Of a stretch of 64,000 nucleotides of DNA, positions 1 through 64,000 are shown one piece after another. The DNA lies in assembly GCA_914767715.1 (NCBI GenBank), contig OU612072.1:25358001-25422000 (forward strand), written 5' to 3'. Under the pieces are notes generated by a model that worked only from the letters and a program-made list of their open reading frames with translations, was not told the DNA's origin and did not search any database. A program made the position numbers and the translations under genes. Source of the stretch: Membranipora membranacea. Lineage: Eukaryota; Bryozoa; Gymnolaemata; Cheilostomatida; Membraniporidae. The first letter of the stretch is position 1; every line of letters starts with the position of its first letter.

Positions 1-451
1 ATTTATTTTCAAGCATACTGTGGTGACATTAATCATTCTTACCTATTTCTGCCACATGAACGCAAATGTTGTAAAAGCTTGTCTCCCAGGCACACAAACA
101 ACTTTGAGGCTTCTTTTATTGACAGGCCAAATATCAGAGTTTCTCAAACAAGGAAAGCTAGATGCAGTTAACAACTTTCAGACTGAAATACTCCTCGAAA
201 TCATGAACAACTAAATAACTCAACATTAACTCAACATTATAATTTTTCTAAACACATCGTTTAACACATAAATCTCATAGATTTCAAGGGTGATGACTCC
301 TCTGATGGAACAGATATAAAGGCTTCGGAAACCATCAAGCTGAGTATCAATTTGTGCACTCTTAATAGACAATGGATGACTGCCTCCACATTCATCGACA
401 TCCAACCCGTTCTAAAAGAGTAGTCACCAGCACTGGATCCCGGCCAAATCA

Positions 452-625
452 CCTCATAATTTCTTCACAGCATTTTTTTTCATAATTTCCTTATAATTTC
501 CTCTTAATTTTCCTCATAATTTTCGTCATAATTTTCCTCATAGTTTCTCATCATAATTTCTTCTAATAATATTCTCTCATAATTTCTCCTTATAATTTCT
601 TCTAATAATTTTCTCTCATTGTTAC
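452..625. repeat. AT-rich minisatellite of CATAATTT-type units
   Basis: Degenerate short units built on tcataatttc / ttctaataat are repeated about fifteen times. The same block is present in duplication copy 2 at about 41385-41545. No coding potential is seen. Confidence 0.7.
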
Positions 626-984
626 CCTGGGTCTGAAGCTTTCTGGTAGTCGGAGCTGCCTGTCTCGGTCAATACCTCAAAACTAGGCATCACCGACGAC
701 GAGCAGGCAGTCTCAACTCCTCAGCTCAACAGCCTCAGGTCCTTAGATGATTATGAGAATTCAAAATAATAACAAAAAATAGAAATTTTTTCTCCAATAA
801 TTTCAAGATTTAAAATCAATTTTATTGCATCAAAGTCCATTATCTTTCCTCCTACTCACGTGTGAATTTGATTTGAAAATTTCATAGGTACCCCCTCGAA
901 CTGCGACCCTTACTCCTTATTAAAATGAAATGGTTCCATGACTTACTGTGGTTTTCTTGAATTAAGAGGAAGATCATTTTTATG

Positions 985-2625
985 CACTTAATAATCCAGC
1001 TGGTTGTGAACCTGTAATATAGAAAATAACATAGCGTGAGTACAAAGCCAATAAATCATGGTTTAATTATCAGTACAATGGTGTACAGATTTTGTATACC
1101 ATGGAGTACTTGACACCAGCTTACAAATGCTAATCCATAAATGATTGGCATCTTTGCTTGGATTTATTTTTAATCACGCTTGTCTCCAATACAGGGTGTG
1201 AATCAATGAATACTGTCACTGAATACTGGGAAATGATATGAATAGATTTTCTCGATATACTGACGGAGATGATACTTATGATGTCTACTTACGATTTCAA
1301 TAAAGTTAAGAGCTAGGTAAAGTAAGGAGTTAATTAAACAAAAACAATAGTCTGAAGGTCCTGAGATCTCTCCTCACTCGGCGAGCACCAATTGTGGGAT
1401 TCCGGGTTATTGAGTCACCACATTAACTATCTGCTACTGAGATCTGTGCTCATGAGCTCGGCATGATGATTCTCACTATGTGACACTGACTTATTTAGAT
1501 GTGATCTCATTTGATTGAAGATTAAACCCTTGACTCAAGAGCATGCCTTTTAATTCTTATCAAGTTTAAAATCAAACGCAATTCAACTAAACAATACATG
1601 TCTGATTTCAACAAGTTATTCTTTCTAGTTGATGATGCCATGCATGCTCAATTTAATACATTTAACTAAATTAGTCGATGATACAAATAATCCAACTAAC
1701 TGTTATACTGTGCCAATATTAAATAATAAGTTCTATTTCCCTATAAATATCAGTAATGTAAATAAAAATATTATGATAAAAACTGTAAAACTTCCATGAC
1801 TAAAAACTGACCTGTCTCCAAATGACGTTGCAAACAAAGAGGAGCTGTATGTCTACCAGGTGGTCGCCAAACAGATCATGCTTTTCCATTGGTGAACCAT
1901 GGTCTTATATGGCATGGTTTCAGACACATCAAAAAACTGCTGACGCTCATCAGTAAACAAACACAAGAAAACACCAAAACACATCGGCGCCGAAAGTGGG
2001 TTGATCGGCCACAAGAGTGGGTTGATCGGCCGCAAGATTGGGTACAGATATTAAGATTAGCACTTTGATTTAATTCAGTTGCCTTCGATCAAGGTTCCTT
2101 TCATTCAGTTCACTTTGATCGAGGTTAAATTTCCTGTCTGTTACTAGCGTGTCCCCGAGTCGAGTTTGAGTGTACTGATGATGATGCTTGCTAAAATATT
2201 GGATGTTGTTATTGTGTTTGATGTTGGTATAGAAAATTCTCCTGTTTGCTGCTGTAGATGCGACATCTGCACCCCATGATTGCAATTGTCCTCGATTGCT
2301 ATGACATGTCATAAGATCTGGCATGTAGATGCGACAAAACAATGGATTGGTAGTTATAAAGATAGTTGGCCAAAGGTCAAATGTGGTAGGCGGATTATGT
2401 AGGTAAAGATAATTGCTCCATTATAATAGTAAATCTGGGATCCACCTACTGGCCGGACAGAACATCATAGTGTACTACAAATAACATGGTAAATTATGAA
2501 ACAATAGGTAAAAATGAGCCCAGGCATTTAATGCCTCCGATAGAAGGTTCAACGGCAGAATCTCATTGCAGTGCACAGAGTCCTGGAATTTGGTACAGCC
2601 ATTGCAGCCATATTCTGTTGGTCTT
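985..2625. repeat. Long internal direct repeat X1 of the duplicated block
   Basis: It starts at ttaataatccagctgg and matches 4804-4917 plus 6507-7940. X1 has one unit of a ~300-bp subrepeat where X2 has two. X1 also contains about 370 bp (about 1996-2365) absent from X2, including two ttgatcggcc-bearing units. The paired repeats flank the P2X7-domain ORF like terminal repeats of a composite element. They lack clear TG..CA ends and no reverse transcriptase is seen. Confidence 0.75.
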
Positions 2626-3313
2626 ATGTGTCAATTATGACTTGATCACCAAGTAAAATTGATAGATATATATATATAAACAGTGGTGATATTACAAGCT
2701 AGGCCATCCCATAAACATATCTGCAAAATATGTTGAGTATGATGTATTTATTCACAATTTTAGAAACTTATTAGCTGGGCTGCATTATAATTAAAATGCC
2801 GATCGCGGGCTAAGGTTGGGTTGACAGGGGAACCCTAAACTCGAAGTGAGATACATCAAGTGGCAAGGGGGCAAGCCAAAAATTCGTAAAGTCTACGAAC
2901 CATCTACATCAAGTGAGTTCAGATTTTATATTAGGTACTTTACCAGCTAAAAACGCACAGAATTTGTTTACAATCATCAATTTGACATCCAAATTTGAGT
3001 AATTATTAATCTTAACCACATTGACATCATAGAGGCAATAATAATCATCATCATCTACAGACTATGTCTCACGTCTTCAACTTCAGCTACATCAAGTGAT
3101 GACAACTAAAGATTTTTCACAGTTACCGACACTACCTGATGCACCTAATACAATGACTGACACACTGGACAAGGGAGATGCTTCCACTGCTCTTGCAACG
3201 TACCATGAAAGGAGCAGATTCCTTGTCATGTAAATGTTGCTAAGGCGCGTATAATTCATTACTCAGGTTGGTGGCCCTGGAATGTGCAATTTTAGTCATT
3301 GTTCCATGTTTGA

Positions 3314-4003
3314 TTACAGTTGATCATCATCATCTGCCTCTTGTTGTGATTCGTTGCTATCAGCAGCTTCCTCAAATCCAACATAGTTTCCTGATGGAAA
3401 AACAGTTCTAATCTTTTTGGTGACACACTGAGGGATATGTCTTCGCTGCTTGTATCCACATTTTCCGTATATCCATACTGTAAACTGTCTGTATGCAATA
3501 TACCTTCTTTTGGCATCGGTAAGTCTTCGGTTCCTTATACCAGCATGTCCAGCTTTTTGATACAAGTAGGCAACTCTATCAAGCATTGTTGTATACAGGC
3601 ATTGATGGAAAAGTGATGGATGCAAAGTTATGCATTGATATCGCCCTGTATCTGCAAATAAAACGTTCTCAGCACACATTGCCTTTATTTCTTCAGACTC
3701 CTGGCAGCAGCTGACATCGAAGAAACTTTTGGCAAACTTTACTGGCACACAGCAACCATTACAGAGACACCAGTCTACAGCTGTGATACGCTGCTCATAC
3801 AATCTCTGTCTTGCCTCCTTTCTCGCTTGCGCAGCGGCTAACTCTCCAGGTTGCGCTGGTTGTTCGTCACTCCATCCAGGAGAAACATTGCCTTTGTTTC
3901 GCCGATCATTATTTGTTTGAAGCCGCTGTAGCCGCCCCAGAGCATAATCATCACCCTCACTGTCACTTGAACTTCAATCAGCGATGTTGAACCTCCTAGC
4001 CAT
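3314..4003 (-). CDS. P2X7-type intracellular (ballast) domain protein, one in-frame TGA near the start
   Basis: The frame from 4003 down to the stop at 3314 encodes about 229 residues. The C-terminal ~160 carry the Cys/His pattern of the P2X purinoceptor 7 intracellular domain: a WCLCNGC cluster, DVSCCQE, the CIT.H motif, and then the AYRQFTVW and IPQCV...IR..FP...Y.GF signatures. The tail is acidic. In animals this zinc-binding domain occurs alone or fused to other modules, without the P2X channel. No transmembrane channel part is seen. A Ser/Asp/Glu-rich linker lies upstream. The ATG at 4003 is followed after nine codons by TGA (3974-3976), so either translation starts downstream (first Met at 3802), an intron removes the stop, or the gene is dead. 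The identical TGA is in the second copy. Lying between long repeats, it may be mobile-element cargo. Confidence 0.68.
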
Positions 4004-4803
4004 AATCAGCTTATGAAGAAGAAATGCCTTGGCATCTTTGCAATCTATCAACCACAAACATATCTGTATTCCAAACAATTTTACACTATAGTGCTACATA
4101 AATAAACGATTGTTGTTGGTGGGGGCTAATTTTATTTTGCCAACAATGCAATCTTGCCTGACAGAATAAGTTAAACATGTTCCATTTCACCTTGCATATT
4201 ATTTACCAGTGATCCATAATGGATAACAACCCTTTTCACAAGCCCTAGAAATGGATGTTGGCAAAATAAGAACAACATGGTATCTTTGAGTCATCCGACC
4301 ATCTAAGTAATTGCTTGTGTTTCACAAAGATCAAAGTCAGATCATAGTTCTCTAACTGTATGGTATTATAATCATCTATTATTATTATGAACTCGTTATT
4401 ACAGTTATGCAAACACATCTCGCCAAGGATGGTTGCCAGAGCTTTCAAACTATGAATAAAGACACCTATTCATCAATTTATCATCACTGAAAGATGTCTG
4501 TTAAATATTTGTTGATGTAAATAATCTGTGGATATTAGTAGCTATAACACTGTGTATGACATATTAGCCTTTTGGGACTACTATATCAGAGCCCTATATA
4601 AACACTATTGGCCTGCTTTGCAGCAAACATTGTGTCACATGAAGATGCTAGCATTGTAGCAGAATAATTAGGGTGCTACCATAGCGATGTAAAAACAACA
4701 ACAATTTTTTTTTTCTTATTGGTAACAAGTAGTGCATTTCTTTATTATTGCTGCCTCTTTTAGTGATTTTATGGAATAGTGCGATTCTGACGCAACGATC
4801 CCT

Positions 4804-7800
4804 TTAATAATCCAGCTGGTTGTGAACCTGTAATATGGAAAATAACATAGAGTGAGTTACAAAGCCAATAAATCATGGTTTAATTATCGGTACAATGGTG
4901 TACAGTGTGTATACCATTAGGCCAGAAGCAGCTATAGCATTAGTTGTTATGGCACGGACAATATTTGATGGCAGGATATTGATCACGTTTTATACTTCAT
5001 TGGTGTATATTCTGTAAAATTCACTGGGTGTACCCAGTTATAGTGGTAATATTTAGAAATTAAAAGGTGTTTTTTTTGGCGTTATATGTGTGGGGAAATA
5101 ACTCCTATTCTGTGTAGTCTAACTAATCTAATCATGAGGGAATTCCAGGTTGAAATTGCATTGTTGGATTAGTTGACGTGGCAATTAATTCACGAAGTAA
5201 ACTTGTAGAGAAGTCTGCTCGTATCAGACCAGCACAAATTGAAAAATTTCAATTGAATTATGTCAAACTTCTTATGGGACTAGTATGATATTGTATGGTC
5301 TTAAGACCACTGTCTTGGGCCAATTACCAACAACATTTTTGATGTTTCAAATGCCTCTTATGACATTTGTTGGCTGGCTATCTTTTGCATAACACATGAG
5401 CAAAGAGTTCAATGAGTGCCTCACTTTTCAGCAAAGGAACCCAATTGTCAGAGTCTAAACAACTTATATATGCCCCTGCTTCGCATACTTTCCTAATATG
5501 CTAATGACATGATATGGGGATATGCAGTAGCGCTGTCTCTCACCAACCACGTCATGCAATGATAAAACATATACAATGTAGAACCCAGGACTACTGCATC
5601 AAACTCTTGACTTCCGACTAATCACATATCGATAGTGTGAATATTTGGGATATGCAGTGGTGCTGCGGCTGAGCTCTTCAACTGGGTACACATTTTTTTC
5701 CTACATCAAATTTGTCTCACGGCTAGGCTGCTTTTTGTCTTGTTCTCATTGAGATGTAGTGCTGTCGCTGACCACCTTTTAAAATTATGTGATAGAATAT
5801 CTTGTTAAAATCATAGTGGATCGGGAGCAACAGGCATGCAGGCAATTGGATCAAACTTGTTCTAGGTTACACCCTTATTTCTTTATATTCAGCACTTAAT
5901 TATACCCTTGGAACACCTTTTATTTAAACTCTTAATATTTCAATCATTAAAAGCAATCTTTAGAGGAAATGAGGATATGCTGCTGCTGACATGCTCGCTA
6001 CAACTGGGTACACCCTTAATATTGGATTCAGCACGTTGTTCCACCCTAGAAACATCTTTTATTGAATTCTTAACATTTCACTTATTATAATTATGCAATT
6101 TTGAGAAATATTTCGGATATACTGCCGCAAGACAGTATCATACTAACCTCACAAAGATCTGACATAATACTTATTGAAAATATAAATTTGTCCTGATCTA
6201 ACACGAGCAGACTTCTGCAAGTTTAAATTGGCAAGTCAACAAAATCCCCACAATGCAGTTTCAACCTGGAATTCCCTGAAGATTAGATGAGTAATATTAC
6301 ACAGAATAGGAGTTATGGCCCCACACATATAATGCAAAAACAAAACACCTTTAAATTTCTAAATATGACCATTAAAACTTGGTACACCCGGTGAATTTTA
6401 CAGAAGAAACATCAATGAAGTATAATATGCAATCAGTTTCCTGCCATCAAAAATTGTCCGTGCCATTTTTTTATAGAGCAGTTACAGCTAGGTTGCTTCT
6501 GGCCTACATGGAGTACTTGACACAAGCTTACAAATGCTAATCCATAAATGATTGGCATCTTTGCTTGGATTTATTTTTAATCACGTTTGTCTCCGGTACA
6601 GGGTGTGAATCAATGTATACAGTCACTGAATACTGGTAAATATTATTTATAGATTTTCTTGATATACTGACGGAGACGATACTTATGATGTCTACTTACG
6701 ATCTCAATAAAGTAAAGAGCTAGGTAAAGTAAGGAGTTATTTATACAGAAACAATAGCCAATAAATCATGGTTCAATTATCAGTACAATGGTGTACAGAT
6801 TTTGTATACCATGGAGATTTGACACCAGCTTACAAATGCTAATCCATAAATGATTGGCATCTTTGCTTGGATTTATTTTTAATCACGCTTGTCTCCAATA
6901 CAGGGTGTGAATCAATGAATACTGTCACTGAATACTGGTAAATGATATGAATAGATTTTCTCGATATACTGACGGAGATGATACTTATGATGTCTACTTA
7001 CGATTTCAATAAAGTAAAGAGCTAGGTAAAGTAAGGAGTTAATTAAACAAAAACAATAGTCTGAAGGTCGTGAGATCTCTCCTCACCCGGCGAGCACCAA
7101 TTGTGGGATTCCGGGTTATGGAGTCACCACATTAACTATCCGCTACTGAGATCTGTGCTCATGAGCTCGGCATGATGATTCTCACTATGTGACACTGACT
7201 TATTTAGATGTGATCTCATTTGATTCAAGATTAAACCCTTGACTCAAGAGCATGCCTTTTAATTCTTATCAAGTTTAAAATCAAACGCAATTCAACTAAA
7301 CAATACATTTCTGATTTCAACAAGTTATTCTTTCTAGTTGATTATTCCATGCATGCTCAATTTAATTCATTTAACTAAATTAGTCGATGATACAATAATC
7401 CAACCAAGTGTTATACTGTGCCATTATCAAATAATAAGGAAAGTTCTATTTCCCTATAAATATCATTAATGAAAATAAAAATATTGTGATAAAAACTGTA
7501 AAACTTCCATGACTAAAAACTGACTTGTCTACAATAATGAAGTTGCAAGCAAAGAGGAGCTGCATGTCGACCAGATGGTTGCCAAACGGATCATGCTTTT
7601 TTATTGGTGAACCATGCTCTTATATAGCATGGTTCCAGACACATTAAAAAACTGCTGACGCTCATCAGTCAACAAACACAAGAAAACACCAAAACACATG
7701 TGGTAGGCGGATTATGTAGGTAAACATAATGGCCCCATTATAATAGTAAATATGGGATCCACCAACTGGCCGTACAGAATATTATCGCGTACTATAAATA

Positions 7801-7940
7801 ACATGGTAAATTATGAAACAATAGGTAAAAATGAGCCCGGACATTTAATGCCCCCGAGAGAAGGTTTAACGGCAGAATCTCATTGCAGTGCACAGAGTCC
7901 TGGAATTTGGTACAGCCATTGCAGCCATATTCTGTTGGCA
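4804..7940. repeat. Long internal direct repeat X2, interrupted by the TIR element
   Basis: This is the second copy of X1. It contains a tandem duplication of the ~300-bp unit beginning ccaataaatcatgg (first unit split by the 4918-6506 insertion, second unit from about 6751). It then runs collinear with X1 to attctgttgg near 7940. The same arrangement is at about 45712-48845 in copy 2 of the segmental duplication. Confidence 0.75.
4918..6506. mobile_element. 1.59-kb element with ~390-bp inverted termini and 3-bp (CAT) target duplication, copy 1
   Basis: The left arm (4918 to about 5310) is the imperfect reverse complement of the right arm (about 6120-6506). Both outer ends read TAGGCCAGAAGC. 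The flanks are accat / catgg. The uninterrupted sequence tataccatgg is seen at about 1096-1106, so CAT was duplicated. The interior has no ORF of interest, so this is a non-autonomous DNA transposon or fold-back element. The superfamily cannot be assigned from the termini alone. Confidence 0.82.
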
Positions 7941-8159
7941 TTTTGTGTTTGTTATGCGGTCAATCAAAGCCGATTTGGATGTGAGAAGGTTCACAATGTG
8001 GTTAATAACACGAACATGCTGGTCTTTGAAAAGACGCATCGTTAGCATGCCAAACGGCGTGGTTTGGCATGATCGACATGTGGAGTTGCCTCCCCACGGG
8101 ATTTTGTGGGCCTGTCTAGCTACACCTTTAGCCAATGATGAGCTAGTAATATTGAAATT

Positions 8160-8384
8160 TAGATAAAAGCTCATAAAAGTGACAATAAATGATACAAATC
8201 ACTGATTAACAACTCTAGAATACCATTGTTATCAGTTAAAAAGCATTGTTCGGTATGATAGATTTGGCATTCATGGCCCTGCTGTCTCCTGTCATGAAAG
8301 TTATCACTGTTATGTGACTGAAGCTTAGACATTGTGACATGATTCGGCGAAAAATGTTAGTGCCGCGTCCTAACACCTAATATT
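8160..8384. repeat. Dispersed repeat R (reference copy, right edge of the duplication)
   Basis: This ~225-bp unit begins with a conserved block (taaaagtgacaataaatgat) and ends with a gaaagttatcactg region. Diverged copies lie at about 39545-39735 and 40160-40370. It contains the TA at about 8215 into which the 13.5-kb transposon jumped in copy 2. Confidence 0.7.
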
Positions 8385-9266
8385 CAATTCTTCCTTATAT
8401 TTATACACTTAATTCCTTGGAATTTCTAGCAGTTATAATATAATATTATATAATATATAGAATTTCCAAAGATAATTTTTCTGGCCCTAGTAAATGTCCT
8501 TTTGACAGCATATTTGGCTCTATGGAAATTTGTCCTGAAATTTGGTAGATTCATTGCAGCCGAGCTAATGTTTCAGCATAAAAAGGCCTTATGAGATCTC
8601 ATCAAAACGTTTGATAATTGTAATTCATGGCATTGATTACGCTAAATGTAAACACTCAAAACAAAATATGCTGTGAATGACAGCCCAGGGTTAACCTCTT
8701 GTTCCCAGAAAAATTATTGTTGATATTTCTTTCTTATGGATTTTATCTGGTGTTTCATCTGCAACTGCACCCATTTGGTTAAGTTGACCTAACCTTAGGA
8801 TCTGAATGTTATTTCGAGTACATTACGGTCACCTAATTATGTTTCTTACCTTTGCATATTGGCGAGATATACGGTACAAAGCTCTGTGTTGGAAAGGAAT
8901 CACAAATTATGGATACCGTTCCCCTTCAATAAGTGATACAATTTTTTAGAATGCATATTCTTACTCTTAACAGTTATTGTTTTTTTCAGCGACAAGCCAA
9001 CGAATAAGAACATATAAGATTAAGTAATATATAATATATTAAATGCTTGTAGGAACTGATCAGCCTGAGATCGTTCCCCTTAGAAGTTTGGAAGAGTGAA
9101 AGTTTAATAGGAGTAATAAGATATGATAGTTTAAGTTATATTATAACTGACTTGTATTTCAGGGAATCGTGTGTATTGATAATCAGATAGATTAAATATT
9201 AGGTGATAGGGCTGGTCCTGAAAAATCATATAATAGCTGCAGGTTTATGTTATATGAGAGAAGGGT

Positions 9267-9484
9267 CCTTTTGGTGATGGCCTTTTAAAGTAAGATTGTA
9301 AATGATTGAAAAGTGCTGAATACCAAAGCTGTTCCGAATAAGGGCTTGACTGAGTAGCAGCTTCTCTGTAATAATCCTTTTGGTGATGGCCTTTTAAAGT
9401 AAGATTGTAAATGATTGAAAAGTGCTGAATACCGAAGCTGTTCTGAATAAGGGCTTGACTGAGTAGCAGCTTCTCTGTAATAAT
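9267..9484. repeat. Tandem duplication, 2 x 109 bp
   Basis: The units 9267-9375 and 9376-9484 differ at only a couple of positions. They lie in a gene-free interval (8.4-10.3 kb) where I see no other supported feature. Confidence 0.9.
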
Positions 9485-11288
9485 CTACGGTGTTTACTAT
9501 ATCACTGAGCAAAGTGTGTAATGTGTTTGAAAGTTTTGGTGTGTTTTTGCAAACCATTATCCTTAATTCATTCGACAGATACTATGGGCAAACCAAATTG
9601 GCCAGCCTGTGAAGACTGCAGAGACAAAAATAGGATACAATCTACAGTTTCTGCATACATGTAGATGGTTCTTGTCTGACTCTTCATTCATTATTGTATC
9701 AAATAACCATTATTGCGGCAACCACAATATTTCGCCAAATGTCGTCACAATGACTAAGCTATGGTAACATAACATTGGTGACAGTCATGACAGCGAACAT
9801 TGATGGACAGGAATACCAAATATATCATACTGAATAATGCCTACCAGATGTTAACAATGGTATTTCAGAGTTTTTAAAGAGGGGATATGGGTCAGATTCA
9901 CTTTCTCCCGTCCCTATCCAGGTTCCCGTCCCTATGTAGGTTAATACCACAACCATTAACCTACATATACACCATGTGGATATGGAAATGTCTGGCTTTG
10001 ATAGCTTCAGAATATTTTATGCAAGACAACCAGCAAATCAAAACAACCCTAGGCTATTGCCTATAGATATTTTCTCATTTTGAGAATCAGTGTGGGATGT
10101 ATACAGATCACACTCTGGCAACTCTACTTTGACCTTTCAATATTGGCACAAGTCAAGCGACACTCAAATGAGCTCTGTTCGCTTACGTTATGTCGGTGGT
10201 GATTGACATTTGTAAGAATATTTTTTTGAAGTCATTTGTGTATGATTGGATAGGACTGATGTTATACTTCAAAACCTTCTCTTGGAGGATCGCTGTTGGT
10301 GAGCCGGTGTTAATTCTCTTATTGTGATAAGATTGTTCATCCAATTAATAATTTAAACATTTATTTGTATTAATTATCTTGCACAGTATTGTTAGATATT
10401 ACGGTTATCGATGTAATTTTACAGTTGAGTCATGTGACGAAGACATTCCAATGCTCGGGTCACTAAAACAATCTCACGAGAACACAACTGATTATGAAGT
10501 CACCTGCGAAGGGGATTCCAGGCAATCTGGGGTAGTGAGCAGCAACAGCAACCACACAACTAACAGGTAATAAAAAAAGCTGACAAGGGTTAAAACAAAT
10601 TGTTTCAATTATTCTTGATATGTTACTCCCAATATTTTGTTTGGGGCAATCTTTAAAAAAAACTGAAATAAATTTTACCTACATCAAAGCAAATACTGGT
10701 TCAACCTTTCTATCAAAGTTTTTTTTTACCAACAGATTCTCCAGACCACAAGAAATACAGCATGTTAGAGATTGTGAGCGTAGTATTAAGTGCACTACTG
10801 TTAGTGGTGGTTGGAGCTACGCTTATTCATAAAATGTCCAGAAGGTAAGTCAATGTGATCTACAATATCCTACCTATTATATTTTGCTTAGATATAGTTA
10901 GCTTTAAGCTTGCTAGCTACACCGTTTTAAATCCAGAGCACTTCTATTTATTATTTACACAGACGATCATATCTTTGATTGTTTGCGAACTTCATGTTGT
11001 AGAAACGCAGATATAGGAATCATGCAGCACCAACGATCGCGTCCGCTACCAGAAGTTCCTAAAATTGGAGTTCCAGGTAAGTAACTTTAACCTTTGTAAA
11101 CATGTGTCAAAAACTCACTCATATATTAATGCACCATTTTATTGCATGAAAAAAACATTTAAAAATATATAAGTTTTCGCAAGATTATAAATGCAGGAAA
11201 CAGTTTGAGGTTTTAGTCACCAACAACTTAAAATACTAATTAAGAAGAACACAAGACTGTCATTACATTGAGAAAAGATTAGTAACAA

Positions 11289-11916
11289 TCAGGAATGAGA
11301 TTTAAGTTTTCTTGTGATCTCATGCTGAACAAGACTTTGACAACTAGCCTCTGATGAACAGCCTGTATATCTCTGAAAATACTCCAGGTGTTTTCTATGT
11401 AGAAACTCCTCAGGGCAAAGCCTACAGAAGTACTCTTTGTTCTCATATTCATCTGAAAATCCGTCTTTGGCTCCACATTGCATACATGCCTTTGCACATG
11501 CGTACCAAGGCCATGGTTTGAATATTTCTGGTAATACCTTCAGAGTATACCAAGCTGAAATAATAGAAGAGTGATTGTGATGACTTACTACTGATTACTT
11601 ATAAGCGTTGATAGATTTCCAAAAAGAAATTTTCATCCACGGTCTAAGTGTTCTAGCTCAGGTGGTGATGATGTTGCATAACTTTGATTGTCCCTTATAC
11701 TGCTTACTATGATTTTCTATCGGAATAGAAAAATAACATTGCGGCTTAGAAGCATTTTAATGTTTACTAAAGCTAGATTCACATGATGTTCATGCTATGA
11801 AGATTTTAACACTTACATGGAAACGATCCATCCGGGCAGTAGTTCCGTGCTTCTATCTCAACATTTAATAGTGTAGCCAAGAAGAGAGCACATGAATTTA
11901 TTGTAGCGGGTCTCAT
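11289..11916 (-). CDS. Small secreted Cys-rich protein, two exons, antisense in the receptor intron
   Basis: Exon 1 is 11916-11817 and exon 2 is 11554-11289, joined at a gtaagt donor and tttcag acceptor. Together they encode 121 residues, exactly in phase, with TGA at 11289. Residues 1 to about 24 form a signal peptide with a hydrophobic ALFLATLL core. The mature part has about eight Cys: NYCPDG at the exon end, then ACAKACMQC, FCRLC and GCSSEASC clusters. No family is recognised and no transmembrane segment is seen. The gene lies on the opposite strand between two tail-side exons of the receptor-like gene. A decayed duplicate occupies the same place in the second receptor copy (15360-16330). 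The start was chosen because it gives the signal peptide and aligns with the duplicate's ATG. Secreted or defence/adhesion roles are possible but not shown. Confidence 0.6.
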
Positions 11917-12406
11917 GATGATTTTCAATGTAACTGATCTATGAGATGAAAGGCTGAACGTTTTATACACCAACCCCACTTGAGGCTGGATTGCCAAAAG
12001 CCACATTCTGTGTCACCTCACACTGCTTTCCTTTATTGTGAAGTTGACTTTGTGGTTTAGTATGACATACGTGTCTTTTGTAATCAGCTTATTAGGTGTT
12101 TTTTTACGCAGGTAAATCTTAATCATTGACGCATTACTGGATAAAGGACTGAATTTTTTTTACATATATGCTGGCAGGTGTTAACTTGATCCGTGAATGC
12201 TGCAGGATAAATTAATATCTTAATAATTAACACTTACCAATTAAATATGACATGGCTGAATTCTTTTCTTATAGATATTGAGAGCGCTGGTGTAGTGAAC
12301 TGGATACTGATTTCGGATACAGGTGTATAGGAGCCACAGATCCGTACCCTGATTACAACACCATCAACCAGGATGAAACTTTAAGTGTTTACCAGCGCAA
12401 TATCCT

Positions 12407-13350
12407 ACAAGATGGATGGATGGATTTATTACTATCATAGACAAACTTCGTCACAAAATACGTTGTAAATACTGACAAGAAAGAAAAACATGGAAAAATC
12501 AGATCTCTGTTGTAGAAAAAGTTTTTTAGAATAGTATATTATTAAGTGTATGTATGAGATGTCTTAAAAAGCTGTCTCTACCCCATGTACCCCGATATTT
12601 AACGGTGCGGTAGCGACCTGAGGGGCATTTAGGTAGAAAGTCATTGATAAAGTGCTCTTCATCGTGGATGTACCGTAGTCCAAGTGTCTTGATCTGGTTG
12701 GCCACCAGAGCATCTATATCGGGGTGCTCAATCCCTAACTTGGCGGCATCTTTAAATATTTTGCGTAAGGACTTCTTGTCGCTTGCATGGATGCTTGTAA
12801 AAAGTATGGGGAGACAGTAAGTGATGAGGGATACAATAAAATCTTGAATAACATATGAGAAAGGGGCTTTGAGCTAAAGTATACAACATTTTTCACAATA
12901 TACATACGTTGAGATGCAGTAGTCACTATGGATTGCACATAATCATGATAGCGGAGTTTATCGTCAACAGTAACACCAAGGTATTTTACTTTGTCACAAA
13001 AACTTCCGTGCCGTTAAGGATAAGAGTAGGGGTAATGGGCCTAACAAGCTGAGTAGAAAACATCCTTTCTTGAGTCTTGAAGGCGTTTAACAATAGGTTT
13101 AAATCACAACATTGCTTTGAAATTCTACTAATCTCATCAAGATAGGCACTAAGATCTGATTGATTTGATATGCATCCAATTATACAGGTGTCGTCTGCGT
13201 ATTTAATGACAGTTATATTGCTCAAGTCTGAGGTAATCCTATTGGTATATATTGAAAACAAAAGTGGAGATAAACAGCAACCCTGGGGAGTGCCAGTGTT
13301 GGTTATGATAGTTCTAATACTAAGGCAGAAGTCTGGAATCACCGAGATAT
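12407..13350 (-). mobile_element. CR1/L2-like LINE fragment (RT palm to 3' end), inserted in the receptor tail
   Basis: Translated on the minus strand, 13360-12986 shows reverse-transcriptase motifs GTPQGCCLSPLLF and KYADDT (box C, about 13185-13200). A degenerate C-terminal part reaches about 12530 with PSGRY-type residues. Its low-coordinate end is ggatggatgg followed by tttatt, a short tandem 3' tail as in CR1/L2-group elements. The receptor tail sequence breaks exactly at caagat (12412) and resumes at about 13350, which defines the insertion against the uninterrupted copy at 16838. The copy is dead, being 5' truncated with many stops. Confidence 0.8.
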
Positions 13351-13800
13351 TCTGAATCAAAAAAGCGAGCAGCCATCACTAGGTCTGTATGAAACAATCG
13401 TGAAGGAAATGAGAGGCATAGGAATTGAACTCCAAAATACGACGCAACTTGAAAGTTCGCAAAGTCTGGATAATCCTAGTTCTAATGACCATTGTTATGA
13501 AAACTGGGGTAACTCCGAACCATTAATTAAAGAGACAATAAACTATTCTGACTCTAAACCAACAGCTCAAAGTTTCATAATATGCAGTCTGTAGATAATC
13601 AGCAAGGTCAGGAGGTCAATCCTGAGGTTGGGTGCTGTGATGAAGATGCTGCGAGTGTCTATGAAATGTATACAATCATTGATAATGTGAGATCAGTTTT
13701 CAAAGCTGAATTGTAACGAAAATTGCATTGAAAAATCATATTTCATCCATTCATGCATCAAACTTTTCAATGATCTCAAAAGACTCATGCTATGTATATG

Positions 13801-14025
13801 TCAGGAGTGGTCTAAAGGTTAAGGGTATAGGCTTGTGAGCTTTGTATCATCGTAGCCAGGTCCTTACGGAACTGGATTAAAAAAACAGGAGGTGCACTGT
13901 GTGTTTGCAACCCCCTCTGCCTCTTCGATAAAAGAGTAGCCGGGTTTCCGGTGGTCATGAGTATAGGGTGCAGCATGACTACTATGGGTCCAAGTTCCTG
14001 TACTTAAACCACTGCTGCCTCACAG
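13801..14025 (+). repeat. tRNA-derived SINE, family B, + copy with internal deletion
   Basis: It begins tcaggagtggtctaaaggtt, an A-box-like head. It continues through blocks (ccaggtccttacggaactgg, cctctgcctcttcg, atagggtgcagc) found in the same order on the minus strand at 60185-60510. The B box is missing here compared with that copy. Confidence 0.75.
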
Positions 14026-14059
14026 CCAAATGTGTGCTCATAGAATTCTTTATAGCTCA

Positions 14060-14310
14060 AAACTAATAAGATAAGGCTGCAATCTCAGCATTGTCATCTA
14101 ATGAGCAAACAGTTTGCACAAACTGATCGTCAAAATTAGGGTATGAAATTAATTATCTACTGCAACAGATGATGTAGTTACCGTCTTACTTGTAGAAATT
14201 CTACATGTCATAAGCTTTTGCGTAAATTTCATGCCCTGATTTTGAAGATAAGTCTGTGCAAATTATTTGCCCATTATATGACAATTATGAGATTAAAGTC
14301 TCAATTAATT
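14060..14310. repeat. MITE-like imperfect palindrome
   Basis: The left arm at about 14069-14150 (including gagcaaacagtttgcacaaa) is the diverged reverse complement of about 14227-14304 (including tgtgcaaattatttgccc), with a ~75-bp centre. No coding potential is seen. Probably an old fold-back insertion in the spacer between the two receptor copies. Confidence 0.65.
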
Positions 14311-14519
14311 ATCTTGGAGCTAGGCAGAAAGCAGGAGCTAAGCACAAATTTGCATGAGTGGCAGTAGAAGGATACCTCGCTCCGCTTTAAAGATGATGAT
14401 GTATCTATCTCTGTTTTTCTTTTCCATTCATATTTTTATATTTTTAATTATTCACATAATCTGTACAGTATATTTCTTCCATTTATTGTTAGGGCAATCC
14501 ATTTACGCATCTCGTTAAT

Positions 14520-14600
14520 GTAATCCGTAATCCTTTGTGCTATAGCCCAATTGTAAATCTGGAGCACTAAGGTACTAAAGGATCAAGTTGGGTTATGCTT
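14520..14600. repeat. Short dispersed repeat with hairpin potential
   Basis: The block atcctttgtgct...ggagcactaa...aaaggatcaag recurs at 20485-20556 with about ten differences. Its ends (atccttt / aaaggat) are complementary. A MITE-like remnant is possible. Confidence 0.55.
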
Positions 14601-14899
14601 GATAGTTATTATATATTGATGTTATATACGATAATTATTATAGCTTTGAGTTTATTCTGATTTCAGTTACTTGGTCATTGACATACGGCAATTTGGACAA
14701 AGGAACAATTTATAAATTAAAACTAAACAGAAAAGAATGAATATTTGCCTTTGTCTTTAGCATAGTAGAATGATTTGATGATGTAGTGAGACAGGTATTT
14801 ACAAATTGGGTAAATCTTGAAAAGTTATCATTATAGCGCTGACACTGTCACCTAATTAAGGCACATCATTGCTGGTATTCTGTTTTCTCACTGCCCTTG

Positions 14900-17245
14900 C
14901 TAAATTCACTGATCCTGTATTGCAGAAACACAAATGTCAGGATGTCTAATAATCAGAGATCTCGCCCGCTACCAGAACTTCCTATCAGTAGCGTACCGGG
15001 TAGGTACCTTATTTTGCATTTGTTTTAACGTGTGTTTAACCTTGTAATATTCAGGATACTGGTCAATCAATTTATTTAAATTCTGAACTTTAACAAGACA
15101 TAACAGTTGTGGAAACAACTTGTTGTAGAAAACACTGTTTATTATAATGAATCTTGAATGGCCCAATTACAAAGAACTCTGTAAATGTATAACATATCCA
15201 GTAATGTCATTTGCCAACCAAGAAAATAACTGCTATAAATAACTAGAATGAAATCAGCAAGCTAACAAGATTGCTTTCTTACGACTAGAAATTTAATTGA
15301 TAAGAATCAAGAAAAATACCCTTTCCATAGATAAAGTAGATGGATCGTTGTCTGACAGTTACCAGAAAGATTTAAATGATCTGATCATTTCCAGCTGTAC
15401 AAGATTTTGACATCTGTCTGCTGATGAACAGCCAGTATATCTTAGAAAGGATTCCAGATGTTTTTTATGTAGATATTCCTCAGGGCAGAGCCAACAGAAA
15501 CACTGATTATTCACGATAATAGTGATCCAATGTCACCAGCCCCGCTTTGTAGTCATGCCTTATAGCACCAGTATAATGGCCATCTCATATCTGTCAAATG
15601 TAATTCCCTTAAAGCATAACGAGCTGTAACGGGAAATAATTCTATTTCTCATTGTTTGACCATTTTAATGCGCTCTGTGCAGCGAGCTAATCGACAGAGA
15701 CTACTGATAAAAAATCTACTAAGCCTCATACATAAACCAAATTTTATGCTTTTTTAAAAATAACATTGAGCTCTTAACCAATCGGTCCTGGTTGGGGATA
15801 GGGTGTTAGCAGTAAATGACTTTATGTTCATTGTTTGAAAACAATTTGACAATTGATCAAAAGTGATGATTCATTGACGACATGTGGCAAAAAGAATGTT
15901 ATCATAAAAGTAGGCGGTTGAGTTAAATTGATTGCAGTCATATTTGAAAACAGGTGATATCCATTTCCTGTCACTATAAATTTTAATTCTAGCCTCAAAT
16001 AAAGTTTGATGTAGAATATCAAGATATTAGGTGGAACTCTGTTTTTGTGAGTATTCAAAAACTGATCCTTAGAGATTATTGCAAGCGGTTACTGAAAGGT
16101 TTGATATACCATGTGATGTGGCACTGCTAAACAACTGTTTTGTAAGATCTGGACACTCAGAGCTCACCAATGGCATATCTTAACTACTTATGACCACCTA
16201 AATTAAACAGACAAGACTACTTACGTGGACGAGTTCCATCAGCGCAGAAATTCCCAGCTTCTGCCGTCTCAGCAGGGCTAAACAATACAACAAAGAGGAG
16301 AGCAAAGAAAATTTGTGTTGTGGCTCTCATGTTAGTTTTCAGTCTGAATTAATTATGACATGAGACATGCTGCGTTTTATACACCATCCTATTTGAGAGT
16401 GGGATGCCTAATGTTGTATTATATGACATCTTAGCTCATTGTCAAGTGAGCTTAGTGGTAAAGTGTGACCTATATATCTTCCATAATCAGCTTATTTTTT
16501 ATCTATATTACGCAGGTGATGCCAAACCATTGATGCATCAGTGGATTGAATACCCAACCTGCTTTGTATTGAAGCAGGCAGGTGTTAACTCAATCCTTTA
16601 ACAACGACACCAAGGATAATCATCAAATGATGACATTCATGATTATTAGGCTGCCCTGGTTAGGATATATCAATTGTCTTTCTCTTTTTGTCAGATTTTG
16701 AGAGTGATCGCAGTAGAGATCTGGATACTGACAACGGATACGAATCTATAGGAACCACAGATCCGTACCTTGATTGCAACACCATCGACCAGGATGAAAC
16801 ATCAAGTGTCTACCAGCGCAACATCCTACAAGATAGTTCAAATCCTTTTACAGAATACCACAATCTCTGTGATTTCCAAAACTTAAAAAGCAAGCCACTT
16901 TCTTTCTTTCTGTCTGTATGAAAAAATCGTAAATGAAATGAGAGGCAAATGAATTGAACTACAAAATATGCAGCCACCTGGAAGGTCGCAAAATCCGGAT
17001 AATTCTACTTCTACTGACCATTTCTATGAAAATGGAGTAACTCACAGCCAGTGAATTCAGAGACAATGAATAATTCTGACTCTGAATCAACGAGTTCAAA
17101 CTTTCATAATATCCAATCAGCAGAAAGCCACCAGGGTCAACAGGTCAATCTTGAGTTTAGCGATTGTGATGATGACGCAGAGAGTCTATGAAATGTACAC
17201 AATCACTGATAATGTGAAATCAGTTTTCAAAGCGGAATTGTAACA
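14900..17245 (+). pseudogene. Receptor-like gene tail, copy 2 (tandem duplicate, decayed)
   Basis: The exon at about 14924-14998 encodes RSRPLPELP after a ttgcag acceptor. The exon at about 16695-16921 reads cleanly through GYESIGTTDPYLDC and SVYQRNIL to a TGA. Downstream sequence homologous to copy 1 (LYEKIV, FYEN) is interrupted by a stop (about 16948) and by 1-2-bp deletions near 17033 and 17187. No transmembrane exon could be found upstream in this copy. The unit starts about 3.95 kb after the first copy, in the same orientation. Tyr-based motifs resemble SH2-docking sites, which is an inference from pattern only. Confidence 0.5.
15360..16330 (-). pseudogene. Secreted Cys-rich gene, second copy, frameshifted
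   Basis: Exon 1 (16330-16225) is intact: a signal peptide with an FFALLFVVLF core, then NFCADG and a gtaagt donor, in the same phase as copy 1. Exon 2 starts at 15623 after ttacag and aligns with copy 1 (CPEEYLHKKHLE segment). It has stops from a frameshift near 15555 and another near 15510. The ancestral two-exon structure is therefore shared but this copy should not make the full protein. Confidence 0.6.
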
Positions 17246-18039
17246 TAATCGCTTTAATAAAAGAAATTACGTTTATGTATATAGTCTATTAAAAACACTT
17301 ACGCCATGTATATAGATCTCTGTTTTTTTTTCATCACTTTTTAATTTTTGGAAAATTCATATTCATTGTAGAGAATATTTCTTTGTCTATAGTAACTAGG
17401 GAATTTAACTAAATTAAAGTTATTTTATATGCAGTATGTTCTATTTGACTTTGAGGAAATAATATTTTGTCACATTCGACCATATATCAGAATGGCAGGA
17501 TTTTAATGAATGTGCTGATTTGTTATTCTATATCTGAGAGCCAATTCCAGGGTAACATGGTACTCTTCTAAAATTACTTTCGACAGGTGTGAGATTATAT
17601 GGCTAGAATGCAAAATTTATCAGCTGGGGTTTTTATACAAGATTTGCATGTAACCAATGCATTAGCTAGCGATGGTAGTGCATAATAAAAAAGACACCTA
17701 TAATATGACACCTATACATTGTCTCATAACATTGCCCAGCTCATAATCAGCTAATGGACACAAAGGCACCTTGTGTGCACGAAACCATAAATTTAATTAA
17801 AGAGTTTATATCATATGTCAGCTGTGAGCTCTGAAGTATATTACAGATATTGACCAGCCTCAGACCAACTTCGTTATATTAGATGACTACATGTAACAGA
17901 CTAGTGAAGTAAACAATAATACCAAGATGTTGCTCCGGCCTGCATCACCAAACAAAAAAATATAATCTGAAATCTGCTAAGTTATTTAAAGTCAAAAATG
18001 CTCAGTTGTAGTTATCTCCTCCTTACTTTTCCAAAATCT

Positions 18040-18625
18040 CTCTCCTTCCTACAGTTTTTAATTCAGAATAACCACAAAAGAATTGGTCATGTGCAATGCA
18101 AGGGATAACCTTAGCTACCAACAACTGCTTGTAAACAATACTTCAATTGAGCAGGTAGAACAATTTACATACTTAGGCACCATTATTACCAACAAACTGG
18201 ATTTTACTCTGAACACCTTGAAAACTACAGCGAAAGCTCGCCAAAGGCTACATATAATCGCCAAGCTATACCATCTCGGTGTCACTGAGAAACTAATAAC
18301 GACCTGCTACAAGTCTTTCATAGAGTCAGTAATCACCTACCACCTGGTTGTGCTATATAGTCATCTGAGCGCAGACTCTAAGAAAAAGTTAAAATCTGTG
18401 ATAAGAACTGCAGATACCTATCAGGCGAACTTACGTTCACACCGTAGACGACTTTTACTCTAATATACTGAAAGTAAAGAGCCTCCTCATGATTGCCACC
18501 GAAGACGAACCACTACTCCGTCTTAACCAGCTGCCGTCAGGCAGATATCAATCAGTCAAGTTCCGCATGCAGATCCGTGCCAAATGTTTCAGAGCAGAAT
18601 GTATCAAAATACCTAAATAGTGTCT
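18040..18625 (+). mobile_element. CR1/L2-like LINE fragment (C-terminal RT region)
   Basis: 18083-18463 encodes a run typical of the thumb and post-RT part of CR1/L2-group elements. It includes VEQFTYLGTIITNKLDF, KARQRL and SFIESVITY. After a frameshift, 18477-18618 adds QLPSGRYQSVKFR and stops. It appears to be the same family as the fragment at 12407-13350. 5' truncated and dead. Confidence 0.75.
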
Positions 18626-20044
18626 TCAAAAAGTAATAGTATTTTTTTATGGTCTTATCATTTTATTTATTTTTACAGAATCAACAGTTTTAATAATTTT
18701 CACAGAGCACCCTACAGTGACAGTTTTATTTCTCAGAGATTGAGACCAAATATAAACATACATACATACACATTTGGTCACCTGGATCGTTAGTCAATCA
18801 GCTAACTATTCATTTATCTTTTTCTGCAAAAAACTCCAAATCTGACAAAAAATCTCCAAGTTCGTGTTTTTCTGTTTGGGCAGAACTACATTTCGACATG
18901 GTAACTCACAGAGATCTGGTTTTTTTTGGAGCATCGGTTCATCACATTATCTAAATGAGCTTTTGTGGGCATGTTTGAAATATTTTTTTAACATATTTAA
19001 AATTGCGATTTACTTTTTCATTACGGTGTTTGTTTCATCCATCAGTGCAGTGGCAATGTTGCGCAAGGCAGTGCAAAGAGCCTATATATTTGTAGTTTCT
19101 ATGCCATTGTGTACAGTTTCAAACAAATTCTAATTGCCTTTTGTCAAAGGAGTGGAGCAATTTACAAATGACGATGGAGATGCTATACTGAACTTAAACA
19201 AAAGAATATTTCTGTCGGTTGATATAAGTTTTCAGTATAGATCGCGGTGACCCATCAGTCACCCATAAAATTCTATCAGAATGACTATAGACCTCAAAAT
19301 ATAAATATTATTAATATTCCGAAGCATGGTTTGGATTTGGCTTTTTCAGTGGATACTGTTCAACGATGGCATTTTCAAAATACACCCAAATGTTTGAGCT
19401 TAAATTTTACTCGAATGTCATCCCAATATTTTTATTATTGAAAAACACTAATGTAACTATGCTGGATGCGTATAGGATTATGATAACTGTGTGTCTGGAG
19501 GGCTCACCCTTAACAACACACATGATATTCTATGTGAAATATCCTGCTGCATTTTCAGTGAGCTGGTTTCTGTATGTTCGACCTTGGTGTATTTATCACC
19601 ATTAAGAAATATCAGTCCTGAAATAACCATTGACAGCATTCATGTTACGGTTGAATTTGTACATTTTTTTAAAAATCGTGCCCTGGGACTGCATCTATAC
19701 TGCAACAAGTTATGATGTTGTTACTTTTGAGGATTCGGTTAGCCAAACAGGTGGGCTGCCTCAATAAACAACAAATCTGAGATGGCCTCCAAACAAAATC
19801 TGAAGCAATTCTCCACGCGGTGCATTGAAACGATCAAAGTAAAATTGAGACCTAAGCTGGATGAAGATATCAGTTAGAGCAATTACAGACATTGTTTTCT
19901 CAGAGTAAGTTTTCTAATCCCTCAAGAAAATCATATTTGTAAACAACCAGATGTATTGCAGTCTCTGTGCTTCATTACAGGGAAAGAATTTGTTACTGTT
20001 GTGCCTTGTTTATCTTTTCCAAATGATTTAAAGGCAATGTAATA

Positions 20045-20190
20045 CAAGAATATAAAAACCGAAATTTGTTGCCTTAGTGGCCAGGCCACAATATCTGCGC
20101 CAGGTTGCTCTCTGTTTGCAGGCAGGTTGGAGCACACCTGGGTGCCAACCAAAGTCAAGTAGACGACGGACCGCAGATACATTTGATATG
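20045..20190 (-). repeat. SINE family A, 5'-truncated minus copy
   Basis: On the minus strand it matches 58360-58485: ctgcggtccgtc, cccaggtgtgctcc, gcctgcaaacagagagc, tggcgcagat. It then reads to the tttcggttt tail. The tRNA-like head is missing. Confidence 0.78.
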
Positions 20191-20484
20191 AGGCCCTTTC
20201 GATAAATTTAAGGTTCAATGATTGCACAGACCAAGGGTACAGTGTGGCAGCATCATTCAAGGATTGTAATACTTAATCCTATTGTAAAAACTGCCACAAT
20301 ACTGCCTTTCTAGCTATACCCACCGTATCAATTTAGCTAGGATAGTTAGGTGTAATGTAAGCATAAAACTTCAAGTCTAATTGTGGAGTAAGGCTGCACA
20401 AAGAGAAATTTTTACGGCCACCTGAATTAAGGTTGAGGGCAGTACAGCACTGAATCGTTTCACGCATCTAGTAAACCTAATATT

Positions 20485-20556
20485 TTATCCTTTGTGCTCT
20501 AGCCCAATAGTAAACCTGGAGCACTAAAGTACAGAAGGATTAAGTTGGATATTTTT
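20485..20556. repeat. Short dispersed repeat, second copy
   Basis: It matches 14520-14600 (atcctttgtgct...agcccaat...ggagcactaaa...aaggattaagttgg). It lies directly in front of the LINE fragment at 20540-20885. Confidence 0.55.
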
Positions 20557-20885
20557 TGCATGATACTCCCTTCTGGTGTTGATGTTGATGATGCATTGAT
20601 GCAACCTAATGCTTTCACCAAAATCTTGGGAATTTTCATTGATAAGCATATCGATACATTAGTGACAAAATGTAACACATTATTGTTTTTAGTGCGTAAA
20701 TTGAAATCCATAGGTCTTGACAGCGATGTCTTGAGGGCTTTTTATTGGTGACACAAACTGTGAAAGATTAGAGCCTCCCCAGCGCTCAGCCTCAAAGATT
20801 ATACTGCCTGATCATGACTATGAAGATCGGCTAGGAATGTTACGCATTCCCTATCTTTGCAATTTTTTATCTATTTTATGACCTA
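20540..20885 (+). mobile_element. Non-LTR retrotransposon RT fragment
   Basis: 20545-20751 encodes KILGIFIDKH, CNTLLFLVRKLKSIG and ending FYW, a CR1/Jockey-group post-RT region. A second open stretch at about 20755-20880 in another frame reads CERLEPPQRSASKIILP, the conserved LE..QRRA motif of such elements. Short and truncated at both ends. Confidence 0.68.
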
Positions 20886-20889
20886 TCAT

Positions 20890-23800
20890 GATAATGGACT
20901 TGTGTGTCGTACTTAACCGTACCTAACTGCAGTATATCCTTTTAGTTATGTATTTTTATTTTGGCAGTTACCAGTTTTTTAACCCACACTAATGTACATT
21001 TGATATCATCTCGAATACATGTATATTGAGTATGGCAGTATGGCAGCTTATAACCACATCTGTAGCTGTGCTGTGTTACAGTGCACGCATGCTTTATTAA
21101 TTGCCTTGAAATGCTAGCTAGCTTGCTGCAATTTGCTATCAGTTGCATTGTTCTGACGGTGGGTGGGTAGCTTTATTTGTTTCGGGTCTTTTGTGTAACG
21201 TGTGGCACTGCTAATCAGTGCGGGTTTTGTAACTGAGAGGAAACAATGTTCTGTAAAATAATCATGTTTTTAATTTACTGAATTACTAACTATTAACGAT
21301 CCTGATATTTAAACACCTTAATGGACACAGTGTAGTTAAGGTCAGATCTGTGCCTTTTTTTGCAACATATAGGCTTCAATGGAGATTAACCCACCTGCAA
21401 TAACTTGAGCAGTTGTTGTCCGATTTGGACATTTGAGCTATCATTTGAAGGGTTTTTCAATGGGTCATTGTACAATTTGTCTTTCATGAGGGTTGACCCA
21501 AAATTTTTATCACTTTTGGGGGAAAAAGGGTATTTTTAGGGTAAAAAAACATGCCTTTAACCCACCTGATTTAATTTCTTTCCTGTTGAACTTATCACTA
21601 TGGAGGTTTCTCAGATGGTAGAAAACATGTTTATCTTCTGTACATTTTTAATCTTATGCCATTTGATATAATATTAAAGGGGTTAGAGGCTTTCATAGGT
21701 GAGTAACATCCATTTTTCATGATAAATTTTCTAGCCATTATTTGGGCAATGGGTTATATGCTGTAATTGAAGCGGTGTGTTAATTCATGGTCCATTGAGC
21801 ACTTGCTGATCATCCTTGATCACACTTGCAGAGCATGCTAGATGCAGCTAGTAACTGCATATTTTGCAAGACTGTCCAGTGGTGATAATCATTCTACAGT
21901 ATTTAGGCCAGCTGCTCAGGGAAGAACTTAAATTGCTCCAGCAATCACTGATACTGGATAGGGAAGTTGCTATAAATTGAGAGCAATTGTACTCTGACTT
22001 GCTGACATAGATTGAATCGGATTTTACAAACTAGGAAGTATGTATGTTTTGTATGGGATGGCTCTTCTTACTAAATACAGTGCACCACCGGGCAATCATA
22101 TCGAGTCTCATGATGATATCAGATCAGCGGAGGATGTACCAATTGCAGGTTAAGTACAATGAAAAACTGAATCAAAAGCATCGACACCATATAATATGAT
22201 GTATCCAACTGAGAAGTGAAGCTGTTGCTGCCAGATCGCAATTTTGCATGTATGTGGAGAACAAACATAAACAGGTTCAGATCCTTGGACCGGAGCCTGC
22301 CTTTTTCACAGCGACAGTGCCACTCATAAGCTCTAAATACAAAGTTGCTAAAAGGATGCTTATCTATTTAATGAGCCTTAACAAATCAATTTGTTTTTTT
22401 CACCGGTGTGAACTTGTAGCGGTAGTGTCCATCTTGTTGTTGTTAAGGGCATTGACATCTCCCGGGCATCCATGCTATGATGGACATATCGTTGCTCTCT
22501 TCATGGTTAGTTACATTGTCTCGTTTTTTTTTTCCATTTTTAAATGTTATGATGATGGGTATTTCATATATCTTTAGGCTGAGGACATGAGGCTCGGAAG
22601 AACTTCTGACGCAGCTGCAATCACTTAAGATTTCCGATACACTCGGCCTTGCATATAAGGGCATGTAATCAAACTACAAAGCAGAAAACTTCTGTAGAGG
22701 TATTTTCTCCTGCAACTTTTCACATCTGAAATTGGTCTCCATTGTAGGAATATTTTGATTTAACTTGTAACACAGTTCTCTGGATTTTATAGAGTGACCA
22801 GGTTAATGGGAACATTGTAATGCTGGTAATTTTGGAAAAAGTGGCATTGGCTGAATACTATTTACCACTCCTTTCCAATTTAACTATTGTGATCACCTAC
22901 ATCTGTGGGATGCAGATAGCGGTGTTCTATCCAGATTACAACTTGATCCCTGATGTACATTGATGTTGTTTACTCTAGTGGAGAAATTGGCTTTGCGTCT
23001 GAATATTTCAGAAACCATTTATGCGAATTCGTTTTTGTTTCTATCAGCAATTGAAAAACTTGATTTACATTTCATGAAGCCCTGACACCATTCGTAAATA
23101 AGTACTGGTTATCGTCTGCGGGAGGAAAAATCATCAGGCATTTGTTTTTTGTGGTCAAACTCATCTACGATCCGGTGCTTGTTAATTGGATCTAACATGA
23201 CATAGATAAACCTCTGTAAAATCCCAACTAAAGCACCCTTATCAGTGATTTGTGGACAGAGGAATTAAAAAATAATTTAATCAAGTTCCCGTTGTACCAT
23301 GAAAAAAAGCCACGGAGCTATATCTGTCTCAGAGAAGAGAAAATCACAATTATTTTTGAATGATATACATAAATAAAAGAGCCCTCAGGTCTATTTCTGT
23401 TAATTAGGGGAGAGTTTGTTGGCATCCTTTGATCGTTTTCCAATAACAGTTTGGCTATTACAGTTCAACAGGAATCATGCTGAGATAATATAGTATATAT
23501 TTGACTTTCTTTTCATGGTGGTTGCGCAATTTAATAATACCTCTCTGTCAAATAGACACACTATCTATTATTTTCTTTGCAGCTACTAAGATTATAAGAA
23601 GTTAGGGCTGGGTATTATTTAACTTTGGGTGCTTCACTTACTATTGTTAAGATTTATAGATAACTTGACAGACCGCTGGGGAGATTTCTATCATGTTGAA
23701 AGCGAGAGGACACGCACACGAAAACTGTGTGTAGTCCAATGGTCAATGCCCGTGAGAATTTTTTCTGCATATCTTTTGAATGAATTGGTGAGGTAATTCA

Positions 23801-24720
23801 TTGTATGATGTTGTTTTTTATACAATGAGATTTTAGTGGACATCTTATATGACTGGACCTATTGCGTTTTGAAAAAACAGTACTGTGCACAGCCGAGATC
23901 GATTACTCTATCGCCTAAACAAAGCCTTTACAGTGCTTCCCGATGAATGACTTCATCTCAAGATGCTGCTCGAACGACTCCCTATGCCTGGCTCTGTTTT
24001 TTTGCCAGTGGCCATACTTTTGTTGCATAAAAGACACTTCTTCAAGGGATTAGGCTGTGTTTTCTTTGCTCGATGTTAGCTGTCTTACAAAACTTGTTCA
24101 ATGAAAATATGAAAATGGTTTTGCAACTTATTGTATTACCATGACTTCCTTATTAGCAGGTACTGCCAATTTTTGAGCTAAACTTTCTCTTGAAGTATAT
24201 ATATATATATTTAGTTTTTTATCCATATTCACTATTCTATTTTCTCCATATTCAGCAAATAAATCTTAGTATTATAGAGTCGGACAACGATATTCTCGAG
24301 TTTTGATTCAGATTTAGTTTTGTCATGTTAACTCTAGAACAAGATTAATCCAATTGTCTGCATTCCTGTTGCTCCCTTCCACTGGTAACCGGCATGACCA
24401 ACGGATTGGGATCGACTTGGAATGCAGGCAAATGGACCAAGCTTGGTCTATGTCAACCCTGATGATAGGAGTTGGTGATATGAGGGATTATCATTTGTCA
24501 TGTAGTTTAGATTTACCACGAGGTTTGGCATGTTAGTCTGACTAGACAAGGGGAAAGGGGGTCAGTATTTTTGATACCGTATACCTATGACTGGCCTGCC
24601 ACTAATTGTTTGCTGCTAGGCTGTGCGTTTTCTTTAGCCACAACCTTGGCTGGAATCAAGGCAACACCGTCACCGGGTAGGAAGACTGTTTGATTCCGTT
24701 TTGTCCGATTGAAGATTGGA
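20890..24720. other. Interval without supported genes
   Basis: I see only short, unrelated open frames, homopolymer runs and a (TA)n tract at about 24200-24211. No splice-consistent exons, RNA gene or repeat copy could be supported. The ORF at 22248-22577 has hydrophobic stretches but no recognisable motif. Confidence 0.5.
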
Positions 24721-24724
24721 ATCT

Positions 24725-24831
24725 TAGTTTAATGGTCACTGCTTGCTCGTAGTATAGTCAGAGACTATAGATAATAGTCTCTGGTATCATACCACAGTTT
24801 GCCAGACAAAGCAAACATTTTTCAATGTCAC
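24725..24831. repeat. Direct repeat D, copy 1, with agagactatag palindrome
   Basis: The ~105-bp block is repeated at 25411-25516 with a few changes. It contains agagactatagataatagtctct, a perfect short hairpin. A third, different hairpin with the same arms lies at about 25065-25098. Confidence 0.85.
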
Positions 24832-25410
24832 CAATCTTTGGTACTGATTTTAGTAACTCTTGAAGCTGCTGCGATACAACAAACATAATTTCCTTGAATA
24901 CATTGCCTGCAATCAGAAACCACAACTTAACCACATAGGCAGTAGACATCGTGCTTGCGGTCTGGTAATTGATAAAACTGGTAGTAAATGTTTGATGAAC
25001 TATCATTCAATATCTACAAGCAAGACATGGTGTGATATCATTAGGGAATAAATTTGTATTACGTCCAGAGACTATAGGTAATATCTATAGTCTCTGTTAC
25101 GGCTGAAGCTTTGTCTAGCCAATGCTGAGATTTACAACGGCAGCAGCGTACACAATAAAAGAGATTTCAATCAAGCAGCCTCAAAAACTAGCATAGTGTA
25201 GGATTATAACTGATTTATACCTATCATTCTCTTCAGATCATGAAGAGGTTTTAACTGGGCAACCTCATACTCCAATACTAGATCCCTGTTTCCATCCGGC
25301 CCACAGAACAATGCAGGCGGTCTTTTGATGCCAGCAAGCTTTTTTTAGAGCCTCGGTTTCATCTCTGGCTTGAGCATTTCAACACAATCGACTCCTCGAC
25401 TTTCCAGCTC

Positions 25411-25516
25411 AGTTTAATGGTCACTGCTTGCTCGTAGTATCATCAGAGACTATAGATAATAGTCTCTGGTATCATACCACAGTTTGCCAGACAAATGCAA
25501 ACATTTTTCAATGTCA
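25411..25516. repeat. Direct repeat D, copy 2
   Basis: Near-identical to 24725-24831. The 580-bp interval between the copies also ends in an inverted agagactatag motif, which suggests a small non-autonomous element or its excision remnants. Confidence 0.85.
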
Positions 25517-25685
25517 CTGCTCATAAAATATTTCATAGCGCAAGCTTCATATCATAGTTATTCATCGCTATTCATCGCTCTAACCACAACCACAACCACT
25601 AACCACAAAGCTCTAACCACAAGTACTTGGTTGGAGATCATCACTTGGACGTTATGCTGTGTATTTGCTCATGTGATAGCGTGTC

Positions 25686-25770
25686 AAGTATAGCGCAGTG
25701 GTATGGCTTTAGCTTAGAATGAACAAGGTCGTGGGTTCGACTCCCAGGTAGGGAAGGGATTTTTGTGTAC
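25686..25770 (+). repeat. tRNA-like SINE head
   Basis: tatagcgcagtggtatggc resembles a pol III A box and gggttcgactccc a B box about 45 bp later. The sequence does not fold into a clean tRNA with a paired acceptor stem and it has no CCA context, so a SINE or tRNA relic is preferred over a functional tRNA. Confidence 0.6.
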
Positions 25771-26417
25771 ATATAAAAACTCAGTCCTATGACTTCATCC
25801 AAACAAAACTTGGTAACCATTGACACCATTATGATTATTAAAATTACATTACTTGTATTGAACTTTCTTCTCACAAGTTGCTCTCTTGTTTGTCTGTCTA
25901 CTGATCAGATTTATACAAGCAGATTCTTGGTTGTGTTGAAATTATACGGATTGAATAGTGCTTGGTTTAGTGGATCTGGGAGAGCGTTGTAAAAATTTAC
26001 ATGGTGCCAAATTTGTGCTCTATGTCCAAGACTTCTTAGAGTCCCTGCAAACTCCAAACATCTGTATCCACACAGAAAATGACAGTCAGTTTAAGAAAAG
26101 TACTATGAGACAATTTTACATGTGACACTGGCAAAACATTCGAAATTACTATAACATCAAGAGCGTCTAGATTGTAAGCGAAGAAATTTTCAGGCATTCA
26201 AAATGATTTGATTCCATAAGTCAATGATCATGGTTAGTTATTGAAATTGTGGTTAAAACTGCTTATAAAAGTGATTAAGGATACAATATACTGAACTACT
26301 AGGGATTAATATCCTCAAACATGTATCACGATGGGAAATAACCCTGTCATTATTTAATGGCAGATTGACATATCAAAGAATTGTTGAGGTTGACCGCAAT
26401 TTAATCTAAAGCATAAA

Positions 26418-26662
26418 TATCATCCTACAACATCCCATTGTCATGCTATAAATATTCTTCAGGTAACCCTCAATGATTTGCAGTAAAAGCTTCAGCCTTT
26501 GCAGAACTTCTTCCCACATCTTGGCATGGACCATCCTGAAACATTTTTCATATCATCCTATGCTACTCTCATTGTCATGCCATAAAATATTCTCCAGGTA
26601 ACCTTGAAATATTTTGCAGTAAAAGCTGCAGGCGTTTTGGCATGAACCATCCAAAAACAGTC
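26418..26662. repeat. Imperfect tandem duplication, ~120-bp unit
   Basis: The series cattgtcatgc.ataaa, tattct.caggtaacc, ttgcagtaaaagct, ttggcatg.accatcc occurs twice (about 26418-26540 and 26553-26662). No ORF. Confidence 0.8.
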
Positions 26663-26956
26663 AAAGTCTTATAATTTTTGCTTTTTGTAAATTATTGTTT
26701 GCAGACAAAAAACAATTGATGACATGACAGGTGACATCTCGAAACATTCTTTATCACCAGCAAAACAAAACTATAGCAACATTCGGATTTTTGCTAAATG
26801 TTTTCCTGTCTGCAATTCATTTTAGATTTATCACACAACTACTATGGTCACACCAATAATAAAAGCAAGTGAAGACAATTGCAAATTATCACCAACTGCA
26901 ACAACCAAAGACATTAAAACAGCATTAATATCCTTAAAGTGAAACTGCCTGCCACA

Positions 26957-27270
26957 TACATACATACAAGTTTAGAGTGCACTTGTTGATGGTCTTGTTG
27001 GTGCTTTGGAAACATCTGAGCTGAAATGTTGAAAACTTATCATTAAACAGAGAGAAGTTGTGGCTCAGTCATTTAATTTGCCGATCAGCGTGCTATCATT
27101 TTGTAATCTTGATATAACAAGAATTGCTTTATTCAAGTATCACCAAAGACAATATAAGTGCAAAACGAGATACTTTACCCATCTGACTGAACAGTAGTCT
27201 CGATTATGTAATCAGTGACTACACACACATACAAGTTCAGAGTACACTTGACGACTGCCTTGTTGGCGCT
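26957..27270. repeat. Paired ~55-bp direct repeat
   Basis: acatacaagtt.agagt.cacttg...gtcttgttggtgctttg at about 26966-27018 recurs at about 27229-27276 with substitutions. No gene is supported between 26.0 and 27.58 kb. Confidence 0.55.
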
Positions 27271-27582
27271 TTTGTATCATTAGAATTTGAATCAGAGAGT
27301 TTCATCTCAGTCGTTTGATTTAAAGTACATCTCAAACCACACAAGTTCATGTCAACTTGAGACGTGTGGTTATTTTAATCATATGTGTGAAGTGAGTATA
27401 AGCTTCAGTCAATGCTGTGTTGTATTAATTTCTGTCAGGTGGATTAATTACTATCACTCTATTGCATCAAATATTGTCAAATTAGTGTATCAATATTAAC
27501 AAGTATAAAGACTCCATTGTGGCTTGAATAATTATAGTAAATACCGCTAAAAATTATAAACTGTAATCCTAATGTTTTGTAT

Positions 27583-29065
27583 ACCCAGCAGGCACCCGGA
27601 TGTCAGACTAATGTCCGACTGACGTCAGTGCCGACGTCAGTTTGAAGTTGATTTTAGGGTCTGAGGTGAAACGCTTATCAACATCCGAATGGGGTGGATG
27701 ATGGACGTCAGTTGGACGTCTGATTGGCGTCAAACTGACGTTGATAGAGGAGGGATATGTAAGTGATTTGATGTCATTTCATTGTTACAAAATTGACTTA
27801 AGGTAATGTCAAAGACCAATCCGAATATCACCATATCATATACCGTTGGAAAGCTGCCGAGCTACTGAAAATGAATAGCTGAACAAAAACTTGATTCGAT
27901 GACATTGTGTCATTTTAGGGAGGAAATGAGGCAGAAAACGCTTTTTTTGTCAATGCAGATTGAGCAGTCAAATAAATTGCAAGAAATTTCAAATCAGGTG
28001 GAATGTATACTTAGAGATTGCGTTCATCGTAAAATTTGATTTTCTTTGATATATGACTAGTCTAAATTGACTTTTTACGTCAAGCCATACAACACATTTT
28101 TTTTGTGAAGCCATGAAAATATGTGAAATTTCAATAATTAATTCACAACAGATCATAGGCTCGAATAAAAATGAATTATGATTTTCTCTTCGAGTACTCT
28201 TCAAATGTCATACACATTGACTTTCAAAAAATTAGCTTGCATTTATTGCAATGACAGTAGACTCTCGAATACCGCTAATATTTTCACCACCTTTGCATAA
28301 CGCTAAACATGCTGTCCAAATAACCATTATTGTGGCCGAACAAATTTTTTTGAAAGTTCTCACATACGAAGCTGCTTTCATTAACCATGGTGCACACAGG
28401 AAATGCAAACATAATTTTTCATTGCATCTTCATTTTACTTGAATTTAACGCAAAAGAATGCCAAAAAACAGCTATTTTTAGGGACTTTTGAGGTCTTTTT
28501 AGAGAAAATCAAATTTTATGATGAACGCAATCTCTAAGTATACATTCCACATGTTTTGAAATTTTTTGCAATTAATTTGACTCCGCCATCTGCATTGACA
28601 AAAACAGCGTTTTTTGCCTCATTTCCTCTCTAAAATGACACAACGTCATCGAATCAAGTTTTTGTTCAGGTATTCATTTTCAGTAGCTCGGCAGCTTTCC
28701 AATGGTATATGATATTTTGATATTAGGATCGGTCTTTGAAATTACATTATTGATGCCGCATTGACATCAGCTGTACGCAGAGATGCTGCCGTAGTCAATA
28801 TAAGGCCAATGAGAAGTTGATATTGCATCGCTTCGGGGTCAATATTGGTCAATATCTGATCAATACGTAGTCAATTCGGGGTCAATATGTAGTCAATGTT
28901 AGATCAATACGTAGTCAAGATGGGGTGGATATTTAGGTAGTTTGGAGTCAAGATGTGATCTATATGTAGTCAATTTTAAGTCAATGGGTGTAGCTTTTAG
29001 ACCAATTCATTATCAATTTTGGGTCAATAACTAGTCAATTTGAGATCAATATGTGGCCAATTTGG
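27583..29065. mobile_element. Composite non-autonomous element: gacgtc-rich head, long inverted repeats, gtcaat array
   Basis: The left part (27583-27760) starts tacccagcaggcac and is dense in gacgtc/gatgtc motifs. An inverted repeat follows, with left arm about 27804-28048 and right arm about 28502-28748, ~245 bp each and highly similar, around a ~450-bp centre. The right part (28792-29062) is a degenerate array of gtcaat units (gtagtcaat / gggtcaatat). No protein is encoded. The inverted repeat may be a separate fold-back element nested in a larger one. Confidence 0.65.
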
Positions 29066-29704
29066 TATTAACTAAAAGATAAAGAGTTTGGTTCATGTTT
29101 TTTGTCGATTGTGTATAAAAAATTTATTTGTTACTCTTAAAATATGTGGAAGTATCCGTGAATAAGAAAATAATAATAAATTCAGTAGTCCTTAAAAATA
29201 ATGCTTGCATAAATTTGAACTGAACTAGCATCAAAAATTGATTATAACCGATGATTAAATGGCTAGAAGGCTTATTTGAAGAAGGAGGTAGGCAATATTA
29301 AAACATGAGATCAAAAATGAGTAGTCAAATAAAATAGAATAAGTTGCGTATGACTGAAAATAAAATGACTAGTGTATTTATTCAAGTCAAGAGGTAGTGC
29401 GTGAGATTACTAAAATATGAAATCTTTTAAAGTACAGAAAAATGACTAGTTAAATAAAATGGTGTAAGGGAAACGTGTTAGCTGATAACAATTTGTTGTA
29501 AGGACAGAAAAATGAATGAGAGAGTGAAGAAAGAGGTAAGAAGATGTTACAAGTTGGGTATTAAATACATGAGGATTCATACTTGATGAATGTGGGTGGC
29601 TAGCTATACTCTCACTCTTTTTCTGGTTTCTAAAAAAACAAACTAAGGCTGCATGTTTACGAGAATCAGTATATGCTGCATTAACCTGTAGCCATTATAA
29701 TACG

Positions 29705-29905
29705 CAGCAGGTCAATCTCTGAATTTGCAGCAGGGTATTTTGCAAAAACCGATTTGTGGCGGGGTATTTTGCAGAAAACGATTTGTGGCAGGTAAATCTC
29801 TGAATTTGCGGCGGGGTATTTTGCAAAAACCGATTTGTGGCGGGGTATTTTGCAGAAATGGATTTGCGGCGGGTAAATGTCTCAATTTGTAGCGGGTCAA
29901 TGTGT
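29705..29905. repeat. Minisatellite with gcggggtattttgca units
   Basis: Units of roughly 31 bp (gatttgtggc/ggggtattttgcaaaaacc and a gtaaatctctgaatttgc variant) are arranged in a higher-order pattern of about 93 bp, just over two periods. The overlapping long ORFs on the minus strand are a by-product of the repeat. Confidence 0.85.
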
Positions 29906-29967
29906 GTTCTCACTTCATGTTCTGGCAGTTATAGGCCACGGTATTATAATGACAGACAAGTCATTAC

Positions 29968-30120
29968 ACATAAATAGAGAGTGAACCACTTGTATATCAA
30001 AACACAACAATTCAATTGATAGGTCCAATAGATTTAAGTCTATAATATTGCGCTCATGTAGGGAAGTTACCAACTCATTGACATAGAAATGACAACTACC
30101 ATTTTTTACACTGCTAGGAA
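29968..30120. repeat. Direct repeat E, copy 1
   Basis: ~150 bp from agagagtgaaccactt to the ttttttacactgc block, repeated at 30890-31035. The 770 bp between the copies holds no supportable exon. A 168-codon minus-strand open frame there (30381-30887) has no recognised motif. Confidence 0.8.
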
Positions 30121-30889
30121 GCTTCTGCTCACTGTGAAGGATGTGACTTAGTAAACTGGCAAGTTTGAATGCCTGGTGTGCGAGCTGAGGAGTGAGCTAA
30201 TAATTCAACGCACAAAATGTGAAAAGATTCAATTTAAACTGTCTCGGTCGTATGACCCAAGCTTATCGCCAACTACAGTTCACTTTTTGATGCCATTTGA
30301 CGCTGCCCAAGACAAGAACAAATAGCTAACACAGATCCAAATACTTATTCTGCCTGGTGTGTCCTTGAGGTGCTTCCCCTTTAAACGTTTGATGTCTTGG
30401 AGAGATGCCTAGTTGTATCTCTGAGCCAGGGAATCTGAACAAGAACACCAAATAAGGTTAATTTTACGATATGGTTTTTTACATTATGGAGAGCAAATTG
30501 AGTCAGTGCAATCAAACCAATCGAAAAGAGATTTTGAATATTTACCTCTGTGAACCACTTAGCACCAATATAATAAAGGTAAAGGTAAAGAGACCCCTGA
30601 TGGTCTGTCCAGTCTTTTTGCAGAAATGAGATATGTACGTGTTCTTGGTGGCAGTATTCATTAATTGTAAGGCGTTTTTCTTTTCGTTCAAGTATTTCAA
30701 ACTCACCCAACACAACAGAGCATAAAGCGGTCTTCTCGAAGGCCTCCTTCCCCTTTTTACCCGCTCCCTCCATATTGTACCATAACATCACATCATTTGA
30801 CAGTACAGTATTGAATATGTTTGATACTCTGTACCTCAGCGACGTACCTCCTATTCTCACCAACTTTATCTTCTGCAATATAATCATAA

Positions 30890-31035
30890 AAGAGAGAGTG
30901 TACCACTTTTAGATCAAATCATCACAATTCACAGGTCCAATGTATTAAAGTCTATAATACTGCGCCCATGTATGGAAGTTACCCACTCATTGACATAAAA
31001 ATGACAACTACTATTTTTTACACTGCAAGCAAGCT
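30890..31035. repeat. Direct repeat E, copy 2
   Basis: It aligns with 29968-30120 with about 15-20 differences, same orientation. The pair brackets the downstream side of the decayed DUF4806-like gene. Confidence 0.8.
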
Positions 31036-31218
31036 GTGAAGGATAGGACTTAGCAAACAGCGCTCACCCACCCCACGCTCTTACATTCACAGACAATAAC
31101 CACATAATTCAATGCAAGCACAACACATCGTACTGATTGTGATTGTGATTGTTTAAGGCAGCGCAGATATTTGTTCAATGACATGTTACTAAACAAAAAC
31201 ACGAAAAATACAACTCAC

Positions 31219-33115
31219 CAGATCTTCCATCTCTTTATCTGTAGGTGCGAAGGTTTGCACAGCGTCAACTGAGGAGAATTTCTCTATCATTATGTTTGAA
31301 GCTCCTCCTCCTGCTCGTACAACACCAGAGGCAGCTTCCAGTCCCTTGATAGATGTATCCATCTTTATCAAGAAAGCCATCATCTTGACGCGGTCCTCTA
31401 AATCAGAAATATATGTTGAAAAAAAATGAAATATTGAAAAAAGAGCAAGTATAGCCTAGCATTGAGAACAATGTATGAACTTGTTAACATAACATGGACA
31501 CTGAAATGAAATATATGTCAATGTCCAGAATAAAAGACACAGAATACAGAAAAAGTAAATAAGTAAGGAGGCAACTTCAGCGAACAAACTTCTATCCATA
31601 TGCTTATATATGGTAATAACACGTCAACACAATTGCGCCGATTAATATACATCCTGCATTCTACACAACTATGTCAATATCAAAGGAAATCCTGTCTGGT
31701 ACTTGTAGAACTTACTTCTGACTTCTGAAATAGTGTCCTCTGAACCACCAGTAGCAGGGGGGCTGTAGCAGGATGTAGATGCTATCTGTGGCGTCGGACG
31801 GAGTGGAGTGCAGCTTGGTGGAGTGCGGCTTGGTGGAGAAGAAACAGCTCTCTCCCAATAGGCTGTATGCCGTTAATGTTGCTGCGATGATGGGCTGCTG
31901 CTTGAAGAGGCTGAGCTTTGGGAAAGCGTTGAGTGGCGTGAGTGACGAACTGGTGATGGTGATCTACTCATTGCTCGGGTCTTGCCTTTGGTGGCTGGTG
32001 CTTTCGGCAGCCTCTTAACCAGAGAGGCAGATGCCTGTACATCAGACCTGTAATCTGGTAAAATACAAACAAAGACATAAAAACATGCTTTATTCAGCAC
32101 ATCAATCATAAAGAGAAAATAACTTCAGAATCCGTTTATAGTCATCAGCAGCTAAAAATGACATTATACATGTCAGGGCTGATCAATGATGTTTGAGGTA
32201 GCTGAAGACTGAAATGATCTAAGGTAGAAAATAAGGTTTGTAAATGCCTAGAATTCAACTTAAGCGCAACAATATTTTTATCTGTCATGTGTCTTAGCCA
32301 TTGCCAGTATTGAAGAGGTATATGACAACAAATTATCAATATTTGTCGTTGAGAAAAAAAAACATAAATGGCCACACGTCATTATATTCAAAGAATCGGA
32401 CACGTCAGCTGACTCTTTATAGACTCACCAGACACATAGCTAGCTAGTTTCTTAGGCGTCTTAGACACCCTCTTGTCGTAGCTGGCATCTTCTCCATCTA
32501 CTACTGGCCCCTCATCAGCAGATGTGGCCGTGTAGTCCTCACGTTCACTCTTCAATACTACCAGGCACAAAAGATGAAGATGAGCATAAGCCCAGGGACA
32601 AAGGATGACTGAAATTGTCCCAACACTAATACCAAGGAGTACCTGGCAGCGAACTCTTTGGTCACAGTCATAAAACAATGCTAGTGAAACAGCCCGAGTC
32701 ATGTTTTTACGGGAAAGATGAATTTTCTTATCTAGGTAATCAATTGACAGTTGACCCACTGTTATCTTCAAGAAATGTGAATAAAAATGACTACCAGCAA
32801 CAACACTTTTCATGTATTTTTAAAAGCAAATGTAGGGTTACTGAATTGCCCAAATAAGAGATAATTGGCTAAATAACACAATATCAATACTAACCACCCC
32901 TATGTTTAACTTTGACAAGAGTAAAGGTCTGCCAACTGTTACTAGGCTGTCTCAACTCTTCCATGGCCAGTTTAACCTCTTCCCAAACCCCAAACCTCCT
33001 AAGCTTCTTCTTCGGCCACCGCACAGTTTTACGCTTGGTAACAAACCCAAGAGGATGGTGTAACACCCTCATACTCTCTACCACCACCTTCAACCCAGAC
33101 AGCACGATTCCACAT
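31219..33115 (-). pseudogene. DUF4806-like multi-exon gene, decayed
   Basis: Exon 1 (33115 to about 32897) starts MWNRAVWVEGGG and after a 1-bp frame shift near 33045 continues KTVRWPKKK and SWQTFTLVKV. This is the Trp-rich N-terminal pattern seen in DUF4806-type proteins. Exon 2 (32557-32429) is acidic then Lys-rich. Exon 3 (32047-31716) is Ser/Pro-rich with an in-frame TAA at 31873-31875, after which the frame stays open to a gtaagt donor. Exon 4 (31397-31219) has IKGLEAASGV and APTDKEMEDL, resembling the start of the DUF4806 helical domain, before a gtgagt donor. The downstream exon was not found. Exons 2-4 have convincing splice sites; exon 1's donor is weak. Recent decay is inferred. Function unknown; relatives are lineage-expanded and often lie near transposase genes. 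Confidence 0.5.
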
Positions 33116-33959
33116 ATTCACAGCCAGGAAAAGAAAAGAAAAACAAAACGAAACATGTGAAAACATGCAAGTGGTAAGTTACCATAACCATCTACACCAA
33201 AACAGCCTGATATTATTAGAAAAAAAACCAAAAAAATTTGACCATTATAGAATGTGTCTATTCGCAGATGAAGATCACCACCCACCCACCGCTATGAGGA
33301 AGCTAGACACTTGGGGGCACCCACCACCACAAAAATATGATAACCAAAATAGAAAAAAAGTACCAGTACATGCATTTTACACCAAAGGTTATATAATGAG
33401 AGTAATATCAGTCGATATAAGTAATCAATGCAGAATGGCCTGAAGTAGCATGATTGCATGAGAGCTTGGGAAGTTTTGGAGTTCTAAAGACCAGTGGTGT
33501 TTTTTTGTTATGCCGCCTTATTATGCAGAAAAGACTTTCAGCCCTCCTTTGCACAGCTTCAAGCCTGTTGGCCAGACCATCATTCACAGAGTTTCATGCG
33601 GCCAATGCACTCAAGCCCCGGCCTTACTGGTTGGCTGTATATGTCTTTTTTCACAGCCTTGGAGATGGTCAGAACATTGCATGTTGTATGTTTATAAAGA
33701 AAAAATTTCCCTGAAAATATTTTTGGAGCGTACATCACCATGATGAGAAAAGCATTTTCGCTTTTCCGATCATCTGTGTATTTCGTAGTTTATCTAACAC
33801 AAATAGGCACCTAACATTGTAAATTGTACCTGCTGCATTTATTGACACCTCATGACAACGGCTAACTAATTTATAATTTATTAGCCAGCAGTGACACTCT
33901 TACAGGCTTCCATTTCTCTCAGTTTGGGAGGTCTGACTGTTTTTTCAATGACGAAAATG

Positions 33960-36335
33960 CTATGATAAAGCAGATTTGTGCCGAACATATGGGAGGCCTG
34001 AGCCTAGATTGGTCATCAACCTGGCAAGCTAACTGGCAAGCTAACTGGCAAGCTAGATTGGCAAGCAGACTGGAAGAGGTTTGTTTTTTTCTTAGTGATC
34101 ACAAATTTAGTATACTGTGTTTGCCTGAAACATTTTTGAATAAAAATGATGACAGCTGACTATATGAGGTACCAGGATATACAGTGATAAGAAGGGATAG
34201 GCTCTGTAACAATGGTGGGGGATTACTCTGCTATATCCATGATTCACTGGTCATTGAACATCTGGAAAATTTAGATCTTTACATGAGAGTATAACAGTCA
34301 AGGTCATACCCAGAAGGTTTTTGGTCACATATTTATATAGACCTCCCCAATCAAAAGCATCATGGAACACAGACTTTTCAAAGTTCGTCGAGCGTTGTTA
34401 TGGTTTGAACGATGAAATTATAATATTTGGTGATTTCAATATTGATTTGCTGAATCCAGTTTCGAAAAGCGGGTGGTTAGATAATGTTACCTCTCCTCTG
34501 CTGTCGAATCAAATTGTATCTGAACCCACTCGCATAACTAATTCATCAAGGACACTAATTGACCACATCTATTCAAGTCAATGTGACAATATTGCTAAAT
34601 CTGGTGTCATCAAATATTCACTGAGCAATCATTTCATGATAGTAGCTTCCAGAGAGATTGATAGAAATATTAAAATATCTAAACGAAGATGCAAGGTAAC
34701 ATTCATTGATTATTCATTTGCAACACCTGAAATTTTGGTTATGTGTTGTATGAAAGATCAATAGACTCAATGTTTGAGAAGTTCTATAGCCATTTGAATC
34801 ATCTTATATCAAAACTTGTGTTTGAGAAGACTCGTTTTGTAATACTAATTCTAATACTATGAAAGAGCATAAAGGTAACACAAAACCTGTTTGAGATGTT
34901 TTAAAGAATAAAAAGGAGACTTTCCATGCGAAAAATATGAGTGCAGATCAATATAACAGCCATTTCACATCCATCGCAAGATCAATCACAGAGAACCTTG
35001 TTGTAACGGATGAGATGACATTTCCCGTATCAGAACATAATTTGACAGACATACCACAATTCACCCCTTTCACACGTACAAGTATATTGTTCCACATTCC
35101 TGATAGTAAAAGTACTGGACCTGACAGAATTACAGTGAAGATGTTGAAGCTTGTTTGGCCTTATATTGTGGAGATTGTCACCGATATGTTTAACAGGGTT
35201 TTAAGCGAAGGACAGTTCCCTTCAATATGAAAACTAGCTCGAGTTTCACCAATACATAAATCTGGGATATATATAATCCATCAAATTATAGGCCAATTTC
35301 AGTCTTGCCTGTACTTTCAAAAATATTTGAGAAACGCATAAATCACCATCTGCAAGAATATCTCACTAAGAACAAAATCATCCACGAGCTTCAATGTTGA
35401 TTTAGAAATGGCCATTCTTGTTCAGACAGTTTATTTATAATTATTTCAGACTCTTCGGTGTAGAAAATTAATGGAAATATTATGATATTAATTTTTCTGG
35501 TTTTTAAAAAGCCATTTGACTGTGTTTCCCATGTTTTACTACACAATAAGTTGAAGGCTTGCTGCATTGGAGGAAATATGTTAAAACTTCTTGACACCTT
35601 TCTGACAGACAGAAGGCAGTTTTTTAAACTCAATAATATTGAATCTTGTAGATTGCCTATCAAGATAGGAGTCTCTCAAGGTTCATTCCTAGTACCAACG
35701 TTGTTTCTCATCTTAATATATGATTTATTAGCTTCATCAAAATCAGACTCATCATCATAAATGCATATATGCTGATGATACAGTGTTCCTGTCATCTAAT
35801 AAACACCTTCAACAACTAAAGGCAAAGGCATCTGAAGACTTAAATGACATTTTGGATTAGGGCAATCGTAACTGGATGGTTAAATGTTCATAAATCTCAT
35901 TACATGCTACTATATATCTCATATCCCCTTTATGACCTGGAACTGTACATAGGGCATGAAAAACTAAACAGACAGAGAACTACACGACTTCTAGGTTTAG
36001 TGATGAGTGACTCACTTTCATGGCAGAATCATCTAGCTAGAGTATATATTTAAAAAGGTACAGCGGAATGTTTACCTACTTCAAAATTTGAGAAACTCCT
36101 TGGACATTTTACTTCCAGTTTAGCTATTGTCACCTTATTTATATGGGATCCATATCATTGGCAACTTGTCCTGCAATAATGCCCTCAATAGATTATTTTT
36201 GTTGCAAAAACGGGCTTTAAGCATTATCGCAAATGTGCATTACAATCCATATTATCTCATTCCAACCGATTCAATTACACAATCATTACTTTACTTTTCA
36301 ACCATATATTATCGACTTGACCAACATCATTGATG
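33960..36335 (+). mobile_element. Jockey/CR1-group non-LTR retrotransposon, degenerate but nearly complete ORF2
   Basis: In order, an N-terminal endonuclease begins at about 34090 with ILCLPETFLN. It continues at 34321-34764 with TYLYRPP, IIFGDFNIDLL and TLIDHIYSS, the APE endonuclease core. A linker and RT fingers follow at 34937-35230 (SKSTGPDRI). The RT palm is in another frame at 35482-35760 (FDCVSHVLL, GVSQGSFLVPTLF). The YADD-like box is degraded near 35770. A post-RT segment lies at 36127-36333. At least four frameshifts and several stops make it inactive. A short tandem repeat of ctaactggcaag (34018-34070) lies at its 5' edge. No TSD was identified. Confidence 0.82.
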
Positions 36336-36393
36336 ATATTATTTCCTTTCAGTATCTTTTTTTTTGTTTTAAACTTTTTTTTTTCTGGCACTG

Positions 36394-36650
36394 AGTGCAA
36401 AAAATTTCGAATGAGATGAATTCGGTTGCCAATAAAAGTATATATCAACTATGTTAATAAAACAGCTGATAACAGCGGAGAGATGTTGCACTTTGTCTTA
36501 GCTACCATAGCAACTACTATAATATAGTAGTTGCTATGGTAGCTAAGAGAAAGTGCAACATCTCTCCGCTGTTATCAGCTGTTTTATTAACATAGTTGAT
36601 ATATACTTTTATTGGCAACCGAATTCATCTCATTCGAAATGTTTTGCACT
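36394..36650. repeat. 257-bp near-perfect palindrome (fold-back element)
   Basis: The two ~128-bp arms are reverse complements centred on base 36522, with only a few mismatches (for example cttagctacc / ggtagctaag matched, ttgtct / agagaa mismatched). The loop is essentially absent. Such a structure would extrude as a cruciform or make a dsRNA hairpin if transcribed. Confidence 0.93.
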
Positions 36651-36717
36651 GTGTTCAGTGAGTCAATTAGACGGCTTATATTATAAGCCGTCTAAATTGA
36701 CTCACTGAACACAGCAC
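36646..36717. repeat. Second adjoining hairpin, ~32-bp arms
   Basis: gtgttcagtgagtcaattag...acggcttata is followed at once by its reverse complement ending gaacac, with one extra A. It abuts the right end of the large palindrome and shares the gcactgtgttcag border. Confidence 0.9.
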
Positions 36718-38050
36718 GAAAATCTGCTCTCTTGGGATGACTCATCTCTTAAAATCACAAATTGTCAATTATGATTTCAACTTTGTTATATGATGGTATC
36801 TGACAAGTTTGGTCATGTTTTTCATAATCTGTGGCTAATAACACATCAAAGTCTCCACTTCGCCAATCAGAACATTGCAACAAATAACAGAGAGTACACA
36901 ATCATAATATTCTATGATGTCACAAACTGACAATTTTGTGTTCAATCATCAGCGTATGATCGCAACACAGCATATGCTCTTCTATTTGTGCTGAAAAATG
37001 TGAAGCAAACGAAGAAATACAACTCCTAAATGAAAAAGGTGGCATCTCCCTTTTCCTCAAACCCAGGCTTGGTAGTTTTTAGTTTCAGAAGCTTCATCTC
37101 TAAGTTGTAACTATATGCATTGTAACATATGAAAACATGTTTTGCAGTTGAAAATTATCTTTTGTATGCTATGGCAGGCTCAATACTTGGGGACCGTGAA
37201 GAAATCAGATAGAAACCACTCTCCGACGCCGGTTTGCCAAATGGCACCAACATAGAAACAGTTTTTTTCACACTCAAGTGTCACTGAAATGTGATGTAAG
37301 GCTGAGCGTAACCAATCAAAAGGGTTTCAAACAAGTTATCATTGAGTGATAGCAGATTGCACCTTATGCATAAGGGAAACTGCTGCAAAACCCTGATTGC
37401 CCTTTAAGTCTGTTTCTTTAATATGAATGTTAGAGAGCTCATAAAAATTGCAAGGACATCTGCTAATAAAATGCGCCCCTTCGAACTTCTTAAAGCAACT
37501 ACCCTTTTCGACTAGTATTCACGCACTTGTTTTGAAATATTATTAGAGGCAAATTATCACAATTGATATGTCAAAAGCCCAATGGAAAGCAACTGCCATA
37601 ACTTATCCTGAAAATTTTCTAAATGGCGTTGGTTTTCTTGCCAGTATGTTCGGCATCTTCCAACGGGCAATCTATCATTGCATGTAAATTAATCTCATTA
37701 TCATTTTTTAACTACCTAAATTCAATCGATACAGTTCTGTTACTTTTTAGCCAGAGCAGATGCTCAAAGTAACAAAAGTTCCTGATCAAGTGATTCACAT
37801 TGGATCCTTAATAACTGCTGGGTTTGATCTCACAGTCATGTGTATGAGTTATATTCCAGATGTTAAAGTTATTTGCTCAAATTTGACGACAAACAATTGT
37901 AATTGGAGCAATTTTTTATTATAGTACCGAATGATGTCATCGAAGCAATTATGAATTCACAACCAAACTAATTCTTAAGTTTAATTCATAGCGAGGTGTG
38001 AAAGTAAGCATACAGCTTTTTCAATTCGGCACTGATCTGTTGTGTTGAAG

Positions 38051-38155
38051 TTACTTTCCTGTACATTTGCCGTCCCAACAAAAACTAATACCCCATTGTG
38101 CTGCGGTCATTCCTGCTAGCATTAGAAGTGCAGTAAGTCCGTATAAGATATTCAT
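38051..38155 (-). CDS. Candidate short secreted peptide (34 aa) or signal-peptide exon
   Basis: ATG at 38155 to TAA at 38051. Residues 1-19 form a convincing signal peptide (LTALLMLAGM core, Ala-Ala before the likely cleavage). The remaining 15 residues contain FCWDGKC, a possible small disulfide ring. The layout, signal then [N/S]-aromatic-Cys-x-Asp-Gly, is shared with exon 1 of the two secreted genes at 11817-11916 and 16225-16330. This may therefore be a first exon of a third member, using the gaaa/gtaact donor just before the stop. I could not find a matching second exon. Either reading is tentative. Confidence 0.35.
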   Translation of the reverse strand: MNILYGLTALLMLAGMTAAQWGISFCWDGKCTGK

Positions 38156-38191
38156 CTTCTGGAAAAGACAGAGAAAATATTGGTCACTGAT

Positions 38192-38993
38192 TGAAGACAC
38201 TGCATTTTATGCCCAAGAATTGTTGAACAATTCTAGAATTGTTCAATATTGACCCATATATAATTACCCAACCAGCAACCATTATTGTATAATTATAACC
38301 CTGCCTGCTAAATAAATTACATTTCGTATTGCTATTGTATGGTTTAAGTATAAGCCTTTACAGTTCTAGTCAATATTATATAATTGGCTTGACATTGTAT
38401 TAGAGGAGTTTGCATGTAGATGACCAGGCAAGAGAGTTGCTATAATGAATAGATGTTGCTGTGTAATTTAGCATGAAAGACTGTGTAGCGGGAGGCCTAG
38501 GTTCAATTCCCGGTTAGGGCAAATCTTTTCTTTTTGTTTTTTCATGATGGAACTCAAAAGCATTCCATTTGAATTGAGGGTAAGTAGTGCCAAATTGTTG
38601 CATGAAAGCTTATGATCCTCCCTTCATACCACCCAACTGGAAACCAAGCAAAGACTCATCCCTCTACGAGAATATCCTGCACCAGTTTATGACTTGTATG
38701 CATACTGATAATTTACTGATGCTGAGGATAGGTTGATATTAAAAAAAAATTAATCATTTCCAAGTTTCAGAGTAACAGCATTCATCAGGTTAAAGACTGC
38801 CGTTTCAATATTAACTCTGCGTGACTGCTCCCATGTATATGTTCTGCTTGATAGACGAGGAAAATCAGACCCACCCAATTCCACACGCTAATTTGGTCAT
38901 CTTCCAATCATTACGGTATCTGACCAATTTTTATGAAGATCCAGGCTGTGACATTCTAGAATTGTTCAACGATTCTTGGGCATGAAACGCAGT
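38192..38993. repeat. Element bounded by ~45-bp inverted repeats
   Basis: The left arm about 38192-38237 (tgcccaagaat.gttgaacaa, ttctagaat) recurs inverted at about 38947-38993. The left arm additionally contains a self-complementary gaacaattctagaattgttc. The interior includes a tRNA-like SINE head but no ORF of note. Confidence 0.6.
38440..38525 (+). repeat. tRNA-like SINE relic
   Basis: ggttcaattcccggttaggg is a good B box with the 3' arm of a tRNA-like head, compared with gggttcgactcccaggtaggg at 25730. The A box is poorly preserved. Not a functional tRNA. Confidence 0.5.
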
Positions 38994-39544
38994 TAGAAAT
39001 GTGTAAATTTAATTGTTAACCTCACAAAATTACTCATTTTACTTCAAACTTGAAATTCAATTGTAATCAGTTTTTAGCATGATATAAACACACTGCACCT
39101 TCATTCTGGCACTACAGTCGCTACCCTCAATATACGCACACACTGAGACTTTATTTTGCTACAACAATCCCTTCCCCTGAATGTTTCATGAAACCATAAA
39201 TATTTATTCACATCCAGAGGGAGTATGCTCCATAGTAATTTGAATAGACTCACCCTGTTAGATATTGTTTGCAGTCTGTGATATTCAGTGATCGGAGAAG
39301 AGAAGGTTGTGATTTTTCTTAAGACGCATTGACCTTTATATACCCAAACTGTTCAGGCATGAGTGCAGCTGTGATTTTTTATTTATGATTTTAATGATAT
39401 ATGATAAGCTTCAGCGGGGTTTTACGAAATTAATGCCAGAAATTTCAAATCGAACAACAAACTTGGTAAATGTTAATATAAAGTACAGCACAGCTGATTA
39501 TATTCTGTATATGGAAATCATGATTGATTATGAATATTGAAATA

Positions 39545-39735
39545 CTTATTAAAAAGTGACACTAAAGGATACAAATCACTGACCAATACATCTGAAATGC
39601 TAGTGTCATTACCTGGTAAGCTTTGTTTGGAATGATAAATTTGGTAATAATGGACATCATTGTCACGTGCCATGAAAGTTATCATTGTGACTTGACCATG
39701 GCTAAGTTATCATGACACTGGTTAGCGGTTGCTCC
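39545..39735. repeat. Dispersed repeat R, diverged copy
   Basis: aaagtgacactaaaggatacaaatcactg...catgaaagttatcattgt parallels 8165-8384 in order and spacing. Confidence 0.6.
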
Positions 39736-40159
39736 ATAGTACATCAACTTCCATTTGAAAACTGAATATCCTGCCACTAGCATTAGTTTTGAAATAAAGA
39801 TCTTATACTTGAACTAGAATAATAAAGGTATCTATACTGTATAAAAGGTTGAGATGGGTTACCGTATGACCAATATTATTAACTGAGATTTTATTTATTG
39901 AAATTGTTGGAATTATTTGCATTGCAACAGGCTCATATCCAAATTCAATTGACAACAGTTACAATACAAAAACTCAGCAATGCCGATATTTAAGTTCAGA
40001 AAATGTTCAAGTCTCAGTGGGGTCATATAAATTATGCTGTTGATTTTCAGGTGATATAAAAACAGGAGCATCTGATTTAATGACAAAGTCTTAACCGCTT
40101 TATTCCAATACAACTCGGTTCTTAGTGACACAATTTAAACCGCTCAATAAATGTTGACA

Positions 40160-40370
40160 TTTAGATAACAGCTTATAAAAGTGACAATAAATGATACAAA
40201 TAACTGATTAATAACTCTGACATCTGCCATGAAACATATGCCTCATCATTATCATCAAACATAAACAATTGCACTTCATTATTGTTCTATTATCGTACTA
40301 TTATTATCATGACACTAGGATATGTTATCCGATGATGGCTAAGTCATCATGAGGCTATTCAGCATTGTTG
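40160..40370. repeat. Dispersed repeat R, diverged copy, 570 bp before the duplication
   Basis: The first ~60 bp are nearly identical to 8160-8216 (ttagata.cagct.ataaaagtgacaataaatg). The rest is diverged, ending in tcatgacactagg / gatggctaagtcatcatg. Confidence 0.6.
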
Positions 40371-43300
40371 TTACCGCACAACTATGTTTATTGGAGTTCA
40401 GGCGAGACAGACCATCTATATGGTGTCATTTTTCTCATTTCAGGATTGCACCTAATGAGCTGCACTTTTTATGTTTGATGAATATGATGAGGGTAATCAA
40501 ATTTGAAAAAACCTTGTTTCTTTTTATGGCTGATGACATTGATTGCCATGATTCATTTATCGACTACTCCATTATAGACCCCACGGTTTCTGCACGAGTT
40601 TCAATAATATCTTTTCTTATGCCAAGAAAAATGCAACTGGCACATATACTATTTCTCTCAACTCTCAGCGCATTTGGCGTTCTGATTTTTTGCAGGTCAT
40701 AGCGAGGTCACTAACCATATTCTTAGCCAGATTTAATACATATTTACTTATTTTATGATTAGTCGAGATTCTAGTCAATGTATGACTGGGCAAGATTAAA
40801 TCTTTAAGGAAATATGATACAAACCAGCAGCAATGACTTGCTGTATTGTGTAATGGATTCGTCACGCCATGTGATGGGTGTTATGAAACTACCACAAATA
40901 CAATTTCTGGGTCAGACAATGTTAAGCTTAGCTCCCATTTATTTTCAAGCATACTGTGGTGACATTAATCATTCTTACCTATTTCTGCCACATGAACGCA
41001 AATGTTGTAAAAGCTTGTCTCCCAGGCACACAAACAACTTTGAGGCTTCTTTTAATGACAGGCCAAATATCAGAGTTTCTCAAACAAGGAAAGCTAGATG
41101 CAGTTAACAACTTTCAGACTGAAATACTCCTCGAAATCATGAACAACTAAATAACTCAACATTAACTCAACATTGTAATTTTTCGTTTAACACATAAATT
41201 TCATAGATTTCAAGGGTGATGACTCCTCTGATGGAACAGATATAAAGGCTTCGGAAACCATCAAGCTGAGTATCAATTTGTGCACTCTTAATAGACAATG
41301 GATGACTGCCTCCACATTCATCGACGTCCAACCCGTTCTAAAAGAGTAGTCACCAGCACTGGATCCTGGCCAAACACCTCATAATTTCTTCACAGCATTT
41401 TTTTTCATAATTTCCTTATAATTTCTTCTTAATTTTCCTCATAATTTTCGTCATAATTTTCCTCATAGTTTCTCATCATAATTTCTTCTAATAATATTCT
41501 CTCATAATTTCTCCTTATAATTTCTTCTAATAATTTTCTCTCATTGTTACCCTGGGTCTGAAGCTTTCTGGTAGTCGGAGCTGCCTGTCTCGGTCAATAC
41601 CTCAAAACTAGGCATCACCGACGACGAGCAGGCAGTCTCAACTCCTCAGCTCAACAGCCTCAGGTCCTTAGATGATTATGAGAATTCAAAATAATAACAA
41701 AAAATAGAAATTTTTTCTCCAATAATTTCAAGACTTAAAATCAATTTTATTGCATCAAAGTCCATTAACTTTCCTCCTACTCACGTGTGAATTTGATTTG
41801 AAAATTTCATAGGTACCCCCTCGAACTGCGACCCTTACTCCTTATTAAAATGAGATGGTTCCATGATTTACTGTGGTTTTCTTGAATTAAGAGGAAGATC
41901 ATTTTTATGCACTTAATAATCCAGCTGGTTGTGAACTTGTAATATAGAAAATAACATAGCGTGAGTACAAAGCCAATAAATCATGGTTTAATTATCAGTA
42001 CAATGGTGTACAGACTTTGTATACCATGGAGTACTTGACACCAGCTTACAAATGCTAATCCATAAATGATTGGCATCTTTGCTTGGATTTATTTTTAATC
42101 ACGCTTGTCTCCAATACAGGGTGTGAATCAATGAATACTGTCACTGAATACTGGTAAATGATATGAATAGATTTTCTCGATATACTGACGGAGATGATAC
42201 TTATGATGTCTACTTACTTTTTCAATAAAGTAAAGAGCTAGGTAAAGTAAGGAGTTAATTAAACAAAAACAATAGTCTGAAGGTCCTGAGATCTCTCCTC
42301 ACTCGGCGAGCACCAATTGTGGGATTCCGGGTTATTGAGTCACCACATTAACTATCCGCTACTGAGATCTGTGCTCATGAGCTCGGCATGATGATTCTCT
42401 CTATGTGACACTGACTTATTTAGATGTGATCTCATTTGACTCAAGAGCATGCCTTTTAATTCTTATCAAGTTTAAAATCAAACGCAATTAAACTAAACAA
42501 TACATGTCTGATTTCAACAAGTTATTCTTTCTAGTTGATGATGCCATGCATGCTCAATTTAATACATTTAACTAAATTAGTCGATGATACAAATAATCCA
42601 ACTAACTGTTATACTGTGCCATTATTAAATAATAAGTTCTATTTCCCTATAAATATCAGTAATGTAAATAAAAATATTATGATAAAAACTGTAAAACTTC
42701 CATGACTAAAAACTGACCTGTCTCCAAATGAAGTTGCAAACAAAGAGGAGCTGTATGTCGACCAGGTGGTTGCCAAACAGATCATGCTTTTCCATTGGTG
42801 AACCATGGATATGGCATGGTTCAGACACATCAAAAAACTGCTGACGCTCATCAGTAAACAAACACAAGAAAACACCAAAACACATCGGCGCCAAAAGTGG
42901 GCTGATCGGCCACAAGAGTGGGTTGATCGGCCGCAAGATTGGGTACAGATATTAAGATTAGCACTTTGATTTAATTCAGTTGCCTTCGATCAAGGTTCCT
43001 TTCATTCAGTTCACTTTGATCGAGGTTAAATTTCCTGTCTGTTACTAGCGTGTCCTCGAGTCGAGTTTGAGTGTACTGATGATGATGCTTGCTAAAATAT
43101 TGGATGTTGTTATTGTGTTTGATGTTGGTATAGAAAATTCTCCTGTTTGCTGCTGTAGATGCAACATCTGCACCCCCTGATTGCAATTGTCCTCGATTGC
43201 TATGACATGTCATAAGATCTGGCATGTAGATGCGACAAAACAATGGATTGGTAGTTATAAAGATAGTTGGCCAAAGGTCAAATGTGGTAGGCGGATTATG

Positions 43301-44212
43301 TAGGTAAAGATAATTGCTCCATTATAATAGTAAATCTGGGATCCACCTACTGGCCGGACAGAACATCATAGTGTACTACAAATAACATGGTAAATTATGA
43401 AACAATAGGTAAAAATGAGCCCAGGCATTTAATGCCTCCGATAGAAGGTTCAACGGCAGAATCTCATTGCAGTGCACAGAGTCCTGGAATTTGGTACAGC
43501 CATTGCAGCCATATTCTGTTGGTCTTATGTGTCAATTATGACTTGATCAGCAAGTAAAATTGATAGATATATATATAAACAGTGGTGATATTACAAGCTA
43601 GGCCATCCCATAAACATATCTGCAAAATATGTTGAGTATGATGTATTTATTCACAATTTTAGAAACTTATTAGCTGGGCTGCATTATAATTAAAATGCCG
43701 ATCGCGGGCTAAGGTTGGATAGACAGGGGAACCCTAAACTCGAAGTGAGATACATCAAGTGGCAAGGGGGCAAGCCAAAAATTCGTAAAATCTACGAACC
43801 ATCTACATCAAGTGAATTCAGATTTTATATTAGGTACTTTACCAGCTAAAAACGCACAGAATTTGTTTACAATTATCAATTTGACATCCAAATTTGAGTA
43901 ATTATTAATCTTAACCACATTCACAACATAGAGGCAATGATAATCATCATCATCTACAGACTATGTCTCACGTCTTCAACTTCAGCTACATCAAGTGATG
44001 ACAACTAAAGATTTTTCACAGTTACCGACACTACCTGATGCACCTAATACAATGACTGACACACTGGACAAGGGAGATGCTTCCACTGCTCTTGCAACGT
44101 ACCATGAAAGGAGCAGATTCCTTGTCATGTAAATGTTGCCAAGGCGCGTATAATTCATTACTCAGGTTGGTGGCCCTGGAATGTGCAATTTTAGTCATTG
44201 TTCCATGTTTGA

Positions 44213-44902
44213 TTACAGTTGATCATCATCATCTGCCTCTTGTTGTGATTCGTTGCTATCAGCAGCTTCCTCAAATCCAACATAGTTTCCTGATGGAAAA
44301 ACAGTTCTAATCTTTTTGGTGACACACTGAGGGATATGTCTTCGCTGCTTGTATCCACATTTTCCGTATATCCATACTGTAAACTGTCTGTATGCAATAT
44401 ACCTTCTTTTGGCATCGGTAAGTCTTCGGTTCCTTATACCAGGATGTCCAGCTTTTTGATACAAGTAGGCAACTCTATCAAGCATTGTTGTATACAAGCA
44501 TTGATGGAAAAATGATGGATGCAAAGTTATGCATTGATATCGCCCTGTATCTGCAAATAAAACGTTCTCAGCACACATTGCCTTTATTTCTTCAGACTCC
44601 TGGCAGCAGCTGACATCGAAGAAACTTTTGGCAAACTTTACTGGCACACAGCAACCATTACAGAGACACCAGTCTACAGCTGTGATACGCTGCTCATACA
44701 ATCTCTGTCTTGCCTCCTTTCTCGCTTGCGCAGCGGCTAACTCTCCAGGTTGCGCTGGTTGTTCGTCACTCCATCCAGGAGAAACATTGCCTTTGTTTCG
44801 CCGATCATTATTTGTTTGAAGCCGCTGTAGCCACCCCAGAGCATAATCATCACCCTCACTGTCACTTGAACTTCAATCAGCGATGTTGAACCTCCTAGCC
44901 AT
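44213..44902 (-). CDS. P2X7-type intracellular domain protein, second copy
   Basis: This is the duplicate of the ORF at 3314-4003, the same length and in the same context. In the C-terminal 162 residues only two changes are seen (Leu to Phe in the HPS.F segment and Ala to Pro before the GIRN motif). All Cys and His of the domain core are kept. The TGA at codon 10 (44873-44875) is shared, so it predates the duplication. Beyond that stop the frame is open in both copies. That may mean continued use of a downstream start, or simply that too little time has passed. Function inferred from the domain only: cytosolic zinc-binding module of unknown role. Confidence 0.68.
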
Positions 44903-45277
44903 AATCAGCTTATGAATAAGAAATGCCTTGGCATCTTTGCAATCTATCAAACACAAATATATCTGTATTCCAAACAATTTTACACTATAGTGCTACATAA
45001 ATAAACGATTGTTGTTGGTGGGGGCTAATTTTATTTTGCCCACAATGCAATCTTGCCTGACAGAATAGGTTAAACATGTTCCATTTCACCTTGCATATTA
45101 TTTACCAGTGATCCATAATGGATAACAACCCTTTTCACAAGCCCTAGAAATGGATGTTGGCAAAATAAGAACAACATGGTATCTTTGAGTCATCCGACCA
45201 TCTAAGTAATTGCTTGTGTTTCACAAAGATCAAAGTCAGATCATAGTTCTCTAACTGTATGGTATTATAATCATCTA

Positions 45278-45303
45278 TTATTATTATTATTATTATTATT
45301 ATT
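45278..45303. repeat. (ATT)n microsatellite, expanded in copy 2
   Basis: Copy 1 (about 4378-4402) has three ATT units followed by unique sequence (atgaactcg). Copy 2 has nine or more uninterrupted units, replacing that sequence. Confidence 0.85.
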
Positions 45304-45824
45304 ACAGTTATGCAAACACATCTTGCCAAGGATGGTTGCCAGAGCTTTCAAACTATGAATAAAGACACTCTATTCATCAATTTATCATCACTGAAAGATG
45401 TCTGTTAAATATTTGTTGATGTAAATAATCTGTGGATATTAGTAGCTATAACACTGTGTATGACATATTAGCCTTTTGGGACTACTATATCAGAGCCCTA
45501 TATAAACACTATTGGCCTGCTTTGCAGCAAACATTGTGTCACATGAAGATGCTAGCATTGTAGCAGAATAATTAGGATGGCTACCATAGCGATGTAAAAA
45601 CAACAACAATTTTTTTTTTTTCTTATCGGTAACAAGTAGTGCATTTCTTTATTATTGCTGCCTCTTTTAGTGATTTTATGGAATATTGCGATTCTGACGC
45701 AACGATCCCTTTAATAATCCAGCTGGTTGTGAACCTGTAATATGGAAAATAACATAGAGTGAGTTACAAAGCCAATAAATCATGGTTTAATTATCAGTAC
45801 AATGGTGTACAGTGTGTATACCAT

Positions 45825-47414
45825 TAGGCCAGAAGCAGCTATAGCATTAGTTGTTATGGCACGGACAATATTTGATGGCAGGATATTGATCACGTTTTAT
45901 ACTTCATTGGTGTATATTCTGTAAAATTCACTGGGTGTACCCAGTTATAGTGGTCATATTTAGAAATTAAAAGGTGTTTTTTTTTGGCGTTATATGTGTG
46001 GGGAAATAACTCCTATTCTGTGTAGTCTAACTAATCTAATCATGAGGGAATTCCAGGTTGAAATTGCATTGTTGGATTAGTTGACGTGGCAATTAATTCA
46101 CGAAGTAAACTTGTAGAGAAGTCTGCTCGTATCAGACCAACACAAATTGAAAAATTTCAATTGAATTATGTCAAACTTCTTATGGGACTAGTATGATATT
46201 GTATGGTCTTAAGACCACTGTCTTGGGGCAATTACCAACAACATTTTTGATGTTTCAAATGCCTCTTATGACATTTGTTGGCTGGCTATCTTTTGCATAA
46301 CACATGAGCAAAGAGTTCAATGAGTGCCTCACTTTTCAGCAAAGGAACCCAATTGTCAGAGTCTAAACAACTTATATATGCCCCAGCTTCGCATACTTTC
46401 CTAACATGCTAATGACATGATATGGGGATATGCAGTAGCGCTGTCTCTCACCAACCACGTCATGCAATGATAAAACATATACAATGTAGAACCCAGGACT
46501 ACTGCATCAAACTCTTGACTTCCGACTAATCACATATCGATAGTGTGAATATTTGGGATATGCAGTGGTGCTGCGGCTGAGCTTTTCAACTGGGTACACA
46601 TTTTTTTCCTACATCAAATTTGTCTCACGGCTGGGCTGCTTTTTGTCTTGTTCTCATTGAGATGTAGTGCTGTCGCTGACCACCTTTTAAAATTATGTGA
46701 TAGAATATCTTGTTAAAATCATAGTGGATCGGGAGCAACAGACATGCAGGCAATTGGATCAAACTTGTTCTAGGTTACACCCTTATTTCTTTATATTCAG
46801 CACTTAATTATACCCTTGGAACACCTTTTATTTAAACTCTTAATATTTCAATCATTAAAAGCAATCTTTAGAGGAAATGAGGATATGCTGCTGCTGACAT
46901 GATCGCTACAACTGGGTACACCCTTAATATTGGATTCAGCACGTTGTTCCACCCTAGAAACATCTTTTATTGAATTCTTAACATTTCACTTATTATAATT
47001 ATGCAATTTTGAGAAATATTTCGGATATACTGCTGCAAGACAGTATCACACTAACCTCACAAAGATCTGACATTATACTTATTGAAAATATAAATTTGTC
47101 CTGATCTAACACGAGCAGACTTCTGCAAGTTTAAATTGGCAAGTCAACAAAATCCCCACAATGCAGTTTCAACCTGGAATACCCTGAAGATTAGATTAGT
47201 AATATTACACAGAATAGGAGTTATGGCCCCACACATATAATGCAAAAACAAAACACCTTTTAATTTCTAAATATGACCATTAAAACTTGGTACACCCGGT
47301 GAATTTTACAGAAGAAACATCAATGAAGTATAATATGCAATCAGTTTCCTGCCATCAAAAATTGTCCGTGCCATTTTTTTATAGAGCAGTTACAGCTAGG
47401 TTGCTTCTGGCCTA
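45825..47414. mobile_element. Long-TIR element, copy 2 (carried by the segmental duplication)
   Basis: Same termini, same CAT flanks and same position within X2 as 4918-6506. It was therefore present before the segmental duplication. Only scattered substitutions separate the copies. Confidence 0.82.
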
Positions 47415-49204
47415 CATGGAGTACTTGACACAAGCTTACAAATGCTAATCCATAAATGATTGGCATCTTTGCTTGGATTTATTTTTAATCACGCTTGTCT
47501 CCGGTACAGGGTGTGAATCAATGTATACAGTCACTGAATACTGGTAAATATTATTTATAGATTTTCTTGATATACTGACGGAGACGATACTTATTATGTC
47601 TACTTACGATTTCAATAAAGTAAAGAGCTAGGTAAAGTAAGGAGTTATTTATACAGAAACAATAGCCAATAAATCATGGTTTAATTATCAGTACAATGGT
47701 GTACAGATTTTGTATACCATGGAGTACTTGACACCAGCTTACAAATGCTAATCCATAAATGATTGGCATCTTTGCTTGGATTTATTTTTAATCACGCTTG
47801 TCTCCAATACAGGGTGTGAATCAATGAATACTGTCACTGAATACTGGTAAATGATATGAATAGATTTTCTCGATATACTGACGGAGATGATACTTATGAT
47901 GTCTACTTACGATTTCAATAAAGTAAAGAGCTAGGTAAAGTAAGGAGTTAATTAAACAAAAACAATAGTCTGAAGGTTGTGAGATCTCTCCTCACTCGGC
48001 GAGCACCAATTGTGGGATTCCGGGTTATGGAGTCACCACATTAACTATCCGCTACTGAGATCTGTGCTCATGAGCTCGGCATGATGATTCTCACTATGTG
48101 ACACTGACTTATTTAGATGTGATCTCATTTGATTCAAGATTAAACCCTTGACTCAAGAGCATGCCTTTTAATTCTTATCAAGTTTAAAATCAAACGCAAT
48201 TCAACTAAACAATACATTTCTGATTTCAACAAGTTATTCTTTCTAGTTGATTATTCCATGCATGCTCAATTTAATTCATTTAACTAAATTAGTCGATGAT
48301 ACAATAATCCAACCAAGTATTATACTGTGCCATTATCAAATAATAAGGAAAGTTCTATTTCCCTATAAATATCATTAATGAAAATAAAAATATTGTGATA
48401 AAAACTGTAAAACTTCCATGACTAAAAACTGACTTGTCTACAAATGAAGTTGCAAGCAAAGAGGAGCTGCATGTCGACCAGATGGTTGCCAAACGGATCA
48501 TGCTTTTTTATTGGTGAACCATGCTCTTATATAGCATGGTTCCAGACACATTAAAAAACTGCTGACGCTCATCAGTCAACAAACACAAGAAAACACCAAA
48601 ACACATGTGGTAGGCGGATTATGTAGGTAAACATAATTGCCCCATTATAATAGTAAATCTGGGATCCACCAACTGGCCGTACCGAATATCATCGCGTACT
48701 ATAAATAACATGGTAAATTATGAAACAATAGGTAAAAATGAGCCCGGACATTTAATGCCCCCGAGAGAAGGTTTAACGGCAGAATCTCATTGCAGTGCAC
48801 AGAGTCCTGGAATTTGGTACAGCCATTGCAGCCATATTCTGTTGGCATTTTGTGTTTGTTATGCGGTCAATCAAAGCCGATTTGGATGTGAGAAGGTTCA
48901 CAATGTGGTTAACAACACGAACATGCTGGTCTTTGAAAAGACGCATCGTTAGCATGCCAAACGGCGTGGTTTGGCATGATCGACATGTGGAATTGCCTCC
49001 CCACGGGATTTTGTGGGCCTGTCTAGCTACACCTTTAGCCAATGATGAGCTAGTAATATTGACATTTAGATAAAAGCTCATAAAAGTGACAATAAATGAT
49101 ACAAATCACTGATTAACAACTCTACACACAGAAAAATTTTAGAGTTATTTCCATTGGAGAGGTATACACCTGAGGGTGCTGGGGGCTGGAACAATCAACA
49201 ATGA

Positions 49205-49305
49205 AAGCTCCCCCAGTGGGACTCGAACCCACAACTCCTGCGGCACTAATCGCCTGGCAGTGAATAGCAAGCACGCTAACCGATTGCGCCATCTCACCAT
49301 CCCCA
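49205..49305 (-). repeat. tRNA-derived SINE, family C
   Basis: On the minus strand an A box (tggcgcaatcggttagcg) is followed 44 bp later by a B box (gggttcgagtccc) and a complementary ctgggggagct arm. The spacing is longer than in a tRNA. It lies 80 bp inside the left end of the transposon. The following 49310-49560 includes three catgtctttcca-type short repeats and no gene. Confidence 0.7.
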
Positions 49306-49734
49306 AAAAAGAATGGGTCGATGGCGCTAATTAGATAGCCCGCTATTCACTACTCGTAGTTGTGTTCTCTCATCCCACAGCACATTCCAATCCACCATTG
49401 CCACCCTATGAAACACAGCGTACGTGTTAGGGTTATTGGCCTTACATGGCCCATTGCTGGGACCCCTTGTAGTAGGTTTAGCTGTCTTTCCAGCTTGTTA
49501 GCATGTCTTTCCATGCTGTCACATGTCTTTCCATGAGTCAGTCAGTAGACAAGTACACAAATGAATTTTTCCAAGGGTGAAGTGGGGCAACTATCTAGGA
49601 ATCAAGATAGAATCAAATACATATCACAAAGCTTCTAACAATGAATTGAAATCACCCTAAGAATTTATCATCTTTCTTTTGTTATGCACAGTATAAGCTG
49701 ATAGTCTGGTATAACAGTTTTGCTATGTGTGATT

Positions 49735-50075
49735 GATCAAAATGATTCTAAGGATAGACCATTATCCTGCTCCTAGATGCCATAGTAATTGCTCAAATAC
49801 ATCAAATGGACAGGTGAAAATCACCCCAAGTTCTCATCAGTGTCATTTTAGGCATAGATCATTTTAATCGCCCCAAATAGTTCATAGGATTCTTACATGT
49901 GATAGCAAATGCTAAAATACATGATCGACACCAGTGAAAATAACCTGAATGTATCATCAGTATCATTCTATGCATATGTCAATTTAAATCCCTCTAATAG
50001 TAGATAGGATGCTTAGATGTGACCGCTAAAACTCAAATGCATGATCCAAATCAGTGAAAACTACTCTTATTAACA
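49735..50075. repeat. Subterminal tandem repeats of the transposon (~120-bp unit, about three)
   Basis: The succession ag.taggat.ctta.atgtga, gctaaaa.tacatgatc, cagtgaaaat.acc, tcatcagt.tcatt recurs about three times with heavy divergence. Related aaatcac..taag and gattctta motifs occur close to both termini (about 49650 and 62520-62560). Subterminal arrays of this kind bind the transposase in CACTA-type elements; here that is an inference. Confidence 0.6.
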
Positions 50076-50335
50076 GCGATCCCATATCAGAAACCTGTTG
50101 GCATTTAAATGGCTACTGCTGATCAGCTATTGGAATCAAGCGAAGATTGTGAACCAAATACAAATTATTTATTTTTTAATAGACTCGTGAATAATACAGA
50201 TAATATAATGATGAAAAATCGGACTATAATTGCGAAGTTTTCACACAAAATTAAGCTTTATACAATACAACATAAGTATCTGCAATAGAATTGATACAAA
50301 AATCTCTGAACTATCGTGTAATAATGAAGCAAACA

Positions 50336-53300
50336 TCAAGGCTTTTTGGCCTTTGCCACACCAAGGATCTCTTTCTGGGTCTTCGAAAGGGTAATATTTC
50401 GGCTCCTCTCGCCAAAAACATAACACAGAAAATTAAACGTACTCTTGGCTGATTCGGGGAAATTGATGTGTAGAATGTACCGCATCAGTACGATGGCCAT
50501 GAGGAGAGTGGCCACATCCGGTACATCGACCACAAACCCTCCATGGACGCAAACATACAGCCTCTCCGCTTGAGATACCCCCACAACATGTCCCGTCTTA
50601 TTAGCTATTTCTTCTGGGCTGCCTTGCTGCAGAATGTGTTTCATCACAGTCTGAGGTTTCGGGTTTCCTATCTTTTTGAGTAGCCCGCTCACGGAGTCTG
50701 CTGCACCTATAGAAAAAGCCAAAAGTTTAGCAACTGTGTAATAGCTAAGTTTATGGTTTGATGGTAGAAATCTGAATATTTTGACAGACTAATCTTCCAT
50801 TTCCAATCAATAGAACTGTACCTAGAATTGATATATTCCGTTTATTACCCAAAATGCATCGCAAATAAGGTTCATTGCAAAGCAGCGATAAGAGGTTGAG
50901 ATGAGGGTGATATGTGTTGCTGATGGTGTCTGAATTAATTGATAAATTCATATCTCAGTTCTAAAATAGCACCACACATGATGATTTCTATCCGTCGCGA
51001 AACTAATAGCATACCCAGAAATGATGTTATTGTGTTTATAGATTGCATTTTAAATGAGGTTCAACACAAAGCAGTGGTAAAAGATTGAGATGAGGTGAAA
51101 CATTTTTATCCATTATTCATTGAGGGCCTACTTACTAGGTTTGTTGATTTCACTGAGTAAAGCCTGTAAGATGTTGAGTCCTTTTCCTGGCTGGCCATCC
51201 CCGATAATCCTTCTGTATTCCTCTTTAATCTATTGGAAAACAGAACAAATTAATGTAAAGGATAATTGGGTGGGGTGAAAGTAGGAAGCTTTGTACATCT
51301 ATGACTGGCAGTGCAGTCGCTAGGAGTCCCTTCATCATAACAAGATATCAAGCCAAAGGATGGCAAATTATAGTTTATAATTTTTTTTTTTAAAGTTGAT
51401 TGAAATCGGATGTCTTATCACTTGCCGCATCCCGAGACATGGGAAGAACATTCGTAATACACTCCAGCTAGCATGAATATATTAAAGCCAATGTAGGTTA
51501 TGGATGTTTAACCATTAAAGTCGATGGAACTTCAACGTTGGTATCAAGTTTGCATCTAAGATCCAAGTGACGAGGACATGGAAAAGGGATTCAGGAAATG
51601 CCAAGACTTATATTGGTAAACACCTTACCTCGGTCAGGTCAGTGTGTAACACTGGAAACTTTGTCAAGATGTCGCAGATCTGTGGTCCATTTTCTGATGT
51701 AACCCATTGCCTTCTCTCCTGATATGTAAGCTCCATTATAGCCTTCCTTCTCTCTGGATCAGCAGTCTCCAACTCTTTCACTAATAAAAACAAAGATAAT
51801 TACTACATTGACCCTAAATAAAAGGAAGTCTGTTTACTATTTACAAGTGGCAGGCGACAATCAATCCCTAGAAATACGATTGCGAGCTAGCACTGTTGAG
51901 CTCATAATTCATCATCTGGAGTCAATGGACTAACTAACTGCCAGCACCATAAGGCCTACACTGATTTGATTAATTCAACACACACATCAGTTGTCCAACA
52001 GTCAGCTTCAAACTCTTACTATACACCATCCCTACAGATAATGGGCAGATCAGACATTGAATAGCAGACAACCCTCCATAAAAAAAGATCATTACCTTGC
52101 TCAGCATAAGTGTCAGGCAGCTTCTGGGGAGGCTCTTCTACCGTCACTGTTGTAGACTTTCTCTTCCTCATTCTGAACTCCTCAGGCAGTCCTCGAATGG
52201 AGTTCTTGAAGCACTCATATACTGATCCTCCTAGCGGGTGTCGTAAGAAAAGCTCATCCTAAATAACGAAATCAAATTTACATGAGATTTTACTCAAGCC
52301 CAGTACTAACACATATTTTAACAGGGTTTCCTACTCTTAAAAACTTGCATAGAAATTTGAGTGTTATTGAATTTTAACGAAGTTTAACTTAGGGCGCACA
52401 TATTTCACATTTATTCTAAGTTAAACTTCGTTAAAATTTGAGGATACGTGACACATTGGGGTAGTTCCAGGGTTTATCTGCCTGCAGAAACCAGAAGAGC
52501 AGATAATGAATATGAAAGACATTGCCAACAAAAAAGAGACCGATCATACAAAAGCGCCGTATAATACTATGTCACTTGAGATTGGATATGATTACTAAGC
52601 TAACCGCCCCCACTGCAGACTTGCAGCCTATGGTTGAGGGGCAACTTCAAAATCAAAAATCAATTTTCAAAAACTTCTTAAAATTCAGAGAGTTTGTCAA
52701 TGAGGTATGATCTCGCTTCCATAGTTAGCTTGTCAGTTGTTAACTGGTAAATACGAAAGTCTAAAATAAAACTTTAATTCACCGAGTGACTTACAAAGGT
52801 GGGTGACTCAGCTGTCGATTCAAAGTCTCGCATGGCTGGGAAGTGCTCAGCTAGCTTGTTGGCTGTGAAAGCAATAACTTCAGCTATTGGATGAGACGAT
52901 TCAAATCTCTTGATGTTTTCTGTGAAGACATGTCTCACATAGTATCGAGTTATTCTGATTCGATCTTTTTTCCCCATACGTTCAGCAGTGTTCTCACGAA
53001 GCTGTGTGATTTGACCGGAGCTATACTGACCCCGTAGTCTCTCGTTGGGGTTTAGGTCAAGGCCTGAACACTAAAACGAAACAATATTTATGTCAAAATA
53101 ATACCCCATACATGACTCTTGAGATTTCAACTGAGCTAGACACACTGACCACCTTCAGTCAAGACAAGCATTGCTAGTCATTGCACAAGACCTAGAAGCA
53201 TGGTTTACATGTACATGAGAGTTATTATAACAGCACAAATTCGGAGTCACACACTTATTGGTTGTTCCATATGAGCGATCCAATGCTTATGCAGCTGAAT

Positions 53301-56300
53301 TAATCAAAGATATAATAAGATGTGGAAGCATTGGATAAATTCAAGTTCAAAAACTCTTTAACCTAGCAGCTTGCGACTTATTAATCAACTTTGGCAGTAT
53401 CACTTACAAAATGCAGAGTTGCAGCCGCTGAAGGAAATTGAGCCTGTCTTTTCTGTACATCTGAGAATAATGTAGGCAGCTTTGGAACTTTTGGTGTCAT
53501 CTGTTGTGTAGGTACAGATGGGAGCTCTTGTGTACATGGCAATATGTTTTCCTTATCAGCAAGTGATTGAGTCTAAAATATTGGAACAACCAGAAATTAA
53601 AAACACTTCAGGGCACCGATATAATATTCACTCAGCACCATAGTAGGGATAAGAAAGTGACATAATTCGCACACTTTGTCTAAAATGTAACTCAATGCCG
53701 ATAATAATAAGCCTTGTAAGCACTCATGTATTTTGTGGTTCCAAGTGACTGTGCCTGGCAACTACATAACAATAGCAATCCAGCCAACTAACCAGATACA
53801 CAAGCTTAAATCCTGAGTGGCAGAATAAAAGTCAATAAGAAATTTGAGGATGTATGATGGATTAGCGAAAGGCATTGATTTAATACAGTTTAATTCTATT
53901 CATGATTGTTACTCAGGAATTAGTGCAGTTAATTACTATGGTGAAAACTTTACTCGCTTACTGACATTCTCAGGAAACAAGAACTGAGTGGATTATACAT
54001 CGGCAATAACTGTATAACCAATTATACTGTTCAACTACTTGACAATGGTGATCCAGCCAACTAATCAGATGCACAGACTCAAATACCAAACGTCAAGAAT
54101 AAAAGCCCATTACAAATTGACGTAGATATAACCTGCCCAGGAACGATATATCTGGGAATTTACGTAGTAATTTTTTGTCATGTCAGGTTATTAACGAACA
54201 ATATGATATTTACACTACTTATTTTCCAAATGTCAGAGTGGTTTAAGTCCAACAGCATGACAACAGAGCCCGTGTAGAATGATACAGTCCTAACCAAGCC
54301 AGGGCTTATTCCCCGCACAACATTGGAGAAATGTAGATCAGAGTATGCTGGGGGCTGAAACAAACAACCTTGAAAGTCGAACCCACAACTCCTGCGCCAT
54401 CAATCGCCTGGCATTGCATAGCAAGCACCAATCGGTTGCACAACATTGGCATTGTGTAATGGAAGTTTTAATTGGTGGAACAAGAAAATATGATTTCAGG
54501 ATCGCAAGATTAATATAGGCCTAGTGATTCTAATATAAGACTATTTAAAATTCCCTTTATGTCGAGGAGATTTTAAGCATAGTATTGACACAAGCCTAGG
54601 TATCATAGTTACCCTTTTCAAGTCACGAAGATCCCGTAAGTCGAATTGCACGGACATAGATGGGTGCAAGCCACGTAAATCATCATCTGTCATGCGATGA
54701 AAGTTCTGTTCTGTTATACCAATATCTGAAATAGAGAGCCAATGCCAACCAGGTAAAATTTTGAAAATAAAGGATCAGAACGTAAAGTACAGCATGAATA
54801 TATAGTATATGCGCAAATGCACAATAAACAGCCATGAAGTTTTAACATGGGAACAGGTACCTCGGCAGTATCTATCTCAACCTAAGTTATCCAATGAATT
54901 CGGGTTGTAATTAGGTTTATCTGTGCCAGTGCAATGAGTAAGCTGGCCTGAAATGGATAATCCTTGCATCCAATATATGCCTATTTACCCAAAACTCAGT
55001 CTTGTGAGGTTTTTAGGCTCAGCTCAGGCAGGCATTTTCAACTGGTCAAGTTATATACATTGGACAAGCTTAGCCCTCAGGTCCCATAGACAAGAACTAG
55101 GCTTCAAACATAGTAGAAGTACGATACATGCCAAGCCATAAAAATTCAACATGGGAACAGGCATTTCATTGACAGTATCTATTGTAACCTAAGTAATTCG
55201 ACAATTTTGTTTTATAATTATGATTATCTGCGCCAGTGCATTGAGTAAGCTGGCCTGAAATGTCAGTCACGTTAGGTTTCTTAGGAAAGAAAAAGTTTAT
55301 AGAAATTGTCAAGCTAGTAAGTACAATATATGCCAAGCTTCACCTACATCATAAATCAAAGCCCAACCAATTTGAGGATAACAATTTTTGTAGTACATTA
55401 CTATAGCAATTAAATAACAAGTTAGACTTTAGCACCCACTTAGGCCTACAAACATCCTATAATCGGCCAGGCCTATAATCGAAGTTAACATTGGACATAT
55501 GGCTCATGGTTGCTATGTAGAGTCAAGTAACAAATGATAACAAGCTGATCCAGATTCCGGACACACAGCCTTAGAATTAAACTTCTCTTAGCACAGCCAC
55601 AAATACAAATTAACATAGAAACAGTCAAAATGGCAGCATCTATTGTGACCTAGGTAATTCAATTCAAGTTATACATGCTGAGGGGGCTAAGCCCTTAAGT
55701 ATCATAAACTTTTAGAAAACCTCAATAAATAAATAAAGAAGAACTAGGCTTCAGACATAGTAAAAGTACAATTATACACGCCAAGCCCAAATAAACTCAA
55801 CATGGGAACAGGCACGTCATTGACAGTATCTACTGTAACCTAAGTAACTCAATGAATTTGGTTTATAATTATGATTATCTGCGCCAGTACAATGATTAAG
55901 CTGGCCTGAAATGTCAGTTAGTCAGGTTTCTGGGCTAAGGCAAGTATTTTCTAACGACCTGTTAACACAAAGCGGGAAACTAAAGGTGAAATAGCAGCAA
56001 TAGGTTTTAGACATAGTCTAGCTAGATATTACAATATATGTCAAGCATCACCTAGATCGTAAATCTAAGCCCAATCATTTTAATTAAGGTTAACCAAAGG
56101 TTTGGTAGCAACTCCTTTAGTGTCTGTTACTTACATATCAAAAGACATGGTCCAATATAGCATAATATTAATGATAGCTAGTATCCAGTAGCAATATTTT
56201 GAGGACCAATAATCAAATTCATGATTATGAATGGTGCATTTCCATTTGACTTCTTTCTAACCACTAGATTATCATGCCCCACAACACATTTACTTTTCTT

Positions 56301-56555
56301 ACCTTTAGCTTTATCCTGTAGTGCTTTTCCAAATTTCGAGAGGAATTCGTGGGAGGTTGTAAACATCGATGTCTCTGCATTTTGTGGTGCTTTGGTAGTA
56401 GTTGGCAGGTCTGTTGCTATACGTGATGATGAAGAGGGTGTATCCAAACCAGGTATTGACCTCCAAGTGTCCATGATAGATTCATATTCCGGTGTTGTAA
56501 ACTTGACATCTAGTAAAGGTGTTAGAGCGGGAGATTGGATACTGTTTGATGCCAT
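50336..56555 (-). CDS. SAM-domain protein encoded by the transposon (8 exons, 528 aa, intact)
   Basis: Exons: 56555-56303, 54725-54613, 53572-53408, 53070-52795, 52258-52096, 51780-51629, 51229-51136, 50706-50336. All have GT..AG borders, phases match, and the total is 1587 nt with TAA/TAG-free frame to the stop at 50336. Residues 1-65 are Ser/Thr/Pro-rich. About 66-122 look like a SAM domain (HEFLSKF..., ITEQNFHRMTDDDL, helix DLRDLRDLK). A proline-containing linker follows. Exon 4 (about 180-270) is basic and helical (KKDRIRITRYYVRHVF). Exons 5-7 include TYQERRQWV. The last exon (about 406-528) is a compact C-terminal domain, ending LGVAKAKKP. The domain order resembles the large families annotated 'SAMD3-like' in fish and invertebrates, by recollection. 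Divergent to the transposase, so likely co-regulated from 56.56-57.04 kb. Possible roles: multimerisation, transposition accessory or host-silencing antagonist; none shown. Confidence 0.85.
52371..52437. repeat. Perfect 22-bp hairpin in intron 4 of the SAM-domain gene
   Basis: attttaacgaagtttaactt (with ag) at 52371-52392 is the exact reverse complement of 52416-52437, loop 23 nt. It may be a tiny TIR remnant. A splicing or termination role is unproven. Confidence 0.8.
54355..54450 (-). repeat. SINE family C, diverged fragment
   Basis: Shares gctgggggctg.aacaa, gtcgaacccacaactcctgcg, atcgcctggcattgcatagcaagc and accgattg-like blocks with 49165-49290. It lies in intron 1 of the SAM-domain gene. 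Confidence 0.65.
54832..55940. repeat. Tandem repeats (~305-325-bp unit) in intron 1 of the SAM-domain gene
   Basis: The marker string aacatgggaacaggcac..cagtatct..tgtaacctaagt, followed by ctgcgccagtgca.tgagtaagctggcctgaaatg, occurs at about 54845, 55150 and 55800. A partial, more diverged unit lies at about 55612. Unit spacing varies because of indels. Non-coding. Confidence 0.75.
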
Positions 56556-57041
56556 ATTAAACTAGCTTCTCAAGGATTTATAGTAGAGCTGAATTCTGGT
56601 GTGTAACCAATTTGTAAATGAGCTGCTGAGGTAGGAACCCTCCATATTCATAGGAAAAACCGACATAGCTTAGACAGAAACTAGCCCTTTGCTTGCTTAA
56701 TGGAGCTAAAAATTCAAATATAATAATAGCCTGTAACAACATAATTGGGAGGGCATATTACCTTGATAATGTAGATAATCCCCTTTACAAACTCAAATTA
56801 TAAGAATTACAGTCTATATAATAATAGCCAATGAAATGAAAGCACAATGATAACCCAACTTTTGAGCATAATTATGTGGTGGAGCTCATTGTTCTTTTGC
56901 TGGATACTAGTACTAGTAGTAAATCTGGTTAGTAGATAAATAATAAGAGTGAGTTGGTAATAGTGACACTACTAGTACTAGTAAGACTGATTGAATTGAG
57001 AGCACTTTGGGAAACTCAACAACTCGAAATTCAAGCAAGCT
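56556..57041. promoter_or_regulatory. Divergent intergenic region of the transposon (putative bidirectional promoter)
   Basis: The 486 bp between the two start codons has no ORF. It contains two actagtactagta palindromic motifs (about 56905-56918 and 56971-56983). No firm TATA box or initiator can be assigned. The promoter function is inferred from the gene layout only. Confidence 0.4.
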
Positions 57042-60000
57042 ATGAAAGGCAGTGTGATATGTAACTACTGTAGCTTTAAGGTTAATAAACAGTATGCTGG
57101 CAGAGTGATTCTAAGGCACATCCAGCTCTTCCACAAAACAGTCTGGTTACAATTCCAGAGTAATTCTTCCTCTCATCCCCTGGTGAGTAGCAGTTTTGTT
57201 TTTTCTTGCATTCACTTGTTCATGAGAATAAGAGTATCTTAATCTGCCAAATATTGTTTTTCCTCTTTGGTTTAGCCAATTGACTTCTAGTTGTACCTAG
57301 CTATGACAAAACCTACTCCTATACTGTAATAGTTATTTGGTGGGTAGGCCTTATACTATAGTGCTAACCAATATAATAGTGACACTATTATAGTGTGTAT
57401 GGTGCAATACACATAATACTGCATCAAACTTTGACATCACTTATAGTGACATAATAAGAGTAACACATGGCCCAAATTAGGTTTAGGAAAAATGGTCGGG
57501 GAGTTGGAAATCCTTGAGGGTTTGAATTGACACAAGGTTGGGTTTTGTAAGCTCCTCATGTGGAGTCTGGGGTTGACCTCCAACTGCAGCGTTTTAATGA
57601 TAGAAATTACATATGGTAGTCCTAAATGAGCTGATTCTGACATGGAATATTCATTTATAACATTTTTAGGCAACTCCATTGAGCATTCTAGCGGATGCAG
57701 AGCATCCCTGCCTCCCCTAGAACTCTGGGTATGCGCATACATGCATTGTATTATATCTCATTTTTTTAGACTTGTGGACAGTGCAAATGGGAATGTTCCA
57801 CTAACGGCAGAGACTTCTCAAAGCATCTCAATCACCATGTTAGCAACGTAATAAGTGGCGGCAATAGAACATCTAATTCTCTGAACTCGGATAAATCCAG
57901 TACTTTGGATCAAAGTGAGTCTGCTCTTCGGGTCAAAAGTTAGATTTTATAAAATATTTGCTTCGGATTTGACATTTCAAGATTTAACATTCATCCTGTA
58001 TCAGCCTTCATCAACATTTCGATGTCTGAATTCGGAAGGCCTCCTATAGTAAAATTTATTGAGTTTGCTTTCTTTTTGCAGCCAGAACAGGACATGGATT
58101 TGACGATGTCAATCAATTTAGAAGTGATGACATACAAGATGATTTTGATTCAAAAGTATTTCAATGTGGAGATGTTAATGAACTTGGTTCCCAGGAAGAA
58201 GATGATGGTAAGATCAGTGACAGAACTTTTACATGCTGCCAGCCAAGATATAATTATTAAAAAATTAAATGGTGTGACTAGGAGTAGGAGGTGGCTCAGT
58301 TGGTTAGAGCGCCGGACTTCAACACGCAAATGTTGAAGGTCGTGGATTCGAATCCCACTGCAGTCCATCTTCTACTGGGGATTGGTTGGTCCCCCAGGTG
58401 TGCTCCGACCTGCCTGCAAACAGAGAGCAAATTGGCGCAGATAATGCGGCCTCGCCAATAAGGCAATAATATTTCGGATTTTAATCAACCTTTTTAATCA
58501 ACCCATGACTTTAAAGCAACAAGTACCCGATAGCCTTTGTCCATTCTGGTTGGTCATTTGTATTGCTATTGTTTGTAGACACACAGCCTCATACGGAAGA
58601 CAAAACTGGCTCAGGTGACAGTATGATGACCCGGCAGGCTTATAGCAAAGACACCAATCCGGTACTGAGGTAAGAGTCCCGCTAGTCAATGATAGAAACC
58701 ATGCTAAAACCATCTATGTAAACAGTGCATTACTCTAAATAGTGCATTACTCTAAATATAACCATTTGTGACATAGCAGGGTTCATTATTTGGTATTTTA
58801 CCCTGAATACGTGACATACTTAGCAGAGGAAATAACGCTCTATCGATATATACACATAGACCCACACTTCTACTAGCCCAAATCGAGTGCCTGTTTACAT
58901 TTATTCACAAACTAGCTAACTTATCCCAAGGAAACATTTACTCCACTAAGGTGAATCAACATACAGCATTTGTCATCATTATCAAAGTACATTGCATTCA
59001 TTTTATGATTAGTATTGACTTGAACTCTTTTGATAGATACGTCATGGAACTCTATACCAAAGGAACTATAACGACCAAGACCATACAAACTGCAGTCAGT
59101 GGCTCACAGTCTATTCTAGAGTCGTCGATATCTGGTCTAGATACCCATTTTTCAACCCTGCTGAACATGCTACCCAACGATCTCTCTCCCCAGATCCAAA
59201 ATCAACTACAGACTATTAAGTGTTCATTGGGACAATCAAATCAATGAATCTGTTCAAAGGCCTTGAGACAGAACACCATCGTCTGAACTACCTCAAAAGA
59301 CATGGTCTCGTTCTTCCCACGTCATTCAAAATTGGTCGGATAGATCTAGACTAAATCAGATGGCGGTAGAGTGTACTCCAAAGCTACAGCTGAATATGTA
59401 TCCGTCATTGACACACTAACACTCTATATATAGATAAAATAGCTGATAAAGCACCCTATCGGCCACAAGTCATGCAGTCGTTTGCGGATTCCTCCTCATT
59501 CAAGACTAACAGTTACTATGATCACCATCCAAATGCACTGCGACTCATCTTGTACCATGATGACATAGAGGTAGGAAATGCCCTAGGGTCAAGAGCAGGT
59601 GTGCACAAGCTCACCATGTTCTATATTGTGGTGGATGACTTTAATGATGGGAAACTTAACAGTATTCACCTCTGTCTTGTTAGCCATGCTTCAGATCTCA
59701 ACAGATTTGGCTATGGCCCCGTACTTGCTCCTCTATTCAAAGACCTTGAACAACTCTATCAATGCGTTAGTATCAAGCTACACGATGGTACGGAGGCTGT
59801 CATCCATGCAGTGCTGCAACACATAGCTGCCGATAACCTAGCTGCTAATCAAATCATGGGGCTGAACCGGAGCTTTAGTAAAGGACATTATTGTAGATTC
59901 TGCTATGTCAAAGGTAATGATTGTGCCATAATGGTTGTTGCTGATCAGTCACTGCTCAGGTCCGCTACAAACCACCAACTAGATGTGGAGTTTGCTGAGG

Positions 60001-62267
60001 TAGACCCATCCTTCTCAAAACGCACAGGCGTCCGAACTCGATCCGCACTTGACCATCTATCTTACTTCTCTCTCCACGACAGCACTGTTCCAGATCTAAT
60101 GTAAGTTGAATTGGATGTTGTGACGTATAGTTAATGTTTGTGAACAACTCATTTGGGTCTATGATGAGTGCTAACTAAGTCTAAGTAAGTCTAAGTCGTC
60201 ATTGCGGAGAGGGTTACCCCTCTAGAGTACTGGTACCCATGGTACTCAAGCCGCACCCTATACCCTTGGCCGTCGGAATTCCGGCTTCTCTTATAACCGA
60301 CGAGGCAGAGGGGGATCTTTTTACTGCATGTGGAGTGTGCAATCACATAGTGGACCTCCGGTATCTTTAGCCCCGTTCCGCAAGGACCTGGCTAGGATGA
60401 ATGGCGCGCCAGTTCCAAATCAGAAATGACTGCTGGCGCCAGGAATCGAACCTGGACCTCACAGATCACAAGTCTGCATCCTTCACCATCAGACCACTCC
60501 TGACTGAGTGCTAACTTAACGTAACTTAATTGTTTTCAGGCATGATTTCTTGGAAGGAGTTGGCCCGAAAGAAGTCAGATTAGTACTCACTAGCCTAGTT
60601 GCTGATAGATTTATCACATTGGAAGAGCTGAATTCTCAGATAAAGACATTCAATTACGGGTAAGTTAGAAAGCAATACTCTGTTTGTATGATAAATTGAC
60701 TTTGATTAGTCGGCCTATGAGCTGAGTTAGCTCTTGATTTCTCTTTTTTCTACAGGGAAACATCAGCTAATGAGATAGCCGGTTACCAGTTTCCATCCAA
60801 ACTGAAAAATATATTGATATCTATATTATAAAATGTCCTTTTCAGCGAGCTCGATAAACGTAACAGGCCTTCACTGCAGCTGAATCTGGATGCCATGAAG
60901 CAGACGGCCTCTCAGATGTGGTGCCTGATAGATATTTGCCCCAACTCATCGCTCACAAGGTAAATATATTCTCGGCCTGACTTGTATATTATGAAATCAT
61001 CACTTGATTTTTTATATCAACATCTTATCAGTTGTGTAACCTGGAATAATGCGTGTTGCAGCATAGGTTCACCATATCTATGGGTGTGCAGATCATGTCA
61101 TTGTTTTTGACACAATGTGGATGTGATATACCTCTAAAAAACTATATTTTATTTGTCTTTTCTATGAACAGGTACCTCACGACAACCAGCCATGGCAAGT
61201 ATTCCTCCGTCTCAGGGCAATCATGGACATGGTTTTCTCACCAACCATCACTATGGCCGCCACGTACACCCTGTCAGGTATGCTTGAAGATCACCACTCA
61301 TTATTCCTGGAGGTGAGGCGTGTGAATATTATGTATGATACAGATTATGTATTTCTCTATGGAGTTATTCACTCTTTGACATTCATGTTCAATAAGTGGG
61401 CAACTCCTCATACATCTCATGTTGATATTATTTTTATAATCTACAGGTCTTTGAAGATTCCAAGCTGTCTCCCAAAGCTCATTGGTTGTTACACTACCCT
61501 GATTTAATCAGACGTCGCGGTCCATTGGTGCGTTTCTGGTGTATGAGGTTTGAAGGAAAACACCGTCTTGCTAAGGGTGTGTCTGCTGTCACATGTAAGT
61601 TGCCTCAGATCCACTACCTTTTAATTTACACGAATGCATGTCAACAACATTATGTTGTGAATTGAAAACAGAGTGATGACAGTGTCAATCTCTTGTTGTA
61701 ACAGCCTTTTATTTGACTGGGAATCATTTTACATTATCTGATTTATAGTGATGGAACCTTACAGACCAATTGTCTCCATTATCTGCCTGATCAACAAAGC
61801 TTTTCTTTGTGCCGTCATGGCTAATATCTGAGAATTTAGATATGCTTGTGTGTTGACTGTGTTCATCATCAATGTTTTCAGGTAACCGTAGGAATGTACC
61901 AAAGACTATTGCAAAGCGCTATCAGATCAAAGATCATGCCGAGAGAGACCCAGAGATTACCTTATCTGAACCATCAGAAACTTATAATGTCTGTATAAAA
62001 GCAGGAGACACCATAGTAGCAGCAATATGTCCTGTGATGGGTGAGCCCATTTTTGCTATCGTGGACAGATGTCCAGATGCCGAGACGTTCGTCTGTCGAC
62101 TGTATGACACTGTATTTGACAGGCATTTTTATGCCTACAGAGTGCGCCACATAAGCCAAGATCAAGTGACAATGATGTCGCGTCCTTTATTGTACAGGCT
62201 ACCAGTTAGTCGTGTTAGGACATCACTTAATATACAATATCTGTGTCTCAGGCATGCTATAGTGTAA
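57042..62267 (+). CDS. Zinc-finger EnSpm/CMC-like transposase (about 12 exons, a few frame breaks)
   Basis: Exons: 57042-57182 and 57770-57914 (each a C2H2-like finger, CNYC..H....H and CGQC..H...HH), 58082-58207, 58579-58669, 59037 to about 59400, 59441-60100, 60540-60659, 60756-60959 (two pieces), 61172-61312, 61447-61594, 61882-62267. The core at 59472-60100 has LILYHDDIEVGNALGSRAG, HKLTMFY and FCRFC. The junction 60100/60540 spells LMHDFLEGV. Later come AIMDMVFSPTIT, EDHHSLF and HWLLHYPDLI..RGPLVRFWCMRFEGKHR, all hallmarks of the animal family. It should act on the element's own CACACA ends. Defects: TGA at 59245-59247 with continuation in another frame, a further shift near 59340, a TAA at about 60829, and phase misfits around 60756-60960. 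The copy may be inactive, or some introns are misread. Confidence 0.8.
58280..58490 (+). repeat. tRNA-derived SINE, family A, complete copy
   Basis: The tRNA-like head ggtggctcagttggttagag (A box) is followed by ggattcgaatccc (B box), then the body cccaggtgtgctcc, gcctgcaaacagagagc, ttggcgcag and a tttcggattttaatc tail. The body recurs on the minus strand at 20045-20190. It lies in transposase intron 3, in sense orientation. Confidence 0.85.
60185..60510 (-). repeat. tRNA-derived SINE, family B, long copy
   Basis: The minus strand begins cagtcaggagtggtctgatg (A box), then ccaggttcgattcctgg (B box), then a ~230-bp body with ccaggtccttgcggaac and ccccctctgcctcgtcgg. The body aligns with 13801-14025. 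It lies antisense in transposase intron 6. The ctaagtaagtctaag repeat at 60175-60195 may be its tail. Confidence 0.85.
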
Positions 62268-62610
62268 TATCATTATATTGAAACTTTCATTATTTCTTTT
62301 TATATTCTACTGTTATTACTACCAGCTGAATAGTCCTTAGTCATCCATTCAAGAGAACCCAGTGATTTTGTGCTTTATTATAGTGCATCTTAAATTGACT
62401 CTGAAATGACTCTTCAGAAACCATTGATAGACTCATCAGGTTATTTTCACCCTAATAAAATTGGTCAAAATCCCAAGCATGACTCTCAACCGTTTGATTA
62501 ATTCTTAGAGTAATTTTAATCTGAAATCACTCTAATATGATTCTTACTTGACCCTAATATTGAAATGATCTTCTCAAGAAATCAATTTGATTCCAACTTT
62601 TCTTTGTGTG

Positions 62611-62781
62611 TAGAATACCATTGTTATCAGTTAAAAAGCATTGTTCGGTATGATAGATTTGGCATTCATGGCCCTGCTGTCTCCTGTCATGAAAGTTATC
62701 ACTGTTATGTGACTGAAGCTTAGTCGTTGTGACATGATTCGGCGAAAAATGTTAGTGCCGCATCCTAATACCTAATATTTA
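62611..62781. repeat. Segmental duplication, copy 2, right part after the insertion
   Basis: This matches 8214-8384 almost base for base, starting with the TA that also precedes the transposon. Homology ends where the LTR-retrotransposon pol reading frame (minus strand) terminates. Confidence 0.92.
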
Positions 62782-64000
62782 ATTTGAATTGATTGTCCAT
62801 TCTCTTCATTGGTTGGAGTGAAATGCTGGCGAAGCCTTAGGTCACTGACATGTCTGGGTGTGCTACCATCCTTAACAGCAGTGTTTGAGATGATAGCGGT
62901 TACCTCCCCAGTTGGCCATGTAGTCGTGCAGCGGGCACCAGGAGGTTTTACATACACACTGTCTCTGACACTGAATGGATTGAGATGTGTGTCTCTCTGT
63001 CGACGGAATGAGTTCCCTGTCACATCTGGCAATGACTGACCGCCGTATTGGTAGATAGACTCCGCCGGCGTGCTACAATCAACTTTTGCTGAAAAAATGT
63101 ACCAGTACACCATATCCTGTACTGAGCCACCAGAGCGAGCAACCATTCTCTTGATTGTTCTATGTTGCCGCTCTAACATGCCGTTTCCGTGCTTCTTGTA
63201 GGCACAACTGAATATATGGTCCACGTTCCACTTAGCCATAAATCCACGGAACCTCTCGCTCACATAACATGGTCCATTATCAGTTAACAGTTATTTAGGT
63301 GGTCCACGCTCATTGAAGATTTGTCCTAGTAGTTTTATGACAGCTTCGGTCGTCTCATTGGTGAGCTGTCGCCATATAGAGAATCTGCTAGGTCCACAGT
63401 CTATTAGGGTCAAGTACGGACTGCCTCCATAATGAGTGATATCTGATGCTAGTCTGAACCATGTCTCATCAACCGAAAGCTCACCATGTTCCCATCTTAC
63501 TGGTGCTGGATCAACACGTCTGCAGACTTGGCATTCCTTCACCGCTTGGACCACATCATCTTTTTGTACTGCATCGCCCCACGTACACCTGATAAGATAA
63601 AAGGTCCTTCCCACCCCAGGTGGTTAGTATCATGAAGATCACGCACAGCCTCAATAGAGTATCCGCCAACACAGCCGACTGATGCAACCTGAGCTAGAGG
63701 TTTGAGCCACTTCTTAGGAACCCTTGTAAGTGCATCAGCTAGATTAGCCTCTGACTTGACCAATACCACCTCAACATGTAAGTCATACAACTCGATTAGC
63801 TCAGCGATCATACTCAACCTCCTCCTAGTAAGCAGCTCACCAAGACCTCCGACCTTAAGACGCTTGCTGTCATTTATCACCGATTTCACCCAGCCATACA
63901 CAGTAGCAGAATCTGTCATAACTTTCATAGACTTCAACTCCCATTTTATACCACAGCTCAAACCTCTGACTACTGCCTCTAACGCAGCAACATTGATATG
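62772..64000 (-). mobile_element. LTR-retrotransposon pol fragment (RNase H and integrase), truncated by the window edge
   Basis: Minus-strand order: an RNase H-like segment (63961-63539) has MTDSATVYGWV and, near its end, SEANLADALTR. An HHCC zinc finger follows (HDTNH ... CQVC). The integrase core has SDITHY.GSPYLTLIDCG and TDNGPC, and then ERQHRTIKRM supplies the third acidic residue. A C-terminal region ends at 62772. Breaks: a 1-bp frameshift near 63610 between RNase H and zinc finger, and a TAA at 63291-63293 just before the second catalytic Asp. No LTR or polypurine tract was identified between the pol end and the duplication border. Gypsy- or BEL-like; the clade cannot be settled without RT, which lies beyond the edge. 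Confidence 0.8.

Follow-up and report, generated by a model that had tools for sequence, protein, structure and literature searches.

A young, probably EnSpm/CACTA-type DNA transposon that inserts at TA in the bryozoan Membranipora membranacea

What kind of mobile element has CAC ends, sits between two TA dinucleotides and carries a transposase with an MHDxLEG motif? The question is raised by a locus in the window, the whole 64,000-nucleotide stretch of the Membranipora membranacea genome analysed here, in which one duplicated sequence is present both with and without an insertion.

Results

An empty site bounds the element

When the occupied site was compared with its empty paralogue, the inserted transposon (copy W) was found to span 49125-62610, that is 13,486 bp with TA on each side, so that the element is bounded to the base by its own empty site as the initial annotation had claimed. 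The unoccupied site has a single TA at 8216-8217 and reads ..AACAACTCTA/GAATACC.., where the slash marks the break that follows 8217. At the occupied site the sequence is ..AACAACTCTA[CACACAG...TTTGTGTG]TAGAATACC.., where the outer brackets enclose the element. Once the element and a single TA are taken out, 564 of 572 positions in the occupied flanks agree with the empty site, and the alignment has no gap. Upstream, the duplicated flanks share 98.4% identity over 8.2 kb; downstream, they share 97.1% over 174 bp. The termini of copy W are CACACA..TGTGTG, and the terminal inverted repeats (TIRs) are short and imperfect.

8216..8217, no strand: TA, unoccupied paralogous target (flank comparison)
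49123..49124, no strand: TA on the left side of the target site duplication (TSD); the empty paralogue has one TA only, at 8216-8217
49125..62610, + strand: transposon copy W, orientation from the transposase gene
49125..49155, + strand: left terminal segment CACACAGAAAAATTTTAGAG..., shared by copies A and B at their left ends
49156..49555, no strand: 400 bp nested in copy W only, one unit of a repeat that is dispersed and forms tandem arrays
62591..62610, - strand: right terminal segment CACACAAAGAAAAGTTGGAA, read on the - strand
62611..62612, no strand: TA, right TSD copy (flank comparison)

The left terminal segment is also found with one change in copies C and D, and in four C7 fragments. 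The proposal that the whole interior moved as one unit is not fully accurate, the exception being 49156-49555; these 400 bp belong to a dispersed, tandem-forming repeat that is arranged elsewhere in 404-bp steps, and they are missing from all four other near-complete copies.

Other copies and a second family

The same genome contains four further near-complete copies (A, B, C and D) and four 5' fragments, and the divergence among independent insertions is 0.3-1.0%; the family is young and has moved recently. Copies A (contig C8) and B (contig C2) have the same end bases as W and TA on both sides within unrelated flanks, so the TA flanks and CACACA..TGTGTG ends seen at the empty and occupied pair recur elsewhere, and the lack of any second copy with these termini, which the initial annotation had named as evidence against the element, was not encountered. 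Identity of the ends among other copies was seen for A and B and not at the locus of C and D, a duplicated pair whose 3' end is damaged, with the last 4 bases missing and no TA.

A second family is represented by two copies, and its main transposase exon shows 63% DNA identity to that of the first. Across the two families, TA was present on both sides of every insertion with both ends intact (5/5), in unrelated flanks. Copy W itself is not canonical. Besides the private nested repeat of 400 bp, it alone carries four indels that change the reading frame of the transposase, and the main transposase exon, open in the four other copies, has a broken frame in W only.

Plant CACTA elements usually carry subterminal repeats. 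Exact subterminal repeats in family 1 did not rise above those of shuffled sequences, and in family 2 one 8-mer occurs 7 times in 960 bp, a count reached in 0/200 shuffles. A search for relatives in collections of viral contigs and genome contigs gave pattern matches, none of which was confirmed.

Gene 1 encodes a predicted RAG1-like transposase

Gene 1 lies on the + strand and is interrupted by introns. Its exons are as follows, with the residue coordinates of the main exon read directly from the sequence.

57051..57191, + strand: first C2H2-like zinc-finger exon, conserved in comparison with family 2
57770..57838, + strand: second zinc-finger exon (C-x2-C), conserved in comparison with family 2
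59035..60100, + strand: main transposase exon; first D at 59559-59561, second D at 59832-59834, CRFC at 59892-59903
60540..60658, + strand: exon with HDFLEG; the MHD..EG motif spans the splice
60844..60959, + strand: transposase exon, conserved in comparison with family 2
61172..61312, + strand: transposase exon, conserved in comparison with family 2
61447..61594, + strand: exon with HWLLH (61480-61494) and the candidate catalytic E (61552-61554)
61884..62264, + strand: last transposase exon, which aligns to the C-terminal, BAH-like domain of homologue P0008

Among the homologues that could be scored, the second D and the two C residues were found in 22/22, and HxxxH and the E in 14/14. The same C(2)C/H(3)H residues are found in the window's own exons. 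The predicted fold, which is that of a homologue and not of the window's own protein, has a RAG1/Transib-like catalytic core, with a sequence identity of ~11% in the structural alignment. From this fold and the candidate catalytic residues, the product of gene 1 is predicted to be a RAG1-like DDE transposase.

A Pfam scan of ten pieces of the window found no transposase family at E<=1. The 22 homologues matched 13 Pfam families at E<=0.1, including Transposase_21 in 8/22, DUF4218 in 6/22 and Plavaka in 2/22, and those matches for which scores are shown lie below the Pfam cut-offs. A sequence search with the 22-row profile gave 0 matches among solved structures, and a BFVD fold search gave 0 matches at E<=0.001.

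Probable placement in the CMCT clade

The CMCT clade comprises EnSpm/CACTA, Mirage, Chapaev, Transib, Plavaka, ESTA and Lanisha. Most of its members have 5'-CA..TG-3' ends, their TSDs are 2-5 bp, and C(2)C and H(3-4)H lie between the second D and the last E (PMC12730594, in the part of the paper covered). The element has CACACA..TGTGTG ends, a 2-bp TSD and both motifs in this interval, and it also shows the narrower EnSpm/CACTA pattern of 5'-CAC..GTG-3' ends with a TSD of 2-3 bp. The initial annotation considered that this combination fits no known group. That view is not sustained, because 5'-CAC..GTG-3' ends with a 2-bp TSD have been published for a CACTA transposon of Ciona savignyi (PMC6004678, excerpt) and EnSpm-like transposons with TA TSDs, named ESTA, have been described in fungi (PMC12730594, same part); the element is therefore probably of the CACTA/EnSpm type and not an outlier. 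The window's MHDxLEG occupies the position of the motif D-x-[LM]-H-x3-L-G of SmTRC1-type animal CACTA elements (PMC1636069, excerpt), to which it is related but not identical. We consider it highly probable that the element is a young cut-and-paste DNA transposon on the EnSpm/CACTA side of the CMCT clade that inserts at TA. Counting against this reading are the lack of a Pfam transposase match in the ten window pieces, the homologue scores below the cut-offs, the C/D locus with its missing TA and last 4 bases, and the failure of exact subterminal repeats in family 1 to exceed chance.

It is conceivable, though rather unlikely, that the element is not EnSpm/CACTA proper but a member of Mirage or of an ESTA-like lineage in animals, these being lineages of the clade that duplicate TA. 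TA TSDs are the defining feature of ESTA (PMC12730594, in the part covered), and TA was found at 5/5 intact insertions of two families, the C/D locus being without it. However, EnSpm/CACTA elements of animals also make 2-bp TSDs (PMC6004678 and PMC1636069, excerpts), and the weak family matches are to Transposase_21, DUF4218 and Plavaka, the first two of which are domains of plant CACTA transposases (PMC8978399, excerpt).

Gene 2 is conserved between the families

The second gene lies on the opposite strand, and seven of its segments were delimited.

50339..50725, - strand: last exon region, stop codon adjoining; 35% identity to family 2
51149..51211, - strand: exon segment conserved in comparison with family 2
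51626..51787, - strand: exon segment conserved in comparison with family 2
52079..52258, - strand: exon segment conserved in comparison with family 2
52789..53070, - strand: exon segment conserved in comparison with family 2
54595..54720, - strand: exon segment conserved in comparison with family 2
56286..56510, - strand: probable first coding exon, ATG just upstream

The seven segments keep their order and strand in family 2. Both genes are conserved in the two families, and the description of the element as a two-gene DNA transposon is borne out. The joined pieces of gene 2 gave no protein match at E<=0.001 among 977 candidates. The last exon gave one (P0051, 96%), and SAMD3-like animal proteins presumably have a similar end. 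The fold model was unusable (pLDDT 51.7). With so few matches, gene 2 could be suspected of having been captured from the host, with no working role in the transposon, but we regard this as improbable: besides the conserved segments, the last exon in one C7 fragment shows 7 synonymous changes against 1 amino-acid change (dS 0.080, dN 0.003), and among the matches traced to their ends, which do not include the old or partial ones in C5, C3 and C6, no copy of gene 2 lay outside the transposon.

The element probably arrived after the duplication

Taken alone, the paralogue pair leaves room for the possibility that the site near 8216 is not ancestral and arose by an exact deletion from an occupied copy or by assembly collapse. 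This is very improbable, and we reject it, since the same ends recur elsewhere between TA pairs in unrelated flanks, and a deletion leaving one TA would need to hit the ends of the element by chance. In addition, W differs from copies A and B by 0.76-0.80%, less than the 1.6% of the duplicated flanks, as expected if the element arrived after the duplication.

Discussion

The transposase would consist of N-terminal zinc fingers, an RNase-H-like core with D, D and E that holds an insertion bearing C(2)C/H(3)H, and a C-terminal BAH-like domain. We infer that the enzyme, bound to both ends, cuts at CAC/GTG and connects them across a 2-bp stagger at TA, which would produce the duplication. Gene 2 diverges from the 5' region that the two genes share and is a conserved partner, which may act as a helper in binding the ends or in regulation.

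The young family offers a clean CACTA-type system in an animal genome, with exact ends, near-identical copies and a second family for comparison, and the predicted RAG1-like core opens a direct test of how CACTA is structurally related to RAG1/Transib. The BAH-like tail and the conserved partner gene suggest how such elements could select chromatin or be regulated; if the tail does bind histone marks, the transposase would have a built-in targeting reader. More speculatively, the families may represent a TA-restricted animal CACTA-like lineage, in which a RAG1-like transposase with a built-in BAH-like chromatin-reader tail and a constant divergent partner gene combines cutting, TA choice and histone-mark targeting. 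CACTA transposases in general may carry such a tail that has gone unrecognised, perhaps under the Pfam name DUF4216 in plants. A literature search for BAH with CACTA/EnSpm gave no linking paper among the matches listed, which does not prove absence.

Several other identities were rejected. Transib and RAG make 5-bp TSDs and Chapaev 4-bp TSDs, against 2 bp here. Zisupton (KDZ) is excluded because it makes 8-bp TSDs (literature excerpt). The element is almost certainly not of the Tc1/mariner type, the classic TA user suggested by its TA duplication, as the 22 homologues matched neither Tc1/mariner nor DDE_3 within their 13 Pfam families at E<=0.1 and the C(2)C/H(3)H signature and predicted RAG1/Transib fold speak against it.

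Among known systems, animal CACTA/EnSpm elements (ENS1_Cis of Ciona savignyi and CMC-NA MITEs; PMC6004678, excerpt) share the 5'-CAC..GTG-3' ends, the 2-bp TSD and the CMC clade. Compared with ENS1_Cis as described, the TSD here is TA in 5/5 intact insertions, and the portion of that paper covered does not mention a gene 2. SmTRC1 and other animal TRC elements (PMC1636069, excerpt) share a 2-bp TSD, a Transposase_21-type protein and the D-x-[LM]-H region, whereas SmTRC1 has CCC ends, a 54-bp TIR and a length of ~4.5 kb, against the CACACA ends, short imperfect TIRs and MHDxLEG found here. ESTA of rust fungi (PMC12730594, excerpt) is EnSpm-like and has the TA TSD and the clade signature in common; by its description, TET-positive families encode a TET/JBP dioxygenase, and no such gene was recognised in our element. 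Plavaka (PF18759) has the same clade signature and weak Pfam similarity in 2/22 homologues, but its ends are TGT..ACA or CATCA..TGATG (literature excerpt), which differ from CACACA..TGTGTG and led us to reject this identity as well. The solved structures of RAG1/Transib share the predicted core fold and the order D, D, C(2)C, H(3)H, E, and our element differs from them in its 2-bp TA duplication, its BAH-like C-terminal domain and a structural-alignment identity of ~11%.

Results

Self-comparison of the window showed a duplicated segment (1-8217 versus 40937-49124, 98.4% identity; downstream part 8216-8389 versus 62611-62784, 97.1% identity), the second copy of which is split by 13,486 bp (49125-62610) with TA on either side, whereas the first, empty copy has a single TA at that place. 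When the element and one TA were removed from the occupied flanks, 564 of 572 positions equalled the empty site, without gaps. The element, hereafter W, starts with CACACAGAAAAATTTTAGAG and its other end, read inward on the opposite strand, is CACACAAAGAAAAGTTGGAA, so that the ends are short imperfect inverted repeats. The duplication itself (1-8389 versus 40937-49124 plus 62611-62784) is repeat-rich, at least 8.4 kb long and 98.4% identical, and extends past the left edge of the window. Elsewhere in the window, a long near-perfect palindrome lies at 36394-36714 (a 257-bp self-inverted match at 98% and 67 bp at 96%).

Searches for other copies covered the whole host genome (339.3 Mb, 18 contigs). 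The 3' end matched five of five candidates, namely W and four other near-complete copies of 12.9–13.2 kb:

Copy A: contig C8, 9.86 Mb
Copy B: contig C2, 4.60 Mb
Copies C and D: contig C3, 14.824 and 14.860 Mb, about 36 kb apart

Independent near-complete copies differ pairwise by 0.32–0.97%, and C differs from D by 0.03%. Copies A and B read TA|CACACAG...TTTGTGTG|TA in unrelated flanks. The flanks of C and D are identical, and the two therefore represent one duplicated locus; its left junction is CT|CACACAG, its right end is without the last four bases, and no TA is present. Either this locus speaks against a perfect TA rule or it suffered later damage.

A query with a gene-2 exon gave 13 matches, including further, older ones on C5, C3 and C6 and four 5' fragments on C7 (1.12, 1.95, 2.54 and 2.81 Mb), which have TA at the left end and lose homology at window position 52170. 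Because these four share a 5' flank, they also represent one duplicated locus; one of them was traced further, over 7 kb. Duplication of host segments multiplied the copies (the C/D pair and the C7 fragments), and the copy number exceeds the number of insertions. Beside a C7 fragment, at about 2.55 Mb, lies a repeat of the same family as window 17976-20414, about 94% identical.

A query with the transposase exon gave eight matches, including two copies of a second, related family (63% DNA identity to the window in the main transposase exon):

Family 2: C8, 11.188 Mb, and C5, 23.379 Mb; lengths about 12.9 and 12.7 kb
Left junctions: CACTA|CACACAGG and GCATA|CACACAGG
Right junctions: CTGTGTG|TATTC and CTGTGTG|TACTT

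Both have TA on both sides in unrelated flanks and are 99.2–99.6% identical to each other across the main aligned blocks. Taken together, all five insertions with both ends intact (W, A, B and the two of family 2) lie at TA, which accounts for 8.0% of the window's dinucleotides; the chance of this is about 3e-6, assuming independence.

Translated pieces of the window element matched family 2 in collinear segments, from two genes diverging at about 56.5–57.0 kb:

56510 down to 50363, − strand: gene 2, seven segments, 29–57% identity
57051 to 62264, + strand: transposase, 38–70% identity

Between copy A and family 2, the main transposase exon has a dN of 0.33 with saturated dS. The last gene-2 exon differs from family 2 by a dN of 0.74 and a dS of 1.9. 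In two C7 fragments this last exon carries 1 amino-acid versus 7 synonymous changes and 6.5 versus 8.5, respectively. From the segment order and these rates, gene 2 is, as judged by sequence comparison, conserved along with the transposon. A Pfam scan of three gene-2 pieces gave no meaningful match.

W carries 53 private substitutions in 12,889 columns and four small frame-changing indels in its transposase exons (59.2–61.0 kb), found in none of the four other copies. In A, B, C and D the 350-codon main exon has an uninterrupted reading frame, and a public protein (P0001) is 99% identical to it; the transposase of W is thus broken or else mis-sequenced, and that of the family is not broken. 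Also missing from all four other copies is 49156-49555, which belongs to a repeat seen elsewhere in 404-bp tandem steps (at least 41 matches; best 40 of 2461 candidates scored). The 404-bp unit includes a tRNA-like stretch; arranged in tandem arrays, it recurs across the genome (e.g., C6:19523170-19525449), and a single nested copy is present within W.

A search with the joined-exon protein gave 50 proteins among 2644 candidates, mostly from metagenome assemblies; the two named sources were Montipora foliosa and Lytechinus variegatus. Together with the make-up of the genome, these names suggest an animal host. Conservation was scored on 22 aligned homologues, with smaller denominators where proteins are incomplete:

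First D: 19/20
Second D: 22/22
Both cysteines: 22/22
H of MHD: 19/20
E-G after MHD: 19/19
HxxxH: 14/14
Last E: 14/14

At E ≤ 0.1, Pfam matches were to Transposase_21 in 8 of the 22, to DUF4218 in 6 and to Plavaka in 2, the inspected scores lying below curated cut-offs.

Discussion

In the probable mechanism, the zinc-finger N terminus and the core would bind both transposon ends, and the D-D-E site would cut beside CAC/GTG and join the two ends at TA with a 2-bp stagger; repair would then duplicate the TA. Plant Spm, as the introduction of PMC1636069 describes, works with two proteins (TNPA/TNPD); by analogy, gene 2 may act as a helper in end binding or in the control of expression. The predicted BAH-like tail could serve to anchor this complex on nucleosomes that carry marks.

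This kind of element is already known; what is noteworthy is the TA restriction, the predicted BAH-like tail and the conserved partner gene. The TA restriction would fit Mirage too, and it also fits ESTA. The window transposon shares 5'-CAC..GTG-3' ends and a 2-bp target-site duplication with animal CACTA elements, as described in PMC6004678, and the 2-bp duplication with SmTRC1, as described in PMC1636069. These likenesses, drawn from published descriptions, favour a place on the EnSpm/CACTA side of its clade.
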